Assembly: GCF_029714285.1 (NCBI RefSeq)
Contig: NZ_CP121662.1
Span: 1,116,001 to 1,180,000, forward strand
DNA from: Rhizobium sp. CB3090
GTDB taxonomy: Bacteria; Pseudomonadota; Alphaproteobacteria; Rhizobiales; Rhizobiaceae
Reading direction: 5' to 3'
DNA length: 64,000 nt
Part shown: piece after piece, positions 1 through 64,000 of the stretch
How the letters are laid out: every line of letters starts with the position of its first letter
Position numbering within the stretch: position 1 is the first letter of the stretch
Notes under the pieces: model-generated
The model's input: only the letters and a program-made list of their open reading frames with translations
Database searches by the model: none
What the model was told of the DNA's origin: nothing
Program-made: the position numbers and the translations under genes

Positions 1-1338
1 CATCTGCAAGATGATCGGGTTGCTGGTCGCCGGGTCTGTGTGCTCCCTCAATGCCTTGACGTCCTCTGCCCGCACGGCGCTGCCGCGGTTGCCCCAGGTG
101 GACCGGACATAGGTCAGCACGTCGGCGATCTGCTGGTCCGACAACTGCTCGCGGAACGGCGGCATGCGATATGCGTCCGGCACGCCGGCTGTGACAACGC
201 GGCTCGATCCATTGAGCGTCACGTTCACCTGCGAGTCGGTATGCCCGATCAGCGAGGAGGCGGCGCCCGCGAGCGGCGGGATCCATTGATTCTGCCCCTT
301 TCCGTCGGGGCCGTGACAAAAGCTGCAGCGCGCCGCATATGTCTGAGCTCCAGGCGTCCGGTTCGAACCGGCGGCCGAGATCGAAGTCGCCGTCGTGTCG
401 CTCCAGGGACTGCTGTCGCGGGCGGGGTCGCCGGGAAGTGACTTCAGGTAATGACTGATGGCTCTCAAGTCGTCGTCGGTCATGAACTGTGTGGAATTAT
501 TATACGCCTCCGTCATCGATCCGAAGACGACGGCATGCTGATTCCTGCCATTCTTGAGGAATTGGAAGATGTCCTCCTCGCTCCAGCGGCCGAGGCCGGT
601 GTTGTGATCCTGACGGAGGCTCGGCGCGTACCAGCCATCCAGTAGAGCGCCGGACAGGAACAGCGAGCTCGTTTCGTCGGACGCCTTTTCGTTCATGGCG
701 ACGCTTCGTGGCGTATGGCAGGCACCGCAATGGCCGGCTCCTTGGACGAGATAGGCGCCGCGGTTCCACTGCTCGTCCTGCTGCGGCTTCGACACGTAGG
801 TGTTGGCGTCGACGAAGACGGCGTTCCACAGCGCCAGCGGCCAGCGCATGTTCAGAGGCCAGCCGATCCCGCTCGGCCGGTTCGCCTGGTTTGCGGGTCG
901 AACGCCGTTCATGAAGAACGCGTAAAGCGCCTGAACGTCGTCATCCGTCATCTTCACATAGGATGGATAGGGCATAGCCGGATACAGCCGACGCCCGCCC
1001 GGCGTCACCCCATGGCGAACGGCGCGGTCGAAGTCGGCGAGGCTGTAGTTGCCGATACCGGTCTCCCTGTCCGGGGTTATGTTTGTCGCGAAGATCGAGC
1101 CGAGCGGCGTTCCCATTTCGAGACCACCGACGAACGGCTTGCTGTCCGGCGTGCTATGGCATGCGACACAGTCCGCTTGCCGGGCTACCATCTCGCCGCG
1201 TTGGACGAGGTCGGCCGAAGCCGGGATCGATGCTGCGGCCGTATCGAAGGGCGATGAGGGCGAGCGGTTGACGAACCATGTCAAACCACCTCCGACCACG
1301 ATCACGATGGCAAGAAGAACGAGAAGGAATCTCTTCAA
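1..1338 (-). CDS. Tri-heme membrane cytochrome c, electron acceptor of an IorAB-type dehydrogenase (3' end beyond window)
   Basis: Reading the minus strand from a TTG at 1338 gives an open frame of 446 codons that runs off the left edge, so the C-terminus is missing. The start has an AGAGG ribosome-binding site and is followed by an uncleaved-looking membrane anchor (LKRFLLVLLAIVIVVGGG). Upstream in this frame there is only a TAG stop and no ATG. Three CxxCH heme-c motifs are visible: CVACH near residue 60, CGACH near 205 and CSFCH near 350. This is the layout of the tri-heme subunit that passes electrons from membrane-bound alcohol or aldehyde dehydrogenases to the respiratory chain at the outer face of the inner membrane. 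It follows iorA and iorB on the same strand, separated by about 120 bp with a hairpin, so it is the probable electron acceptor of that complex. Only the exact substrate is unknown. Confidence 0.88.
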   Translation of the reverse strand, partial: MKRFLLVLLAIVIVVGGGLTWFVNRSPSSPFDTAAASIPASADLVQRGEMVARQADCVACHSTPDSKPFVGGLEMGTPLGSIFATNITPDRETGIGNYSLADFDRAVRHGVTPGGRRLYPAMPYPSYVKMTDDDVQALYAFFMNGVRPANQANRPSGIGWPLNMRWPLALWNAVFVDANTYVSKPQQDEQWNRGAYLVQGAGHCGACHTPRSVAMNEKASDETSSLFLSGALLDGWYAPSLRQDHNTGLGRWSEEDIFQFLKNGRNQHAVVFGSMTEAYNNSTQFMTDDDLRAISHYLKSLPGDPARDSSPWSDTTATSISAAGSNRTPGAQTYAARCSFCHGPDGKGQNQWIPPLAGAASSLIGHTDSQVNVTLNGSSRVVTAGVPDAYRMPPFREQLSDQQIADVLTYVRSTWGNRGSAVRAEDVKALREHTDPATSNPIILQM

Positions 1339-1415
1339 GAACAGTCCATCCTCTGCAAGGGCTGGCTAGGCAGGCGCCACGACCAGCGTCGATGCCGTCG
1401 GGGCATTGCTCGCGT

Positions 1416-1454
1416 ACGTCGTCGGCCAAAGCTTGAATGCCGCGCCGACGACGT
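1416..1454. other. 11-bp perfect inverted repeat between iorB and the cytochrome c gene
   Basis: ACGTCGTCGGC is followed 17 bases later by its exact reverse complement. It lies in the 120-bp gap between the iorB stop and the TTG start of the cytochrome gene. No T-run follows on the minus strand, so it looks more like an attenuating or mRNA-stabilising hairpin inside the operon than a full terminator. Confidence 0.5.
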
Positions 1455-1458
1455 TGCG

Positions 1459-3723
1459 TTAGCTTTGAAAGGTATAGCGGGAGAGCGGCATGCTGCGGAC
1501 GCGCTGACCGGTCAGCGTCGAGACGGCGTTCGCGACCGCCGGGGGCACCGCGGGCAGGCCGGGTTCGCCGATCCCTCCCATCTTTTCCCCGCTCTCGATG
1601 ATCCGGGTGTGTACACGCGGCATGCGAGCCGGCGGCAGGATGGGATAGAGATCATAGTTATGTGCAACCGGCTCGCCTTTCTGGTAGACCGCCTCTTCGA
1701 GAAGAACCTGCGAGACGCCCAGCGCCACCGCGGAGTTGATCTGAGCTTCGATGATCGCCGGGTTGACGATGCTGCCGGGATCGATCGCCTCCCACACGTC
1801 GTGAACCACCACCTCTCCCGATTGGATAGAGACTTCGGCGATCGCAGCGGTATGGCTGCCGAATGGCGAGGCCATGCCGATGCCGCGCGCGCGCCGGGTA
1901 CCGTCTTCCGCCGTGAATGGGCCTCGCTTCCAGCCACCCGACAAATCGCCTGCCGCCTTCAGCAGGTTGCTCAGCCGCGCGTTGTCTTTCAGAAGCTGCA
2001 AGCGGAGGTCATAGGGATCCTTGCCGCCCTTGTCGGCCATCTCGTCGAGGAAACACTCGTACAGGAAGTCGTTCATCGAATTGCCGACCGACCGCCAGTA
2101 GGCGAGCATGACCGGGTTCTCCACGTGGACCTGCGCGATGCGCTTGTTCGGGATCGCATAGGCCTTGCCCGTCAGACCTTCGACCGCGGTATCGTCGATC
2201 TTTTCACTATGGCCCGAAATGCCCTCGGTCGGGCCTTCACAGACGCTGACGGCCTCCAATGCGACCGGCATGCCGTTATCGTCCAGGCCGCCTCTGAATC
2301 TTACAGCCGCCATCGGCCGCAAGGGGTCGCGCAGGAACTCCTCCTCGCGGCTCCAGATCAGCTTGATCGGTCTGCCGGTTTCTTGTGCGAGCGCGATCGC
2401 TTGTCGGAACGGGTTTGCCGCCGCATAGAGGAAATGCCTTCCGAAGAAGCCTCCCAGCAGAGGGCTGTGGATGTTGATCTTGGATGCGTCCAGACCAGTG
2501 ATCTTGGCGATGTCCGCCTGGAACATCTCGGGGGCCTGGTTCGGCATCCAGATGTCGAGACTGCCGTCGCCGTTGAATCTGGCGAGCGCGGACGGTGGCT
2601 CGAGCTGAGCGTGATGAAGATATTGGCTGTGGTAGGTCGCCGATACCACCGTCTTCGCGTTTGCAAGCGCGCCGACGACGTCGCCCCCCTTCTCCGCGTC
2701 CTTGCCGTCGCCAGGCTCCTCGGCTAGGCGGTCCGCGAAGGCCGCGGTCGAGAAGTCGATCGGCATGATGCGGGTCCCGTCGATGACGGGCTTGCCGTTC
2801 GCTTCGTTCCATTCGACCTGGAGGGATTCGACCGCCCGTTTGGCGTTCCACCAACGTTCGGCAACGACTGCGACCGCTCCAGGGAGACGGTGGATCGAGT
2901 GAACCCCTTTCATGGACCTGACCGCATCCTCGTTTCGGATGTTGCCGACGGACTGACCCAGCCTCGGCGCATGCTGCACGGCGGCGTGAAGCATTCCGTC
3001 GACCTTGCAATCGATCGCGTAGGTGGCCCGCCCGGTGGACTTGTCGTAGACGTCGAGGCGTTTGACCGGCTTGCCGATCCAACGAAACTGGCTTCGGTCC
3101 TTCAGCGTCACGCTGTCGCGCTCCGGTATCGGGAGATCCATCGCGTCGTGCGCGATCTCGCCATAGGCGAGGGACCTCCCCGAAGCGGCATGGACGACCC
3201 GTCCTGGCTCGGTCGTCAGCTCACCGAGAGGAACGCCCAGTCGCGTGGCGGAAGCCTGGAGGAGCATCTGACGCGCAGCGGCGCCGACATGGCGCATCGT
3301 ATCGTAGCTCAGACGAACGGACATGCTGCCGCCCGTAATCCGCATGCCGCCCAGGATGATCTGGTAGTCGGGACCCGCAGGTGCGTTCTCGACCGTGAAC
3401 GACGCCGGATCCAGATCAAGGTCCTCTCCGACGATCTGCGCCATCGCCGTGAATATCCCCTGGCCGCCTTCGACGAAGGGACTCATAAGACGGGCCGTAC
3501 TGTCCGGACGGATCTCCAGAAAAGCTGGAACGCGGGTTCCAGGGGTGATTTTCGCGGCCGCTCCCTGCGCACGAGCAGGACGGATCGGCAGTCCGAACCC
3601 GATGACCAGCGCACCTGCCGTTGCCCCGGCGGACGCGAACAGAAAGCGTCTGCGTGAAACGTTGACCGGCGCACCCGCGGAAAGTCCGGCCACGCCGGAG
3701 AGCTTGCGATAGATCTCGTTCAC
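1459..3723 (-). CDS. iorB: Molybdopterin-binding subunit of an isoquinoline 1-oxidoreductase-type aldehyde/N-heterocycle dehydrogenase
   Basis: About 754 residues, the usual size of the large Mo subunit of the IorB/xanthine-dehydrogenase superfamily. The GTG start at 3723 overlaps the stop of iorA by four bases (GTGA), which is preferred over a GTG 66 bases upstream that lies inside iorA. The N-terminus carries a Tat signal (SRRRFLFASAG then a hydrophobic stretch), so the folded cofactor-loaded enzyme is probably exported to the periplasm. Family features include LLGGFFGRHF in the cofactor-binding part and a C-terminal GIGEPGLPAVPPAVANA block that contains the presumed catalytic glutamate. 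It should hydroxylate an aldehyde or N-heterocycle with water and hand electrons to the [2Fe-2S] subunit (iorA) and then the cytochrome encoded downstream. The real substrate cannot be read from sequence. Confidence 0.9.
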   Translation of the reverse strand: MNEIYRKLSGVAGLSAGAPVNVSRRRFLFASAGATAGALVIGFGLPIRPARAQGAAAKITPGTRVPAFLEIRPDSTARLMSPFVEGGQGIFTAMAQIVGEDLDLDPASFTVENAPAGPDYQIILGGMRITGGSMSVRLSYDTMRHVGAAARQMLLQASATRLGVPLGELTTEPGRVVHAASGRSLAYGEIAHDAMDLPIPERDSVTLKDRSQFRWIGKPVKRLDVYDKSTGRATYAIDCKVDGMLHAAVQHAPRLGQSVGNIRNEDAVRSMKGVHSIHRLPGAVAVVAERWWNAKRAVESLQVEWNEANGKPVIDGTRIMPIDFSTAAFADRLAEEPGDGKDAEKGGDVVGALANAKTVVSATYHSQYLHHAQLEPPSALARFNGDGSLDIWMPNQAPEMFQADIAKITGLDASKINIHSPLLGGFFGRHFLYAAANPFRQAIALAQETGRPIKLIWSREEEFLRDPLRPMAAVRFRGGLDDNGMPVALEAVSVCEGPTEGISGHSEKIDDTAVEGLTGKAYAIPNKRIAQVHVENPVMLAYWRSVGNSMNDFLYECFLDEMADKGGKDPYDLRLQLLKDNARLSNLLKAAGDLSGGWKRGPFTAEDGTRRARGIGMASPFGSHTAAIAEVSIQSGEVVVHDVWEAIDPGSIVNPAIIEAQINSAVALGVSQVLLEEAVYQKGEPVAHNYDLYPILPPARMPRVHTRIIESGEKMGGIGEPGLPAVPPAVANAVSTLTGQRVRSMPLSRYTFQS

Positions 3724-4181
3724 AGCGACGACTCCTTCCGGCCGGCGAGATCGCGGACCGCCGCCTTGATGGAGTTGTATGTTCCGCACCGACAGAGGTT
3801 CACCATCGCCGCAGCGATGTCATCGTCGGTGGGATTAGCCGTCTGCTTTAGAAGCGCGGTCGCCGCCATGACCTGTCCCGACTGGCAGTAGCCGCACTGG
3901 GGAACCTGATGATCGACCCACGCGGCAACGACAGCCTTGCCGACCGGATCCTGCTCGATCGCCTCGATGGTGGTGACCGTCTGTCCGGCAACGCTGTCGA
4001 GCGGCGTCACGCAGGAGCGGACGACTTTGCCATTTACCAGTACGGAGCAGACGCCGCACTGGGCGAGGCCGCAACCGTATTTCGTTCCTGTCATTCCAAG
4101 TTCGTCCCGGATGACCCACAGCAGCGGCGTGTCCGGATCGGCTTCCACCTCGTAGACCTCATCGTTGATGCGAAGTTGCAT
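3720..4181 (-). CDS. iorA: [2Fe-2S] ferredoxin-like subunit of the IorAB-type dehydrogenase
   Basis: 153 residues, typical for the small iron-sulfur subunit of molybdenum hydroxylases. The N-terminal plant-ferredoxin cluster uses the cysteines in KYGCGLAQCGVC and RSC. The helical C-terminal cluster uses CGYCQSGQ and CRCGTY. The protein has no signal of its own and would be carried to the periplasm with the Tat-bearing IorB. It is the first gene of the operon iorA-iorB-cytochrome c on the minus strand and overlaps iorB by four bases. About 115 bp upstream of its start lies a dyad that is nearly identical to one in front of the neighbouring lysR gene, which suggests LysR control. Confidence 0.92.
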   Translation of the reverse strand: MQLRINDEVYEVEADPDTPLLWVIRDELGMTGTKYGCGLAQCGVCSVLVNGKVVRSCVTPLDSVAGQTVTTIEAIEQDPVGKAVVAAWVDHQVPQCGYCQSGQVMAATALLKQTANPTDDDIAAAMVNLCRCGTYNSIKAAVRDLAGRKESSL

Positions 4182-4294
4182 GGCAATTCCTCAAATTCGC
4201 AGGCCGCCCCCGGTCGGAAGATGGCTCTGGCGCATAACGCGGCTAGCATCCTCCCTTTTGACGTTTCTGATTAGATGCTTCCTGTCGATAGAAG

Positions 4295-4313
4295 TTATGA
4301 GCCAGTTTCATAA
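4295..4313. promoter_or_regulatory. Probable LysR operator in front of iorAB (copy 1 of 2)
   Basis: TTATGAGCCAGTTTCATAA contains an inverted repeat (TTATGA/TCATAA, 7-base spacer) of LysR-box type. Fifteen of its 19 bases match the site at 5611-5629 in front of the lysR gene. It lies about 115 bp upstream of iorA. Binding by the adjacent LysR protein is inferred. Confidence 0.55.
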
Positions 4314-4369
4314 AACACTCGCTGCACCGCGGACCTCCGCGGCGGCGGAGAAGGGAGTGTCGGGCAACG

Positions 4370-4624
4370 TCCCGCTACCCGATGCCGGGAGGTCAAGCCG
4401 CGGGTGCTGGTCGAAGAGGCTTTTCAGCTTGTCAACGGAATCAGCTCCATGCGGTCGCAAAGATCGACACGGCCCGCGCCCTTGACCCAGACGAGCTCCT
4501 TCGGCTCGGCTGCCCGCTTGTAGAAGTTGTTATTGACGTTGACATTGCGATGGACGCAATGCGCCCGATCGTGAGGTTTGTCTGACAAGGCTCTGAGAGG
4601 TGGATCGCCCTCCCACTGCTGCAC
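4370..4624 (-). pseudogene. Frameshifted C-terminal remnant of an alpha/beta hydrolase
   Basis: The minus-strand frame 4424-4624 encodes AAEPKELVWVKGAGRVDLCD followed by RMELIPLT. This is the ending of a widespread alpha/beta-hydrolase family (usually AEPKELVWVPGAGHVDLYD..ELIPFDKL). The frame then stops. One base over, the expected ending DKLKSLFDQHPRL continues, so a single frameshift separates them. The catalytic His position (GAGH) reads GAGR. Nothing of the nucleophile domain is left. The remnant fills the space between the LysR gene and the ior promoter. Confidence 0.6.
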
Positions 4625-4636
4625 CTGAAGTGGCGA

Positions 4637-5530
4637 TCAGGTGCGGTGACGCAGGAAGTCCACGAGCGCGGAGAAAGCAGGCGAGGATTGGCGCCTGCTG
4701 GGGTAGTAGAGGTGGTAGCCGTCCCAGTAAGGCGAAAATGCTTCAAGCACCCGCACAAGCCGACCCTCTTCTATATGGGGCAGCGCGATGTCCTCCGGAA
4801 CATAAGCTAGCCCCAGGCCTTCCAAGGCGGCTTCCACGCCCTGATAGGAGTTGTTGAAGGCTAGCTGCCCCTCGACCCGGATTTTCATCTCCTTGCCCCC
4901 GTCTTCGAATTCCCACGGCCAGAACCCGCCCAAGGTGGAGAGGCGCTCGTTTATGCAGTTGTGTCGGACGAGCTCCTGCGGATGCTCGGGGATTCCCTTG
5001 CTTTCGAAGCAGGAGGGCGCACCGACAACGGCGAATCGGAAGTCGGGACTTATGCGCACCGAAATCATGTCCTTGGCGACCTGCTCGCCCATTCGGACGC
5101 CGGCGTCGAAGCGTTCGGTTACGATGTCCGAGAGTGCGTTTTCTCGAACAAGCTCCACCTTCACGTCCGGGTAGTTCGGAAAGAAGTTCTTCAGCTTCGG
5201 CCAGATCATCCATCGGATCGCGTGATCTGACGCCGTGATGCGGATATTCCCCGCTGGCCTGTCCCGGAGGGCTGTCAAGTTCTCGAGTTGCGCGTCGATT
5301 TCGTCGAAGAGCGGGCCAACGCCCTGAAACAGCTTCTCGCCCGCATCGGTAAGGGAGACCGCCCGCGTCGTGCGAGTGAGAAGACGGAGGCCGAGCCGCG
5401 CCTCGAGCTGCCGAATAATATGACTCAGCGCGGACTGCGATACTCCAACCTTCGCAGCCGCTCTGGTGAAGCTCTTCTCTCGGGCGACGGCCAGAAAGGC
5501 CATCAGGTCGTTGACGCTCTCGCGTGCCAT
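4637..5530 (-). CDS. LysR-family transcriptional regulator
   Basis: 297 residues when started at the ATG of MARESVNDLMAF, which matches the usual family start; the frame is open for another 28 codons upstream but without family similarity. The N-terminal winged helix is standard (FTRAAAKVGVSQSALSHIIR then LEARLGLRLLTRTTR), followed by a LysR substrate-binding domain. It lies upstream of and in line with iorA, and divergent from the cyclophilin-like gene. Near-identical dyads lie in front of iorA (4295) and in the lysR/cyclophilin intergenic space (5611). This suggests that it controls the dehydrogenase operon, itself and possibly the divergent gene. The inducer is unknown. Confidence 0.93.
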   Translation of the reverse strand: MARESVNDLMAFLAVAREKSFTRAAAKVGVSQSALSHIIRQLEARLGLRLLTRTTRAVSLTDAGEKLFQGVGPLFDEIDAQLENLTALRDRPAGNIRITASDHAIRWMIWPKLKNFFPNYPDVKVELVRENALSDIVTERFDAGVRMGEQVAKDMISVRISPDFRFAVVGAPSCFESKGIPEHPQELVRHNCINERLSTLGGFWPWEFEDGGKEMKIRVEGQLAFNNSYQGVEAALEGLGLAYVPEDIALPHIEEGRLVRVLEAFSPYWDGYHLYYPSRRQSSPAFSALVDFLRHRT

Positions 5531-5610
5531 CCTTGAACTCCTTCGATGAAGCGCGGTTGTAGCGGATTGCGGATGACGGAACACTGAAATCATTGTGAAC
5601 ACACGGTCAT

Positions 5611-5629
5611 TCATGAGCCAAGCTCATAA
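5611..5629. promoter_or_regulatory. Probable LysR operator in the lysR/cyclophilin-like intergenic region (copy 2 of 2)
   Basis: TCATGAGCCAAGCTCATAA contains the perfect dyad ATGAGC-CAA-GCTCAT and ends in the same CATAA as copy 1. It lies about 80 bp upstream of lysR and about 80 bp upstream of the divergent start at 5712, a placement suited to autoregulation and shared control. Confidence 0.55.
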
Positions 5630-5711
5630 CTTCATGCGACGCAAATCGCCTAATCCAATCGTCGACGCTCTGTTAAAACCGCAATGTCACGCAAGCGGAA
5701 GAGGTGCCAGG

Positions 5712-6176
5712 ATGAGCGCGGGCGTAACTCGGAGAAGTCTCATTGCTGCGGCTTTGACGGGATGCGTGCCCGTCATCGCGCTAGGAGGCGCCCCGCCATC
5801 GAGTAGGAAATCCCAAAGTGCGAAAATGAGGATCGAATTCTCTTTCTCTGATCACACGTTTACAGCCAGCTTGTACGAGAACGCAGCGGCGCGCGAACTT
5901 ATGTCCATGCTACCGCTGGACTTGATGATCGAAGACTACTCTATGAACGAGAAGATGGCCTACCTTCCGCGCAAGCTTGCGGTGCAGGGGACCGAGGCTT
6001 TTGCTGACGAGTCCGTCGGCGACCTCTGCTACTACGCTCCCTGGGGAAATCTGGTCTTCTTTCACGCCGGCTATCGATACTCGCGCGGTCTCGTCCGTCT
6101 CGGCAGACTGGACGGTGGAGCCGCACCGCTTTTGACAAGAGGCAAGTTCCCGCTTCGCGCCCAGCAGGTTGCTTGA
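5712..6176 (+). CDS. Exported cyclophilin-like fold protein
   Basis: 154 residues from the ATG at 5712, which has GGAAGAGG upstream; the frame is open earlier but would delete the export signal. MSAGVTRRSLIAAALTG is a Tat-type signal with a twin-arginine (TRRSL) and a hydrophobic core. From residue 37 the protein matches the small cyclophilin-like family (MRIEFSFSDHTFTASL, then a LLPLDLMIEDY-type block, KMAYLPRKL, SVGDLCYYAPWGNLVFF and YSRGLVRLGRL). This family has the cyclophilin barrel, and its biochemical role is not established. Family members are mostly cytosolic, so the signal peptide is noteworthy. It is divergent from lysR and precedes an MFS gene. Confidence 0.8.
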   Translation: MSAGVTRRSLIAAALTGCVPVIALGGAPPSSRKSQSAKMRIEFSFSDHTFTASLYENAAARELMSMLPLDLMIEDYSMNEKMAYLPRKLAVQGTEAFADESVGDLCYYAPWGNLVFFHAGYRYSRGLVRLGRLDGGAAPLLTRGKFPLRAQQVA

Positions 6177-6320
6177 GGGCATCGCCCAGACATCTTTCAT
6201 GCACGCGGCACATGTGTCCTTGCCGGCAGACGACGGTGATCGATCTCGGTTGGCTGGACTGGTTGAGCCCGTCCTTCCCCTGAAACACAGCAGCCTCGGC
6301 CCTTGCCGTATGGAGACCAC

Positions 6321-7541
6321 ATGCGAGAACAAGTTCTACTGCGGTCCGACGTGATCGACGAGGAGATCGTGACGGGTCCGGCCAACTGGGGAGCCGTCTT
6401 CGCGATGTCCCTGTGCGTGTTCGTGCTGATCGCATCGGAGTTCATGCCGGTGAGCCTGCTCACCCCGATCGCAGCCGACCTGCATCTCACCGAAGGGCAG
6501 GCAGGCCAGGCCATATCGGTTTCGGGTATCTTCGCGGTGCTGACAAGCCTCTTCATCGCTTCCATCTTGGGAAGCCTGGACAGGAAGATCGTGCTTCTTT
6601 CGCTGACGGGGCTCATGTTGGTTTCGGGAGCCGTTGTCGCACTTGCGCCGAACTACGCGGTCCTGATGGTGGGCCGTGCACTCCTGGGCGTCGTGATCGG
6701 CGGCTTCTGGTCGATGTCCACCGCCACGGTCATGCGGCTCGTCCCTGAAGATGCGGTTTCCAGGGCGCTTGCGACCCTGAACGGCGGGAACGCGCTCGCC
6801 GCGACCGTCGCGGCTCCGCTCGGCAGCTTCCTCGGCGAACTGATCGGCTGGAGGGGTTCCTTTTTCTGCATCGTGCCAATGGCGGCGCTGGCAATCTGCT
6901 GGCAGGCTGTCACCCTGCCGCGGATGCACGGTGGAGGTGGAACCGCCGCCACGGCGTCTTTCCGCCTGCTTGGAAGGCCACCGGTTGCGCTCGGAATGGC
7001 GGCAATCCTTTTCTTGTTCATGGGGCAGTTCGCGCTGTTCACCTACCTGCGCCCTTTCCTTGAAACCGTCACGCAAGTCGACATCTCGACCTTGTCGCTC
7101 TTGTTGCTCATTGTGGGTATCGCGGGGCTCGTTGGAACAGCTTTCATCGGACACGTCCTCGTGCGAAGCCTATATGGCACGGTCACAGTCGTACCGCTTG
7201 TTCTGGCCGCGATCGGAATCGGATTGACCATCCTTGGTGGATCGACAACCGCTGTCGCCGTCCTTCTTTGCTTGTGGGGTCTGGTCGGAACTCCCGCGCC
7301 GGTGGGCTGGGGCACATGGCTGTCCCGCACGCTGCCGGAAGACGCCGAGGCTGGCGGCGGACTCATGGTCGCCACCATCCAGTTTGCAATCACCATGGGC
7401 GCGACAGTTGGCGGCCACCTGCTTGACATGAGCGGCTACCAGGCCACGTTTGCCACCAGCGCGCTCCTGCTCCTCCTTGCTGCGACGCTCGCCTTCGTTT
7501 GTTGGTTCGCGACCGGAAGCAGGAATGTGCCAAAATCGTGA
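6321..7541 (+). CDS. MFS exporter (NepI/AraJ-like, drug:H+ antiporter type)
   Basis: 406 residues with twelve predicted membrane segments. The ATG at 6321 is preferred because GGAG lies six bases upstream; an earlier in-frame start at 6303 has no such site. The FVLIASEFMPVSLLTPIA segment of TM1 and the GRALLGVVIGGFW segment of TM4 are typical of the purine-nucleoside and sugar efflux branch (NepI, AraJ) of the DHA1 family. The substrate is unknown. The gene follows the cyclophilin-like gene in the same direction, 144 bp apart, and may belong to the LysR-controlled neighbourhood. No in-frame defects are seen. Confidence 0.88.
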   Translation: MREQVLLRSDVIDEEIVTGPANWGAVFAMSLCVFVLIASEFMPVSLLTPIAADLHLTEGQAGQAISVSGIFAVLTSLFIASILGSLDRKIVLLSLTGLMLVSGAVVALAPNYAVLMVGRALLGVVIGGFWSMSTATVMRLVPEDAVSRALATLNGGNALAATVAAPLGSFLGELIGWRGSFFCIVPMAALAICWQAVTLPRMHGGGGTAATASFRLLGRPPVALGMAAILFLFMGQFALFTYLRPFLETVTQVDISTLSLLLLIVGIAGLVGTAFIGHVLVRSLYGTVTVVPLVLAAIGIGLTILGGSTTAVAVLLCLWGLVGTPAPVGWGTWLSRTLPEDAEAGGGLMVATIQFAITMGATVGGHLLDMSGYQATFATSALLLLLAATLAFVCWFATGSRNVPKS

Positions 7542-7716
7542 GAGCATAGACGCGCGCATGGGCTAGCCATGGAAGCCTGCTCGCCATCTTCGGCACAGCT
7601 CTTACGGGGCAGAAGCAACGCTTCGAAGTTGAACTGTCCATCATCCATCGTGCCAACGCCGACGGAGCCCCTTGCTAGTCGGCTTCCTGGTGAACGACTG
7701 CTGTCGTGATCCTCCG

Positions 7717-8100
7717 GAACCTGACTACACCAGCCATGTCGAGGGCACGCCGGTGCCGAATGCCTGGTTTGCCGGCGATGAAGATTGCCCGCTTCTGTGA
7801 TTTGCAGGCGCATGGGTGCCGAACTGGACCGGTGTCAGGAAGATCAAGGAAGGGGAAGTAACCTGCGATGTCTACGCTTTCCTGACGACGGCACCAAATA
7901 GAATCGTTGGCGAAATCCATGAGGCGATGCCGGTCGTTCTCCGGAACGAGGAAGAAATCGAACTATGGATGACTGCCTCATGGGAGGAAGCGAAACGGCT
8001 TCTTCACCGACGGAGCGTTCGGATTGATCCTATAAGCCGAGCAAGTCGTGTCTGGTGGCAGTTGCTACCCGATTCCGCGAATATACCGTGGACGAGATAG
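7717..8100 (+). pseudogene. Remnant of an SOS-response-associated peptidase (SRAP/YedK family)
   Basis: In one frame, EPDYTSHVEG..WFAGDEDCPLL, an in-frame TGA, then FAGAWVPNWTGVRKIKEGEV, CDVYAFLTTAPN and EAMPVVLRNEEEIELWM match the C-terminal half of rhizobial SRAP proteins (WFALDE.RPL.FFAG.W..WTSVRKVKEGE...AMPVIL). The N-terminal half with the catalytic Cys2 is absent, so the gene cannot make an active DNA-protein crosslink sensor. It lies in a gene-poor stretch (7542-8124). Confidence 0.7.
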
Positions 8101-8124
8101 AGCAGCGACTGGAGCTATTCAGCC

Positions 8125-8766
8125 TTATCGCCCGATGCCGCATGGATGGCTTTTCAAAGTTGTACGAAGGATTGTCTCGAAAGGTCCTCGTCTCGTTATC
8201 CTGTAGACTGAGGCCGGAGGCAGATTGCGCAACGTTCCGCCGATACGCCTGGCCTTCAGACCCAGCCTATCGAGTATGGGACGGGGTACCGGGCACTTGA
8301 GACCGTATGTGAAGTGGTAGAAGGCGCCGCCATGCTGCAGATAAGCGAAGGCGCCTGCGAGAACCCTGATCACCTTGCGGGGCGGCATCGATAGAAGCGG
8401 TAGACCACTGACGACGGCGGTAACCGATCCATACGGAAACAGATCGCTGGAGGCAATATTCGTCGCGTCCATCCGGAGGACGCGCACCTCGGGAAACTGA
8501 ATATGTAGGCGTCGAGCGAAATCCACTCCCTGTTCGATGAGCGTCAAATCGCTCGACCGCAGACCACGCGCAAGCAGAGCTCGCGTGAAGACTCCGGTTC
8601 CTGGACCCAATTCCAGCACGGGTCCATTAAATGGTGAAATCTCCGACGTTATCAGTTGCGCGAGAGCGTTGCTCGAGGGCGCAATCGCTGCAATGCGATG
8701 CGGATCGGCAATCAAAGCGCGGATGAAGCGAAGGTGATCTGCGATGGCGTTGTAGGTGAAGCTCAT
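8125..8766 (-). CDS. PmtA-like phospholipid N-methyltransferase (class I SAM methyltransferase)
   Basis: 213 residues from the ATG at 8766, which overlaps the stop of the upstream dedA-like gene (ATGA). The SAM-binding motif is GPVLELGPGTGVFTRALL. The surrounding blocks IAAIAPSSNALAQ and VVSGLPLLSMPPRKVI follow the rhizobial PmtA phosphatidylethanolamine N-methyltransferase family, which makes phosphatidylcholine at the membrane. Length is close to PmtA (about 200 residues). It may be a second, accessory copy. Co-transcription with a DedA protein, a lipid scramblase family, supports a membrane-lipid role. Another class I methyltransferase specificity cannot be excluded. Confidence 0.75.
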   Translation of the reverse strand: MSFTYNAIADHLRFIRALIADPHRIAAIAPSSNALAQLITSEISPFNGPVLELGPGTGVFTRALLARGLRSSDLTLIEQGVDFARRLHIQFPEVRVLRMDATNIASSDLFPYGSVTAVVSGLPLLSMPPRKVIRVLAGAFAYLQHGGAFYHFTYGLKCPVPRPILDRLGLKARRIGGTLRNLPPASVYRITRRGPFETILRTTLKSHPCGIGR

Positions 8767-9401
8767 CGTGCCCTTGCCTTCCAACGCCAGCTCACGAAGA
8801 CGAGTCCTTCGGCAACGATCAGTGCGATCGCGGTCTTGAGCGCCACGACCGATGCGTTCATGTCTGTATCGATGAGCGCGACGATATATCCCACTCCGAT
8901 AAAAAAACCGTTCCAGAGGGCAGCTCCCAAGGTGGTCGCGCCGACAAACCGCCAGAATTCGGTACGTAACAATCCTGATATGCCTGGCGCGATGAGCCGC
9001 ACGGTCGGGACCAACTGTGCGATCAACACGATCGAATGCTCGTTGGAACGAAATCGATCCTCCCAACGGAGGTATCTTGTCGACGAAATCCCAAGTGGGC
9101 GCGCCGACCCTTCGATAAAGCGCCGCCAGCGGCGTTCGCCGACTGCTCTTCCAATTGCATATAAAGACAAGCAGCCTAGAAGGCTGCCGATTAGGCTCAA
9201 CGTCAGGGCTGCGGGTAGAGAGAAATTTCCGTGTGCCGCCGCCATCCCAATTACAACGAGCAGTACATAGGAAGGGAGCACCGGTATGAGGCGTTCCAGG
9301 AACGTTGCGACTATTGGGGTCCCGACTCCGTAAGCGGCGACAATCGGAATGAGGGCAGCGAGTGGATCTGATGCGAGCATGTCAATCACACCTTCATTCA
9401 T
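8763..9401 (-). CDS. DedA/VTT-family membrane protein
   Basis: 212 residues with several membrane segments and the DedA (SNARE-associated, VTT) layout. The early ATFLERLIPVLPSYVLLVV block resembles the conserved E..(x)P.P.E region, and ERRWRRFIEG is followed by IVLIAQLVPTVRLIAPGISG, which is the R..P..R....G motif region. DedA proteins act in lipid scrambling and undecaprenyl-phosphate recycling. The gene overlaps the PmtA-like methyltransferase by four bases, so the two are made together. Confidence 0.88.
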   Translation of the reverse strand: MNEGVIDMLASDPLAALIPIVAAYGVGTPIVATFLERLIPVLPSYVLLVVIGMAAAHGNFSLPAALTLSLIGSLLGCLSLYAIGRAVGERRWRRFIEGSARPLGISSTRYLRWEDRFRSNEHSIVLIAQLVPTVRLIAPGISGLLRTEFWRFVGATTLGAALWNGFFIGVGYIVALIDTDMNASVVALKTAIALIVAEGLVFVSWRWKARAR

Positions 9402-9480
9402 TGGCGACCGCGCTCCTTCGGAGATGCAGGAGCGTGGCGTAGATCAGCCCCAGGGCATAAGCACGGGATGAGCAGGACGC

Positions 9481-9503
9481 GCAGGCGGCATCATGCCGCC
9501 TGC
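9481..9503. terminator. GC-rich hairpin downstream of the RND efflux operon
   Basis: GCAGGCGG, a short loop, and CCGCCTGC form a strong dyad in the space between the end of the RND permease (9634, minus strand) and the dedA-like start (9401). There is no T-run on either side, so it may be only part of a terminator or a protein site. Confidence 0.4.
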
Positions 9504-9633
9504 GTGGGGTACACGTCCCGCGGTCTCGTTCCGGATGGGGGCGGTGGAACGCGACCGAAGAGGTTGGCGTGAGCGGCCAAGCATTGCGTCTGTTTGGCGG
9601 GACACGTCCGGCCAATGACTTGCCGAAAACAGA

Positions 9634-12600
9634 TCATCGATGAGCCTGCCCCTTTTTCGAATGGAGTGGTTTAAATGCGATTGCCTCATGATCGTTGGAC
9701 GCATGCTGCATCTCGTCGCCGGCAGTTGTCTGGCTCAGTCCGACCCAGCGCAGCAGCCGCTTGAGCGCCATTTCCAGATCGTCGACGAAGGTGAAGATGA
9801 CCGGGATGACGATGAGGCTGAGCAGCGTCGACATCATCACGCCGCCGATCACCACGATGGCCATCGGCTGCCGGAAACTTGAATCGCCACCAGTCAGGCT
9901 CAGCGCGGCCGGCAACATGCCCGAGGCCATGGCGATGGTGGTCATGACGATCGGCCGCGCCCGCTTGTGGCAAGCATCGACGAGGGCATCGAACCGCGAC
10001 ATGCCCTGCCGACGAGACATGATCGCGTATTCGATCAGCAGGATGGAGTTCTTCGTCACCACGCCCATCAGCATCAGGAGCCCGATAACGGCGGGCATCG
10101 AGAAGCTGGTTCCAGTCACCACAAGCGGGACCAGCGCACCGCCGAGCGAAAGCGGCAGGGCCATCAGAAGCGTGAGCGGCTGCAGGAAATCATGGAAGAG
10201 CAGGACGAGGACGGCATAGATGCAGAACACACCGATCGCCATGGCAAGCGCAAAACTCTGGAACAGCTCGGAGCTGCGCTGCAATTCGCCTTGTTCCACG
10301 AGGGTGACGCCCGGCGGCAGGCGCTGCAGCGCCGGCAGCGCCTTTGCCTCGCGGTTGACATCGCCCAGAATGCGGCCGTTGAGTTCGACCGAGACCGTAA
10401 CATTGCGCATCCGGTCGATGCGGTCGATTTCAGAGGGGCTCCCGTCGATGCGGATATCAGCAATCGAACCGAGATCGACATTGCCATTAGTGCCGGCCAC
10501 CCGCATGGTCTTGATGTCGTCGAGATTCGTGCGCGTCTCCGGTGAGAAGCGAACGACGATCGGCACCTGGCGCTGCGGCAGGTTGAGTTTCGGCAGGTCG
10601 GAGGAATATTCCCCATTCGTCGCCACCCGCACGGCGCTGGCGATCGCATTCGACGTTACCCCGAGTGCTGCGGCGCGCGCAAAGTCGGGCTTGATCTGGA
10701 TTTCCGGCGCCTGCCTTGCCGCTGTCGATGTCACAGCACCGATGCCATGCAGCGTGCGAAGCTGTTCCTCGAGCGCCGTGCTGGCGCTGTCAAGCGCATT
10801 GGCATCGTCACTGGCAAGGGTGATATCGAGCTTAGTACCATTACCGCCACTGCCGACCTCCACACGCACTCCTGGAAGAACGGCAAGCGCTCGCCGGATA
10901 TTGCTTTCGATTTCCGACTGCTTGCTGTCTCGATCGGCGATCGGCGTCAGCACGACGACGATTGTTGCGGAGCCCACATCACTGGTGGTGGTGACGTTGG
11001 GTCCACCGCCGTTCGAAGACGCAGTCCCCACGGACGAAAACACATGCGTGACGTTGCTCTGCATGCCGATGATATCGGCCGCTTTTCTGGTCATCGCATC
11101 GGTCTGCTCGATGGTGGCACCGGGCTGCAGGGTCAGCGTGACTTGGGTTCGCGCGTCATCGGAAGCGGGCAGGAAACCCGACTTCAGGAGCGGGATGGTG
11201 GATAGCGAGAGCGCAACGACGACAGCCGTCACGACAACCGTGGTCTTCCTGTAGTTCAGGGCGGCCTTTGCGATTGCCATATAGGCGCGCATGATGCGCC
11301 CGTCCTTCTCCTCGGATGGATAGGCCTTCATGAAATAGGCGGCCATCATCGGCGTCAGCAGACGCGCCACGACGAGCGAGGCAAGGACCGCAACGGCGGC
11401 AGTGATGCCGAACTGGCGGAACACAAGGCCCGGTATGCCACTCATGAATGCCGTCGGCAGGAACACGGCGACCAGTGTGAAGGTGGTGGCGATGACGGCG
11501 AGCCCAATTTCGTTGGCGGCTTCCATCGCAGCATCGATGGGCCGCTTGCCCATGTGCAGGTGGCGAGCGATGTTCTCGATCTCAACGATCGCATCGTCCA
11601 CAAGGATGCCGACCACGAGCGACAGTGCCAGCAGCGTAACGATGTTCAGACTGAATCCGGCGAGATACATGACGAGGAAGGTCGGGATGACGGACAGCGG
11701 CAGCGCCACGGCCGAGAGGATCGTCGCACGCCAGTCCCGCAGGAAAAACCACACCACGACGATCGCCAGGATCGCGCCCTCGTAAAGCATGTCCATCGAG
11801 CCATGGTAGTTATCCATGATCCGCCCGATCGTGCTGTAGGCCTCATCGATCTGCACATTCGAATGGGCGGCTGCGAACTTTTTCATCGCCCTGTCGACGT
11901 CGGCCGCGACGCCGCTATCGGAAAACCCGTTCGAACGTTTGATCTCGACCGCGATCACCGGCTTCCCGTCGAGATAGGCCATTGAGGAGCGATCCGCGAA
12001 GCTGTCCGTGACGGAGGCTATGTCGTCGAGGCGGACCTGTTGGCCATTGGCCAGTGGAATACGCAGCCCCTTCAGCGCCTCGACTGATGGCAGGGCGCCA
12101 AGCGTGCGAAGGGTTTGGCGGGTGCCGCCGACTTCTCCGAGGCCGCCAGACGTATCCGCCTGGACGGCTTTCAACTGCGATGACACGGTGGCTGCCGTGA
12201 CTCCAAACGAGGCCATTGTCGCGGGGTCGAGGTCGACGTGCACCTCACGATCGACCCCGCCGATGCGGTTGACCTGCCCGACGCCCTGCACCGACAACAG
12301 CGCCTTGGTCAGATCATTGTCGACAAACCAGGAAAGCTCGGTCTCGTTGAGAGCCGTCGAGCGGACGGCGTAGGTAACGAGCGCGGAGCTTTGCACCGTG
12401 ACCTTGGTGACGCTCGGAGACTCCATCTGCGAAGGCAGATCGGCCTTGACGCTGTCGACGGCATTGCGGACCTCATTGAGAGCTGTTTCGCTGTCTTTCT
12501 CCAGCTTGAAGGAAACCTTGATCGAGACGGTGCCGTCGGTGATCGTCGTGGTGATGTGGTCGAGATAGCTGAGGGAGGCGAGACTATCCTCGATGGTGCG

Positions 12601-12792
12601 GGCAACCTCGGTCTCGAGTTGCGTGGGCGCCGCGCCATCGAGCTTGGCGGTGACGCTGATGGTCGGCAGGTCCATATCCGGAAAATTCTGGATCGGCAGA
12701 TGCCTGAAGGCCAACAGCCCGCCGACGGCAAGCATGATGAACAGCAGGATCGCCGGGACAGGATTGCGAATCGAGAAAGCGGAGAAGTTCAT
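9634..12792 (-). CDS. RND efflux permease (AcrB/HAE1-like inner-membrane pump)
   Basis: 1052 residues, full length for an HAE1-type resistance-nodulation-division pump. It has the first membrane segment at the N-terminus (FSIRNPVPAILLFIMLAVGG), two large periplasmic loops, and the TM4 proton-relay motif GILVDDAIVEIENIAR with paired aspartates. It exports small amphipathic compounds by proton antiport with the adaptor encoded just upstream. The ATG overlaps the adaptor stop (TGATG). No outer-membrane channel gene is present here, so a TolC-like partner must come from elsewhere. A GTNAAG-repeat box in front of the adaptor gene suggests control by the response regulator at 18841. Confidence 0.95.
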   Translation of the reverse strand: MNFSAFSIRNPVPAILLFIMLAVGGLLAFRHLPIQNFPDMDLPTISVTAKLDGAAPTQLETEVARTIEDSLASLSYLDHITTTITDGTVSIKVSFKLEKDSETALNEVRNAVDSVKADLPSQMESPSVTKVTVQSSALVTYAVRSTALNETELSWFVDNDLTKALLSVQGVGQVNRIGGVDREVHVDLDPATMASFGVTAATVSSQLKAVQADTSGGLGEVGGTRQTLRTLGALPSVEALKGLRIPLANGQQVRLDDIASVTDSFADRSSMAYLDGKPVIAVEIKRSNGFSDSGVAADVDRAMKKFAAAHSNVQIDEAYSTIGRIMDNYHGSMDMLYEGAILAIVVVWFFLRDWRATILSAVALPLSVIPTFLVMYLAGFSLNIVTLLALSLVVGILVDDAIVEIENIARHLHMGKRPIDAAMEAANEIGLAVIATTFTLVAVFLPTAFMSGIPGLVFRQFGITAAVAVLASLVVARLLTPMMAAYFMKAYPSEEKDGRIMRAYMAIAKAALNYRKTTVVVTAVVVALSLSTIPLLKSGFLPASDDARTQVTLTLQPGATIEQTDAMTRKAADIIGMQSNVTHVFSSVGTASSNGGGPNVTTTSDVGSATIVVVLTPIADRDSKQSEIESNIRRALAVLPGVRVEVGSGGNGTKLDITLASDDANALDSASTALEEQLRTLHGIGAVTSTAARQAPEIQIKPDFARAAALGVTSNAIASAVRVATNGEYSSDLPKLNLPQRQVPIVVRFSPETRTNLDDIKTMRVAGTNGNVDLGSIADIRIDGSPSEIDRIDRMRNVTVSVELNGRILGDVNREAKALPALQRLPPGVTLVEQGELQRSSELFQSFALAMAIGVFCIYAVLVLLFHDFLQPLTLLMALPLSLGGALVPLVVTGTSFSMPAVIGLLMLMGVVTKNSILLIEYAIMSRRQGMSRFDALVDACHKRARPIVMTTIAMASGMLPAALSLTGGDSSFRQPMAIVVIGGVMMSTLLSLIVIPVIFTFVDDLEMALKRLLRWVGLSQTTAGDEMQHASNDHEAIAFKPLHSKKGQAHR

Positions 12793-13871
12793 CAGTTTTT
12801 CTCCGCAATCTTCACGAGGTCGCTGTCCGACAGAAAGGCACCACCCGACGTCACGACCTTCGCCGATTGATCAATGCCGGAGACGATCTCGACCTCGCCG
12901 TTGTTGCGGCGACCGGTTTCCACCCGCACCCGTCGCACCCGCTTGTCATCGTCGGCGGTGAAGACGTAGCTGATGCCATCGCGGAACACGATCGCCGTCT
13001 CGGGGACGGTCAGAGCCGGTGTGGTCTGCAGTTCGATGCTGCCTGTGACGTACAGGCCGGTCCTCGGACGCACGTCGGCCGGAAGCGCGACATAGACGAT
13101 CGCCCGGCTGGTGTCGGTGCTGACCGAGGGACCGACAAGCCTTACCTTGCCCGCAATGGCGTGCCCGTCCGGTCCGTTGATTTCAACGCTCAAGCCTTCC
13201 GAAATGCGCGGCAGGTAACGCGCCGATACTTCCGCCTGCCATTCGACGCGCTGCTGGCGCACCATCCGGAACAGCTCGGTGCCGGTGGAGACGACGGCGC
13301 CGAGGTTGGCGGAGCGCGACGTTATGAGGCCATCGTCGACGGCGGTGATGGTCGTCTGGGCAAGCTTGATCTTTTCGCTGTCGAGCGCTGCTTCCTCGGA
13401 GGCCAGGCTTGCCGTCGCCGTCTGCTCGTCGGCGAAATATTCGGTAATCTTCTCGTCGGAAAGAGCGCCCGAGGAACGAAGCTGCCGCGCCCGATCCGCA
13501 TTCGTCTTGGCCTTCGTCAGGTTTGCCTCGGCGGTCGTGACGGCCGCCTCCTGTTTGCGAATGTCGGCCAGCACGCTGTCCTGCGAAAGTCGCGCCAGCG
13601 TCTGCCCCTTGGTGACCACCGACCCGACATCGACGAGGACCTCGGTGATGCGCAGGCCGCTCGTCTCGGAGGCGATGATCGCTTCCTGCCACGGTTTCAG
13701 CCAGCCGCTCGCGGGAACGGTCTCCGGCCACTCCCGCTGCGCTGGCGCTGCCAGAGAGACAGTAAGCGCGGGTGTAGGCGCGGCGACCTGCTGGGCTGCG
13801 GCATTGCAACTGTGAAGTAGAACCGCCACCGTGATGCGTGCGGCGGCGAATGCTCTGGACGGCTTTTTCAA
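12792..13871 (-). CDS. RND efflux periplasmic adaptor (membrane fusion protein)
   Basis: 359 residues from a TTG at 13871 with AAGGA eight bases upstream. The same TTG-AAA-AAG start and spacing occurs in the paralogue at 18653, which supports this choice over another TTG at 13901. After an N-terminal hydrophobic segment come the lipoyl-type half motifs (ASETSGLRITEVLVDVGSVV), an alpha-hairpin rich in A, K and E, and a beta-barrel domain ending in the PETAIVFRDGISYVF region. The protein bridges the RND permease and an outer-membrane channel. Oddly, one extra residue sits in the lipoyl motif (SGLRITEV versus SGRITEV in the paralogue). Confidence 0.92.
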   Translation of the reverse strand: MKKPSRAFAAARITVAVLLHSCNAAAQQVAAPTPALTVSLAAPAQREWPETVPASGWLKPWQEAIIASETSGLRITEVLVDVGSVVTKGQTLARLSQDSVLADIRKQEAAVTTAEANLTKAKTNADRARQLRSSGALSDEKITEYFADEQTATASLASEEAALDSEKIKLAQTTITAVDDGLITSRSANLGAVVSTGTELFRMVRQQRVEWQAEVSARYLPRISEGLSVEINGPDGHAIAGKVRLVGPSVSTDTSRAIVYVALPADVRPRTGLYVTGSIELQTTPALTVPETAIVFRDGISYVFTADDDKRVRRVRVETGRRNNGEVEIVSGIDQSAKVVTSGGAFLSDSDLVKIAEKN

Positions 13872-13961
13872 CGATGCATTCCTTGCGAGGTTCGCCGGCA
13901 AAGGCGCAGGCTTTTATGCCGCGCGACCGATGCCGCCATGCCCATGAATAACCCGCCGAAC

Positions 13962-13998
13962 GTTAAGTACGGTCAAGCTAGTGTTAAGTTAGGTAAAG
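13962..13998 (+). promoter_or_regulatory. GTNAAG-tetrad box, copy A (in front of the RND efflux operon)
   Basis: Four hexamers, GTTAAG 13962, GTCAAG 13972, GTTAAG 13983 and GTAAAG 13993, are spaced 10, 11 and 10 bases. This direct-repeat pattern on one DNA face is typical for OmpR/PhoB-family response regulators. It lies 91 bp upstream of the adaptor start and reads away from it. Copies B (18743) and C (20912, inverted) have the same spacing. Confidence 0.7.
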
Positions 13999-14164
13999 TT
14001 GGGTGGAGCGCTCGCGTTTGTGCTGTATCACGGCCGATGGGAGCGTCAGGCGACATGACTCACTGCGCCCTTGCACCAGGATCTGCGCGTCAGTGGCCGA
14101 TGGTTATCGCGATCCCAACCCATAGCAATCGGCGCTCCGACCATCCGAGCTCAGGAGATGTTCC

Positions 14165-14788
14165 ATGAAAATCGCAATCATTGGCGCAACGCGTGGCATT
14201 GGTTTGGCTATGGCTCAAGTGGCGCTGGCGGACGGCCATGAAGTTACGGCGCTCGCCCGTGTGCCAGATCGCCTGCCAATTACCCACCCGCGCTTGCGCG
14301 TCATCGCAGGAGATGCTCAGGATCCCGACGCTATCGCGCGGGTGGTCGCGGGACAAGAGGTCGTCTGTGATTGCCTGGGCACTGCGAATGTAACGAAAAC
14401 GATAAGCATGTTCTCCCGCTGCGCGGAAAACCTTGCGAAAGCTCTCAAGCGGGAACAATTGCTCATCGCCGTCACTGGCATGGGCGCCGGCGACAGCAAA
14501 GGGCACGGAAGCTGGCTTTACGACCGTGTCTTCCTGCCGATTGTCCTTCGCAGAATATACGCCGACAAGGATCGCCAGGAACGCATCATCAAGAGCAAAG
14601 TCGCCCGCTGGATCATCGTCCGGCCTGGTTTCTTGACGAATGGCCCCCGTATGGGCCGCTATCGTGCGCTGACCGATTTGCGTGGTATCCACGGCGGCAG
14701 GATCTCTCGCGCCGACGTCGCCGGTTTCATGCTCTCGCAAGCCAAGTCGCCGCAGTTCATCGGTAAAACGCCGCTGCTGATCTATTGA
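14165..14788 (+). CDS. NAD(P)-binding oxidoreductase (atypical SDR, NAD(P)H-binding family)
   Basis: 207 residues with an N-terminal Rossmann motif IAIIGATRGIGLAMAQ (GxxGxxG) and an atypical-SDR body with no classical YxxxK catalytic pair. This is the layout of the YwnB/biliverdin-reductase-B-like group. GAGATGTTCC lies before the ATG. It is divergent from the efflux adaptor, sharing the intergenic region that holds box A, and could also respond to that regulator. The substrate is unknown. Confidence 0.8.
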   Translation: MKIAIIGATRGIGLAMAQVALADGHEVTALARVPDRLPITHPRLRVIAGDAQDPDAIARVVAGQEVVCDCLGTANVTKTISMFSRCAENLAKALKREQLLIAVTGMGAGDSKGHGSWLYDRVFLPIVLRRIYADKDRQERIIKSKVARWIIVRPGFLTNGPRMGRYRALTDLRGIHGGRISRADVAGFMLSQAKSPQFIGKTPLLIY

Positions 14789-14966
14789 GGCATTTGGAAA
14801 ATACAGCGCTGAAGGCTGCCGCAAAGGCACCTTCATCCGTGGGCTGGACGCGCCTGTCCGACATAACGGGCCGCGTCAAACCGCCAATTTGATGCGTCGC
14901 CAGCACCCCGGCGTTATCCTGCCTTCCGTTGCCGGTCATCTCGTGCAAATCCTTCGCAATCGATGC

Positions 14967-15605
14967 CTATTTGTAGCTTTCTATTTGTATCCTGTCCTTC
15001 TCAATACCCGCGCGGTTCAGGGTCTTGACGACAGATGCAATGAGCCTTTTCGATCCGCATACGTAGAAAATAGCACTATCGTTGCGGCCTTCCGCTACGT
15101 TCTTGACTGTATCCGCGAATGCCTCCGGTCGGACTGCGGTGTAGTCGGAGACAAGTGGCTCCAATTCCTTGCGATAGAGGAAATCGCCTCGCTGTACCTG
15201 GATCAGCGTCATCTGATGATTGCCTGTCTTGTGAGCCGCCAGGATCATCGAGCGGAACGGTGTCATCCCAACACCGCCCGCTATGAAAACCAAGCTTCCG
15301 GTTCCCCGTTCGGGCAGTTCGACATGCGCGCCTGTCCCAAATAGGCCGATTGTATCGCCGGGCTGGAGCGCGCTCATCTTTTCCTTGAATTTGCTATTGG
15401 ATCCTACGTGCATGCTGAACATCAGCTCTGAATCTCCAGGAGCTGAAGCAAAGGACATCTCGCGGATCGAGCCCAGGAAGTCGAACCGAGCGCCGACCCT
15501 CAGATGGGTATATTGGCCCGCCTTATAGCTCACGTCGGCCGCATCGAAGAAAAACGAATAGACGTCGTCGTATTCGTGAACTTTTTTTGTGAAGGTTATT
15601 TTCAT
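14967..15605 (-). CDS. Ferredoxin-NADP reductase-like flavin oxidoreductase
   Basis: 212 residues containing an FAD-binding FR-type barrel (AGQYTHLRVG then SIREMSFASAP, related to the RxYS motif) and an NAD(P)-binding part (VFIAGGVGMTPFRSMI and IFYVCGSKRLI). It lacks an iron-sulfur domain, so it is a stand-alone reductase domain that would need a separate electron partner. An IS630 element ends 16 bp upstream of the ATG. The native promoter and probably the ribosome-binding site have been displaced, as only a weak AAACAAGAAACC precedes the start. Expression may now depend on the element or be lost. Confidence 0.82.
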   Translation of the reverse strand: MKITFTKKVHEYDDVYSFFFDAADVSYKAGQYTHLRVGARFDFLGSIREMSFASAPGDSELMFSMHVGSNSKFKEKMSALQPGDTIGLFGTGAHVELPERGTGSLVFIAGGVGMTPFRSMILAAHKTGNHQMTLIQVQRGDFLYRKELEPLVSDYTAVRPEAFADTVKNVAEGRNDSAIFYVCGSKRLIASVVKTLNRAGIEKDRIQIESYK

Positions 15606-15621
15606 CTGGTTTCTTGTTTTC

Positions 15622-15634
15622 TAGAGCGTTTCCC
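15622..15634 (+). repeat. IS630 terminal inverted repeat, left
   Basis: TAGAGCGTTTCCC, which pairs with the right end with one mismatch and includes the TA target duplication. Confidence 0.85.
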
Positions 15635-15636
15635 AT

Positions 15637-16583
15637 TCATGCTGGATCGTATCCACATGAGTTGAAGTAGTTTCGGGCCTCTTGTGGGTCGACCCGCCCA
15701 ATCAGCTTGCCGATGCGATCCCATAGACCGGTTACGGTTCTCTCGGCAGCTTTTCGCAGGAGTGCCTTCAGCTTGGAGAAGGCCTTTTCTATGGGATTGA
15801 AGTCCGGGCTGTAGGGCGGAAGGAACATCATGGTCGCACCTGCCGCTTCGATCATCTCTCGCGCCGCCGGTCGTTTGTGGCTGGATAGATTATCGAGAAT
15901 GACGACATCACCCGGCTTCAAGGTTGGAAGCAGGACCTGAGCGACATAGGCTTCGAACCACTCACCGTTGATCGGCCCGTCGATGACAAGCGGTGCCACT
16001 ATTCCCGTGCTGCGTAGGCCTGCAACCAGTGTGGTTGTCTTGCGGTGACCATGCGGAAACCCCATTCGCAACCGCTCACCCTTGCGGCATCGTCCATGAG
16101 TGCGGGCCATATTGGTTGCCGTCCAGGTCTCGTCGATGAACACAAGCCGCTCCGGGTCGAGATCGAGTTGGTCCTCGAACCAGGCTTGCCGCTTTTCCAG
16201 GATGTCCGGACGGCTCTGCTCTACCGCATGGCCAGTCTTTTTTTGCGCGTCTGGTTGTGCCGAACGAGAAACCGGTGCAGGGCCGACTTGCTCGCGATGA
16301 TGCCTTGGGCCGCAAGAGCGTCACGAAGCTCAAATAGCGTCCCATCCCGGTGCTCTGCAAGCCAAGCCATTATCAGATCGGCATGAGCTTCAATCTTATG
16401 GGAACTGCGGTCGCCACCAAGCGGACCGGGACGAACGTTTCCATGCCGAATTTGCAGGTTACGCCAACGGCTCACGCTGGCTGCGCTCACACCAAAACGC
16501 TCGGCTGCCTCCCTATGAGATGCTCCGCCATCGACGGCGGCAAGCACACGTATGCGAAGATCAACGGAAAGGGCTTTCGACAT
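15637..16583 (-). CDS. IS630 transposase made from two overlapping frames
   Basis: The first frame starts at MSKALSVDLRIRVL (16583) and carries the helix-turn-helix (ASHREAAERFGVSAASVSRWR); it ends at 16221. The second frame, to 15637, carries the DDE catalytic residues in FIDETW, VVILDNLSSHK and NPIEKAFSKLK. A run of seven A's in the mRNA (plus-strand T's at 16238-16244) just before the first frame ends is a likely slippage site that joins the two. This is common in IS630 elements, so the element can be active rather than broken. Confidence 0.85.
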
Positions 16584-16659
16584 ATCTGCCGACCTCCATC
16601 GGCAGATAGGTTGAATCAGAATGCAAGTGATTTGAAAAGCAATTCGATTCAATCAGTCA

Positions 16660-16672
16660 GGGAAGCGCTCTA
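16660..16672 (-). repeat. IS630 terminal inverted repeat, right
   Basis: GGGAAGCGCTCTA, the reverse complement of TAGAGCGCTTCCC, with one mismatch to the left end. Confidence 0.85.
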
Positions 16673-16710
16673 GCCATCCGTCTTGTGTTCACCCAGAGCA
16701 CCTATTTGCC

Positions 16711-17637
16711 CTAGCTCGCCCGATCATCGAGACCTACCATGGTCGCGCTTTCGCGCCACAACCTGATCTGGGCGTCTCGGCTTTGCGCTAGTTCGGAGGG
16801 GGTGGGAAAGGTCAGTTCGCCCTTGACCAGGGAGACGTAAATCCGGCCCCGCGGCGGGGTGACTTCCCCGAGAGAGACTTCGGCTAGTGCTTCGCCCGAA
16901 CGTTCGGGCGTACCGATGACGTATTCGGGACGGAAGAAACCGACGACACGGAAGACGGTATGCATGAGGAGCATGACGAACGCGCGCATCAGACGCGGAC
17001 TGTCACGGCCCAGCGATGTGCCGCCGGTCAGGCCGGGACTGAAGGCGATCACGGTGATCTGACGGGCCTTGACCTCGTCCAAGGCGGCGAAGGACTGCGC
17101 CGTCAGCAGGTTGCATAGCTTGGACGCTGCATAGGCTCGTATTCCCGAGCCTATGCCACTCTTGTCTGGATACGCGAGCCAATGTGGCTCGAGTGTCTTT
17201 GGGGCGATTGGTGTGACAGCGGGATCATGCGTTTCGCTCGTGGTAATGACGATGCGACCATGCTCGGCCAGGGACGGCAGTAGGAGCCTGGCCAGCAAAT
17301 AATGAGCGAGGTGATTGACTGCGAATGTCAATTCGTAGCCGTCGACACTCCGCCCCTTGTTGGTCGAGGTTTGCATGCCGGCGTTAAGGACCAGTATGTC
17401 GATAGGGGTACCGGCAAGCCGCCATGTTACGGTCTCTGCAAATTGGCGGACACTAGCGAGCGAAGCGAGATCGAGCGGGATGACCTCCACGCGGGGTGGC
17501 ACCGTTCGTCCGCTTCCCCGTGCACCGATGATGACGCGCGTATTTGGATGAGAGGCGATGTCCTGGAGTGCATGCGCGCCAAGCCCGGCTGTCACTCCGG
17601 TCATGACGACTACACGCTCTGACTTGGTTTGGTTCAT
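16711..17637 (-). CDS. Short-chain dehydrogenase/reductase
   Basis: 308 residues with the classical SDR signatures VVVMTGVTAGLGAHAL (TGxxxGxG), LVLNAGM (NAG) and the active-site YAASK. The overall length and the LTFAVNHLAHYLL block fit the protochlorophyllide-reductase-like/retinol-dehydrogenase-like group, whose bacterial substrates are mostly unknown. Downstream on the same strand, past the IS630 element, lies a flavin reductase gene, so the two may have formed an operon before the insertion. Confidence 0.88.
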   Translation of the reverse strand: MNQTKSERVVVMTGVTAGLGAHALQDIASHPNTRVIIGARGSGRTVPPRVEVIPLDLASLASVRQFAETVTWRLAGTPIDILVLNAGMQTSTNKGRSVDGYELTFAVNHLAHYLLARLLLPSLAEHGRIVITTSETHDPAVTPIAPKTLEPHWLAYPDKSGIGSGIRAYAASKLCNLLTAQSFAALDEVKARQITVIAFSPGLTGGTSLGRDSPRLMRAFVMLLMHTVFRVVGFFRPEYVIGTPERSGEALAEVSLGEVTPPRGRIYVSLVKGELTFPTPSELAQSRDAQIRLWRESATMVGLDDRAS

Positions 17638-17765
17638 GGCTGATTATCCTGTTTTGATTGGTCTTTGTTCTGGCGAGTGACGATCGAGGCTCAAACCCGG
17701 CCTATGATGGCGCATCGCAACGCGGCATCATGTCAGGGGTGCCATTTGGAGTAATGCACGGTTGC

Positions 17766-18653
17766 TTATCCCGTCCCGGAACATGACTGCGATCTCGGGA
17801 ACGGCGATTCTGGAGTCGTCTGAAGTTTGACGTGGCCCGTGACGTAAAGACCGGCACGTGGATGAACATCGGGCGGAAACGCGACATAGACGATTGCCTG
17901 GGTATCCGCGCTGACCGAAGGTCCGACAAGCCTCACCTTGCCTTGAATTGGCCGGTCATCCGGCCCGTTGATCTCGGCGCTCAATCCTTCCGAGATGCGC
18001 GGTAGGTCACGTGCCGGAACTTCTGCTTGCCATTCGATGCGCTGCTGGCGGACCAGACGGAAGAGTTCCGCACCACCCGAGACGGCGGCGCCGAGTTCGG
18101 CGGTGCGGGAGGTTATCAGGCCGTCATCGACGGCCGTGATGGTCGTCTGGGTGAGCTTGACCTTTTCGCTGCCGAGTGCAGCCTCTTCCGATGCAAGGTT
18201 TGCGATCGCGATCTGCTCGTCTTCGAGATATTCGGCGATCCTTTCATCGGAAAAGGCGCCAGACGCGCGAAACTGCTGCGCCCGGTCCGCATTGGCTTTC
18301 GCTTTCGCCAGATTTGCCTTGGCGCTCACGACAGCCGCCTCCTGCTTGCGAATGTCCGCCAGTACGCTGTCCTGGGAGAGTCGAACCAGCGTCTGTCCCT
18401 TGGTGACTACGGATCCGACGTCGACCAGCACCTCGGTGATCCGGCCGCTCGTCTCGGAGGTGATGATCGCTTCCTGCCATGGTTTCAGCCAGCCGCTTGC
18501 CGGAACGGTTTCCGCGCAATCCCGCTGCGCTGGAGAAGTCAGCGAGATGGACAGCGCTGGTGCGGCGGCCTGTTCCATCATCGGGTTGAGGAAGGTGTAA
18601 AGAAGTGCAGCCGCAACGAATACGGCGGCGAACGTCATAAGCCACTTTTTCAA
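17766..18653 (-). pseudogene. Truncated duplicate of the RND efflux adaptor
   Basis: From a TTG with AAGGG eight bases upstream, 295 residues closely match the adaptor at 12792-13871 almost without gaps (shared WLKPWQEAII.SETSG.RITEV, VTKGQT and RISEGLS.EINGPD blocks). Near residue 280 the frame shifts: the expected V(P)E.AVMFRDGIS is present one frame over and then also ends. The last quarter of the adaptor and the whole permease are missing, so this copy is unlikely to work. Its upstream region, including the GTNAAG box, is preserved because it also serves the response regulator gene. The N-terminus has an intact membrane anchor, so a truncated protein could still be made. Confidence 0.75.
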
Positions 18654-18742
18654 CGGCGCGTCCCTTGTGGGGTTTCCGACAGGGCATGACTTATTCCCGC
18701 CGCGCGGGTCATGCCACCATGCTTACCAGTAGCCGGCCGAAT

Positions 18743-18779
18743 GTTAAGTACGGTCAAGCCAGTGTAAAGTTAGGTAAAA
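18743..18779 (+). promoter_or_regulatory. GTNAAG-tetrad box, copy B (adaptor remnant / response regulator)
   Basis: GTTAAG 18743, GTCAAG 18753, GTAAAG 18764 and GTAAAA 18774 have the same 10-11-10 spacing as copy A. The box lies 90 bp upstream of the truncated adaptor and 62 bp upstream of the response regulator, which suggests autoregulation. Confidence 0.7.
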
Positions 18780-18840
18780 GTTGGTTTCGTGCGCCGGTTT
18801 ATATTGTATGGAGCACGCATACAGATGACGGGCGAAGTGA

Positions 18841-19527
18841 ATGACCAAGGTTCTTCTCATTGACGATGATGTCGAATTGACAACGCTATTGCAGGAATAT
18901 CTGGCCGAGGAAGGATATGATGTCGCGACGGACACGGACGGCCGAGTAGCCATTGCGGCGGCCGCCGGAAATACGGTTGACATCATCGTGCTCGACATCA
19001 TGATGCCCCGGATGAACGGGATCGAGGTCCTGCAACGGATCCGGAGGCTGAGCCAAATTCCTGTCCTGATGCTGACGGCAAGAGGCGATGATGTCGACCG
19101 GATATCGGGTCTGAACCTTGGTGCGGACGATTATGTACCGAAGCCCTGCTCGCCAGGCGAACTTGCGGCGAGGTTGCGGGCCATCTTGCGCCGGTCGCAC
19201 CAACCGGCAGCGGGGACATCGATCGATGCCTTGAAGGCAGGACAACTCATGATTCATCCAGCCAAACGAACCGCCGAGTGGCGTGGCAAGGCTTTGGATC
19301 TGACCGGCATGGAATTCACCTTGCTCGAAGTTCTCGCGCGCAACGCAGGCCAACTCGTGTCGAAGCAGGACATTTCGAAGCAAGCCTTTGGAAAGCCGCT
19401 TACGCCGTTCGACCGCCGCATTGACGTCCATATCAGCAGCGTTCGTCAGAAGCTGGGTCTTAGAGACGATGGCCAGCCCTGGATACGTTCCGTGCGTGGC
19501 CAGGGCTATCAGCTTCTGGTGGATTGA
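18841..19527 (+). CDS. OmpR-family response regulator (CpxR-like)
   Basis: 228 residues. The receiver domain has the acidic pocket DDD at 8-10, phosphoacceptor Asp52 (IIVLDIMMPRMNG), the conserved Thr in LTARGDD and Lys in PKP. The C-terminal winged helix (LTGMEFTLLEVLARNAGQLV then SSVRQKLG and VRGQGYQL) is of OmpR/PhoB type. The histidine kinase follows with overlap. Box B, 62 bp upstream, and identical boxes in front of the RND operon and the lipoprotein gene mark its probable regulon. CpxR-like proteins respond to envelope stress, but the signal here is not known. Confidence 0.93.
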   Translation: MTKVLLIDDDVELTTLLQEYLAEEGYDVATDTDGRVAIAAAAGNTVDIIVLDIMMPRMNGIEVLQRIRRLSQIPVLMLTARGDDVDRISGLNLGADDYVPKPCSPGELAARLRAILRRSHQPAAGTSIDALKAGQLMIHPAKRTAEWRGKALDLTGMEFTLLEVLARNAGQLVSKQDISKQAFGKPLTPFDRRIDVHISSVRQKLGLRDDGQPWIRSVRGQGYQLLVD

Positions 19528-19529
19528 CC

Positions 19530-20801
19530 ATGCCTCAACTTTTCTGGAAATTTTTCAGGGTCATCTGGCTCACACTCGCGGTATCTGTTGCCGTCATAAT
19601 CGGGATCGTCAAGTTTCTTCAGGCGGCTCCCTTCGAGCGAGAGATGGCAGAGGAGCGGCGGACGCTGGTCTTGAACCTGGCCGCGAACGTACTTGCAAAG
19701 GATGGCGAAGACGCCGCTACGCGCTTCGTGCGCACGAGCGAAGAGACGTTGCCGCTCGGGCTATCCATTTCAAAGGTCGCCGACGCTGCAGCGTGTGCGG
19801 CTAAGAGCGCCGCCGATACGAAATCCGTTGAAAGAGAGGGGGCTTGCTATCGAATTTCGGTGCCGAACCCAATGGGGTTCAGCGTCAAGGATCTTGCTCC
19901 ACTGATACCCTGGTTTACCATCCTGGTCGCCAGCACGCTGTCGGCGGGTGCGCTGGCGCGTTACCTCGTTCGTCCGGTCGTGCATCTTCGCGACGGCCTG
20001 AGCGCGCTTGCACACGGCCGCTTCGACGTTCGTATCGGCGACAAGATGGGTCGTCGCAAGGACGAGGTCACCGCCCTTGCACATGATTTCGATTCCACGG
20101 CGGCTAGATTGCAGGAGCTTCAGGAGGCGCAGCAGAGACTTTTCCACGATGTATCCCATGAACTGCGCTCACCTTTGTCTCGCCTGCAGGCCGTCGTGGG
20201 CGTTTTGCGGCAGAGCCCGGCGAAGCTTAGTGCCATGTTGGACCGCATCGACCGCGAAGTCGAGCGGCTCGATGAATTGGTGGGTGAAGTCCTGACGCTT
20301 GCCAGGTTAACGGCTCGATCCACCAGTCCGCTGAAAACGCAGACACTGGATGTTATCGAGCTCATGAACGAGATTCTCGGTGATGCAGCGTTCGAGGCGG
20401 AGGCCAAAGATGTTTCAATCACACCAGATGTTGACGGCGTCTTCCTGGCCGAAGTCGAGGGCGAACTGATCTACCGGGCGCTCGAAAACGTCCTGCGCAA
20501 CGCCGTCAAGTATACTGCTGAACATTCGCACATATCCGTCCTCTGCGAGCCCACGACCGATCTCCTCAAGATCTGCGTCACAGATCAGGGACAGGGTGTT
20601 CGGCGAGACGAACTCGAACGCATCTTCCAGCCATTTTCCCGCGGTAACGACGCGATGCCGAAAGGCGGATACGGCTTGGGCCTTGCGATCACCAGGCAGG
20701 CTATCGAGCGCCATGGAGGACGCGCATATGCTTCCCTGCCGCCGGGAGGCGGCCTGGCGATTACGCTCGAAATTCCTCGGAAGCCGGCGAAACACGCCTA
20801 A
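19530..20801 (+). CDS. Sensor histidine kinase (CpxA-like)
   Basis: 423 residues from the ATG at 19530; a TTG six bases earlier overlaps the regulator stop (TTGA) and is an alternative. The layout is an N-terminal membrane helix, a periplasmic segment with three cysteines, a second helix (WFTILVASTLSAGALARYLV), a HAMP linker, the dimerisation box FHDVSHELRSPLSRLQ with the phosphorylated His, and an ATPase domain with N (ENVLRNAVKYT), G1 (DQGQGV) and G2 (GYGLGLAI) boxes. It is the cognate kinase of the upstream regulator and probably senses an envelope or efflux-substrate signal. Confidence 0.93.
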   Translation: MPQLFWKFFRVIWLTLAVSVAVIIGIVKFLQAAPFEREMAEERRTLVLNLAANVLAKDGEDAATRFVRTSEETLPLGLSISKVADAAACAAKSAADTKSVEREGACYRISVPNPMGFSVKDLAPLIPWFTILVASTLSAGALARYLVRPVVHLRDGLSALAHGRFDVRIGDKMGRRKDEVTALAHDFDSTAARLQELQEAQQRLFHDVSHELRSPLSRLQAVVGVLRQSPAKLSAMLDRIDREVERLDELVGEVLTLARLTARSTSPLKTQTLDVIELMNEILGDAAFEAEAKDVSITPDVDGVFLAEVEGELIYRALENVLRNAVKYTAEHSHISVLCEPTTDLLKICVTDQGQGVRRDELERIFQPFSRGNDAMPKGGYGLGLAITRQAIERHGGRAYASLPPGGGLAITLEIPRKPAKHA

Positions 20802-20911
20802 CGGCCAAGCCTGATCGCAAATTGATCGATTAGTACGCACAGGCGGGGCAGCTAGATACCGTCTGTTTAGGGCTACGTAGGGATCGACTGCCCCAGGCGA
20901 CGGCCTGCAAA

Positions 20912-20948
20912 TTTTACCTAACTTTACACTGGCTTTACAGCAGTTAAC
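20912..20948 (-). promoter_or_regulatory. GTNAAG-tetrad box, copy C (in front of the lipoprotein gene)
   Basis: On the minus strand, GTTAAC at 20948, GTAAAG at 20938, GTAAAG at 20927 and GTAAAA at 20917 have the same 10-11-10 spacing as copies A and B. It lies 50 bp upstream of the start at 20998 and reads away from that gene, as copies A and B do for the adaptor genes. Confidence 0.68.
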
Positions 20949-20997
20949 GTTCGCGCTGCTAGATCTGGGTCATTACAACCACTCAGAGATCTCGCAA

Positions 20998-21843
20998 ATG
21001 GGCTTTAATTTCCAGCTACCCCAAACACACGCGCAGACAATACTCTGTCTGATACTGCTATCAACGCTTTCGGCCTGTGCAAACGTGCCGCTACAACAAA
21101 AAGGCACGCTCGGCTCCTATACGGGTATGACTACGTCCGGGGGCGCGCTGACGAAAGCGAAGCTGCGGGTAGATCCGCAGCCAGTTCTCGCTGCGAAGAC
21201 GGTGCGCATCTTGCGCACCTCCACGCAGATCGGCAACGCCAGCGCGATCCAGCCCAAAGATCTGGCGCTCGTCTCCAATGCCATCGACCGGACGCTTTGC
21301 ACCGATCTCGCCGACCGCTTCAAGATCGTCAGCTCGGACCAACCGGCGGATCTCACCGTCCATGCTACCGTCACCGACATCGTTACCACGAATAAAACGG
21401 TGGCAGCGAGCTCTACGGTGGCATCTCTCGGCGCGACTGCCGCAGCACTGCCGGTTCCTATTCCCCGAATACCGGTCGGCCTTGGGGGCCTATCGGTCGA
21501 AGCAGAAGCGCTTGCTCAGGACGGATCGCAGAAGGCGGCAATGCTCTGGTCGCGCGGCGCAAACATGCTAACGACGCCCCGATACTCCAGCGTGGGCGAT
21601 GCCTACTCCCTGTCATCTGCATTCTCCAACGACTTCAGCCGGATGCTGGTCAAGGGGAAGGACCCTTTCAAGGGAATGCCGGCGATACCGTCGATGCAAA
21701 GGATGCGAGTCTCGCTTGGCGGTGCTCCGAAATACGACGCCTGCAAGGCGTTCGGATCTGCCCCCGGCATCACGGGCGCAGTCGCCGGCCAGCTTGGCCT
21801 GCCGCCAAACTGGAGCGACAAGGGCGCCGCGGTCCGCCAATAG
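20998..21843 (+). CDS. DUF3313-like outer-membrane lipoprotein
   Basis: 281 residues with a lipoprotein signal (ILCLILLSTLSAC, acylated Cys at 27). The middle part resembles the DUF3313 family of secreted bacterial lipoproteins, whose function is not known. A GTNAAG box 50 bp upstream places it under the neighbouring CpxRA-like system together with the RND pump, which points to an envelope-stress role. A small secreted-protein gene follows 73 bp later. Confidence 0.65.
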   Translation: MGFNFQLPQTHAQTILCLILLSTLSACANVPLQQKGTLGSYTGMTTSGGALTKAKLRVDPQPVLAAKTVRILRTSTQIGNASAIQPKDLALVSNAIDRTLCTDLADRFKIVSSDQPADLTVHATVTDIVTTNKTVAASSTVASLGATAAALPVPIPRIPVGLGGLSVEAEALAQDGSQKAAMLWSRGANMLTTPRYSSVGDAYSLSSAFSNDFSRMLVKGKDPFKGMPAIPSMQRMRVSLGGAPKYDACKAFGSAPGITGAVAGQLGLPPNWSDKGAAVRQ

Positions 21844-21916
21844 CAACAGAAAATCCATATGCCGCGGCGTCGTTCGCAATGCGGTTCGAGCAAATCAAGG
21901 AAGAGAGGACATCCAC

Positions 21917-22285
21917 ATGAAGATAGATCTCACGATCGTAGCGGCAGCGGCCATAATTCTTGCTGCGGACCACGTGTTCGCCGCACAGGAGCAGGCCTAT
22001 CTGCAACCACAGAAGGCAGCCGCCATTCTCGCCGATGGCGCCCCCTGGTCGGCCGACGCGCCGAATGGCAGGTCTTTCAAACTCACCCTCAACAAGGACG
22101 GCACCGGAAGCATAAAGGGACCCATGTTGTTTTCGCTGTCTGTCAGTTGGAAGGTCAAGGGCGACACGATGTGCCTCAATAACACGATGATGTCGAAGTG
22201 CCTGCGATTCCGTGAGATCCCCGGTGGGCTACAAGGCTGGAACGGCGATGCGCCTGATTTGAAACTCACACGCCCGGCAAATTGA
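21917..22285 (+). CDS. Small secreted protein of unknown function
   Basis: 122 residues from the ATG at 21917 with GGAAGAGAGG upstream. MKIDLTIVAAAAIILAADHVFA is a Sec signal peptide. The mature part (about 100 residues) has two cysteines (TMCLNN and SKCLRF) and a FKLTLNKDGTGSIKG block that looks like a small beta-sandwich of the kind seen in periplasmic stress proteins. No family is recognised with confidence. It lies downstream of the lipoprotein gene and may be co-transcribed with it. Confidence 0.75.
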   Translation: MKIDLTIVAAAAIILAADHVFAAQEQAYLQPQKAAAILADGAPWSADAPNGRSFKLTLNKDGTGSIKGPMLFSLSVSWKVKGDTMCLNNTMMSKCLRFREIPGGLQGWNGDAPDLKLTRPAN

Positions 22286-22385
22286 TTCTGAAGTGTTGGT
22301 GCCAGCTACCCGACAAAGTCGTCGCCGCCGACAAGACGGCGACGACGAATGTGCAAATGACCAACATTCTTGCGAAGCCCAATCC

Positions 22386-23378
22386 ATGAGCAAACGGAAC
22401 CGCAACGTTACTTATTCACCGGCCGAGAACTTCGACGGGGTGCGTTTTGTGAATCCCGGACATCCGGGAACGGATCGCTCGGTGCGCGACGTTTTCCGTT
22501 GGCAGAGAGAGCGCAGAGTGCCATGGCCCAAGCGCATAGACGTTGAAACGACCGTACCGGAGCGCCGCGTTTCTGGCCTGCGCGCCACGATGGTTGGGCA
22601 CGCGACGGTACTCATTCAGGCGGCCGGCCTGAATGTCTTGACGGATCCCGTCTGGTCTGAACGGGCAGGGCCTTATGGCTGTATCGGCCGAAGTCGGACC
22701 ACCGCGCCCGGCATCACATTCGCGGATCTGCCGCCAATCGATGTGGTCCTGCTCTCCCACAATCACTATGACCACCTCGACTTGCCGACTTTGAAAAGGC
22801 TGCATGAGCGTAATGCCCCTCTTATCATCACGCCCTTGGGCAACGATGCCCTGGTCCGCCGCGTCATTCCCCAAGCCAAAATCGTGACGGGCAACTGGGG
22901 CAGCCGTTTCGACCTATCAAACAGCGTCTCCGCAGACATCGTGCCGGCCAATCACTGGTCGGCGCGTGGGCTGGGTGACCGCCGAATGGCCCTGTGGGGC
23001 GGCTTTATGTTGAGAACCCCTGCCGGCCTCGTCTACTTCGCCGGCGATACCGGATATGGCACCGGTGCGATTTTCGAGACCATGCGCGCGGCTTACGGCC
23101 GACCCGATCTGGCACTGATCCCGATTGGCGCCTATGCGCCTCGCTGGTTCATGGCGCCGCAACATGTCGACCCCGCCGAAGCCGTGTTGATCATGCGGTC
23201 GCTGGAGGCCCGCAAGGCTCTGGGCATCCACTGGGGCACCTTTCGGCTGACAGACGAGCCCTGGGACGAGCCGCCTCGATTACTTGCTCAGGCTCTGGCG
23301 TCGCACGGCATGATCCCGACTTGCTTCGAGGCCTTCCGGCCGGGGCAAGTTGTCGATGTCGATGCGGCATCAGAATAG
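22386..23378 (+). CDS. MBL-fold metallohydrolase (NAPE-PLD/UlaG-like)
   Basis: 330 residues from the ATG at 22386; the frame is open 31 codons further upstream without family similarity. The metal-binding motif LLSHNHYDHLDLPTL (HxHxDH variant with N) and the later VPANHWSARG, YFAGDTGYG and LGIHWGTF histidine and aspartate ligands follow the group related to N-acyl-phosphatidylethanolamine phospholipase D. The protein has no signal peptide. The substrate may be a phospholipid-derived ester or a lactone, but this cannot be read from sequence. Confidence 0.88.
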   Translation: MSKRNRNVTYSPAENFDGVRFVNPGHPGTDRSVRDVFRWQRERRVPWPKRIDVETTVPERRVSGLRATMVGHATVLIQAAGLNVLTDPVWSERAGPYGCIGRSRTTAPGITFADLPPIDVVLLSHNHYDHLDLPTLKRLHERNAPLIITPLGNDALVRRVIPQAKIVTGNWGSRFDLSNSVSADIVPANHWSARGLGDRRMALWGGFMLRTPAGLVYFAGDTGYGTGAIFETMRAAYGRPDLALIPIGAYAPRWFMAPQHVDPAEAVLIMRSLEARKALGIHWGTFRLTDEPWDEPPRLLAQALASHGMIPTCFEAFRPGQVVDVDAASE

Positions 23379-23464
23379 GAATCGGGAGTTTTCGCACTGG
23401 CCGATTTCGAATGGAATTCACGGGGCGCAACTTCTCTATCGTGCATCTAGGAAGGAAATCAAAT

Positions 23465-24673
23465 ATGTCAGACGCTCAAAACACGGTTCATTGGACATCC
23501 TCCAAGTTCAGCGAGACTTTGATGATGGATGCCCTGCTGAAACATATCCTCGGCCTGATGCAGTACGGCATGTCCGACCTCGGCGAGGTCTTTGAAGTCA
23601 TCGGGCAGTTGGAACCCAACAATGAAGAGTGCTGGATCAATGCGTGGAGCGCCGTAGCGCGCCGTCTGCAAAGCCGGGCCGAAGCGGCCGATCGGGACGG
23701 TAGAAGACACACTGCCTCCACGACGTACCTCCGCGCAGCGACGTACTGGCGCGCCTCCTTGATGTACTTCAGCCATCCTGAAGATTGGCGTCTCAGCGAA
23801 CATGCGTGCGCCAGTTCCAAGTGCTATGGGCGATACCTGGAGCTATCTGGATATCCTGGAAAGCATGTCGAGATCCCTTACGAAGGTACATTCCTTCCAG
23901 GACATTTCTTCAGATCTCCTGTTGCCGGAGACACCGCTCCGCTGCTCATCATCACGCCGGGTCGCGACACCTGGGCTGACGACACGTGCTGGGTCTACGA
24001 TGCCGCCATCCGGCGCGGAATACATTGCCTGGTGTATGATGGTCCAGGCCAAGGGTTCTCATTGAGGCTCAACAATCTGTATTTCCGGCCCGACTGGGAG
24101 AACGTCGTCAAACCCGTCGTCGATTTCGCGCTGGAAATCCCTGGGGTCGATCCGTCGAGGATCGGCCTTATGGGCTTGAGTTTCGGCGCCTTCCTTTCCG
24201 TACGAGCCGCAGCTTTCGAAAGACGCCTCAAGATATGTGTCGCCGACCCCGGATCCTTGAGTTGGGCAGAGGCTATTCTCAACCACTTCCCACCACCCAT
24301 TCGCCAAGTTCTCATCGGAGACGGGCCAGACGTTCTTCGAGAGGCGTTTACCTGGACTGCCCAGCACACTTCCCTCAGGTGGCTCGTCAGAGATTATGCT
24401 TGGAAACACGGTGTACGGGAGCAGGATGTGTTCAAAGCGCTCCTGGCCTATGACAACACATCCGTGGTCGAGCAGATCGAATGCGAGACACTCGTCATTG
24501 ACGGCACGGAAGAAATCGCGAGAGGCCAGGCGCAGAGGCTCTTTGATGCTCTCAAATGCCCCAAGCACTACCTATTGTTTGACGCGGATTCGACCGCACA
24601 GGCTCATTGCCAGATCGGCGCTTACTCCACGGCCTCGGCATATTTGTTCGACTGGCTTGAGGAGCGGCTTTGA
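23465..24673 (+). CDS. Alpha/beta hydrolase (2,6-dihydropseudooxynicotine hydrolase/FrsA-like)
   Basis: 402 residues from the ATG at 23465 with AGGAAGGAAATC upstream. A helical N-terminal part (about 130 residues) is followed by an alpha/beta-hydrolase core with the oxyanion segment VYDGPGQGFS and nucleophile elbow GLMGLSFGAF (GxSxG). The acid and histidine are likely in VIDGTEEI and AQAHCQIGAY. This two-part layout is that of C-C or ester hydrolases such as 2,6-dihydroxypseudooxynicotine hydrolase. It sits between two MBL-fold genes and is followed one base later by the second, so the three probably act on related substrates. Confidence 0.85.
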   Translation: MSDAQNTVHWTSSKFSETLMMDALLKHILGLMQYGMSDLGEVFEVIGQLEPNNEECWINAWSAVARRLQSRAEAADRDGRRHTASTTYLRAATYWRASLMYFSHPEDWRLSEHACASSKCYGRYLELSGYPGKHVEIPYEGTFLPGHFFRSPVAGDTAPLLIITPGRDTWADDTCWVYDAAIRRGIHCLVYDGPGQGFSLRLNNLYFRPDWENVVKPVVDFALEIPGVDPSRIGLMGLSFGAFLSVRAAAFERRLKICVADPGSLSWAEAILNHFPPPIRQVLIGDGPDVLREAFTWTAQHTSLRWLVRDYAWKHGVREQDVFKALLAYDNTSVVEQIECETLVIDGTEEIARGQAQRLFDALKCPKHYLLFDADSTAQAHCQIGAYSTASAYLFDWLEERL

Positions 24674-24674
24674 G

Positions 24675-25565
24675 ATGGCAAATGATAAGCCGCAATCGCC
24701 CTCTCTCGAAGATATCCGACGCTATATCCAGAGGTGGGGCGAGGAGCCGTTGGCGGTTCACAGGCTACGGAGTAACGTCTATTGGGCTGACGGTGCAGGC
24801 GGAAATTCCGGCATCGTGGTTGGGCGTCACGGCGTTATCGTCATCGACGCCAAGGTCTGCCCCGATGCAGGGAAAAGGCTTCTGGAGGAAGTCGCTCGGA
24901 TCACATCAAATCCCGTCACGCATGTCATCCTCACGCATGGCGATGGCGATCATGTCATGGGGCTTGCGAGGTTTCCCGCAGGCCTGACCATCATTGCTCA
25001 CGAGAAATGCAAGTCGGACATGCAGGCTGCCAACGCTACCGGCCTGATGGGCACGCTGCCTAGTGCCGCTCTGCCGAACCACACCTTCACGGCAAGTGAA
25101 TCCTTAACCCTCGAGGGTGTCCGCTTTGAACTTCTCCACTTCGGCCCGTCGCATACTGGTGGAGACGCCGTCATCTACCTCCCGGATCAGAAGGTGATTT
25201 TCTCCGGTGACATTCTCGCCTGGGGCGGCAGTCCAACTCCCACCATACATGAAGAGAAACATGGTTCGGCGATCGGCTGGCTGACCACCGTGCGGGAGAT
25301 GCTCAAGCTCCCTGCGGACACCTTCGTGACCGGGCACGGCGACGTACAGACGAAATCGGAGGTCCAGCAGAAGCTCGATCAGTTTCAGAAACAGTATGAT
25401 GAGATCAAGGCCATGATTGCGCGGGGGAAATCCCTGGATGAGGTGGAGGAGGCAATGGCCGCAGATACGACCGCGCCACCAGCGGGAGGTCTCCGGCTAC
25501 CTAGTTTCGCCTCGGTCGCTTATCATCAGCTTACGAGATTCGAGGATACGCCCCTCGAGCGGTAG
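24675..25565 (+). CDS. MBL-fold metallohydrolase
   Basis: 296 residues; the ATG lies one base after the stop of the alpha/beta hydrolase gene. The metal site is visible as THVILTHGDGDHVMGLARF (HxDxDH with G), FGPSHTGGDAVIYLP and IFSGDILAWGG, which fit the quinohemoprotein-associated and glyoxalase-II-like MBL group. A C-terminal helical segment with many charged residues follows. No export signal is seen. The substrate is unknown. Confidence 0.88.
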   Translation: MANDKPQSPSLEDIRRYIQRWGEEPLAVHRLRSNVYWADGAGGNSGIVVGRHGVIVIDAKVCPDAGKRLLEEVARITSNPVTHVILTHGDGDHVMGLARFPAGLTIIAHEKCKSDMQAANATGLMGTLPSAALPNHTFTASESLTLEGVRFELLHFGPSHTGGDAVIYLPDQKVIFSGDILAWGGSPTPTIHEEKHGSAIGWLTTVREMLKLPADTFVTGHGDVQTKSEVQQKLDQFQKQYDEIKAMIARGKSLDEVEEAMAADTTAPPAGGLRLPSFASVAYHQLTRFEDTPLER

Positions 25566-25973
25566 AGGGCCCCGCGCAAGTCGGCGCCCAACGCTTTCAT
25601 CGAGCTTATCCGCGATTGGCACTTGGAGCGCGTCCTCCTTCGCAAGGGACGCAATATGAAATTCACCCTTGTTGCAAAGCACTGTTCGACTTGGCCGCGA
25701 ATGGCTCTATGAAGCACGGTGTTTCTCGCAGACCTACGAATCCAGCATTGCCACTATAGTGCGCGACATCCGGCACGACGGCCTTGCCGAAGGATTCGCC
25801 TGCGCCCGCCGCCGCGTCGAATGCTTGCTGCAATTCCATTCGTCTGGGTGCCGGATCACGACGCGCGGCTGATGCGAAGGCAAGAGAATCTCCAGAAAAT
25901 GGGAGAACCAAAGCTAAATCCGGCTTTATGTGATGAAAAAGGAGCCGGATCTTCAGAAGCTCTCCCCTATGCC
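25566..25973. other. 408-bp stretch without a supported gene
   Basis: No frame here shows a recognisable complete protein. A short plus-strand stretch near 25655-25710 reads NMKFTLVAKHCSTWP, which faintly resembles the start of IS3-type OrfB transposases, but it ends after a few codons and no inverted repeat was found. It may be decayed insertion-sequence DNA. Confidence 0.4.
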
Positions 25974-26903
25974 TCATAAAGCCAGAACGACTTTGCCCGG
26001 AATTCGTGTTCCTGTTTCGACCGCCGCGATCGCGGATAAGGCATCGGCAAATGGTACTACAAGGCCGATAGTCGGGCGCAATGCACCCTCGCTCGCAAGC
26101 TCCGCGATTGCCGACAGGTGCTTGATCCCCATGGTCGCGAAGGCGAGCTTGTAGCGTCTGGAGAGCATCCCACGCATCATCCTGCCGGGCGTAGGATTGA
26201 TGTCGACAAAAACGCCGTCCTTCTTGAGCATCGCGAGACCTTCGCCAATGGCCAACGTCCCAAGCGTGTCGAACACGGCGTCGAATTTTCCATTCTGAGC
26301 CTGCAGTTGCTTGTCGGCGTAGGCAAATACAGGATCGACGCCGGCTGCTTTCGCACTTTCCACGGAAGCCGTGCCGCATGCGCCGCTTACTTTTACTCCA
26401 CGAGCTAGCGCCAACTGCACGGCGGACGCGCCTACAGCACCTGTACAACCGTGGATGAAAAGGCGCGATCCTTTCGAGGCTTTGGCTTTATCGAACACAG
26501 CGGCCCATGCAGTCATTACCGGAATTGGCAGGCACGCCGCCTCCTGGAACGAAAGCCGTATGGGCTTTTTCGCCACCAAATGAGAATCCAGGACGACCTC
26601 CTCCGCAAAGGCGCCGGATTCCTTGAAGTCCATCGTTCCGAAAACTTCATCACCGACACTGATGTCCCTCACATCACTGCCGACAGCGGCAACGACCCCG
26701 GCGAAATCTGTTCCCATACCTTTCGGAAACTTCCTGCTCATGAACAATTTCATAACGCCTTTGCGCAGCTTCCAATCAAAAGGATTTATTGCCGCGGCAC
26801 TTACGATGACCCGCACCTGCTTGCTCCCGAGCTGAGGCAGGTCGGCTTTGCCGATATACATCTTCTCCGGGCCGCCGTAGCGGTCATACTGTACTCTTTT
26901 CAT
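25974..26903 (-). CDS. NAD(P)-dependent zinc-free alcohol dehydrogenase/quinone oxidoreductase (MDR family)
   Basis: 309 residues from the ATG of MKRVQYDRYGGPEKM, the normal family start. It has the GroES-like N-terminal domain and the Rossmann motif SRLFIHGCTGAVGASAVQLA. The catalytic zinc cysteines are absent, so it belongs to the quinone-oxidoreductase-like group that reduces enones or quinones with NADPH. It is divergent from the PadR regulator 215 bp away and is probably controlled by it. Confidence 0.9.
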   Translation of the reverse strand: MKRVQYDRYGGPEKMYIGKADLPQLGSKQVRVIVSAAAINPFDWKLRKGVMKLFMSRKFPKGMGTDFAGVVAAVGSDVRDISVGDEVFGTMDFKESGAFAEEVVLDSHLVAKKPIRLSFQEAACLPIPVMTAWAAVFDKAKASKGSRLFIHGCTGAVGASAVQLALARGVKVSGACGTASVESAKAAGVDPVFAYADKQLQAQNGKFDAVFDTLGTLAIGEGLAMLKKDGVFVDINPTPGRMMRGMLSRRYKLAFATMGIKHLSAIAELASEGALRPTIGLVVPFADALSAIAAVETGTRIPGKVVLAL

Positions 26904-27077
26904 GTTAGATCTCGTTCTTCGGTCCGATATGGTCTTAGCTATTGTTGTGCCGCTTCCACCCGGCAGTGGCGTCCGCAAAGAAATGACGGACGCACTGCTC
27001 CATTGCTCAGACTCGTCGGAGCTGATTTACCCGCATATGCGGTTCCATCGAGTTTGAATGTGGCGCAAACGCATGTA

Positions 27078-27090
27078 TACTCCTATCAGA
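27078..27090 (+). promoter_or_regulatory. Shared 13-mer in the PadR/alcohol dehydrogenase intergenic region
   Basis: TACTCCTATCAGA lies 29 bp before padR. A copy with 12 of 13 matches lies, inverted, upstream of the aldo/keto reductase (29144-29156). ATACTC also occurs twice here, 14 bp apart (27077 and 27091). It could be an operator of the PadR protein. Confidence 0.4.
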
Positions 27091-27118
27091 ATACTCTCGC
27101 AGGAGCAATAGAGAGATT

Positions 27119-27694
27119 ATGTCATCGATCAGGCTTTTCATCCTATCTTCCTTCGCCGATCTCGGCCCGATGCACGGTCATCGTCTGAGGCAGGAGGCTG
27201 AGCGCAAGCGTGTGCCGTTTTGGACCGACATTCCAGTCGGGGCGGTCTACGGGGCCATGAACCGGCTCGCCACTGAGGGTCTGTTGCGCGAGGCAGGGCG
27301 TGAGCAGGAAGGCAATCGCCCCACTCGTCAGCTTTACGAAATCACTGATGAAGGAAGGCGCGTTTTGACTGACCTCAGGCGGGATGGCTTGACGGAGATC
27401 TGGTTTAAGTACGATCCGTTCGACCTCGCGCTCACTCGCACCGATCCAGCCAAGTTGGATGAGCTTCCGACCCTCTTGGCGGACCGACTTGCAAGGATGA
27501 AGGCGCTGCTCGAAGAGCGGCGGGGTATGATTGAGCAAGCCATGCCCTTTATCGGAGTGGCGGAGGAGTGGGCGGTCCGCCATACAGAGCGCCGGATGGA
27601 GGCGGAGGTGGAATATCTTGCCGACCTCGTCGCCGCTCTTCCGGACCTCATTGCCGATGAGCTGAATCCCCGGCCGCGCAAGGAAAAGCCGTAG
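27119..27694 (+). CDS. PadR-family transcriptional regulator
   Basis: 191 residues. The winged-helix N-terminus (MSSIRLFILSSFADLGPMHG, then VGAVYGAMNRLATEGLL and RQLYEITDEGRRVL) is typical of PadR, followed by a helical C-terminal dimerisation region. GAGAG lies just before the ATG. The divergent gene is an NAD(P)-dependent oxidoreductase, and an aldo/keto reductase gene lies downstream. PadR proteins usually repress such detoxification genes and are released by phenolic or aldehyde ligands. Confidence 0.9.
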   Translation: MSSIRLFILSSFADLGPMHGHRLRQEAERKRVPFWTDIPVGAVYGAMNRLATEGLLREAGREQEGNRPTRQLYEITDEGRRVLTDLRRDGLTEIWFKYDPFDLALTRTDPAKLDELPTLLADRLARMKALLEERRGMIEQAMPFIGVAEEWAVRHTERRMEAEVEYLADLVAALPDLIADELNPRPRKEKP

Positions 27695-27739
27695 GCAAGA
27701 AGACAGCGAGCCGCCGGAGCACCTGCTTGCGGCACGAGT

Positions 27740-28013
27740 TCAGGCGCTGGCGCGTTGCAGGCGAATGGCGCGCTCGGGGCAGGCGGAAACGCAGAGGCCG
27801 CAATCTTCGCAGGCGGCGGTGTTTAGTGTGGCGGCGAATTTGGTAAAAAGCGGCTGGCCTTCGAACGTGTCGGCGAAGATGCGAGACAATCTCGAAGACA
27901 TCCACAGGGCATACCTCCAACAGGCGGTCTTTCCCTCTCGCATCCCATAGGATCACCACGGGGCGCACGACGCCCGGCTGCTGGCGACGTTTGTCCCTGG
28001 TTTCCGTTTCCAT
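27740..28013 (-). pseudogene. 4Fe-4S ferredoxin with two compensating frameshifts
   Basis: The expected family protein reads EGKTAC-LEVCPVDVFEI-...-CEDCGLCVSACPERAI. Here REGKTAC is in one frame, LEVCPVDVFEI in the next, and LSRIFADTFEG through CEDCGLCVSACPERAIRLQRA back in the first. One base has been lost and one gained about 30 bases apart. The first cluster cysteine (before EGK) is also missing, so the N-terminal cluster could not form. The second CxxCxxC..CP cluster is intact. Start and end are approximate. Confidence 0.6.
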
Positions 28014-28095
28014 GGGAAGTTTTTTCTTTGAGAAAATTTGGTATTCCAGAGTCCCCATCTGGAGAACTCCTCGTGGGAGATAAAGAGCTCGTTGA

Positions 28096-28959
28096 TCAGG
28101 CGAGCTCGGCCAGGTCTTCTTCCTTCAGAACAATGTCGGCGGCGGCCATGTTTTCTTCTAGGTGAGCAATGGACCCGGTGCCGGGGATGGCAATCATTAC
28201 CGGTGAGAGAGCCAGCAGCCAGGCGAGCGCAATCTGGTTGATTGTTGCCTGATGACGGCTGGCGATCCGCGCCAGGCGGCCGTCGTCGATGTGCGTCATT
28301 CCTCCACCGAGGGGAAAGAACGGGCTAAAGGCGATATTCTCGGCTTCGCAGGTCTTTACAAGCGCGATATCTCCGCGTTTGGCAATATGAAAGTTGTTCT
28401 GCACGGCGACAACCGGCGCAATCGCGCGCGCTTCGGCAAGATGGTCAGCATCGATGTTGCTGAGGCCGAGGTGACGGATCAGGCCTTCCTCTTGCAGTGC
28501 TGCAAGAGCCTGGAAACGTTCGGCGATTGACTCGCCGTGGGGTGGAGCCATTTCGCCGATGCGCAGATAGACTAGATCTAGCCTGTCCAGACCGAGGTCT
28601 TGAAGGTTTTCCTCGATCAGTCGGCGCATGTCGACGCCAGTCGCGGTCCGATGGCCACCATCCGGGTCGAAGACGTGCCCGACTTTGGACGCGATCACGA
28701 GGTTCGACGGGTACGGATGAAGCGCCTCTTGAATTAGCCTGTTCGCGCGAACAGTTTTGTCGCCGCTATGATAGAAGGCGGCGGTATCGATGAGATTGGC
28801 GCCGAGCTCGACGGCGCGGCGCAGCACAGTGCGGCCGGTAGCGGGATCGCGCGCCGGGCCGCGGAATCCTTTCGCCGCAAGGCGCATCGCGCCGAATCCC
28901 ATCCGCTTGATGAGTAGGTCTCCACCGATCCGAAATTCGGTAACTTTGTACGATGACAC
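28096..28959 (-). CDS. Aldo/keto reductase
   Basis: 287 residues from a GTG at 28959 with TTGGAG upstream; the frame stays open for 33 more codons but without family similarity. The (beta/alpha)8 AKR pattern is clear: MGFGAMRL at the start, LIDTAAFYHSG, the SKVGHVF segment, HLGLSNIDADHLAEA and the IPGTGSIAHLEENMAAAD cofactor segment. The catalytic Tyr may be the one in AAFYHSG. It reduces aldehydes or ketones with NADPH and fits the local detoxification theme. The upstream region carries a dyad that resembles the site in front of padR. Confidence 0.88.
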   Translation of the reverse strand: MSSYKVTEFRIGGDLLIKRMGFGAMRLAAKGFRGPARDPATGRTVLRRAVELGANLIDTAAFYHSGDKTVRANRLIQEALHPYPSNLVIASKVGHVFDPDGGHRTATGVDMRRLIEENLQDLGLDRLDLVYLRIGEMAPPHGESIAERFQALAALQEEGLIRHLGLSNIDADHLAEARAIAPVVAVQNNFHIAKRGDIALVKTCEAENIAFSPFFPLGGGMTHIDDGRLARIASRHQATINQIALAWLLALSPVMIAIPGTGSIAHLEENMAAADIVLKEEDLAELA

Positions 28960-29127
28960 AGCGTTTACTCCAATAAGGTCGGCAATTTTTTCAGCGACGA
29001 AATAGGTTTCCGTCAGTGATGTTGATCTGATCGGCGCCCCGACAACGGTCAGTGCCACGTACGCACTCGCGTATTCCGATCTTAATCGGAGCTACCTGCG
29101 TCGGCTGCGAACTGGCTAATCAAGTAA

Positions 29128-29156
29128 ACTCCTGCATGATTAATCTCATAGGAGTA
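29128..29156. promoter_or_regulatory. Dyad upstream of the aldo/keto reductase, related to the padR site
   Basis: ACTCCT and AGGAGT face each other across 16 bases. The right arm, TCTCATAGGAGTA, is the reverse complement of TACTCCTATGAGA, which matches the padR-side 13-mer in 12 positions. The 348-bp space 28960-29307 shows nothing else convincing. Confidence 0.45.
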
Positions 29157-29307
29157 ATTGATTGTCAATTCCCGCAAGCAAGCCGAGATGGCAGCCACTC
29201 TGTCGGCTTTATATCCGCCTGCGCTAAGACCGGCGCGACTTCCTCGCGACCTTGCTTCGACGTGCACGAAGAAACCTGGGAGACGGGTCCTTCTTAAGTG
29301 TAGCAGG

Positions 29308-29568
29308 ATGGCGAACCATTCTCCGATCGAGAACTTCAACCTTTCGCTAAAGGTTGAGTCGCGTTCCCGGAGCAAGTTTCATCGACGACGATGGGGCGCG
29401 ACCGTTCGGCGGTTGCGGCCCTTTGCGGAGGATCTTGGAGGCGCCGACGTCATCTCCTTCAACCTTTATGTTGGTTCTAACGGTCGGCCGATTCTGAAAT
29501 CATGCGAGATGTCCTCGTCGAAGGTCGTGGAGTTCGTGATCCAGTTTCGACCGGAACACCGCCGATGA
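29308..29568 (+). CDS. Small hypothetical protein
   Basis: 86 residues from the ATG at 29308. MANHSPIENFNLSLKVESR starts the protein, and a LGGADVISFNLYVGSNGRP..SCEMSSSKVVEFVIQF ending looks like a folded beta-alpha unit rather than random sequence. No family is recognised. The ribosome-binding site is poor (GCAGG directly next to the ATG), so the start is uncertain and the frame, open further upstream to 29158, may be a truncated gene. A hairpin cluster follows at 29637. Confidence 0.4.
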   Translation: MANHSPIENFNLSLKVESRSRSKFHRRRWGATVRRLRPFAEDLGGADVISFNLYVGSNGRPILKSCEMSSSKVVEFVIQFRPEHRR

Positions 29569-29636
29569 AGACGGAGATTCCGCTTCTCCGCGCGGGACTG
29601 ATGCCTTTCGAGACTGCCGGATATAGTCAAGGCAGT

Positions 29637-29713
29637 CCATTTTTTGGATTGATCGAACCAAAAAATGGATCAAATTTTTGGGCTGCTGCCGTTCGCCCAA
29701 AAAGGCAGCTTTT
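29637..29713 (+). terminator. Cluster of hairpins between a small gene and hipA
   Basis: Three dyads are packed here: CCATTTTTTGG/CCAAAAAATGG (29637-29668, perfect, 10-base loop), TTTTTGGGC/GCCCAAAAA (29675-29703) and GCTGCC/GGCAGC followed by TTTT (29685-29713). The last two are mutually exclusive. The last one fits a plus-strand rho-independent terminator. The region also ends the hipA transcript on the minus strand. Confidence 0.5.
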
Positions 29714-29780
29714 CCATGCCTTCCGGCACTTATCCTTCAAGGATTCCTGGAGATTGGCAAGTTCGAGACAGTGGCAATTT

Positions 29781-31103
29781 TTAGGAGCCTTCGCCGGCGA
29801 TCAGCGCATCCCGCGCGGCACGGAATGCGTCTTGCAACACATTGTGACCATCCAGCCCGTCTAGGGCGTAGTTGTTGAGGAACTGGCGCCCGGCGAACAG
29901 CTTGCGGTCGACGGGGTTGAGATCCGCTTCGTCGCAGACCGCCTGCCAGTGTTCGGCGATGACGTTGATCTGCCGTTCGATCAGCGCGGACGCTTCCGCC
30001 TCTTTTAGGTGATAGTCCGGCGCGGCCGCAAGGCAGGTCGCCAGCGTGCTGGCGCGGACATCGCCCTTGATCAGCATGGCCTGAGTGGCTTCGTTGCCGG
30101 TACGGCCTTGCGGACAGATGTCATAGGCCGGCGTCAGTGTCAGCATCCTTCCGTCCCAGAACGCCGCATGGTTGCGGGCATGATCGTCGGTATTGCCGCA
30201 CAGCACGTTGAAGCAGATCCGCCCGTAGAGCTCCTTGAGCGTGTCCTTCGGGGCGGTGAAACGGTGGCGGATCAGTTCGGCCAAGTCCTCGTAGGAGGCG
30301 TAGCGGGCCATCATCTCGTCAAGGCCGAGCATGGTCAGCGCCGAGACCATGGCGTGTCTCGTCCAGCCATCCTTCGTGTGCGTACGGTCGAAGCGCTCAA
30401 TAAGCAGCACTTCCTTTTGCGCGGCACGAGTCATCGACACGGATGCCGCATCAAGCCCGCAGGCGCTCGCGAGCTTCATCGCGATGAACTCGGCCTTCAC
30501 GACGCTATACGTGTCGCTGGTTGCCGAGAATTTGGCGATGAACTTCTTCGTGCCGTCATCGATCAGCGCCTTGGGGCGAGCACCGCCGATCGAAGTGCGG
30601 TAATTGAGAGCCTGGTCGAACGCCGGGGGCAGGGGGACGCCTTTTTCGACGAGGTCGGCCGCTTCCATGAGCTCGACGAGCGATGCTTGCGCCGCAAGGC
30701 GCGGGACATATTCCGTGGCCGACGCCTGAAAATCGAGCGCGCCAATCCGGTCGGATCCTGACTGGAGCAGAAAGGTCAGCTCGCTTGTCTCCGCCACGCT
30801 GGCGGCGTCAGGTCTTTTGCCCGTCAACCTGTTGATGATGACCCGGCGCCCCCAGGCGTCGGGCGAGCCGTCGCGAATGCAGCTCGGCATCGACAAACCG
30901 TCGATGGGCGCGATGACGCCTTCCTGAAGCGGCAGTTCCGGTTCATAGATGGAAATGGCGTTCTGGCGGCGCCGGTAGCTTGCGCCATAAGTGAAGAGCA
31001 GGCGCTCGCCGTCCTGGTCGAGGCGGCCCGCCACCACCGGTTCCGTCGCCCCCGGCAGCCATGTCCAGACAAAGGCTTCAGTGGCGTCCGCTTTAGTCAC
31101 CAT
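29781..31103 (-). CDS. hipA: HipA-family serine/threonine kinase toxin
   Basis: 440 residues, full length for HipA. It has the N-subdomain (VAGRLDQDGERLLFTYGASY), the GGARPKALIDDG segment next to the ATP-binding loop, the catalytic GNTDDHARNHAAF (Asp-Asn pair) and the LTPAYDICP metal-binding motif. HipA phosphorylates glutamyl-tRNA synthetase or related targets and induces dormancy. The usual helix-turn-helix antitoxin HipB is not found directly upstream. Instead the ATG overlaps by seven bases the end of a HAD-family phosphatase gene, an unusual pairing. It marks the left end of the defence island. Confidence 0.92.
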   Translation of the reverse strand: MVTKADATEAFVWTWLPGATEPVVAGRLDQDGERLLFTYGASYRRRQNAISIYEPELPLQEGVIAPIDGLSMPSCIRDGSPDAWGRRVIINRLTGKRPDAASVAETSELTFLLQSGSDRIGALDFQASATEYVPRLAAQASLVELMEAADLVEKGVPLPPAFDQALNYRTSIGGARPKALIDDGTKKFIAKFSATSDTYSVVKAEFIAMKLASACGLDAASVSMTRAAQKEVLLIERFDRTHTKDGWTRHAMVSALTMLGLDEMMARYASYEDLAELIRHRFTAPKDTLKELYGRICFNVLCGNTDDHARNHAAFWDGRMLTLTPAYDICPQGRTGNEATQAMLIKGDVRASTLATCLAAAPDYHLKEAEASALIERQINVIAEHWQAVCDEADLNPVDRKLFAGRQFLNNYALDGLDGHNVLQDAFRAARDALIAGEGS

Positions 31104-31822
31104 CGACCTCCTTCACCGTGCGGCGGACGACGGGAGAGCGCCACGTCCGACCCGGCTAGCGACGTCAATTCGGCCGGTGCATCAACGAGGAGATCCGCGC
31201 CGGCAAGCTCAAGTTCCTCTCGGCCGCCGTAACCCCAAAGGACGCCGACGGCGCGCATCTGGTTCGCGTGAGCCCCGGCGATGTCGTATTTTCGATCCCC
31301 CACCATCAGGCAGTCCTTGGCGGGCAACCCGGTATCCTGCAGGATATGCGCCAACAGCTCAGGCTTATGGTCCAGGCCAGCTCCGGGCACCGAGCCGTAT
31401 ATCCCTTGAAAGAGACCCAATAGGCCGTGATTTTCAAGAATTCGTTCTGCGAAGGTTTTCCGTTTGGAGGTTGCCAGGAAGAGACCGACGTCTCGAGAAT
31501 GCAGCTCGACGATCGCCTCTCTTATTCCAGGGTAGAGCTCACTTAATAGGAGGCCGCGGGTTCCGTAGTCGGCTCTGTAGGCTTCCACCGCTTCGGTGAC
31601 ACGATCATCGCCGAAAGAACTGAGAAGATACCGCATCACGTCCTCGATCGGCGGGCCGATGATCGAGCTGATATTCATCTCCGGGTCCGTTTCATGGCCG
31701 AGCACCCGCAGCGCCGCGCGGCAGCTCGAGAGGATGCCCGGTTGGGAATCAACCAGTGTCCCATCGAGATCAAGGAGGAGGTTCGAAGCGGCATAGGGCA
31801 CGGCGTCTCGCTTTCGTATCAT
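31097..31822 (-). CDS. HAD-family phosphatase (phosphoglycolate phosphatase-like)
   Basis: About 241 residues from the ATG at 31822; the frame is open to 31948 and the start is uncertain because no clear ribosome-binding site is seen. Motif I is LLLDLDGTLVDSQ with the nucleophile Asp, motif II LATSKRK, motif III Lys in HKPE and motif IV MVGDRKYDIAGA. The cap type and length match phosphoglycolate phosphatase-like proteins. Its end overlaps the hipA start by seven bases, so the two proteins are translated together. It may counter the kinase, provide an unrelated function, or be an accidental neighbour. Confidence 0.82.
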   Translation of the reverse strand: MIRKRDAVPYAASNLLLDLDGTLVDSQPGILSSCRAALRVLGHETDPEMNISSIIGPPIEDVMRYLLSSFGDDRVTEAVEAYRADYGTRGLLLSELYPGIREAIVELHSRDVGLFLATSKRKTFAERILENHGLLGLFQGIYGSVPGAGLDHKPELLAHILQDTGLPAKDCLMVGDRKYDIAGAHANQMRAVGVLWGYGGREELELAGADLLVDAPAELTSLAGSDVALSRRPPHGEGGRW

Positions 31823-32621
31823 GCGGGTCAGGATAGAGCCCGCTATAAACATGGTCATCGTGGAGCGGGTCAAGAGAAGCCACTGTAGGAAGCGGATGCC
31901 TTCAAGGTTTCTGCAAGTCTTAACGTTTTGGCGATCAGCCAATATCAACTGCTAGAAAATTGGCAGCCAGTCCGTGGATCCTTTGGTCTCCATCGCACCG
32001 GCGAAAAAGTTCACTGAGCAAACTTTCGGCCCACCACTCATTGGCTGAGACCGTAGTCCTCGTAGACTAATGCGGGATCCAGCGGTCGGCCTCGAATTGG
32101 GACTTGTCTCGTTCACTTTCGACCAGTACGGGCACATCGGCGCCGCAATCCGGAACCTATGGCCGGCCATCTGGTGGATAACCGAGTTTACCTCCGCGCG
32201 CGCGTATCAATCCCGCGTCCTTCCTCGTATGCGTACCCTCGGTGTGATGTCGTGCCTCTGTTGCGGGCGCTCCCTATCTTCGATGGACGGTTGCGGGATT
32301 TGCGAAGAGTGTCTCGCACCATGAGAAGGCAGACCACCTCAATTCCGGAAGTGCCCGAAGGCGCGGAGACGACGAGGACCTTTTCGACGCCTCGTCGTCA
32401 TGGCTCTTCGCAGGGTGGGGACATCGCCGCGTTGGATTCCGGCCTTGTCGTAAGGGAGAACGCGCGAGTGCTGGAACTTTTCCCATAGTGTCGCCTCCGC
32501 TTGGCGCCCGTTGCTATTCGACTGTGATCACATCTGACCTCAACCGCCGAGGTTGAGCTGTCTGACCCGAGCGGGTTCAGAGTAGGCGCGACGGCATTCT
32601 CGATCACTCTACAACAGCCGT
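31823..32621. other. About 800 bp between druE and the HAD gene without a supported gene
   Basis: Several short open frames exist (for example 31952-32170, 32070-32324 and 32274-32486) but none has a family match, a good ribosome-binding site or a helix-turn-helix that could be a missing hipB. The only clear structure is the tandem hairpin at 32539-32580. Confidence 0.5.
32539..32580 (-). terminator. Tandem hairpins downstream of druE
   Basis: CTCAACC-GCCGA-GGTTGAG (32539-32557) is followed by a second dyad CTGACCCG/CGGGTTCAG with one bulge (32562-32580). They lie 40-80 bp past the druE stop and probably end the druHE transcript, although no T-run is present. Confidence 0.45.
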
Positions 32622-35600
32622 CTAGTCCCTCGTGGCAACGAGGTAGGTGGGACCGAATCCACCTTTGCCGACCGATGCGCTCGAGCGCGCTAGCGCATCT
32701 GCCTGGCGTTTGGGACTGGAGCGGAAGTCGTGCAGTGACAAGTTCCCGGTCGAGGTAACCCGCCACGCTCCGAAGCCTTGGTCGAAGACGACCGTGGCCG
32801 AGGCGCCGTCCTCGAATTTTAAGTTCATGTAGCGTCCATGTGGAACCTGCTCGAATCGCACCGTCAACGCTACGCCCTTCTGGATGGCATATTCAGCGAA
32901 AACGGCTTGCGCATCGAGGCTATCCCGCCAGTCCTCGTGAAGACGCATCGGAAGACCGGATTTTCCACCCGGCGCGCTTGTGGACAACGTGACGGAATGG
33001 CTCGGGGACCCTTTCACCAATGCCGCGACAGTATCGATGAACATTTTCGCTGTGAGAGGAGATTTGACGTACGGGTCGCTATAAACGATCGACGTCACCT
33101 TGATGTTTGCAGAGATTCCCAGGGTTCCCAGAAGGCCGCGGATGCGAGATGCCATTGCTCCGCCGAACAGCGTCAGTCCGCGATCGAGTTCACTGGTTAT
33201 CTTGTCGAACTTCGAGCTTGGAGAGGGGAGCAACGACGACTTTTCCAACGGCTGCTTTTGCGCAATCCCGTCGATCGTGCCTCGGACGATGGGGCAGGTC
33301 GCCGCCTGCCCCCAGTCCGCCGACACTTCCCACGACGCCGGATCCCTTGTCGCCCATGCCGTGGTTCTCGCTGCGCTGGTTACGGCGACGCCGGCGACCG
33401 CGCCTGTCTTGAGCTTTAGGGGTTGTCCGACGTGCACGGGGAAGGAGCCGCCTGCCTTCATATAACGCTGCCCCAGATCGTACAAAGCAATCAGCCCTCC
33501 GTTGTCGCCGCGGTGGACGATGCTTTCGGGGACCACGAATACGACCTCCTTGCTGTGGCGTAGCCATTGCTCCAGAGCCGTGTTAGCGGGCCAGTTGGCA
33601 AGCTGTCCAAGATCTGCCGTCTCGGGAAGGTAGACGTAAACTGAAGGTCTGATCGACTCCATTAAGATCCGATCGACCTCGTCTTCAACATTGATGGAAA
33701 CCACTGCATCTTTGGATATGCGGTCCTCTCCGGACAGCGCGCGATGGAGCGACAGATGCTCGTCGAGGAATTTCAAAGCCGAGAGACGGTCGAGACTTCC
33801 TTCTTCGAAGGGCGCGTCTGGCACGAGCACACAGGCGGCACACCCCGTGGTGCAGCCGGTATTCGGGCAGTCGAGGACGCTGCGAGCTTCAACGAACACC
33901 TCTGGGAGGCGGTCCGCGATCGACGCCGCGAAACCCGCACCACCTGCAGCGCGGTCGAATACAAGCATTGAACGGGAGCGCGTTCCAAACTGGGCATCCG
34001 CCACCTGCGTCGCGAAACCCATTTCGTCGGCTTCGATGCCCAGGATACGGGCGATACCTTCGCGCATCGCGATCACCAGCGCCGTTGCCGTAGCCTTCGT
34101 CGAAGGCATCGATGGCTGAAGCTCGAAGACGTCGGTCGAGATCTCATAACCGAGATCGAGATTTCGCCTTACAGCCCACGCATTGTTGTTACCCTCGCAG
34201 ACTTGAGCGTTCTCCCCCTTCTTCCATCTGAGTGGTGCGTGCAAGGCGAGGGGCGACGCCACGGTCTGATCCACGTCGCCATTGTCCAATGTCGGGTAGT
34301 CGGGAGATGCGCGGCCGCAATGAAGGCAAAGTGCGTATCCGTTCTTCGACTGCCCTCGATTGCTGTAGTAGACAGCACCTTCGCGGCTGCTACGAAAACG
34401 TCCGAGATCCGGGATCGGAAGCGACGACCAGGGACTCGCCCTGACTGAGACGCTGGGTTCCTCCGGGGCGACATAGGAAATGATGTCCGTTTCTGCATGC
34501 GGCTTGTCGCGCACGTCGACGGAGAATCCCGCAGGTCTAAGATAAGGATTGTTCGTTACCGCTCCGGCGCATACAGGACATTCTGTAAGCTTCGTTCGGC
34601 TGCTATCGCTCGTCCCGCACCGCCGGCAGGTCCAATGGACTTTCAGACTCTGGACGTCTCGTATGCTATCTTCGCTGGCCGGACGCTTCCAGTTCAGGAG
34701 GACACCTGCAGACTTGTGAACCAATCCGTCGAGAACGATCTCCGATCCAGGGGCATAGTCCCTGATCGCGAGATCGAGCGATCGTTGCGGTCCTGTCAGC
34801 CGGGTCGTCCTTCTCCCGTCCGGGGGCGTGTCATTCCGCTGCTTGTGCGGAAGGAACGTGACAACGCCGGTCGGAAAACCATGCCCTGGCAGGAAGCCTC
34901 TGTCTGCCAGGGCGCTCAGCAGGAATTCCTCACAGAGGCGCTTCAGCTCGAAGCCCATCCGGCTCTTTCCAGCGTCCTTCACTCCTTCGTCCTTTGCCAA
35001 TGCCTGAAGGCCCTCCCACTCGCTCTCGAAATTCGCCTCCAGCTCGGAGATGATCTGAAGGCAGGTGTCGACCAAGGTCGTCTCACCCTCCAGGACCGAG
35101 TGCTTCACCAGCTTCTCGAGATTGGGAGACACCATCTTCAGCGTCGAGGGTGCCTTGAGCCACTCCTTGAAGGAGTGAACAGGACGTTGATCGAGTGTGA
35201 TCCGCTTTTCACCCACCACTGCCGGCGTGCCGATGAATGGGCCGATCATCATACGGATAGGGTCCCCGCCACGGTCGAGCATGAAGCATCGGAGGAGGTA
35301 GGCGTTGACGTGTCGCTGGACAATGGGCCGACTGGAGAGCGCAACCTTGGGGGCGGCAAGGTTCCTGTTGAGGTACCCGGTAGGTGAGAGGAACGCTTCC
35401 CGATCGAGCGGGCGGTCTCTGCAGAACGTGAATGCGAGTGAGAACGGCTGCCCACGACGGCCCGCCCGGCCGACGCGCTGCTTGTAGCTCGCGATAGACG
35501 GCGGAACGTTTGTCATCATCACGGTCGAGACGGAGCCGATGTCGACGCCCATCTCCATCGTGGTCGAGCAGTTCAGTATATTGATCTCGCCGCCTTTGAA

Positions 35601-38600
35601 CTTCTCTTCGTAGCGTCGGAGCAGGGCGCTTTCTTGCTGTGCGGAGTGTTCGGCGGAACGTGCATAGTCGGCGAACATCGCGACACGGTCGGAGATGTTG
35701 TTCCAGGCTCCCTCGTCTCGGAGCTTCTTAATCTGGTCAGACTGCTCTAGCCATTCCTTAATCGCGGCTCTGCCGGCATCGACGTCGATGTTACCAAGCA
35801 ATGGCCTCGGAAGGACTGGTAGGCGGACGCGTTCGGCATTGCGCCTCGTAGCGTGTCTCGCGGCCCGAGACACCGGGCTGAGGCCGAAGGGCGCTCCCTC
35901 AAGAATTCTGCGGGTGAGGGGGCAGAGGAAGCCTTCCGTCATCGGGGCGATGTATGCCTTGCGTATATCGAGCGCCCGGTTCTCTGGATCGCTGTTGAAC
36001 AGCGTTTGGAGCTGTTGCCACGCCCGGTCGAAGCACTCTTCGATATCGGACTTGTGCTCCTGATTGGAGATATCGAGCCCGAGCCCGTTGATCAGCAATA
36101 TCTGGGGCGTCGAAAGTGTGGCTGCGTTCTTAGGAGCAAACGGCCACGCCTTGTAGCGCTTGTCCCCGTTGGACTTCTGACCGGGGCCGAGCAGGTACTT
36201 ATTCTTCGCCCGAGGGGTGATCCAGTGCATCAGCTCAGAATGTACCGCCACCGCCGCGTTAGCGCGCATGAAGTACGTGGTGATCGCATACAGGAACGCC
36301 CGCCAATCCTCGATCGTCTTGCCATAGCGAGCGAAAGCAGATGGCATCGTATGTTGATCGTCGATCTCTTTGAACCGGAGCCGTGCCAATCCCAGTGTCT
36401 CGATCGAGAGCGCCTTGCGCGGACGACGCGCAAACTCTCGCATCAGCAGGAAGTCGGCAAGCTTGATGCTGTCGTAGAAGAGACGGCCGTCGCGCGGTTC
36501 CCAGACGTCCTTCATCCAGCGCTCGACTTCGGGACGGCGGGCGAGCCTCTCTACCAGATCCTGCCATTGAATGCCGGACGAATTCGTACCGCGTGCCTTC
36601 GTCAGTTCCTCTTTCATCTTTGCGAGCAGGTTTTCGACCGTCACGTTCGGCGCTGCCGCCAGCGCCAGTTCCAGACCTGCGATGTCTGCTTCCAGCTTGC
36701 TGGTGTCGGCGCCGGCTCCGGTGGTCAGCGAGTGTTGTACCGAGTGGTAGACGAACGAGCGAACGAAGTTTCGCTCGGCTTCTGCCTGCATCTTCGCCGA
36801 CATCCGCGCGGTGCCTTGCCGGCTGTCAGTAAAGGACAATAGGCGACGTCCGTGCGAGGGAACGGTTCCTTCTTCATGGCTTGGATCGACACCTTCGAGA
36901 AGGATCGGGGCGGCGTTAGTAATCATGAAGGGAGCGCCGAAGCGCATCGGTCGGAGCAGCCTGTCGATACCCTTGCTGGCGTTCGTGGCACAGCAGGGGC
37001 AGGCGTCGCCCTTCAGCTCATATGCGACGGCGACCGTTTCGTCGGTCTGGAAAGGCGCAATCCGCCAGTCCTTCGTCGACAAATACATCGGTCGAAAACG
37101 GCCGCTCGCTTCGCCGCCGAGAAGAATTTTCTCATGGATCGATGGAGCGGGAGCTTCAAGTTCCTCCGCCTCGTCGTCCTCGGCCTCCTCCTGACCATCG
37201 TCGTCGCGGGCGGCTTCGAATTCGAACTCGTCCTTGTCTACGACCCGGCGCGTGGGAAGGATTCGATCGTTCGCGGCATCCTGTTCTCCTTCGAGAAGCA
37301 CCTCGCCGCAGTCGTTGCAGCTAATCACCTCTAGGACAGGCGCGTCGCAGGCCGGGCACTGGTCTCGCCTATCCAGGAATACATTGCCGAAGGACCAGCC
37401 ATTGGCCGAGCCGGGGCATTGCGGATTCACGCAGCTCCAGACTCCGGGGACCGCGCGCTCAAAGGTATGGATTCTCATCGGCGCAAGCCTTTCATCCTCG
37501 CCCGTCCTGGGATGTGGTCGGGCCGCTTGCGATAGGACATCGAGGAAGCTCTCGGCGTCGAGGCCGACGCCGCGTGCGATCCGCTCGAACTCTCCCAAAG
37601 GCTGTGGACTCTCGAAAAGCTTTTTCTCAATGAAGTTCCAGACCGCGTCGTCCGCGGCCAGCGTGTCGAAAAGCTGTTTGGGAGCCAGCGTTTCAAGCTG
37701 GTCCAATGCCGGAAGCTTACCGCGCTTGGAGGGCCGGTCGGGAAGCTGCCGTTTGCCTTCGACCACGTGCACGTTGGCATCTGCAATGCCGGCTACGTCG
37801 GCGAGGAAGCGCTTCAATTGGTTCTGGACATCACTCCCACTTCCGATGGTAGCCGACGTTGCAACGAAATGAACCTCTTCGGGTTTGCAGTCGAAGGCCA
37901 GTAGGACGCGACGAAGAAGCAGGGCTATTTCAGCAGCGGCCGCACCGACGAGCGAATGCGCCTCGTCAAGTACGATCCATTTCAGTTTGCCCTTCGACTT
38001 CTGGATGATCGGCTGATCCTCGGAACGGGCCAGCATGTACTCGAGCATGGTGACGTTGGTTACGAGCACGGGAGGCGGACTTTCGCGAAGCTGCTCGCGA
38101 TCGATCTGTTGTTCAGGTTTCGCTCTGCGGTCGCTAGCCGGAAGCGACTTCTCGAGGTCGCCATTGTAGAGGCAGTATCTGATCTTCCCGCCGAACGGCT
38201 TCGTCCAGGCCGAAAGGCGCTCGCGCTGGCTTTCGATGAGGGCGTTGAGAGGGTAGAGCATGACAGCCTGCACCCCTTCAAGCGACGACGTCGTCGAAGT
38301 GGCCTGGGATACGAGATCGCTCAGGATGGGGAAGAGAAAGCATTCAGTCTTTCCCGAGCCGGTTCCGGAAGTGACGAGCACGGACTGCGGCGATCCGGAA
38401 GCCGAGAGATGCTGCCAGGCTTGCAACTGATGCCGGAACGGGAGTCGGGTTTTCGGGAACCGGTAGTCGCTGCCAGCCGGGAGGGCGTCGAGCGCGGCCA
38501 CGAACTGCGGGTGCAGCACCGACGCCGGCACGCCTCCCATGTTCGTCTCCGCCGGGACGAACGGATGCGCACCTTCGATTATCGGTTGCTGCAGCAGTCC

Positions 38601-38735
38601 GCCATCCGAAGCGTTCGCCGAATTGAACATCCGGCGAAGCTCTTCGATCAGGGCAAGGTTCCGTATGTTGGCCTGCGAGATGATTGCCTCCGCAGACCGA
38701 CGGCGGATATGGGAGAGTGTCGAAAAGGGCTTCAA
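32622..38735 (-). CDS. druE: Druantia helicase DruE (DUF1998 superfamily 2 helicase)
   Basis: 2037 residues from a TTG at 38735 that overlaps the druH stop (TTGA) and has GAGG upstream. The helicase core is complete: Walker A VTSGTGSGKTECF near residue 123-130, DEAH at 257-260 (KWIVLDEAHSL), motif III SATIGSG, and in the middle the motif VI QRVGRAGRRGQ. Several Cys4-type zinc sites are visible (CVNPQC..CPAC, CNDCG, CRRCG..CPVC, CLHCG). The DUF1998 part ends in CPNTGCTTGCAAC near residue 1650. Large DUF1998 helicases of 1800-2100 residues that directly follow DruH define Druantia type III, an anti-phage system whose mechanism is not settled. A DpdJ-type helicase is the main alternative, but dpd genes are absent. 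Confidence 0.8.
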   Translation of the reverse strand: MKPFSTLSHIRRRSAEAIISQANIRNLALIEELRRMFNSANASDGGLLQQPIIEGAHPFVPAETNMGGVPASVLHPQFVAALDALPAGSDYRFPKTRLPFRHQLQAWQHLSASGSPQSVLVTSGTGSGKTECFLFPILSDLVSQATSTTSSLEGVQAVMLYPLNALIESQRERLSAWTKPFGGKIRYCLYNGDLEKSLPASDRRAKPEQQIDREQLRESPPPVLVTNVTMLEYMLARSEDQPIIQKSKGKLKWIVLDEAHSLVGAAAAEIALLLRRVLLAFDCKPEEVHFVATSATIGSGSDVQNQLKRFLADVAGIADANVHVVEGKRQLPDRPSKRGKLPALDQLETLAPKQLFDTLAADDAVWNFIEKKLFESPQPLGEFERIARGVGLDAESFLDVLSQAARPHPRTGEDERLAPMRIHTFERAVPGVWSCVNPQCPGSANGWSFGNVFLDRRDQCPACDAPVLEVISCNDCGEVLLEGEQDAANDRILPTRRVVDKDEFEFEAARDDDGQEEAEDDEAEELEAPAPSIHEKILLGGEASGRFRPMYLSTKDWRIAPFQTDETVAVAYELKGDACPCCATNASKGIDRLLRPMRFGAPFMITNAAPILLEGVDPSHEEGTVPSHGRRLLSFTDSRQGTARMSAKMQAEAERNFVRSFVYHSVQHSLTTGAGADTSKLEADIAGLELALAAAPNVTVENLLAKMKEELTKARGTNSSGIQWQDLVERLARRPEVERWMKDVWEPRDGRLFYDSIKLADFLLMREFARRPRKALSIETLGLARLRFKEIDDQHTMPSAFARYGKTIEDWRAFLYAITTYFMRANAAVAVHSELMHWITPRAKNKYLLGPGQKSNGDKRYKAWPFAPKNAATLSTPQILLINGLGLDISNQEHKSDIEECFDRAWQQLQTLFNSDPENRALDIRKAYIAPMTEGFLCPLTRRILEGAPFGLSPVSRAARHATRRNAERVRLPVLPRPLLGNIDVDAGRAAIKEWLEQSDQIKKLRDEGAWNNISDRVAMFADYARSAEHSAQQESALLRRYEEKFKGGEINILNCSTTMEMGVDIGSVSTVMMTNVPPSIASYKQRVGRAGRRGQPFSLAFTFCRDRPLDREAFLSPTGYLNRNLAAPKVALSSRPIVQRHVNAYLLRCFMLDRGGDPIRMMIGPFIGTPAVVGEKRITLDQRPVHSFKEWLKAPSTLKMVSPNLEKLVKHSVLEGETTLVDTCLQIISELEANFESEWEGLQALAKDEGVKDAGKSRMGFELKRLCEEFLLSALADRGFLPGHGFPTGVVTFLPHKQRNDTPPDGRRTTRLTGPQRSLDLAIRDYAPGSEIVLDGLVHKSAGVLLNWKRPASEDSIRDVQSLKVHWTCRRCGTSDSSRTKLTECPVCAGAVTNNPYLRPAGFSVDVRDKPHAETDIISYVAPEEPSVSVRASPWSSLPIPDLGRFRSSREGAVYYSNRGQSKNGYALCLHCGRASPDYPTLDNGDVDQTVASPLALHAPLRWKKGENAQVCEGNNNAWAVRRNLDLGYEISTDVFELQPSMPSTKATATALVIAMREGIARILGIEADEMGFATQVADAQFGTRSRSMLVFDRAAGGAGFAASIADRLPEVFVEARSVLDCPNTGCTTGCAACVLVPDAPFEEGSLDRLSALKFLDEHLSLHRALSGEDRISKDAVVSINVEDEVDRILMESIRPSVYVYLPETADLGQLANWPANTALEQWLRHSKEVVFVVPESIVHRGDNGGLIALYDLGQRYMKAGGSFPVHVGQPLKLKTGAVAGVAVTSAARTTAWATRDPASWEVSADWGQAATCPIVRGTIDGIAQKQPLEKSSLLPSPSSKFDKITSELDRGLTLFGGAMASRIRGLLGTLGISANIKVTSIVYSDPYVKSPLTAKMFIDTVAALVKGSPSHSVTLSTSAPGGKSGLPMRLHEDWRDSLDAQAVFAEYAIQKGVALTVRFEQVPHGRYMNLKFEDGASATVVFDQGFGAWRVTSTGNLSLHDFRSSPKRQADALARSSASVGKGGFGPTYLVATRD

Positions 38736-41700
38736 GTACGAACCTCGTAAAAGCGGAGAAGATGCGGATAGGCGGATGAAATGTAGCGGGCGTGCTCCCG
38801 AAGCGTCTTGCGAAGCACGAGTTCGCACTGGGAGGTCAGGGTGAGCCGACCGGCGGCGACGGCGGCGAGCGCGGCGGGCGCTGCCATGCCCTCGAAGTCG
38901 TTCACGCTGAATCTGTCGAACTCGGCCGGGAGCTTGATCGCGGCTTCGGTCAGATGCTCGAGAACGAGATTTCGCTGCGACGGTCTGTAGGGACTGTCGT
39001 CGTCGTACATTCGTTGGTCCTTGATGTATCCCTCGAGCGCGCTGTGCAGGGAAGGGAGGGTCGAAGAACCGACGCCGAGTTGTGCGAATCTCAGATCCAG
39101 CGCCGGCTCGAGTGAAACGAGCTTCTCCCTGAGATTCTTGAAATGGCCGACGATCAATTCATTTCGAGTGGTGTCTGGAAACGAGGACAGGGCGGTCATG
39201 AGACCGTCGAACTCGGCCGCAAGCACCGCCTGCCAATCCTTCGTCGGAAGCGTCAGCCATATGAACGGCAGCTTCTCCTGAAGGGACCAAACCGCCTGCC
39301 TCTCGACGTCGCTGCCTGCCGACGTCAGGAGACGCAACAAGGCTCTGGGTCGACGCGCGATTTCCTTCAGGATGTCGAAGGCCGTCGCTGGAAGGCCATT
39401 GAGGCCGCAAGCCAGCGCAAGGAGGTAGCGGACGTCGTCGACTGCAAGCGTGCCGTCCTCGAACGAAGTAAGCACGGTCGCCATTTTCGTCACTCGTGAC
39501 GGTACGTGTGTCTCTGCGAGTGCCGACATCATCGGCGAGGTGGTCGGCCCGCGGACTGGCAGAATGACGAGCAGCGGGCGCGCGACGACGTCCGGGCCGT
39601 CGCGGAGATAGATCAGGCACGGGCCCTCGCACCATGCCGGGATCAAGTAGTTTCCATCGCTCGCCCTCTGCAGGAGATGCTCTCGCTCCGGCTTCAAGAT
39701 CATCCTGACCACGGGAGTTTCGGTGAATTCGGCGCCGAACACGACAGCCCCATGCACGAAGGCCGGGCGGGGATAGCGGTACTGCTTAAGCTTTATCGGC
39801 TGGCGGCTGTCGCCCAGAAACTCCAACTCGAGCATCGCGTCCTGATCCGCCATGGGAGCCATAAGCTCTTCGACGACCGGTTTGAGCGCTGCCAACGGGA
39901 ACTCGCCCGAGAATCGGAACTGCAGGGAGTTGGAGCGCGCGTTCCGCGGAGAGAGCGTCAATGCCGTGGCATGCGGTGAGGCGGCGATCGCGCCCCGGAG
40001 CGCGGTGATGTCCATCTCCTGACCTGGGCCGACTACGGAGCCGTCGCTTAAAAGAATGGAAGCTTGGCGGGTCTTGAGCGGGACGACGATCTCGAAGGGC
40101 CGTCCGCCCGGCGGCCGCAACGACGCGTCGATCCGGAAGCGGGGTCGACCTGTAAAACTGAAGAGCGTTTCATTAACTCCTCGCTCGGTCTCGACGCCGT
40201 TGTCGATTATGTCGATGTCCCATCCGGGAAGACGGTCTAGCGCAATCCGACCGTTGGTCGCGCTCTGCATCTCGCCGAGGATTCGAGCGCCGGCCGGAAC
40301 GATGGCAATCTTTCGCCTTTCAAGCTGGATGTCGGCGATTGGATCGCGCCACGATATCTCGTACACGCCCGGCATCGTAAGCTTCCTGTCGGCGAGTGCC
40401 CTCCAATTTTCGCCGGGATTGCGTACGCGAAGTTCTCCCACTTTGGGTTGGCGAATGCTCCCGCCCGCAAGGATGCCAAGCATGACCGGGCCTTCCAGAA
40501 TTTCCAGGTCACCAGTCGTCTGGATGGGCGATGACCCGGCGCCGGAGATCTCGAGGCTTTCCTGGCGCTCGTCCTTGCCGGCTTCCACCCTGTAACGTTC
40601 GTCCGAACCCGCGCCGGGTTTCATGAAATAGGTCGTTCCCAGGACCTCGTGGACAGTCTTCTTTCCGCTCGCCGGCCACTGTCGGCCGGTGGGGGAGTCG
40701 TCGCCAGGAACGGCCGACCAGCCTGCCGGAACCAGAACGTAGACTTTCGCAGCCGGAAGGCTTGCCGATCCCGTCTTCACCAGCCGTAGCTTTTTCGGCA
40801 CCCCGCCCTCGGTGGCGTTCTCAGGCAGGAACGACATGATCGGAGACATCAGACCGGTCCCGCCAGGCCACGCAAATGGGACCGCATCTGAGCCGCAAGT
40901 GAGATTAACCGTGATGTTTCGATTGAGTTCAAGTCCTACCAGGAGCTTGCCGAGGGGCGTGACGGACCGTACCCGCCACGTCGGCTGGTCGTCGGTCGGT
41001 GGTTCGAAGAGTGCGATCTGACTAGGCAGGAAATTTGCAAGGTCGCCCGAAGGGCTGGCCTTCCATCTGCCCATCGCGGACAGGCCTGGTAGCTTGGCGG
41101 CAGATATCTCGCCTTCGGCATTTAAGAGTAGGGCGGGAAGGAAGCGCTCGCCGTCATACGAAAGATACCGTTCGGCAGTAATGCCGGACGCAACAATCGA
41201 TCCTGCCTTCTCCGAAAGAAGTCCTCCCAAAAGGCGGCGGGCGATCTTCTCGTTATCGGGCGGCACGTAGATAGGGAGCGAGCTCCTCCACTCCGGATTC
41301 TGCGCGTCGAGATAGGAGACGGGATCGATCCCTGCAGGGGCGGCATCAGCTATCCGACGCCATTCGACGAGCTTCATGATCAGTTCGCAGCAGAGGTCGA
41401 TGAATCCTTCCTGACGGTACGAGACGCGCACCATCCAGGACATGTCGTGAGCATAACCGCTGACGTGTTCGGCCGCCGCGCTGGCGAGCGCGAAACGCAT
41501 TACCGTGCGAAGGTAGTCGGAAAGCCACGACGACCCGCCTTCGGAGATCACGTGCGACGAAATCCCGCCCTCGAGAGCAAGCGTTAGAAGAAATTCGCGT
41601 GCGTTGTCCGATCGCACGAGTTCACGCCCCCAGAACTTCAGGCCGATTTCAGCCAGACGGCGGCGGGTACTGTGCGGAATCGCGTCGAAGGCATCGGAAT

Positions 41701-42139
41701 TCAGTTGGTCCCATCTCAAGAATAGGGAGGTCGCTTCTCGTCGAAACCACTCGGCGCAGAATACCACGAATAAGCTCGCGGCGACGCCGTCCTCCCGTAG
41801 GAGACGGTTTGTCGAATTGCGCAAGAGTCCTCGAAGCTCGCCATATTCGCCGTCGTTCATGCGATAGCGGTGCAGCGGACGTCCATCGGGCGACTGCAGA
41901 CTCCGTCTAAACAGATAAGATGAAGTCCAGCGCGCAAGGGTGTCGATAGTCGCAGATGAAGGCTTGGACGTCTTCCTGAGGGCCGTCAACGCACTGACGA
42001 CCTCGAGCTGAAGGTCGAAGGCATCGTCGGAATCGCGTACCTTCAATTCGTTGTTTATGGCTTCCAGTGTTGAGAGATCGCTTCGCCAGCGCTCGAACTC
42101 CTCCCGTAGCCTTTCGTCCGAATACCCTGATAGACGCAA
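38732..42139 (-). CDS. druH: Druantia type III protein DruH (STY4851/ECs_5259-like)
   Basis: 1135 residues from a TTG at 42139 with AGGGGGA six bases upstream. No catalytic motif is recognised. The N-terminal third is helical and the middle is rich in beta-strands with Gly and Pro. Size, position directly before the giant DUF1998 helicase and four-base overlap with it match DruH of Druantia type III, annotated elsewhere as the STY4851/ECs_5259 family. Both genes of the operon begin with TTG, which should keep translation low. The assignment leans on gene context as much as on sequence. Confidence 0.7.
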   Translation of the reverse strand: MRLSGYSDERLREEFERWRSDLSTLEAINNELKVRDSDDAFDLQLEVVSALTALRKTSKPSSATIDTLARWTSSYLFRRSLQSPDGRPLHRYRMNDGEYGELRGLLRNSTNRLLREDGVAASLFVVFCAEWFRREATSLFLRWDQLNSDAFDAIPHSTRRRLAEIGLKFWGRELVRSDNAREFLLTLALEGGISSHVISEGGSSWLSDYLRTVMRFALASAAAEHVSGYAHDMSWMVRVSYRQEGFIDLCCELIMKLVEWRRIADAAPAGIDPVSYLDAQNPEWRSSLPIYVPPDNEKIARRLLGGLLSEKAGSIVASGITAERYLSYDGERFLPALLLNAEGEISAAKLPGLSAMGRWKASPSGDLANFLPSQIALFEPPTDDQPTWRVRSVTPLGKLLVGLELNRNITVNLTCGSDAVPFAWPGGTGLMSPIMSFLPENATEGGVPKKLRLVKTGSASLPAAKVYVLVPAGWSAVPGDDSPTGRQWPASGKKTVHEVLGTTYFMKPGAGSDERYRVEAGKDERQESLEISGAGSSPIQTTGDLEILEGPVMLGILAGGSIRQPKVGELRVRNPGENWRALADRKLTMPGVYEISWRDPIADIQLERRKIAIVPAGARILGEMQSATNGRIALDRLPGWDIDIIDNGVETERGVNETLFSFTGRPRFRIDASLRPPGGRPFEIVVPLKTRQASILLSDGSVVGPGQEMDITALRGAIAASPHATALTLSPRNARSNSLQFRFSGEFPLAALKPVVEELMAPMADQDAMLELEFLGDSRQPIKLKQYRYPRPAFVHGAVVFGAEFTETPVVRMILKPEREHLLQRASDGNYLIPAWCEGPCLIYLRDGPDVVARPLLVILPVRGPTTSPMMSALAETHVPSRVTKMATVLTSFEDGTLAVDDVRYLLALACGLNGLPATAFDILKEIARRPRALLRLLTSAGSDVERQAVWSLQEKLPFIWLTLPTKDWQAVLAAEFDGLMTALSSFPDTTRNELIVGHFKNLREKLVSLEPALDLRFAQLGVGSSTLPSLHSALEGYIKDQRMYDDDSPYRPSQRNLVLEHLTEAAIKLPAEFDRFSVNDFEGMAAPAALAAVAAGRLTLTSQCELVLRKTLREHARYISSAYPHLLRFYEVRT

Positions 42140-42919
42140 CAGATCCCCCTGTGTTGCGTGAGCAAATTACAGATCAACTGTTACCATAAGTTGAAATTCG
42201 CATGCAATCACTTGCCTGTAAACTGCTCACAGAGGACATGCTGAATATTTTTTGTGCCGGCCGAAACATGAAGGTCGAATGTTGCTTGGCGAACGTCTGG
42301 GATTGGACCTGTCGATCCGGAAGGCGGAGGAGGGCTGCAGTCTCTTCTATTGGCACCTCGAAGGCAAGCTTGCCGTCAGCCTGCCTGAGATCGTATTAGC
42401 GGACTGGTCGTCGTCGGGACGGTTTCCACGCCTACTACGTGAAGCGTCGGCAGGTGCGTTCGACGTTGCGGACGTTCCTCGACCAACTGAGCGCCGGTTT
42501 CGGAATAGGAAGACAGCGTTCGTTTCCGACGATTCGCGCAACTGCGGATCGGACTATCATGCCGTTGGCGCAGGTGTCTCCAGCGCCCAGATATGGACAT
42601 CGACTCAAAACCTCGAAAGTGCGTCGCCTGTTCTTTATGTCTGCGGGGATAAGCGACGCCTCGCAGGCATCACCCTCCATGCGAAGGTCAATAGTGTCGA
42701 CGACGCCGATGGCGCCTGTCTTCCACTGCTCGGCAAGTCGCCGGCCGTTAGTCCATGTCGATCCCGTCGACCGAGAGTCCGGCATCACTCATGCGAACGC
42801 CGCGCGATATTCGGAGTGCTAGGGTCGCGGCTTCAAGTCGGACCAAGAACTGTAGAATCATCCAATAGACAGCCGCCGACTGACTCGGGATACCTTCCCG
42901 ATCAACAAGGAGACCTCAC
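42140..42919. other. 780-bp divergent region between druH and the next operon
   Basis: It holds the druHE promoter (minus) and the promoter of the small gene at 42920 (plus). Open frames here (such as 42435-42788 minus and 42439-42822 plus) have no good start and no clear family. A plus-strand stretch DGFHAYYVKRRQVRSTLRTF near 42420-42475 faintly recalls the end of LysR effector domains and follows a stop codon, so it may be a decayed fragment. Confidence 0.4.
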
Positions 42920-43201
42920 ATGGGTATTACTGTCTACGCGTACGCAGTCGAGCCAGCCGCCAGCACAGCCACCGGATTCGGCAACTCGATAGAAGGCGTT
43001 GCCGCAGAGCTGCGTAAGGTGAGGGCGGAGATTGCGCTCGAAGACGGATATGAAGTCCCGATCTCCGAGATCTATGCCTTCGATCTCCACCGTCCGGATA
43101 TCGACCAGATCCTCGCTGTTCTCAGCGGAGATGCGGATCTCCGCGACCTAATTCTTAAGAACAAGCGGCTTGTGATGACCATATCGGATGAGTCTGCTTG
43201 A
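42920..43201 (+). CDS. Small hypothetical protein at the head of the TnsA-like/FtsH-like region
   Basis: 93 residues with an excellent ribosome-binding site (AAGGAGACCTCAC then ATG). The sequence starts MGITVYAYAVEP and has a GFGNSIEGVAAELRKVRAEI helical stretch and an acidic C-terminal half (LHRPDIDQILAVLSGDADL). No family is recognised. It lies 416 bp before the TnsA-like gene with a weak hairpin in between (43198-43227), so it is probably a separate transcript. It could be an immunity or sensor protein, but this is speculation. Confidence 0.7.
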   Translation: MGITVYAYAVEPAASTATGFGNSIEGVAAELRKVRAEIALEDGYEVPISEIYAFDLHRPDIDQILAVLSGDADLRDLILKNKRLVMTISDESA

Positions 43202-43617
43202 CCCCTGCCAGAACGAGAGCGGGTCAATATCTGCGAGCTCTACTCCGACAAAACCCCATCGGCGGCTCGAAATTTCCGGCTTCGGAAACGAGAATTACTG
43301 GCCCCGCCGGGGCATGCCACGCCGAGCCGCATCAACAACGCGCACATCTGCGAAACTCTCATACGACGTGCAATAAGCGCAAATTGTTAGGTTTTGGAAC
43401 GCATCTGGCCTCTTGCTCCGGTGTCCGAATGGAGCCCACTTAACTAGAACGCCGCGTCATGTGATGGTTACTAACGAATTCCGTTTGGGGCGCCTTGACG
43501 CCGTAGTTTATGTTCTTTATTTGTTCCATTCATGATTAGGACCCGTCGACAACCGCAACAACGCTGAGAACTGCCGCAAACGCGGCGGATCCCGAAGTGT
43601 TGTTGTGGAGCAAGACG
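43202..43617. other. 416-bp intergenic region with a possible terminator
   Basis: TTGACCC and GGGTCAA (43198-43227) bracket the stop codon of the small gene and may end its transcript. A GC hairpin GGCCCCGCCGGGGC lies near 43305. No coding frame is convincing. Confidence 0.4.
43495..43523 (+). promoter_or_regulatory. Possible sigma-70 promoter of the TnsA-like/FtsH-like operon
   Basis: TTGACG (43495) and TATTTG (43518) are 17 bases apart in an AT-rich patch, about 95 bp before the start at 43618. Confidence 0.3.
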
Positions 43618-44253
43618 ATGAATCCTTCCGATGCAACGGGGCGGTCGACCCTCGACGCCGTCCATCAGCGGCCTGTGCGGTATCGCCCCTACGGCACCGT
43701 CAGGTGCTCGAATCCTTCCTATTTCCGTAGTCAGCTCAGCCGTGATCTAGGTTGCCTCCTAGATGTCGATGACGCCGTCGTTGCCTGGTGCTGCCGACCA
43801 TCCGGGCTCGACGACATCCTCCTGGACATCGGCTGGAAAGGCTCGCCTCCAGATTTTCTGGCTACCTATGCCGACGGTCGTGACGTCTATCTGCACTCCG
43901 TCGAAGGGGAGGGCGATCCTGAGGTTACAGAAGCAGCCGCATGCCGCGCAATGTTGCATCGGTTTGCGACGGCAACGGAGATCCGTACCGGACATCGTCT
44001 TCAGAATGCCAAGGACCTCCTTCGATACACCGACTGCCAGGCGCCGCTGGGCGACCGCATACGGCTCCTTGCGGCGTTGGAACAAGAAGGCACGGCCACG
44101 GTAGCCGAATGCCTGACGGTCTTCCGGGAAATCAATCCCATGGCTGGCTTGGCATCTCTCGTCCTTCATCGATTTGTGAGTATCGACCTCGACGCGGAAC
44201 CAATCGCTCCACATACGACGGTCCGAATTTTCAAGGATAGTGATCATGCATAG
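43618..44253 (+). CDS. TnsA-like (PD-(D/E)xK fold) protein with C-terminal winged helix, active site degraded
   Basis: 211 residues from the ATG at 43618. The N-terminal half follows the TnsA endonuclease layout: a YFRSQLSRDLGCLLD segment where the catalytic Glu normally sits, then AVVAWCCRPS and SPPDFLATYADGRDVYL, which matches the YTPDF.V..ADG...EVK core. The Asp of PPDF is kept but the final ExK is replaced by HSV, so DNA cleavage is unlikely. The C-terminal half (LLAALEQEGTATVAECLTVF..VSIDLDAEPI) looks like the winged helix that follows in TnsA-like proteins. It overlaps the downstream AAA+ protease gene by eight bases. The protein may act as a DNA- or partner-binding adaptor. The family call is from pattern only. 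Confidence 0.6.
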   Translation: MNPSDATGRSTLDAVHQRPVRYRPYGTVRCSNPSYFRSQLSRDLGCLLDVDDAVVAWCCRPSGLDDILLDIGWKGSPPDFLATYADGRDVYLHSVEGEGDPEVTEAAACRAMLHRFATATEIRTGHRLQNAKDLLRYTDCQAPLGDRIRLLAALEQEGTATVAECLTVFREINPMAGLASLVLHRFVSIDLDAEPIAPHTTVRIFKDSDHA

Positions 44254-46114
44254 AAGCTTTGATGCCGACAATTCCTCTCCCGTCCTTGCCCGTGTCACAT
44301 GTTCGCTGGCCCTTCAGAAGTCTCTCCGGAGTCACCCGCCGGTTTATAGCGGCGAGCCATTCACGCTGGCGTTGTTGATCCCGGTGGAAATCAGGAAGGA
44401 TTTCGAGCGCGGGTTCTATGACCTGAAGAATTCGGAAACGGTTCTTGCCGACGTCGATCTTTGTCGGGCGACGACCACCATGAGAGGGAGGTCCGACTAC
44501 AACGATGTCAAGGCGTCGCTCAGGATGAATAAGCGCGTCGTGATATTCCTGGAGAAGCCGGACGACATACCGGCATTTGTCATCGCTGCTGCGGACAAGA
44601 TCGAGGCCGTCCATCCATTCGATGAGACCGTGCTTACCGATGCCGTGAAAGCGGTGCACGAAATCGCGCTCGACCACGAGGACGCGAAGCGAATGTTGGC
44701 ATATCCCATTGTGGATGTCCTCGCAGCGCTACGTCCGGGACGAAGCCACACTGACACGCTGAAGCGGCTTGAGGCTGCGAGAGATAGCACGCTCGACCGG
44801 AAAGTTCGTCCCGTCGAGGAGCTTGCGGGGTACGGCGGCGCGGCGGATTGGGCTCGGATCCTCGTCTCCGAACTGGCCGACTGGCGAAAGGGTGAGTTGC
44901 CGTGGGAGGACGTAGATACCGGCGTGCTCCTGAGCGGGCCGCCGGGCGTCGGCAAGACACTTTTCGCGAGATCCCTGGCAAGAAGCTGCGAATGCTCGTT
45001 TGTCGCGTCATCGCTTGCGCAGTGGCAGGCGGCCGGTCACCTCGGCGATTTGCTCAAGGCCATGAGGGAAACCTTTAGGCTAGCCGCCGAGAGAGCCCCG
45101 ACGGTGTTGCTGCTCGATGAAATCGACAGTATCGGCGACAGGAACACGTTCGCGGGCCACAACGCACAGTATTCCACGGAAGTGGTCGCGGGATTGCTGG
45201 AGTGCCTTGACGGAGCCTATCGTCGAGAAGGCGTTGTCGTTGTCGGAGCGTGTAATCATCCGGATCGCATTGACAAGGCTCTCCTTCGTCCGGGCCGGTT
45301 GGGAAGGCACTATCCGCTGTCGCTGCCCGACACGGAGGCGCGCAAAGGAATCCTGCTCACGCACCTTGGCGACGCCCTAGGGGCTGAAGATCTCGATCGC
45401 ATTGCGGCTGCGACGCTGGGGTTTTCAGGAGCAGATCTCGCACAGCTCGCCAAAGACGGCCAGCGCATGGCGAGAAGGGAGTCGCGAAAGATCGCCGTGG
45501 ACGACGTCCTTTCCTGTCTGCCGCCTGTGGCGCCGATCAGCGGCCCGCTCCGCGACCGCATTTGCATCCATGAAGCCGGTCACGCTGCGGCGGTGCTCGC
45601 TCTCAATGTCGGGCGTCTGACCGGCATTGTTGTCATGGATGGATTTCGTCATGGTGTCGGCATCGGCGGCGGCGTCCATTTCGAGCGGGAATCTCAGCTT
45701 CCGACGACGGAATACTATCTGAATTCCATCGTGGTCCAGCTAGCTGGGATGGCAGCCGAAGTCGTTCTTTTCGGAGACCATCTCGAAGGATCGGGCGGGC
45801 AGGTCGGCAGTGACCTGCAGCGGGCAGCCGATCTCGCCACGAGCATGGTCGCCCAGCTTGGGATGGGCGGGATCACGAACTTCCTCTCAGCGGAAAGCGT
45901 CGACGACCTCGACAGGATCCGGCGCTCGATTCCCAGTGTCAACCAGCGGGTCGAAAAGATGCTCGCCGAACAGTACGAGCGGGCGAAGGAGCTCGTAATC
46001 AAGAACGAGGAGTTCATCTGCGAACTAGCTGTCATCCTCAACTCGGAGGGCGGTGTCGATGGTGATCGGGCGAGGGCATTGTTCGATGCGATGGAGGAAG
46101 CCGATGGCGCGTGA
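44246..46114 (+). CDS. Soluble FtsH-like AAA+ ATPase/M41 zinc metalloprotease
   Basis: 622 residues from the ATG at 44246, which overlaps the upstream stop; a GTG at 44240 is an alternative. Residues 1-190 have no membrane segment, unlike real FtsH, and no known domain. The AAA+ module has Walker A GPPGVGKT (231-238), Walker B LLLDEID (288-294) and the arginine-finger region RPGRLGR (about 348-354). The M41 zinc site HEAGH is at 442-446 with the third ligand Asp in GSDLQRAADLAT near 523. All catalytic parts are therefore present, so it should unfold and degrade proteins in the cytosol. The N-terminal part probably selects substrates. Its partners are a TnsA-like protein and a small protein in the same operon, a set I do not know as a named system. 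Confidence 0.85.
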   Translation: MHRSFDADNSSPVLARVTCSLALQKSLRSHPPVYSGEPFTLALLIPVEIRKDFERGFYDLKNSETVLADVDLCRATTTMRGRSDYNDVKASLRMNKRVVIFLEKPDDIPAFVIAAADKIEAVHPFDETVLTDAVKAVHEIALDHEDAKRMLAYPIVDVLAALRPGRSHTDTLKRLEAARDSTLDRKVRPVEELAGYGGAADWARILVSELADWRKGELPWEDVDTGVLLSGPPGVGKTLFARSLARSCECSFVASSLAQWQAAGHLGDLLKAMRETFRLAAERAPTVLLLDEIDSIGDRNTFAGHNAQYSTEVVAGLLECLDGAYRREGVVVVGACNHPDRIDKALLRPGRLGRHYPLSLPDTEARKGILLTHLGDALGAEDLDRIAAATLGFSGADLAQLAKDGQRMARRESRKIAVDDVLSCLPPVAPISGPLRDRICIHEAGHAAAVLALNVGRLTGIVVMDGFRHGVGIGGGVHFERESQLPTTEYYLNSIVVQLAGMAAEVVLFGDHLEGSGGQVGSDLQRAADLATSMVAQLGMGGITNFLSAESVDDLDRIRRSIPSVNQRVEKMLAEQYERAKELVIKNEEFICELAVILNSEGGVDGDRARALFDAMEEADGA

Positions 46115-46427
46115 GTGGATTCGCGAAATCGCTGCTCGGGGATCGGTTTCCGGAGCAGACGGGCTCGACAAACTGCGAAGGATCCTTTCGAGAGAATGCG
46201 GAGCGGCTTACAGGCTCCGGGATGCTCGTGCCCGGCTACTTTTGCTTTCGATCGCAGTCCTGAGCGGTCAACCAAAACTCATCGAAGTCGATGGCCGGCT
46301 CTTGGTAATGATGTCGGTCAAGGATCTGAGGGAAATTGTCTGCCAGGGAGAGTTTGAAGCCTTTCTTGCGGCGGCCAAACTCGTCGCTAGCAAAGGACTA
46401 GGGCGACGTAAGGTGAAAAACCGATAG
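46104..46427 (+). CDS. Small hypothetical protein, third gene of the FtsH-like operon
   Basis: 107 residues; the ATG lies inside the end of the protease gene (11-bp overlap), so translation is coupled. The sequence is rich in Arg and Leu (LDKLRRILSRECGAAYRLRD then LLLLSIAVLSGQPKLIEVDG) and ends in a basic tail (GLGRRKVKNR). No family is recognised. A helical, basic protein tied to an AAA+ protease could be a substrate adaptor or an inhibitor. Confidence 0.7.
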   Translation: MAREWIREIAARGSVSGADGLDKLRRILSRECGAAYRLRDARARLLLLSIAVLSGQPKLIEVDGRLLVMMSVKDLREIVCQGEFEAFLAAAKLVASKGLGRRKVKNR

Positions 46428-46608
46428 CAGCTCGCTCTCAAGAGACCCACAGCCTGACTAAAATGCGGATCCGCCAAGGTGGCTTTTGTTAAGGCTGAAA
46501 AATCGAATCCGCGAGCGATAACTCGTTCTTTACCGGCGGCAGACATTTTCCCTCCGAGGCGGCACGTCCTTAAGGTCCTCCGAATTCTTCAGAGCAAATG
46601 GCGTTTTG

Positions 46609-47967
46609 ATGAGCAACGAATTGTCGATTGAACAGCTTTATGAAAAGGCGAAGGAAAATCCTCACTCCGACTATCTGGCCGAGGCGGTCCGATGCTTTAA
46701 TGCGAAGGCTTATCGCGCATGCATTATCATGACGTCCAACGCGGTGTTCACCTATATGCGCGAGTATATGCAGGAACTAGGTAGCTTGCAGGGAGGCGAG
46801 GCCAAACGCGTCACCGCGGCGGTGAACCAGGCCGAATCTTCCTCGAAATCATACGAAGGCGCCTTGTTAACAGCGCTCAGAGAAAAAGAAGCACTTTGTG
46901 TGGATGATCAGCTCGCCCTTAGAGACATCCTCGACAAACGGAATACCGCGGCTCATCCCAGCGGTTCGAGTGCCACCCGTGACGACGCGTACTACATGTT
47001 CAAGAAAGCAGTGGAGCAATTCCTGAGCAGGAAGCTACAATTGCCGGGCATTGCGGTCGAACAATTGCTGGAAGACATCGGACATAAGACCTTTTTTGTC
47101 GATTATGCGCTCGATGACGTAGCTCGAACCGTTGCCGACGCCATGCGCACGATCGATCCGTCTACTTATCCGCGGCTGTTAGGAAGACTCCGCGAAGACA
47201 TCGAGGCGAAGGATGGAAATGCTGAATCGAACTCTCTGATCTTCCTCTGTGGTCTTGCCAAATTGGATCTTCCAAACGTCAACACACAGCTACACCGCAG
47301 CTTCTTTGAAAAACGGAAGGGCTTCGATCCGGTCCGCGACGCTTTCCTCATCGATCTTTGCTTCTCCTGGCCAGCATTTCTTTCGATGACTGTGCATGAG
47401 CACCGTTATCGGCTGGACGACATGTTCGCCAATGCGTTCGAGGGGCTTGATGAACTACCGGCGTGCGACGTGGTCCGCAATCCAGTCGCTCTCCTGAATG
47501 CCATCATCATGGAATTTGGCGCGGGTTCAGCGCGAGCAGCCTACCCTAAAACAACGAGCGTCATTCTTCGCCGTTTCTGTGATGCTGAAGAATTGGCCCA
47601 TCTAGCATCCACGGAGCTTAGACCGGATCTTGTGCAATCGATCCTGGATCTCTTAAACTCCGGAAATCCTGGTGCCGAACCACGTGTGGCTTCGTTTCTG
47701 AAATCGGCGGACTGGGTCTTGGCGAGATCGCTTACCCGTCATGACGTGGAGCAGATTATCCGAACGTTGATGAAGCCCGAATTCCAGGGCGAGGCGCTCG
47801 AAATGCGAAGGAAGGTCTACAGCGATATACCCCATCTACGGGATATCGTGGCGAAGCCGATGCCTCCCATTACGCAACCATTTCGCGCCAAGCACGGCAG
47901 GTCTTCGTATTTCCGGCTGGAGGGCGAGAACTTCGTCCTCGCCCGGCGTGAGTACGCTACCGCCTGA
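46609..47967 (+). CDS. HEPN-domain protein with a long unknown C-terminal part
   Basis: 452 residues from the ATG at 46609; a TTG directly before it is possible. Residues 20-140 form a helical region with AVRCFNAKAYRACIIMTSNA and, at 111-116, RNTAAH. This is the R-x4-H signature of HEPN ribonucleases, set after LRDILDKR as in many HEPN proteins. The remaining 300 residues are helical and unassigned. HEPN proteins act as RNA-cleaving effectors in toxin and abortive-infection systems, which suits the location. No partner nucleotidyltransferase is adjacent. The end overlaps the convergent small gene by 11 bp. Confidence 0.7.
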   Translation: MSNELSIEQLYEKAKENPHSDYLAEAVRCFNAKAYRACIIMTSNAVFTYMREYMQELGSLQGGEAKRVTAAVNQAESSSKSYEGALLTALREKEALCVDDQLALRDILDKRNTAAHPSGSSATRDDAYYMFKKAVEQFLSRKLQLPGIAVEQLLEDIGHKTFFVDYALDDVARTVADAMRTIDPSTYPRLLGRLREDIEAKDGNAESNSLIFLCGLAKLDLPNVNTQLHRSFFEKRKGFDPVRDAFLIDLCFSWPAFLSMTVHEHRYRLDDMFANAFEGLDELPACDVVRNPVALLNAIIMEFGAGSARAAYPKTTSVILRRFCDAEELAHLASTELRPDLVQSILDLLNSGNPGAEPRVASFLKSADWVLARSLTRHDVEQIIRTLMKPEFQGEALEMRRKVYSDIPHLRDIVAKPMPPITQPFRAKHGRSSYFRLEGENFVLARREYATA

Positions 47968-48295
47968 GACCGGTTCCGCAGTTCGGCTGCATCAGTTCGT
48001 TCAGCTCTTCCTCGCTCGATATGCATTCTTCTCTGTTGTTCTCGAAGAAATATCTCATCATAGCGTTGTATTCTTCCGTCGTGAATCCCAGGGTGAGAAC
48101 GTCTTGAAGCGAGAAGATGCCGACCCCTGTTTCGGCGATCGTGTCCTTGCAGGCAAAGGACTCACCCAATGAGTGATTGTAGTAGACGTACCGGCTGTTA
48201 AACCGGTCCTCGACGTCCGCCACCGGGTTGCCGTCTTCGTCGAGCCAGTGAAGAACCTCCAGCGAGGTGAACATTTCTGATCGTTTCTTTCGCAT
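47957..48295 (-). CDS. Small acidic hypothetical protein
   Basis: 112 residues from the ATG at 48295 with GGAGG eight bases upstream. It begins MRKKRSEMFTSLEVLHWLDE and becomes strongly acidic at the C-terminus (ENNREECISSEEELNELM). No family is recognised. It is convergent with the HEPN gene (11-bp tail overlap) and divergent from the ThyA-like gene. An acidic small protein beside a putative ribonuclease could be an inhibitor, but the opposite orientation argues against a simple toxin-antitoxin pair. Confidence 0.65.
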   Translation of the reverse strand: MRKKRSEMFTSLEVLHWLDEDGNPVADVEDRFNSRYVYYNHSLGESFACKDTIAETGVGIFSLQDVLTLGFTTEEYNAMMRYFFENNREECISSEEELNELMQPNCGTGLRR

Positions 48296-48540
48296 TTTCA
48301 CGCCTCCTGTTTCCAGAAGCGTGCGAGCCGGCGCCGCAAGGAGAAAGCCCAACTGCAACGAAAGTCGCTCGCAAGGATTTCGCCGAATCGAAATTCGCGC
48401 TCGCCCCCTTCGTTATTGCCGAGCGCTGTTTTGAAAATTGGCGCCACTGAATACTCAAATCTCAGGTTGAGCATTCTTTAATGAATTGCAATCTGAATAG
48501 TGCTGGCTAAGATACTGCCGGTTATGGCTTCGAGGGCTCC

Positions 48541-49554
48541 GTGGAAATCGTGCAGGAAGGAATCGACGACGTCTTGATGACGCTATATCCGGCGCTCCTC
48601 ACAACGGGTGCTGCGTCCGAGGGCACAAGGGGCGGCATCCTTGAAATACTCGGCGTCACGCTTCATCTGACAAATCCGCTTGCGCGCGTAAGCAGGTCTC
48701 AAGACAGGGGAAAGCCGTTTTCTGCGTTGGGCGAACTCCTTTGGTATCTTCATGGCTCCGACAAACTCGAATTCATCGAACCTTATATCGGTCGCTACCG
48801 TGACGACGCTGAAAACGGGGTCATCCATGGTGCCTACGGTCCGCGCTTTCACGCGATGCGAGGCGATATCAACCAGATCGGAAACATTATCAAGCTGTTG
48901 ACCGATAACCCGAATTCTAAGCGGGCCGTCATCCAGCTTTTCGACGCCGCCGACATCACTCGCCGCTTCAAGGAAATTCCCTGTACGACCACGATTCAGT
49001 TCTTCGTCCGGGAGGGGCGGCTTCATCTGTCTGTGACGATGCGTTCGAACGACGCCTACCTCGGTCTGCCGCACGACGTTTTCTGTTTCACCATGCTCCA
49101 GGAAATGATGGCCCGGAGGTTGGGCTGCGAACTCGGCGAATACTATCATTACGTGGGTAGTATGCATGTCTACGACGCCAGCGTGGCGTCGATGCGAGAG
49201 TATTTCGATGAGGGCTGGCAACGAACTTCGGTAATGCCCGAAATGCCGAAGGGCGATCCCTTTGCGACTGTGAAAAAGTTGATCGCGGTCGAGCAGAAGA
49301 TAAGGCAGGGCGAAGAAGTAGTGGCCGCAAAGGAGTTTTCCGATCCCTATTGGGCAGACGTTATGAGGCTGATCCAGGTCTATTGGGCGACGAGGCTCCG
49401 CAAGACCACGGATATGGCGAAGCTCGAAGCGTTGCGCGCCGAATTCGACAACGACTTCTTCCTGAACTTCTTGTTGCGGCGTCGGAGGATGCGACAGCGC
49501 GCTGTTGTGCCGATCAAAGGAGAGAAGCCCGATGTGGCCGAAAAGGCAGGCTGA
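48541..49554 (+). CDS. ThyA-like pyrimidine nucleotide (hydroxy)methylase with dCMP-type Asp switch
   Basis: 337 residues from a GTG at 48541, longer than cellular ThyA (about 264). The thymidylate-synthase fold is clear: nucleophile Cys148 in EIPCTT (ThyA has PCH), MRSNDAYLGLPHDVF, and the nucleotide-binding SMHVYD. At the position of ThyA Asn177, which selects uracil, it has Asp179 (LPHDV versus LPFNI). This is the same substitution that gives T4 dCMP hydroxymethylase its cytosine specificity. The enzyme therefore probably acts on dCMP or CMP rather than dUMP and uses a folate C1 donor. It overlaps the next gene, a thymine-pyrophosphorylase-like protein, by 23 bp. This is an accessory gene, not the housekeeping thyA. 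Confidence 0.8.
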   Translation: MEIVQEGIDDVLMTLYPALLTTGAASEGTRGGILEILGVTLHLTNPLARVSRSQDRGKPFSALGELLWYLHGSDKLEFIEPYIGRYRDDAENGVIHGAYGPRFHAMRGDINQIGNIIKLLTDNPNSKRAVIQLFDAADITRRFKEIPCTTTIQFFVREGRLHLSVTMRSNDAYLGLPHDVFCFTMLQEMMARRLGCELGEYYHYVGSMHVYDASVASMREYFDEGWQRTSVMPEMPKGDPFATVKKLIAVEQKIRQGEEVVAAKEFSDPYWADVMRLIQVYWATRLRKTTDMAKLEALRAEFDNDFFLNFLLRRRRMRQRAVVPIKGEKPDVAEKAG

Positions 49555-50446
49555 ACATGAGCGACTGGTCGAGGCTTTGCTGAACCATTCCCAGACCACC
49601 CGTAATCTGCCGGGCGTCGGCACAGCGGCCGCTCGTGAAACCCTTGCTATGCAGTTCATTGCGAGCCTCCGGAGGGAGGACTACTACCGTCTCATCCAAC
49701 GAAAGGACGTCGATCCGCGGAAGGCGGATCCCAACTCGGGCGTCTTCGATCCTGAGAGGGCCGTTGCGTACCATATGCAGAATGGCGACGTGGAAGAAGC
49801 TGCGTGGCTGGTATTCCTTATGACGGAGTTTGCACGACCCGTATCGGGCTGGCAGCGCCTGGAGGATGTCTATGGAAAGCTGGGGGCGGGGATCTGGGAC
49901 TGGGGGACGATCAATGCCAACCCTCAGACCATGATCGACTGGATGGCGCAAAACTGGCAACGTATTGGCGGGAAATTCGGCAACCACCGGAAATATGAAA
50001 GTCTACGACCGGATTCCAACAGGAATTTCGCGAACGTCCTTACATCCTACCTCGACTGGATCGGCGAAGATGGGCATCGTCGCTTTTTTGCGAACGTGGT
50101 CCGAGAGAACGGCAACGATCCAGGGGTGCTGTTCGACGTGCTGTACAAAGGCATGAACGTTGCGACCTTCGGGCGTCTCGCTCGGTTCGACTATTTGTCC
50201 TTGATCGGCAGATACGGCATCGCTCCGATTGAAGCCGGGTCTGCATACCTCGACAGCGCGACCGGCCCAGCGGCCGGCGTCCGACTCCTTTTCCTGGGCT
50301 CCAGAACCGACAAGACGCGCGATCGAACCCTTCAATCATGGCTAGATGATCTCGACAAAGATCTGAGAGTTGGCATGGCGGTCATGGAGGACGCTCTATG
50401 CAACTGGCAGAAAAGTCCGTCTACGTTCGTCCACTACAAGGGTTAG
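49532..50446 (+). CDS. Alpha-glutamyl/putrescinyl thymine pyrophosphorylase-like protein
   Basis: 304 residues from the ATG at 49532 with AAAGGAGAG upstream, starting inside the ThyA-like gene. FGNHRKYESL, ATFGRLARFDYLSLIG, YLDSATGPAAGVRLLF and VMEDALCNWQKS are the blocks I associate with the helical alpha-glutamyl/putrescinyl thymine pyrophosphorylase families. In some phages these families act with ThyA homologues to hypermodify thymine in DNA. The protein has no membrane segment. The combination with a ThyA-like enzyme predicts a nucleotide or DNA base modification or surveillance role. The family name comes from recall of conserved blocks and should be tested by profile search. Confidence 0.58.
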   Translation: MWPKRQAEHERLVEALLNHSQTTRNLPGVGTAAARETLAMQFIASLRREDYYRLIQRKDVDPRKADPNSGVFDPERAVAYHMQNGDVEEAAWLVFLMTEFARPVSGWQRLEDVYGKLGAGIWDWGTINANPQTMIDWMAQNWQRIGGKFGNHRKYESLRPDSNRNFANVLTSYLDWIGEDGHRRFFANVVRENGNDPGVLFDVLYKGMNVATFGRLARFDYLSLIGRYGIAPIEAGSAYLDSATGPAAGVRLLFLGSRTDKTRDRTLQSWLDDLDKDLRVGMAVMEDALCNWQKSPSTFVHYKG

Positions 50447-51540
50447 GGAAGCGCGGGGTCGATCTCTTCCCATTTCCAGCGCCGCTTCAAATAGTTCAGC
50501 TTGCTTTTGGGGATCATATCGCGATGTTGCATCTGGCCCACGGTCAGGCCGGGCGCGATGCCGATCGAGACGCTGAATCGGATTACTGAATCTTTGTCCG
50601 GAGTCAATCGCTCGAATTCGGAAGCTCTCAGCCCCGGAATGATGCAGCTCTCGGCGAACTCGTTTGCTTCCTGTTCCTTGTCGTTGAAGGGTGTCTCGTC
50701 GCCGTCCAGAAAAGTATTGGCCTTGTGCAGGACAAGGTGCCCGATCTCGTGAAAGACGGTAAACCAGAACTGATCATCGCTCCGGTAGCGGAAGCTTAAC
50801 AGGATCATCGCCTTGTCGGGGTCGACCATCCGCGCTGCACCGCTGGCCTTGCATCCCGTCGGCGGCCTTACGATGACGAGCGCAACACCGGCTTCGGCGC
50901 AGAGGGTCCTGAGTTTCGGCAGGAAGCTTTGCGGATGCCTGACTCTGGAGAGTTTTCTAATCGCTTCAAGCCGATCCTCGAGATTTCCTGGATTCCAAGG
51001 ACGGGTGTTGATCATGTCGGACTCCAGTTCGCCGCGGCGAAGCCAGAGAAGTGTATCTTCATCAGTCGAAGAGTAAGTGTTCGACGTCCTGAAATCAGTA
51101 TTGCCAATCAGCCGACCATATCTGGACTCCCACGTGCCGACAGTCGGCACGTTGAAATAGACCAAGCGCCGGCGGATCTCCGCCGCCTTCTTCTCGTCCG
51201 TCATCTTGCCGCGTGGCTTCGAGCCGGGAGCGGGTATGGAGAGTACGAGATCGTCGTCCTCGTTTTTGCGAATGCGCTCGACCGCTCGAGTCACCGCTTC
51301 ATCAAAGTTTTCCTGGCGTTTCATCCAGAATTTCGGGTTGGCACCGAGCATCGTCGAGAGTTTGACGGCGTCATCCTCCTGGATCGCCGCAGAGCCGTCG
51401 AGAAGCGCTCGCACTCGTATCATACCATCCTCAAAGAGGCCGGCCAGACGATGAGGGTCGATGTCACGCCGTTGCATGACCGCGCGAATGGAATCGCCGG
51501 GCTTCGAGAACCAGTCGGGTATCGAGCGCTCTTCCATCAT
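50443..51540 (-). CDS. HTH-IrrE (ImmA/IrrE) metallopeptidase antitoxin, HigA-like
   Basis: 365 residues. The N-terminus (IRAVMQRRDIDPHRLAGLFE then AIQEDDAVKLSTMLGANPKFWM) is a HigA-type helix-turn-helix. The C-terminal half has the zinc motif FHEIGHLVLH near residue 262 and a downstream EQEANEFAESCIIP with the third ligand Glu. Such HTH-IrrE proteins act as antitoxins or as protease switches that cleave a repressor. The ATG overlaps the upstream HigB-like stop (ATGA). The gene is convergent with the pyrophosphorylase-like gene and overlaps its end by four bases. Confidence 0.85.
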   Translation of the reverse strand: MMEERSIPDWFSKPGDSIRAVMQRRDIDPHRLAGLFEDGMIRVRALLDGSAAIQEDDAVKLSTMLGANPKFWMKRQENFDEAVTRAVERIRKNEDDDLVLSIPAPGSKPRGKMTDEKKAAEIRRRLVYFNVPTVGTWESRYGRLIGNTDFRTSNTYSSTDEDTLLWLRRGELESDMINTRPWNPGNLEDRLEAIRKLSRVRHPQSFLPKLRTLCAEAGVALVIVRPPTGCKASGAARMVDPDKAMILLSFRYRSDDQFWFTVFHEIGHLVLHKANTFLDGDETPFNDKEQEANEFAESCIIPGLRASEFERLTPDKDSVIRFSVSIGIAPGLTVGQMQHRDMIPKSKLNYLKRRWKWEEIDPALP

Positions 51541-51863
51541 TGTTGCCCCGAAATTTCAATCAGCTTCACATATTGAACGGTGGACCAGTCGACCTGTCCA
51601 GCGTTATCGACCTCCTGGTACTGGTCGATCGCCACGAAGGTGGCCGTGTACACCGAACTAAACGACACTTGAAAGGACATAGTTGCTTTAGACACCAAAT
51701 CCTCCCCAAGGAATTCAAGCCAGTCACGGGCTGTTTCGAACGCTTCCGCTTCAGCGATCATCGTCGTTAGCCGTCCAGCATTGGTTCGCCCATACGCGAT
51801 TTCGGCGTCCTCCAATACGAGGCAACGGCACTTCAATATACTGCTGGCGAACGAGATTTGCAT
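51537..51863 (-). CDS. HigB/RelE-like toxin
   Basis: 108 residues in the order toxin-antitoxin usual for higBA. MQISFASSILKC then AYGRTNAGRLTTMIAEAEA fits the start of HigB-type mRNA interferases (I.F...KLKK...D...A...WG...A.KL..RL..L). The C-terminus VDWSTVQYVKLIEI replaces the usual V.I.E..KHY. The middle is less typical and contains no clear catalytic Lys/Arg set, so activity is uncertain. It overlaps the HTH-IrrE gene by four bases. Confidence 0.6.
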   Translation of the reverse strand: MQISFASSILKCRCLVLEDAEIAYGRTNAGRLTTMIAEAEAFETARDWLEFLGEDLVSKATMSFQVSFSSVYTATFVAIDQYQEVDNAGQVDWSTVQYVKLIEISGQQ

Positions 51864-51939
51864 GCGGGCGCTTATACGAATCTCGCGAGTCGCAGTCTTG
51901 CGAGCGAGGCTTGCGCGGCACTGTAGCGTCCGAATTCCA

Positions 51940-52305
51940 TCATTGCGGAAGGGCCGATCCTTGCGGCTTCGCTGCCTGTTTCGCGCGGATCTTGTCGATG
52001 CGGGACCAGTTGCGCGCGAGCTCAGTTTCGGCGGCGTGGTCCATGTCGACGTTCTGCGCGTTGCAAAGGGCCGCTAGAGTCACGAGAACTCCGCCAATCT
52101 CCTGAACGACTTCTCCTTGATCGCGAGAGAACACATAATCAACGAGTGCTTGGGCATCGGCCCGACTGCATCCGGAAGCCTGCGCAAGTTCCAGCGCCTC
52201 TTCGAGGAAACGATGCGCGCGCTCATGACTGTCGTGATGTGCCAATGGCGGGAAGCAGCTCACGATCCATTCGTGAACTCTTGCCTGGAAGCTATTCGTC
52301 TTCAA
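51940..52305 (-). CDS. MazG-like nucleotide pyrophosphohydrolase
   Basis: 121 residues, all helical. HERAHRFLEEALELAQASGC supplies the first ExxE-type metal motif of the MazG/all-alpha NTP pyrophosphatase fold, and GEVVQEIGGVLVTLAALCNA the second, in which the usual final Asp (E.xxD) is replaced by Gly (EIGG). Such enzymes hydrolyse dNTPs to dNMPs and occur in phage and defence loci. Its proximity to a ThyA-like enzyme and a pyrophosphorylase-like protein makes a shared nucleotide theme plausible, although it is transcribed in the opposite direction. Confidence 0.72.
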   Translation of the reverse strand: MKTNSFQARVHEWIVSCFPPLAHHDSHERAHRFLEEALELAQASGCSRADAQALVDYVFSRDQGEVVQEIGGVLVTLAALCNAQNVDMDHAAETELARNWSRIDKIRAKQAAKPQGSALPQ

Positions 52306-52597
52306 AGATTCCTCCGTTATGGTCGGCGTGCGGAGAAGGACTCACGCTTCTAGGTACACGATAGCACGGGTGCCCTCATAAACAACGACTGCGTGCCCGT
52401 CCTTGAGCCTGCCCACATCAGAATTTTCGTTCCGATGCCGAAGCGTGCCGCCCCGCGATTAGGCGGCTAGCGGCAGCCCGCACGGAAGGAGCATGAGATG
52501 GAGCGCTCATGGTCAAGTAGTTTCCCCACAGGGACAGATTCGCCGATCCGTTCGCGCTCGCGAGGCCGATCCCATCTGTGGGGCGAGAGCTGTGAAC

Positions 52598-53152
52598 TTA
52601 GATCTTCGGCGTGTTGCTGTCTTCGCGGATGTTTCCGGGCTGTACAGGCGCGATCAGCTCGAAGAAGCTGTCTTGAGTGAACCGACGTATCGGCGTTAGC
52701 TTCCCGAATAGGAGCACCGGGTATATGAAGGTCTTATGAATGCTACGGACCAACATGGCGCAGGTTCTCAACTGGGGAATTTCTAGCATTCCGGCGTCGA
52801 ATTCTTCCGCCGAAGTGCCGCAGTCCGCATCGATCTGATTGAGGACTGCCTTATACGCGCTTGCAAAAGCGCCGCGGCGGACGGAAGTGAAGGTCTTGTT
52901 GAAGTCGTCGCTCGTGTCCACGACTGCAAGACCCAGCGAATCCATGATGAGATACTGCCATCCAACCGATTGCGCCTGCGACAGGTCGGCGTCGATTGCT
53001 GTTCGACGGCTCATAATGAACCGGCGCAACGGAGGTAGGTGGCCGTATTCGCGGTTCTGCGGATCTTGATAGGGATGGCTACCAAGAGCAGACATCGCTC
53101 GTTCAAATGTTGCCGTGGCTACCATCGACGGGATGCTCAGTCGGAACGTCAT
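52598..53152 (-). CDS. Hypothetical protein, last gene of a papain-like protease operon
   Basis: 184 residues following the protease gene by 22 bp on the same strand. MTFRLSIPSMVATATFERAM starts the protein, with FIMSRRTAIDADLSQAQS and VLLFGKLTPIRRFTQDSF further on. No family, signal peptide or membrane segment is recognised. Its constant neighbour is a papain-like protease, so it may be an inhibitor, chaperone or substrate. Confidence 0.65.
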   Translation of the reverse strand: MTFRLSIPSMVATATFERAMSALGSHPYQDPQNREYGHLPPLRRFIMSRRTAIDADLSQAQSVGWQYLIMDSLGLAVVDTSDDFNKTFTSVRRGAFASAYKAVLNQIDADCGTSAEEFDAGMLEIPQLRTCAMLVRSIHKTFIYPVLLFGKLTPIRRFTQDSFFELIAPVQPGNIREDSNTPKI

Positions 53153-53174
53153 GTCAGGCTTCTTCTCAAAGAGG

Positions 53175-53759
53175 TCATGGTGCTTTCACGAAAAACGTAT
53201 GGGTCCATTCACCCGGCACATCCCAGTAGTTTGCCAGCACCCATTGTGTCGGGTTCTCCCGTTCCCAGACACTCGGATCGACGCCTGGATCCTCGACAGT
53301 GTAGTACTCGTTGTCATCATCATCGATCCGACATCCTGAAAGTGCGATGGCGTGCCCGCTTCCGTCATCCCATTCGATCTGCCCTAACACGGGACGTCCG
53401 TTCCCCAACTCCCAGATCACGCTACGAAAACTTACCGGACCAATTTCGATCGAAGCAAGGCAAAGCACAAACTCCAGTGCCTCGCGGAGGTGCCCCTCCT
53501 TGTTCCATTCATCGTCGAGCTCCGCTTTTTCGTCGAAGCCATGCTGCTGGGCCACAATTTGTTTCTGCGTCACCGGATATTTTCTGTCCAGGTAGAACGA
53601 TACGCTGGAGGCCGCCGCGGCCCAACACCACAAGGTCATTATCTGGCTTTGCATCTCGAACTGAATCTGCAAGCCTTGCTTCGTCCGAACGGGTGAAAGA
53701 GGGTACTTCTTCCAGGCCCATGACAGGAGTGTCGTCACTGGCTTAAACGTCAATGTCAT
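53175..53759 (-). CDS. Papain-like cysteine protease (C70/C39-like)
   Basis: 194 residues. The catalytic Cys45 lies in IMTLWCWAAAASSVSFYL, which resembles the NWCWAA.. active site of AvrRpt2-like (C70) and bacteriocin-processing (C39) peptidases. His136 is in GSGHAIALSG and the third residue Asp157 in TVEDPG. There is no signal peptide. A small gene 17 bp upstream encodes a 79-residue protein that could be its substrate, as in peptide maturation loci, and an unknown protein follows. The set may be a toxin or effector module. Confidence 0.8.
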   Translation of the reverse strand: MTLTFKPVTTLLSWAWKKYPLSPVRTKQGLQIQFEMQSQIMTLWCWAAAASSVSFYLDRKYPVTQKQIVAQQHGFDEKAELDDEWNKEGHLREALEFVLCLASIEIGPVSFRSVIWELGNGRPVLGQIEWDDGSGHAIALSGCRIDDDDNEYYTVEDPGVDPSVWERENPTQWVLANYWDVPGEWTHTFFVKAP

Positions 53760-53776
53760 CGGTATCGCTCTTATAG

Positions 53777-54016
53777 CTATTGATTGATTTCCGTTGCATG
53801 TCCGCTAGGCGACGGACAGCACGGGCGCAGCAATTTAGTGCCCATGGACGAGGCGGCCGCCGCTCGAAACCATCTTCCAATCCGAAAGACGTCCTTGGGC
53901 GCGCAGAAGATGGCTAGCCCCGTCGCCTGCACCATAGCGATGATCTGCTGCTGAAGCTCGATGATCCGCTTCATTGCAGCGGAACGCGCCTGCGCCCACG
54001 GGTCGATGTCGGCCAT
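53777..54016 (-). CDS. Small protein upstream of the papain-like protease
   Basis: 79 residues from the ATG at 54016 with AAAGGGG upstream. MADIDPWAQARSAAMKRIIE gives an N-terminal amphipathic helix, IIAMVQATGLAIFC a short hydrophobic segment, and the C-terminus has two adjacent cysteines (LLRPCCPSPSG). The size, the cysteines and the tight link to the protease (17 bp) suggest a processed peptide, but this is inference. No family is recognised. Confidence 0.6.
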   Translation of the reverse strand: MADIDPWAQARSAAMKRIIELQQQIIAMVQATGLAIFCAPKDVFRIGRWFRAAAASSMGTKLLRPCCPSPSGHATEINQ

Positions 54017-54174
54017 GTGAAGTGCCCCTTTCGGGACGTCCATACGACATCGGATGTTTCAGGGCCGGTAAGCGGATCGGTAAAATGCGAGCGATCTCAA
54101 TGGATTCGCTTGGTTCTCCATTTTCGGATCGTTAACCGGAACTCGGTATTCAACCGAGAACGGAGGGACTTAGC

Positions 54175-54573
54175 ATGCATCCTGATATCGAGGTCATCGA
54201 GATGAATTCTGATCCGCGGACTGGGAAGCCCTGTGTCGTCGTGCGTCTGGACGGCGAAACCCTAGGCATCTACGGATCGTTAGAACAGGCGCGGAAGTAC
54301 TTCGGAAATCCTGTGAACGCGCGCGCGCTGAAGAAGAAGTTGCTGCCGGGTATGGTTTGTGGCACCCGGCTCGTGCGGTCGTTCGGCAAAATGCGGAAGC
54401 ACGCCGTCCTGGCGGTGATCGACGCCGATGGCGAAGTGCTTTACCACATCGTCGTCACGCCGGGTAACGTGTACCCTGGATCCTACGCCCTCGACGCTGC
54501 ACTTGAACTCGCCGGAACGCTCGCGACGGAATACGACGCCTCGCCGGACAAGACGCCGAACCCGCGCGACTGA
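54175..54573 (+). CDS. Hypothetical protein
   Basis: 132 residues with a strong ribosome-binding site (GGAGGGACTTAGC then ATG). It starts MHPDIEVIEMNSDPRTGKPC and has a basic stretch ARALKKKLLPGMVCG followed by a beta-rich AVLAVIDADGEVLYHIVV. No family is recognised. Its last 91 bases overlap the end of the convergent gene 54483-54851. Confidence 0.65.
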   Translation: MHPDIEVIEMNSDPRTGKPCVVVRLDGETLGIYGSLEQARKYFGNPVNARALKKKLLPGMVCGTRLVRSFGKMRKHAVLAVIDADGEVLYHIVVTPGNVYPGSYALDAALELAGTLATEYDASPDKTPNPRD

Positions 54574-54851
54574 GCGGCGAAGCGGTTCTTCAACAGACCC
54601 TTCTTCAGCATCTCGACGTTCGCTGGATCGTCCCAGTTCATGAGTGCGCCCTTTCCCGCGACGACTTCATGTTCGATCGCATCGATCAACCGCATCAGAA
54701 TCCGCGCGAGCTCGCGAACTTCTTCTAAGGTACCTTCGTCTGCGATGTCGTTTCCTATTGAATCTATCAGCGTCTTCATCACTTCGACGTCGCCGCGTCG
54801 CTCGCTTCTTTTCAATGCGTTCAAGGCCGCTTCCTGAAGTCGTTCGCCCAT
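54483..54851 (-). CDS. Hypothetical helical protein
   Basis: 122 residues from the ATG at 54851 with GGGAGAG upstream. The first 70 residues are helical and charged (ERLQEAALNALKRSERRGD then EEVRELARILMRLIDAIE). The tail (SVASVPASSSAASRA) lies in the overlap with the convergent gene and looks like read-through into its complement. No family is recognised. Confidence 0.55.
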   Translation of the reverse strand: MGERLQEAALNALKRSERRGDVEVMKTLIDSIGNDIADEGTLEEVRELARILMRLIDAIEHEVVAGKGALMNWDDPANVEMLKKGLLKNRFAAQSRGFGVLSGEASYSVASVPASSSAASRA

Positions 54852-55048
54852 AAGTCTCTCCCGGATCCATTCGAGATTTTCGAATGTGTTGCCGCCGGCG
54901 GCAACCCTTTCAAACGGGCATCCGAAACGAGCTTTCCTGCGCCGCCCCCGAAGGATTCATTGTCGCTGTCCAGCACCGCCCCGATGTCGCTTAGCAATGG
55001 GACGCCCGCAAGTTCGTCTGCCGACACGGCCTGCGCCTTGTCATTTGC

Positions 55049-55162
55049 CACGATCCAGTTTCCTACGGGGTAGGACCGCCCGAGGTTCAGGGCGATGCGG
55101 CTGAAGACGCCATTCAGCGTGCTCTGGAGCGCAATGGCTACCCCTTCCGATGAGAGTCCACG
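55049..55162 (-). pseudogene. Fragment of an MscS-type mechanosensitive channel
   Basis: Between stop codons one minus-strand frame reads GVAIALQSTLNGVFSRIALN then LGRSYPVGNWIV. This matches the pore-helix/beta-domain junction of MscS channels (GVA.ALQSTL.NVFSGIAL...RPY.VGDWI). No further channel sequence is found on either side. The same frame then runs on without similarity to 54821. Confidence 0.55.
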
Positions 55163-55506
55163 CTATTTGCAAAACGCAGGCGCTCAAATGTCGGATATGC
55201 CGCCATTTAAGACTCGAGGGGAGCCTCTTTCCCGTGGCGAGCAAGAATTCGGATCTTGATCTTAAGGATTTAGTCGAAATCGAGTTTACAATTTGGGCGA
55301 CAGTAAGCTATAAGTGGTGTTCTGAGGTCCGTATTCTAGTTTATGCATTTGAAAATGCTCGATAGACGGATTTAGTCTTACCTTAAGTTCTGATTTTCCC
55401 TGAAGTATTGCGCTGCCTGACGCGATTTACTCCGCAGGCGAGGTGATTTCGCATGCCCATCGTTGTGAGCAATCAAACCTAAAGTTTTGTTGTGGAGGGG
55501 GTGGCA
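55163..55506. other. 344-bp AT-richer region upstream of the Cys-repeat gene
   Basis: No gene is seen. The stretch is clearly more AT-rich than its surroundings and probably holds the promoter of the secreted protein gene at 55507 (ribosome-binding site GTGGAGGGGG). Confidence 0.4.
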
Positions 55507-57369
55507 ATGAAAACCAGAATTGTTTCATACCTGATGTTTTTTGCGTCAGTTATTCTGATGGCATCGCCCGTTAATTCACAGTACCTTCAGATCATTTTTG
55601 TGGATCCGAACCTTGGGCCGATATGTACCGGTCCGATAGGTCCTGGTCCATGTCCCGCAGTTCAGAGCTGGATGGCCAGTCATGGAATGCTAGGGAACAC
55701 TGGCGCTCCGCCGCCGCCATCCGTCCCACCTTTGATTCAGATCGCAAATGACCCAAACTTCGGGCCAATCTGCGCTGGGCCGTTGGGGCCAGGACCATGC
55801 ACAGCCGTCGCCCAGTATCTCCAGCAGCGATATGGCCAACTACCTCCGATCCAGCGGCAGGCAATTCCGAACATCGTTCAGATCGGCAACGACCCGAACG
55901 TAGGCCCGATTTGCGTGGGTCCGCTTGGGCCCGGACCATGTGATGCTGTCCGCGCCTACCTTGCACGGCTGGCCGCGCCGTCGCCCTCAGTCGTTGGCGA
56001 CCTCGGCGCCGTCACCGTCACTGCAAGCAATGTCCCTGGGATGGACGCGATGTGTAGGGGTCCGACAGGCCAGCAGCCCTGTTCGCTTCTGCAGCAGTCG
56101 GTTGTCGACTCCGGTCGTCCTCCGACAATCGGGACGCTACCCAACGCGCAGAACTTACCTCTGGAGGATCTCGCGAAACAGTGCGCTCAGCGGGCGGGCC
56201 TGGACGTCGTGAACTTTGCGTCATGCACCGGTCGGGAAATGATTCTTACTGAGCGGCAGAAGGAGATTGTCGACTGCGCTAGTACTTCCAATGACAAGAT
56301 CGCCTTCGGCTCTTGCGCGGCAAAATCGATGGGATTCGCCTTGAACGACCGCCAGCAGAAGCTCTTGGACTGCGCACATGATAACTCAGCGAACATGGAC
56401 GATTTTCAGAGCTGCGCCGGGGCCGCCATCCTAGGCTCGCGAGCTTCCGGTACCTTGAATTGCTTCGGGGACGCCAATGGCGACACCGAGGCTTTTGCGG
56501 AATGTGCAGGAGGAAAGCTCCTCGGCGATGTGCTGACCGATGATCAAAAGGAGGCGATAACTTGTGTCGCGAAGTCGTCCGACGCATCCGATCTTGCGCA
56601 GTGCGCCGTCGATCAGTCGGGTCTCTCGGACGACCAAGAGGCCGTAATAAAATGTGCGGTGCAATCTCAAGGTACCGCTTCTGGCTTCATCAACTGCGCC
56701 GGAACAGACGTCGTCGAAAAGTACATGGGACGCGACGCCTCCGCAGTCCTCAAGTGCGGTGTCGACTCCGGCGACGCCGATGATTTCGCCGCTTGCGCTG
56801 CGACCGACATTCTAGGACAGCATGCCACTCCGGAACAGAAGGTCGCGCTCAAGTGTGCAGCAGAGTCTGGGGGTGACATCGAGCAGATGGGCGTTTGTGC
56901 GGGTGCGAACATGCTCAACATGAAGCTCGATCTGAACCCAGAGCAGCAAATAGCTGTTCAATGCCTGGTCTCCAGCGGCGGCCAGCCCTACGCTGCCGCA
57001 GGGTGCATGGGAACGAGGTTGACCGCAAGGGAATTGACGAAATGCTTCACCGACGGTGTCGGTGGTCACGGATGCTTCGGAGATAACAACGATCTGGTCG
57101 GAAAGAATGGCTGGGTCGCTCAACGGCTCAAGGACCTCGCGGGGGGACCGAACTCCGTCATAAACAATCCGGACCAAATTTGGGGCGGGAACAATTCGTT
57201 CGTGCGCAATCCCAGTCAGATCTGGGGCGGCGACAACTCCTTTATAAGGAATCCGAGCCAGATCTGGGGCGGGCCGAACTCCGTATTCAACAACCCAGGT
57301 CAGCTCGCTCCACAACCCATTCAGCTCGGCAAGATTGGAAACACCCGGATTTGTCTTCCATGGTGTTGA
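55507..57369 (+). CDS. Secreted Cys-rich repeat protein
   Basis: 620 residues from the ATG at 55507 with a Sec signal (MKTRIVSYLMFFASVILMAS). Three repeat types follow. First, three copies of a DPN.GPIC.GP.GPGPC.AV unit (about residues 30-155) and a weaker fourth. Then about eight copies of a roughly 38-residue unit carrying a cysteine pair (pattern LT..Q...C.......F..CA....LG, about 230-530). Last, four copies of NPSQIWGG.NSF-like units (about 555-605). The even, paired cysteines suggest disulfide-bonded modules outside the cytoplasm. No family is recognised. A second exported protein and a membrane protein follow in the same direction. Confidence 0.82.
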   Translation: MKTRIVSYLMFFASVILMASPVNSQYLQIIFVDPNLGPICTGPIGPGPCPAVQSWMASHGMLGNTGAPPPPSVPPLIQIANDPNFGPICAGPLGPGPCTAVAQYLQQRYGQLPPIQRQAIPNIVQIGNDPNVGPICVGPLGPGPCDAVRAYLARLAAPSPSVVGDLGAVTVTASNVPGMDAMCRGPTGQQPCSLLQQSVVDSGRPPTIGTLPNAQNLPLEDLAKQCAQRAGLDVVNFASCTGREMILTERQKEIVDCASTSNDKIAFGSCAAKSMGFALNDRQQKLLDCAHDNSANMDDFQSCAGAAILGSRASGTLNCFGDANGDTEAFAECAGGKLLGDVLTDDQKEAITCVAKSSDASDLAQCAVDQSGLSDDQEAVIKCAVQSQGTASGFINCAGTDVVEKYMGRDASAVLKCGVDSGDADDFAACAATDILGQHATPEQKVALKCAAESGGDIEQMGVCAGANMLNMKLDLNPEQQIAVQCLVSSGGQPYAAAGCMGTRLTARELTKCFTDGVGGHGCFGDNNDLVGKNGWVAQRLKDLAGGPNSVINNPDQIWGGNNSFVRNPSQIWGGDNSFIRNPSQIWGGPNSVFNNPGQLAPQPIQLGKIGNTRICLPWC

Positions 57370-57433
57370 ACACCTGGCGCGCTTCGGGAGTCGATATTCA
57401 GAACTTTTAGCCGACCTGCAGAGGGACATGCAT

Positions 57434-58042
57434 GTGAAATCTCTCACGACGCTAGCATGCGCAACTCTATCCATGGCGCTATCCACCAGCGCCGCCGTAT
57501 CGGCGGATACCGACTACTTGGTTGTATCTGCGAAAGTAAACCCAGTACAGCACCCAAAAGGGCCCGGAGACCTTCTCGGGGAGTGCGCACGGAACGATGC
57601 TTGCTCGGCGGTGGTCAAGGCAGGCGCCGCGTACTTAGGAGTTCCTTCCATGGCGGTTTCAGCCGCGCTCGCTTTGGTAGCGGGAGACAAGCCATCAGGC
57701 AGCGAGGAGGGTAGGTTCAGGATCTCCCTCCCTGCTGGATACGTGTACTGCCGATCGCAGATACGCATGAATTCCGTCGTTCCGGCTGATGGAAAAAGGG
57801 CTTCGATTTTCAGTGCGTCCAGCGATGAAAACGGAATGTCGTTCTACACCTGGACTCCGAAGCGCGGTGTTGGCCAGGGAAGAAGCTGGGTTGACGCGGA
57901 CGTAACCGTATATGGTGTCAAGGCGAGTCTCGTACAGCAGGCACAAGCCGACAAGAAATGCACGGTCTGGGGCAAGAACATAGAAAATTGCCGAGGAAAC
58001 GGCAGCGGCGACAGACCTGAATGCAAGAGCGTCAACGACTAG
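57434..58042 (+). CDS. Exported hypothetical protein
   Basis: 202 residues from a GTG at 57434, eight bases after GAGGG; an in-frame ATG six bases earlier is too close to that site. The first 25 residues form a Sec signal (LTTLACATLSMALSTSAAV). The mature part has six cysteines, a hydrophobic AAYLGVPSMAVSAALALVAG stretch and a beta-rich C-terminal half (FRISLPAGYVYCRSQIRMN). No family is recognised. It follows the Cys-repeat gene by 64 bp and is likely co-transcribed. Confidence 0.7.
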   Translation: MKSLTTLACATLSMALSTSAAVSADTDYLVVSAKVNPVQHPKGPGDLLGECARNDACSAVVKAGAAYLGVPSMAVSAALALVAGDKPSGSEEGRFRISLPAGYVYCRSQIRMNSVVPADGKRASIFSASSDENGMSFYTWTPKRGVGQGRSWVDADVTVYGVKASLVQQAQADKKCTVWGKNIENCRGNGSGDRPECKSVND

Positions 58043-58052
58043 AACGGGCTCA

Positions 58053-58694
58053 ATGGAAGCTTTCCAGAGGTCGAGAAAATTCATTCCAGCCGTGTCGGCA
58101 GCTTGGGTGTTATCGCTAGATTACGCACGTTCCGCCGATCTCGAAGAAATCGATCTCGCCACGAAGGAACGGCTGAAAAACAAGCCGCGGCCGTTGCCGA
58201 AAGACCACGATTGCGTGGAACCTAGTCATGATGTGAAAGGCGGGACTGACGATGAAGGCGTTAGCAAGACTCTGGACATGGATCGGAAACCTGTTCGTCC
58301 CGCTCGCGATAGGCTGGGCCGTCTATGTGCGCAACGGCCTCGCCGACAAGCCGCCGCCGGACGGTGTGCTGGTTTCACGGGCCTATTGGGGCGCACTGGT
58401 AGCTCTGGCGGCCGCGGCCGCGATGGCATGGACGCTAGCTCTATATGTTCATCTGGCGAAAACCGAAGACGAACCGATCCTCGTACCACCCAATACCATG
58501 TTCGAGGACGACGAATCGAGAAACCACATCATCTCCTGGGGGACGGTCGCGGTCTTCGTGCTAGCGGTTGTGGCATCGCTCGCCGTGTTCGGTGTCAGGT
58601 ATTCGGAGAGTCAGATTCACGGGTGGAACGATCAGCAGCCTCTTCAATCCAACTTTCTCGGAAGTCGAGCAAGGGCGTTCGAGCGTGGCTGTGA
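58053..58694 (+). CDS. Possible small exported protein, frame overlapping the next gene
   Basis: The start MEAFQRSRKFIPAVSAAWVL looks like a signal peptide and is followed by about 45 charged residues (DLATKERLKNKPRPLPKDHD). The frame then runs unbroken for 443 bases through the membrane-protein gene at 58252, where its composition is that of an out-of-frame shadow (many Arg). The original gene was probably about 65 codons and has lost its stop by a frameshift near 58245, or the frame is fortuitous. Confidence 0.3.
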   Translation: MEAFQRSRKFIPAVSAAWVLSLDYARSADLEEIDLATKERLKNKPRPLPKDHDCVEPSHDVKGGTDDEGVSKTLDMDRKPVRPARDRLGRLCAQRPRRQAAAGRCAGFTGLLGRTGSSGGRGRDGMDASSICSSGENRRRTDPRTTQYHVRGRRIEKPHHLLGDGRGLRASGCGIARRVRCQVFGESDSRVERSAASSIQLSRKSSKGVRAWL

Positions 58695-58884
58695 CGCCCA
58701 GCCGTGTTTTGCCGTGGCGCAGCGGGTCGATGCGGACGACAATCCCATTTTCGGAGTGAACGAATATATTTTATATTTGACGGACGGCGTCCTCGTGTTT
58801 TTCGCGCTACTTGCGGCGTCAGGCCTTATCTTTCTAATGTGGCAAATACTGATCCATCGAAGACCGCGGCCGTTCGAGTTGTGA
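58252..58884 (+). CDS. Membrane protein of unknown function
   Basis: 210 residues with three or four membrane segments: IGNLFVPLAIGWAVYV at the start, ALVALAAAAAMAWTLALYVH, TVAVFVLAVVASLAVFG and a C-terminal YLTDGVLVFFALLAASGLIF. Between the third and last is an extracytoplasmic loop with two cysteines (RGCDAQPCFAV). No family is recognised. As the last gene of the secreted Cys-repeat cluster it could anchor or export those proteins. Confidence 0.72.
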   Translation: MKALARLWTWIGNLFVPLAIGWAVYVRNGLADKPPPDGVLVSRAYWGALVALAAAAAMAWTLALYVHLAKTEDEPILVPPNTMFEDDESRNHIISWGTVAVFVLAVVASLAVFGVRYSESQIHGWNDQQPLQSNFLGSRARAFERGCDAQPCFAVAQRVDADDNPIFGVNEYILYLTDGVLVFFALLAASGLIFLMWQILIHRRPRPFEL

Positions 58885-59022
58885 GCGGCGATTCTATGCC
58901 GCTTGCTAAGAGAACGTTATCGGAGCGTTGCGGCAGCCGCCTTGCTGGGTAGTTTCAGTCAGGGGGGTCTCACTCGCTAAACGGCCACCGGTGCTGATTC
59001 CCATCCTTGGCCAACGGCGATA

Positions 59023-59574
59023 TCAGGGTGTACCATTGACCTTTGTCTCAGGAGCGGTCGAGCGATCGGTCCTATCGTCCCGAGGCGACTGGACCGGCCG
59101 AAGCCTCAGGAGCCGACCATTCTCGAGGACACTGACGGATATACGAACCGACGCATCGGACGTGCCCGCAATGATCATGATCGGTTTCGGACATCCGTAG
59201 CTGGTGTCCATCGAAATCGACCGCATTTCCCGGATATCGTTGCTGCTCGGATCAGGGGCGCCGCCGGGATGGGAATGCCACTCGCCGAGATAGTATTCGC
59301 CATAGGCCCACCGGGCGCGAAGTTTTGCTGTCAGTCCGCTGATGCCCCTCTGAAACCAAGCCCTTCCGGAACTAGAGTCAGTGGGGCGTTCCGTGGCTGC
59401 GGTGACGACTGCCACGTTCCCATCATTTCCGTACCGCCCAATGAGGATGCCACCCGTCTCCTTACCAGTCGACGCAAGGGACTCTTTCTCCATCAATCGC
59501 AGGGCGGCGTCAGTCAGACGAACTTCTACGGTCGCGCTGATAGCTTGAAATACCACCACAATCTTCTCAGCCAT
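59023..59574 (-). CDS. cap3: CBASS Cap3 JAB/JAMM isopeptidase
   Basis: 183 residues with a complete JAMM zinc site: Glu39 in GKETGGILIG and His100, His102 and Asp113 in GEWHSHPGGAPDPSSND. In type II CBASS, Cap3 removes the CD-NTase from the targets to which Cap2 attaches it and so tunes signalling. It is the last gene of the operon and overlaps cap2 by eight bases. Confidence 0.88.
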   Translation of the reverse strand: MAEKIVVVFQAISATVEVRLTDAALRLMEKESLASTGKETGGILIGRYGNDGNVAVVTAATERPTDSSSGRAWFQRGISGLTAKLRARWAYGEYYLGEWHSHPGGAPDPSSNDIREMRSISMDTSYGCPKPIMIIAGTSDASVRISVSVLENGRLLRLRPVQSPRDDRTDRSTAPETKVNGTP

Positions 59575-61357
59575 TGAGCTTCTCCACCGTGCCGTCGAAG
59601 CCTTGTCGATAATACAGGCAACGGCGCCCCGGATGTCTTATGGCCTCCAAGATGGCCCTTGCTCCGACTGCGCCCCACATGCGGACATCTGCTGCCGTCG
59701 CCGGAAACACAGGATGCCAGCATCCGATCCCTTCCATGCGGGCGTCGCCGAAATCGGTCGGTGGCACATTCATCTCGTGGAAGCTTTCCTTTGCATCGAT
59801 TGCCGGGAAGGTGGCTTCGGACGCAGTGAACACCAAGAGCCCTTCGGCCCGCCAGGTCATGGCCAGACTGACGAAGGTCGTCTCGCCGCCCCAGTCGAAC
59901 TCCGCCAGGGCATCAAGGACCGCATCCGATCCAGTGCAGTCGATGATGACATCAAACGATCGCAGCTCGTCCGCGAGTTCATTGGTATCCGGAGGAAAAC
60001 TGGCGACGATACCTTTGACATCTGCGTCCGGCATGATCAACGATAGAGCGTTTGCAAGCGCGGTAGCCTTGTCGTGGCCAACCGCATCCATGCCAAGCAC
60101 ATGCCGAGTAAGGTTGCCGACATCCAAAATGTCAGGATCTAGTATTCCCATCCTTGTCACGCCCATACGTATAAGGTTCTCGGAAACGGCGCCACCGAGT
60201 GACCCCGCGCCGATGATCAATACCCGCTCTGAAACCATCCCGGTGCCGAAGCCGGAGCGCGTCCGGATCTGGTCGGGTTCCCAATTGACCGTCCGCAGCC
60301 ACGTCAATGAAGAATTTGCCATCGGTCGGGTGCGATCAATGAAGCGACGGGTCTGCTCGTTCGCGCGAAAGCCATTCTTCTTGGCCTTGCGATCAGACAG
60401 TTCGACTGATCCGACAGCGATCCAGTGGTATTTCGAGGGAGCCTCACCGATCAGTTCCGCGAGCGGGAATCCTAGAAACAGCGTGACCATTCCACGATCG
60501 TCTTTCCGCTGCCGGCGATCGGCGCCAGCGACCTCGAACACATCAGCGAGCTGAACGCCCTGGCTGTCGAGGTGGGAGGAAAGATCCGCCCACGTGCGCG
60601 GCAGTTCCCAAGGTGCCAGCACTGGCAGGTTATCGAGCGAAATCCAGAGGCCCGTTTTTGCGGGAGCTGCTTCAGCTATTGCCCGCCCCCATACCGACTT
60701 TCTTATCGGCGCCAACTGGCGGTCCCGGAAAGTCGTCATCGCGTAGCTAATCTTCGCGCCCGGCAGGTTGGCAAGGTCGACCCATCCCCATTCATTGGTC
60801 CGATCCTGCCAGAATGTCAGGTCGTCGGCTGAGCCAACGAAACCGATAACCGGGAAGTTTGTCTGCCCAGGCCCGGACGGCAGCTCCAGCGGCTCACCTT
60901 CGATCGCGAGCTCGCCCGTGGCGGCCGCGTCGATCCAGATCAGAAGGCGTTCCAGATGCCAGACTATCTTCTCGTCGATCGTGTCAGGTTGGCCATTCCA
61001 GGAGGCGCGCCCGAATACACCCGCTGGACGATCAAGGCAGGGATTTCCCAACCTCCACGGCAGTGATCCACTTCCTTCGCGGTTGAAGGACTGGTGCTGG
61101 AAGGTCGTCGAAATCCCACCGATCATCGCTGGATAAACGGTGATGGATTTCGTCCGCGGAACAAACACGACATACCATGCCGTCTCGGCCGAAATGAACT
61201 CGGTCGAGGCGCCGCTCAGGACGGCAACGAAGGGCAGGGACCAGCGGCCTTCCGAATCCGATGACCACGTAGCGGTGGATCGGATTCGGGGATGATCGGC
61301 GATCTGGTCGGAAACGCTCTGAAGGACTTCGGGTACGAACAACTTCAAGCACCTCAC
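59567..61357 (-). CDS. cap2: CBASS Cap2 E2-E1 fusion conjugating enzyme
   Basis: 596 residues. The N-terminal E2-like domain has its likely catalytic Cys107 in RLGNPCLDRP. The C-terminal ThiF/E1 adenylation domain starts near residue 370 with VLIIGAGSLGGAVSENL (nucleotide-binding glycines), DPDILDVGNLTRH, and the E1 Cys546 in MEGIGCWHPVFP. Cap2 couples the C-terminus of the CD-NTase to other molecules and primes it for second-messenger synthesis during infection. The ATG overlaps the CD-NTase stop by four bases. Confidence 0.88.
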   Translation of the reverse strand: MRCLKLFVPEVLQSVSDQIADHPRIRSTATWSSDSEGRWSLPFVAVLSGASTEFISAETAWYVVFVPRTKSITVYPAMIGGISTTFQHQSFNREGSGSLPWRLGNPCLDRPAGVFGRASWNGQPDTIDEKIVWHLERLLIWIDAAATGELAIEGEPLELPSGPGQTNFPVIGFVGSADDLTFWQDRTNEWGWVDLANLPGAKISYAMTTFRDRQLAPIRKSVWGRAIAEAAPAKTGLWISLDNLPVLAPWELPRTWADLSSHLDSQGVQLADVFEVAGADRRQRKDDRGMVTLFLGFPLAELIGEAPSKYHWIAVGSVELSDRKAKKNGFRANEQTRRFIDRTRPMANSSLTWLRTVNWEPDQIRTRSGFGTGMVSERVLIIGAGSLGGAVSENLIRMGVTRMGILDPDILDVGNLTRHVLGMDAVGHDKATALANALSLIMPDADVKGIVASFPPDTNELADELRSFDVIIDCTGSDAVLDALAEFDWGGETTFVSLAMTWRAEGLLVFTASEATFPAIDAKESFHEMNVPPTDFGDARMEGIGCWHPVFPATAADVRMWGAVGARAILEAIRHPGRRCLYYRQGFDGTVEKLNG

Positions 61358-62499
61358 GCGAACCGATCAGTCCTCCGCGGCTCGGCAGGCTGCGACGGAG
61401 GAATGAAGAACCCCGCCTTGCGGTCACCGCCATTCGGCCCAGGGAGCGGAAACTTGCTCCCAAACAGCTTTTGCCACAGCTCGCCGCTCTTCTGCGCATC
61501 ATCCGAATCCAGCGCCTCGCGCGCCTGTCCGGCAGCCGTCGAGATAGCGGTGTGGAAGGCTCCGAAGTCCTCCGCCGAGAGCCGCTTCAGCACGTTGTGC
61601 TCCGGCACACCATGGTCAGGGAGTTCGGGTACCTGACCGAGGATCGCTGGGATACGCCAGGTGTCTCGCATTGTTTCCAGAACCTGGACTAAGCCGGAAG
61701 CAATCGAAGTGGTGCCATCGTTCAGGACGTGGCCGATCATGTGTTCGAGCGGATATCCCTTCGGGTATTTGGGCAGGCTCAGTGCGTTCTGTTGGCGCCA
61801 CCATTTGGTCGCGCGCACCAGGTTCACGTAATGACCATTGCAGGCGCGGTTCTTGGCTGCCGTCCATTGGATCTGAGCGAGCGGATGTGTCCGGCCCCAG
61901 TTACCAACATCGCGATCTGGCAGGAACAACGGATTTGGACGCCAGTTGCCTGCCGGCGCGTCATCTAGCGCCAGGGGCTGTGTGCCGAAGGGCGTGGGCT
62001 GCCAGCGCTCGTTGAGGCGCCAAGTCGCGTCTTCTTCCAGCGCGTTGTCCGTCAGGACCGACTTCGAACGGTACAACCGCTCCATCGCCTGCCTGGATGC
62101 GGGATCGGTCGGCAGCGCGGTGATGACCAGATCGATGTCGACATAGGACAGTTCGATCCCGAACGACCGTCCTTGCGGGCGCCATTTCCCTGGATAATGG
62201 CGCTCCAGGAAGGGAACGAATTTGTCCATCGCCTGCTGTGGCGTCGTCTCATGGTAATCGATGTCAGTGACCACGACGATATCGACGTCGGGCCGCTTGT
62301 CTCCGGTCGGACGAATGGCGGTCGAACGGCGAATGCTTCCTTGCAGGAAGGTGGCGACCACGATTGCATTCAAGTCTCTGTCGGCCGACAGTCGTGACCG
62401 GAGCGTGTTCGCTCCTGCCTTCCAATCTTCCTTTTGCCTGTCCGTAGGGCGGATGTCGCGGAGGAATTCAGTGAATTGCGCTTTAAGTTCCATACTCAA
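61354..62499 (-). CDS. CBASS CD-NTase (cGAS/DncV-like nucleotidyltransferase)
   Basis: 381 residues. The polymerase-beta-type active site is complete: Gly54-Ser55 in FLQGSIRRST, Asp71 and Asp73 in RPDVDIVVV and a third Asp in SYVDIDLVIT near 121-123. The enzyme makes a cyclic oligonucleotide upon phage infection; the exact product is not readable but should be one recognised by a SAVED effector, usually a cyclic trinucleotide. The C-terminus ends in TDRFA, the tail that Cap2 would conjugate. It is the second gene of the operon, overlapping cap4 and cap2 by four bases each. The clade cannot be assigned by eye. Confidence 0.88.
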   Translation of the reverse strand: MSMELKAQFTEFLRDIRPTDRQKEDWKAGANTLRSRLSADRDLNAIVVATFLQGSIRRSTAIRPTGDKRPDVDIVVVTDIDYHETTPQQAMDKFVPFLERHYPGKWRPQGRSFGIELSYVDIDLVITALPTDPASRQAMERLYRSKSVLTDNALEEDATWRLNERWQPTPFGTQPLALDDAPAGNWRPNPLFLPDRDVGNWGRTHPLAQIQWTAAKNRACNGHYVNLVRATKWWRQQNALSLPKYPKGYPLEHMIGHVLNDGTTSIASGLVQVLETMRDTWRIPAILGQVPELPDHGVPEHNVLKRLSAEDFGAFHTAISTAAGQAREALDSDDAQKSGELWQKLFGSKFPLPGPNGGDRKAGFFIPPSQPAEPRRTDRFA

Positions 62500-63998
62500 C
62501 CAATCCTGAAAGAGGGGTGGTAGCTACCGTCTACGGCACCCTTGAAGTCGAACTCGTACAATGTGACTGGCCCTATCGCGTCGCGATGCTGACCCATGAA
62601 AAATGTGAAGGCATTCGGCGCGGAGATGAAGAAATGCCGCCTTGATCCGAAGGCTGGGCGGAGAGCCTTCACCGCAGCCGCGATCTGATCTGCAAGGTCG
62701 GCCGCGTGTTCACCCCCAGCCAGGGACTTCTGGCTGGCACCGTTCGCTGCGACGACATGAAGAATCCGGCCGACGCTCTGAACACGCGCCTTCACATAGG
62801 CCTCAACATCATCCATGGCGTTCCGAGAAAGGCTCACGACTACCGCAATATCGTCTCCGTCGCCGACCTGTATGACTTCTGTCGTCGCCGGCTGTCCGCT
62901 CTTGCCGTCGTCCGAACGCCAGACGGATGTAGGGCCTCGACCCTTCTGATTGAGTTCGACGTGCGTGGTCGTCTTGAAGCCGAGCATGGCTCCGGCAAGG
63001 AAGGCGACTGAGGAGTGAGTGTCGAGAAACAGTCGGATATTCTTGTCGGTCTTACGCACACGCGTGAGGAAGTCTTCTACTGCGGACCTGACTTCCGTGT
63101 TCCAGTCAGCACCTGCCTGGAGGTGGCGGACGTCGAACATGTGAAGAAGCGACAAGGTGTTCTCGGAGGTGGCATCGAGGTAGTCTGTTGGGCCATCGCT
63201 GAACGACCTTATGGAAATGTTCTTTCGATCTTCCGGCTGAGTGGATTTGATCCAGCCCTGTTCGATGCAAAGCTCCTCGAAGGCCTCCCTGGTTAGCACA
63301 TTGCGCTCGGTCGCCTTGAGCGCACGGGCCGCGCCGTCGAACTTGAACTCGAGACTGTTTCCTCCGGTCGACAGGCCCACTACCTGGAACCGAAGATCCA
63401 CGTCCTCCCGCATGTCTTGCAGAGAATGGTAGCCCTCCATGATATGGAAGGTATCGAGGATCGCGAAGAGTTCCTCGTCAGTATCGAGCTTGAGATGCTC
63501 TCGCCAGAGCTTGCGGACCTCACCCATCTCGCTTCTCTCGGTTTTGCCGACGGCGAGTTTCTCCAGGTCCAGAGACTTGTCGGCTGTCTTGAGGAGCTTC
63601 GACAGTGGATCATCATCTCGTACACGGTCGGTCGTAACCAGCGTGAACGTGGAACGGGGAGGGGCTTTGTCGACAGCCTCCTTCAACCGTTCCAAGATCG
63701 AGAATGCTGTAGCGCCGATGAATTCAGGCTCAACCAGATCCTTGAAGCCGAACCGTCCAGCCTGATTGACGTGGAACTTCACTTGATGGTGAGCGGTCTC
63801 GACCCTGAACGAACGACGCCCAGCCTGACCCGGATTGTAGCGCACGACGACATCGTCGAAGCCCTTCGGACCGTCCGCCTCATATGAGACCTCGACAACA
63901 TGTGCCTTCTCCGGATCGCGTAGACCCGAAGCATGTATCCAAAAGAACCGGGCCTGGTAGTCGTGCCCATCCCAGTTCGCAATTACCGCGTCGGCCAT
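62496..63998 (-). CDS. cap4: CBASS effector Cap4-like (nuclease-SAVED)
   Basis: 500 residues with the ATG three bases from the right edge, so the promoter is outside. The N-terminal 200 residues resemble the DUF4297-type dsDNA endonuclease: FDDVVVRY around Asp48/49 and QVKFHV (Q72-x-K74), a PD-(D/E)xK core with Gln in place of Glu. The C-terminal 200 residues are a SAVED domain (FLDTHSSVAFLAGAMLG, VWRSDDG, DLADQIAAAVKAL and FFISAPNAFTFFMGQH). On binding the cyclic nucleotide it should oligomerise and degrade cell DNA. It is the first gene of the type II CBASS operon. Confidence 0.85.
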   Translation of the reverse strand: MADAVIANWDGHDYQARFFWIHASGLRDPEKAHVVEVSYEADGPKGFDDVVVRYNPGQAGRRSFRVETAHHQVKFHVNQAGRFGFKDLVEPEFIGATAFSILERLKEAVDKAPPRSTFTLVTTDRVRDDDPLSKLLKTADKSLDLEKLAVGKTERSEMGEVRKLWREHLKLDTDEELFAILDTFHIMEGYHSLQDMREDVDLRFQVVGLSTGGNSLEFKFDGAARALKATERNVLTREAFEELCIEQGWIKSTQPEDRKNISIRSFSDGPTDYLDATSENTLSLLHMFDVRHLQAGADWNTEVRSAVEDFLTRVRKTDKNIRLFLDTHSSVAFLAGAMLGFKTTTHVELNQKGRGPTSVWRSDDGKSGQPATTEVIQVGDGDDIAVVVSLSRNAMDDVEAYVKARVQSVGRILHVVAANGASQKSLAGGEHAADLADQIAAAVKALRPAFGSRRHFFISAPNAFTFFMGQHRDAIGPVTLYEFDFKGAVDGSYHPSFRIG

Positions 63999-64000
63999 GC

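Follow-up and report, generated by a model that had tools for sequence, protein, structure and literature searches.

Gene content and setting of the locus

The window, which is the whole 64,000-nt stretch of Rhizobium sp. CB3090 DNA that was analysed (GCF_029714285.1, NZ_CP121662.1, positions 1,116,001 to 1,180,000 of the forward strand), contains at positions 48541-52305 a module that occupies both strands and is composed of the following genes.

48541..49554, + strand: thymidylate synthase (TS)-fold pyrimidine (predicted dCMP) 5-hydroxymethylase-like enzyme, 337 aa, GTG start, PF00303
49532..50446, + strand: aGPT-Pplase clade 3 protein (aGPT3), 304 aa, PF18746/PF18724
50443..51540, - strand: HTH (HigA-like) plus M78/ImmA-IrrE-like zinc protease (HTH-M78), PF06114, HEIGH motif, convergent
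51537..51863, - strand: small conserved protein with no family assigned, 108 aa
51940..52305, - strand: small helical protein, tentatively MazG/PRA-PH-like and possibly a nucleoside-triphosphate pyrophosphohydrolase, 121 aa

The 23-bp overlap that the first-pass annotation had described between the TS-like gene and the second gene is exact (49532-49554), with the aGPT3 start placed at 49532 because its homologues, mostly 303-306 aa among the 120 listed of 3507, imply it. That annotation stopped short of the full unit, which runs on to 52305 on the minus strand through the HTH-M78 gene and two more genes; the HTH-M78 and aGPT3 genes share 4 bp at their stop codons. The unit owes its recognisable shape to the convergent HTH-M78 gene and these two additional genes.

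The defence-island setting proposed earlier was borne out, as Druantia III and CBASS genes flank the module in the window. Druantia type III lies at 32622-42139 (DruE 2249 bits and DruH 1568 bits in PADLOC), and a CBASS-like operon at 59023-63998 encodes JAB, E1-E2, a nucleotide cyclase (543 bits) and a SAVED-PDDEXK effector (671 bits to the PADLOC effector model). An FtsH-like AAA+M41 protein matching IetA is encoded at 43597-46114 and overlapped by the gene of a 218-aa partner; the same pair is also found upstream of the TS module at L003 and at L026, and at L029 the AAA gene recurs. The PD-T7-3-like protein at 46606-47967 (PADLOC 1.4e-6, DUF4145 below cut-off) is a possible defence gene. 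In a scan of the flanks that covered 101 of 138 selected ORFs, from L003-L026 and L028-L030, PADLOC matches at 1e-10 included IetA (3), GajB (2), type I REase (2) and RT/DRT (2), among the 25 of 183 family rows listed; the Pfam matches included many ordinary genes too, and these counts, having no comparison set, are not a measure of enrichment. The TS-like ORF and aGPT3 themselves had no match to PADLOC models at E 0.1.

The TS-like gene, aGPT3 and the protease are conserved as a unit

Scanning genomes with aGPT3 as the query yielded 38 loci. The TS gene was found upstream of aGPT3 in 35/38, either directly or with 1-2 genes between, which indicates that the pairing is more than chance; an HTH-M78 gene was found downstream on the opposite strand in 36/38, and the TS-aGPT3 pair stands tail to tail with HTH-M78 in 35/38. 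The loci that miss the TS gene are L038, where the contig starts inside aGPT3, L039 and L040, and those that miss M78 are L039 and L040. Genes resembling aGPT3 with neither TS nor M78 in the sequence examined occur at L039, L040 and L054, that of L040 being only a short match. In 31/36 trio loci, the window included, the TS gene runs up to or into aGPT3, by a measure that overstates overlap. In the other 5/36 a uracil-DNA glycosylase (UDG)-like gene lies between them, accompanied there by a DUF4031 gene at L031 and L033. The stop codons of aGPT3 and M78 are -20 to +38 bp apart in 34/36 loci, with an overlap of precisely 4 bp in 12 of them, including the window. The 108-aa protein is encoded beside M78 in 26/38 genome loci and the MazG-like protein in 19/38; beyond the named genes, none recurs in more than 5 of the 38 loci save overlapping shadow ORFs. 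At L004 a DDE transposase gene (PF01609, L004:6254-7222) splits the TS gene.

Pairwise distances for TS, aGPT3 and M78, calculated for 35 loci, among them the window but not L004, were correlated with r 0.90-0.92, vs at most 0.43 in 999 permutations. This correlation demonstrates joint inheritance of the three genes and makes no statement on function.

The UDG-like gene, present in 5/38 genome loci and 2/6 viral loci (L031, L033, L034, L036, L037, L068 and L069), encodes a protein of ~265 aa with GLNPSN and FNHNIQSS-like motifs, and we take these GLNPSN/NHN-like motifs to be UDG-like. Four members scanned had no Pfam match, no PDB support was obtained, and hhalign comparison with three UDG loci of the genome gave no support. 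The UDG label is tentative, its basis being the motifs and the legend in PMC13092281 that contains aGPT-Pplase and also names HTH and UDG (papers are cited here and below for those sections of their text that were covered). Kinship of this protein to Brig1-type hmC glycosylases is possible.

The TS-like enzyme carries a cytosine-type active site

In a Pfam search the TS-like ORF scored 100.3 bits against PF00303, and it fell under every NCBIfam TS cut-off listed (best 97.8 vs 327 bits; 83.6 vs 108.35). The genome (6.49 Mb, 4 contigs) has just one further PF00303 gene, a canonical TS at 424.9 bits. Among the 60 of 125 PDB sequence matches listed, the best was the CMP 5-hydroxymethylase MilA (158 bits, residues 35-300), with thymidylate synthases trailing at 84 bits or less.

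The window protein was aligned with T4 gp42, SPO1 gp29, E. coli ThyA and MilA. Two substitutions reported in the first-pass annotation are indeed present, namely Asp179 in LPHDV in place of the uracil-selecting Asn, and PCT in place of PCH, with Cys148 lying within EIPCT and Thr149 next to it. Thus the protein lacks the marks of canonical ThyA (E. coli Asn177 and His147) and has those of 5-hydroxymethylases, a nucleophilic Cys and a cytosine Asp, its Cys148 and Asp179 aligning with T4 gp42 and MilA. The columns of Cys148, Ser169 (within an MRSND motif) and Asp179 are those of T4 gp42 Cys148, Ser169 and Asp179, residues named in PMC5175136 and PMC6400193; Glu145 stands at -3 from the Cys, and Lys127 aligns with MilA Lys133. 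According to PMC5175136, Asp at the position equivalent to 179 is a mark of cytosine enzymes, and in PMC8670742 the E. coli TS positions 177 and 147 are the strongest discriminators between contigs with and without cytosine modification, most of the modified ones having Asp at 177. The A176S/K133R change in MilA shifts its preference from CMP to dCMP (PMC5175136), and the module TS has Ser (Ser169) where the A176S change lies. A hydroxymethylation signature proposed in PMC6400193 consists of an acid at -3 from the Cys and Ser/Thr two before the active-site Tyr; of this signature the window protein has the acid (Glu145) and the Tyr, and Gly97 replaces the Ser/Thr.

These residues were traced through a 157-row set made up of 120 listed of 2665 database homologues, whose gene partners are not known, and 37 locus ORFs; the window counts twice in it, as first homologue and as locus ORF, and some duplicates are probable. 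Cys148, Thr149, Ser169, Asp179 and Tyr99 occur in 156/157 rows, the exception being a row that covers only the N-terminal part of a disrupted gene. Lys occupies position 127 in 80 rows and Arg does so in 76; at position 145, 150 rows have Glu and 3 have Asp, which makes 153/157 acidic. Among the TS genes adjoining aGPT3, of which 53 were found in 57 fetched loci, Cys148, Thr149, Ser169 and Asp179 are present in 53/53, Arg127 in 32/53, and the acid at -3 in 49/53 and absent from 4/53. Judged from these residues, the module TS enzyme is predicted with good confidence to use dCMP; hydroxymethylation is predicted with less, because Gly97 replaces Ser and 4/53 module genes lack the acid.

The window protein thus resembles MilA and T4 gp42 in the TS fold, the catalytic Cys, the cytosine Asp, the Thr after the Cys and the acid at -3, sharing Ser169 with T4 gp42 and Lys127 with MilA. 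It differs from both in Gly97, where T4 has Ser94 and MilA has Thr, and in belonging to a clade of its own, found in bacterial modules with aGPT3 and the protease.

aGPT3 is a relative of phage hypermodification enzymes with a different TS partner

The second protein, placed earlier among thymine-pyrophosphorylase-like families, matched PF18746 on profile search with 390 bits (E 7e-117, cut-off 25 bits) and PF18724 (ADDT) with 244 bits (E 2e-72, cut-off 26.2 bits). Its predicted structure is all-helical, and the top fold neighbour of the model is the 5-PmdU glycinyltransferase PUGT (PaMx11 gp46, 8z2m). Foldseek found nothing in the PDB at E 0.001, and its best match in a viral structure library, at 1.2e-4, was a mycobacteriophage ADDT. 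The aGPT3 sequence profile gave only chance matches in the PDB, and hhalign of it against single PaMx11, Epa5 and ISTP3 proteins returned low probabilities (1.9-18.5). PaMx11 gene 46 itself matches the solved 8z2m over its full length (686 bits, residues 1-292) and PF18724 with 97 bits; Epa5 and ISTP3 carry PF18724 genes and Montesquieu a PF18723 gene. Family profiles thus support membership of aGPT3 in the aGPT-Pplase/ADDT superfamily, in which it shares PF18724 with the phage 5-phosphomethyl-dU glycinyltransferase. A viral scan with the Montesquieu protein found no relative, and a search of the genome for the 5-hmdU DNA kinase family PF18723 had no match, nor did that search detect any control.

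A 32-row TS tree placed the 19 enzymes of bacterial modules in one clade (support 96/97), and a second clade (95/98) joined the SPO1 dUMP hydroxymethylase with the enzymes of PaMx11, Epa5, ISTP3, Montesquieu and Molly_5, all with Asn; T4 gp42, MilA and others are on long branches, and their placement is unsure. Within the set examined, clade 3 pairs with an Asp-type TS and the phage families with an Asn-type TS. The module therefore differs from phage ADDT, aGPT-Pplase clades 1-2 and PUGT in its Asp-type TS partner, which is Asn-type in PaMx11, Epa5, ISTP3 and Montesquieu, in having no recurring kinase, and in its link to a protease. The uracil-type (Asn) partner of the phage thymine pathway is absent, since the module TS has Asp179, and no 5-hmdU DNA kinase gene recurs in the module across the 38 loci.

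The first-pass annotation had singled out a mismatch between a cytosine-type first enzyme and a thymine-type second family. Its cytosine half stands, Asp being fixed in 53/53; its thymine half probably dissolves, because in the set examined Asp marks the partners of clade 3 and Asn those of the phage families, so that 'thymine pyrophosphorylase' is probably a misnomer for clade 3 and the 'thymine' of the Pfam name is probably inherited from the phage clades.

Genes on the protease side

The N-terminus of HTH-M78 has HigA antitoxins as PDB matches (best 4.4e-10), its HExxH is invariant in 14 HTH-M78 sequences, and it matches PADLOC PD-Lambda-2_B at 1.4e-19 in the window and 3e-27 at L030. ImmA/IrrE proteins act by repressor cleavage, and on that account a switch role is predicted for HTH-M78. 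PD-Lambda-2 and other ImmA/IrrE defence or toxin-antitoxin systems likewise contain an HTH and M78 protein, whereas the present module has no recurring toxin gene and the convergent partners are TS and aGPT3. The 108-aa small protein of the window gave no Pfam or PADLOC match above noise. In the 121-aa family, 3/18 members had a MazG match (best 2.8e-4), the family profile matched a PDB pyrophosphatase at E 0.0049, and an EExxE ... E motif is presumably MazG-like; neither Foldseek nor VIA-align found a PDB match for a MazG-like fold, so the label is only tentative.

An operator shared by the TS and protease-operon promoters was considered and rejected: no shared word of length at least 8 was found in the window, and in a set of 35 loci that contains the window but omits L004, the longest shared words had a mean length of 6.6 (absence scored as 0), versus 6.15 in mismatched loci. 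Consensus promoters numbered 3 vs 2.1 in shuffles, and terminators 2 vs 4.5.

The module is patchily distributed and mobile

PF18746 was found in 7/148 genomes of the genus and 4/398 sampled genomes of the phylum, with the own genome counted in both. TS and M78 accompany it in 6/6 other genus loci and in 2/3 other phylum loci, L054 having neither within 3.8 kb. In 3/6 genus copies identity in aGPT3 and TS goes down to 37-42%, which makes several acquisitions likely. Among 72,556 plasmid records there were 8 matches, and 4/4 of those opened show TS, aGPT3 and ImmA/IrrE in the same order. A Pantoea plasmid (L042) carries the module with genes annotated as ddrA, head processing, lysis and tail-fibre assembly, annotations that suggest a P1-like phage-plasmid. 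A tblastn search of 50,697 phage genomes found no match at E 0.01; in IMG/VR, 6 contigs match and 6/6 have the trio, two of them looking like near copies of each other. Collectively, the module is real, conserved, mobile and patchy in bacteria.

Discussion

The reading to which we give most credence, though with less than even confidence, is that of a mobile, probably anti-phage module that would make and decorate 5-hydroxymethyl-dCMP under protease control. In this model the reaction products, the activation of hmC, the control logic and the antiviral role are what we infer. The TS-like enzyme would add a one-carbon unit from methylene-tetrahydrofolate to C5 of dCMP, with Asp179 selecting cytosine and Ser169 favouring deoxyribose, the most likely product being 5-hydroxymethyl-dCMP. 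In copies that encode the MazG-like protein, dCTP may be converted by it to the dCMP substrate, in analogy with the T4 dCTPase. aGPT3 would couple the C5 methylene of this cytosine, as nucleotide or in DNA, to an amine or an amino acid; no kinase for hmC activation recurs in the module loci. HTH-M78 would hold the module off, sense infection or DNA stress and switch it by proteolysis, and the product would impair phage replication. More specifically, clade-3 aGPT enzymes may be the branch of DNA hypermodification that is devoted to cytosine, working in an immune module that the cell encodes and a protease gates, in which amine-decorated 5-hydroxymethylcytosine arises with no DNA kinase, possibly by passing the TS C5-methylene intermediate straight to aGPT3, the product of the overlapping gene; in this full form the proposal is unlikely.

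An alternative that is possible but doubtful holds that the genes make a nucleoside antimetabolite, a toxic free cytosine nucleotide or nucleoside with DNA not the target, as in mildiomycin clusters with MilA and the N-glycosidase MilB. That the closest PDB sequence among the matches listed is MilA, a secondary-metabolism enzyme, that the window TS has the MilA-like Lys127, and that a glycosylase-like gene, its UDG identity tentative, lies between TS and aGPT3 in 5/38 genome and 2/6 viral loci all speak for this; however, Ser169 in 53/53 and Arg127 in 32/53 module TS genes point to deoxyribonucleotides, the phage relatives of aGPT3 act on DNA, and no transporter or resistance gene is conserved, as no further gene recurs in more than 5 of 38 loci. 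aGPT3, with its glycosylase-like fold, and the UDG-like protein in the loci that have it might instead attack phage hmC DNA directly by recognising hmC or its derivatives, like Brig1, a distinctly unlikely account.

Host DNA might also be hypermodified for its own protection, in the manner of the modifying component of a restriction system, which homology with phage DNA hypermodification enzymes would fit. We regard this as quite improbable, since the host would pay heavily for replacing its C in bulk and the module occurs only patchily; a conserved restriction partner was rejected, because no nuclease gene recurs in the 38 loci by sequence clustering, in which unrelated nucleases stay unjoined. 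An ordinary second thymidylate synthase beside an unrelated neighbour, consistent with the TS fold and catalytic Cys, is scarcely credible and was rejected in view of the sub-cut-off NCBIfam scores (97.8 vs 327 bits), Asp179, joint inheritance with aGPT3 and M78, and the presence of a canonical TS gene at another site in the genome.

In DefensePredictor (2026 Science, PMC13092281), aGPT-Pplase is a predicted, unvalidated defence domain; the same paper reports a validated thymidylate synthase domain, and its Fig. 3 legend names TS, dNMP kinase and 5hmdU kinase. The same domain as here is thus singled out as defensive and its role already predicted in print, so the novelty is moderate; the cytosine-type partner and protease arrangement are not discussed in the text sections covered. 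A literature search, with older family surveys likely outside its reach, found no account of either.

The module probably adapts known pyrimidine hypermodification chemistry to cytosine, for use in conflict. If the favoured, protease-controlled anti-phage reading is true, the aGPT-Pplase domain would gain a concrete substrate and a five-gene unit, a misleading family name would be corrected, and bacteria would be turning the chemistry with which viruses hide their DNA against viruses, aimed at cytosine.
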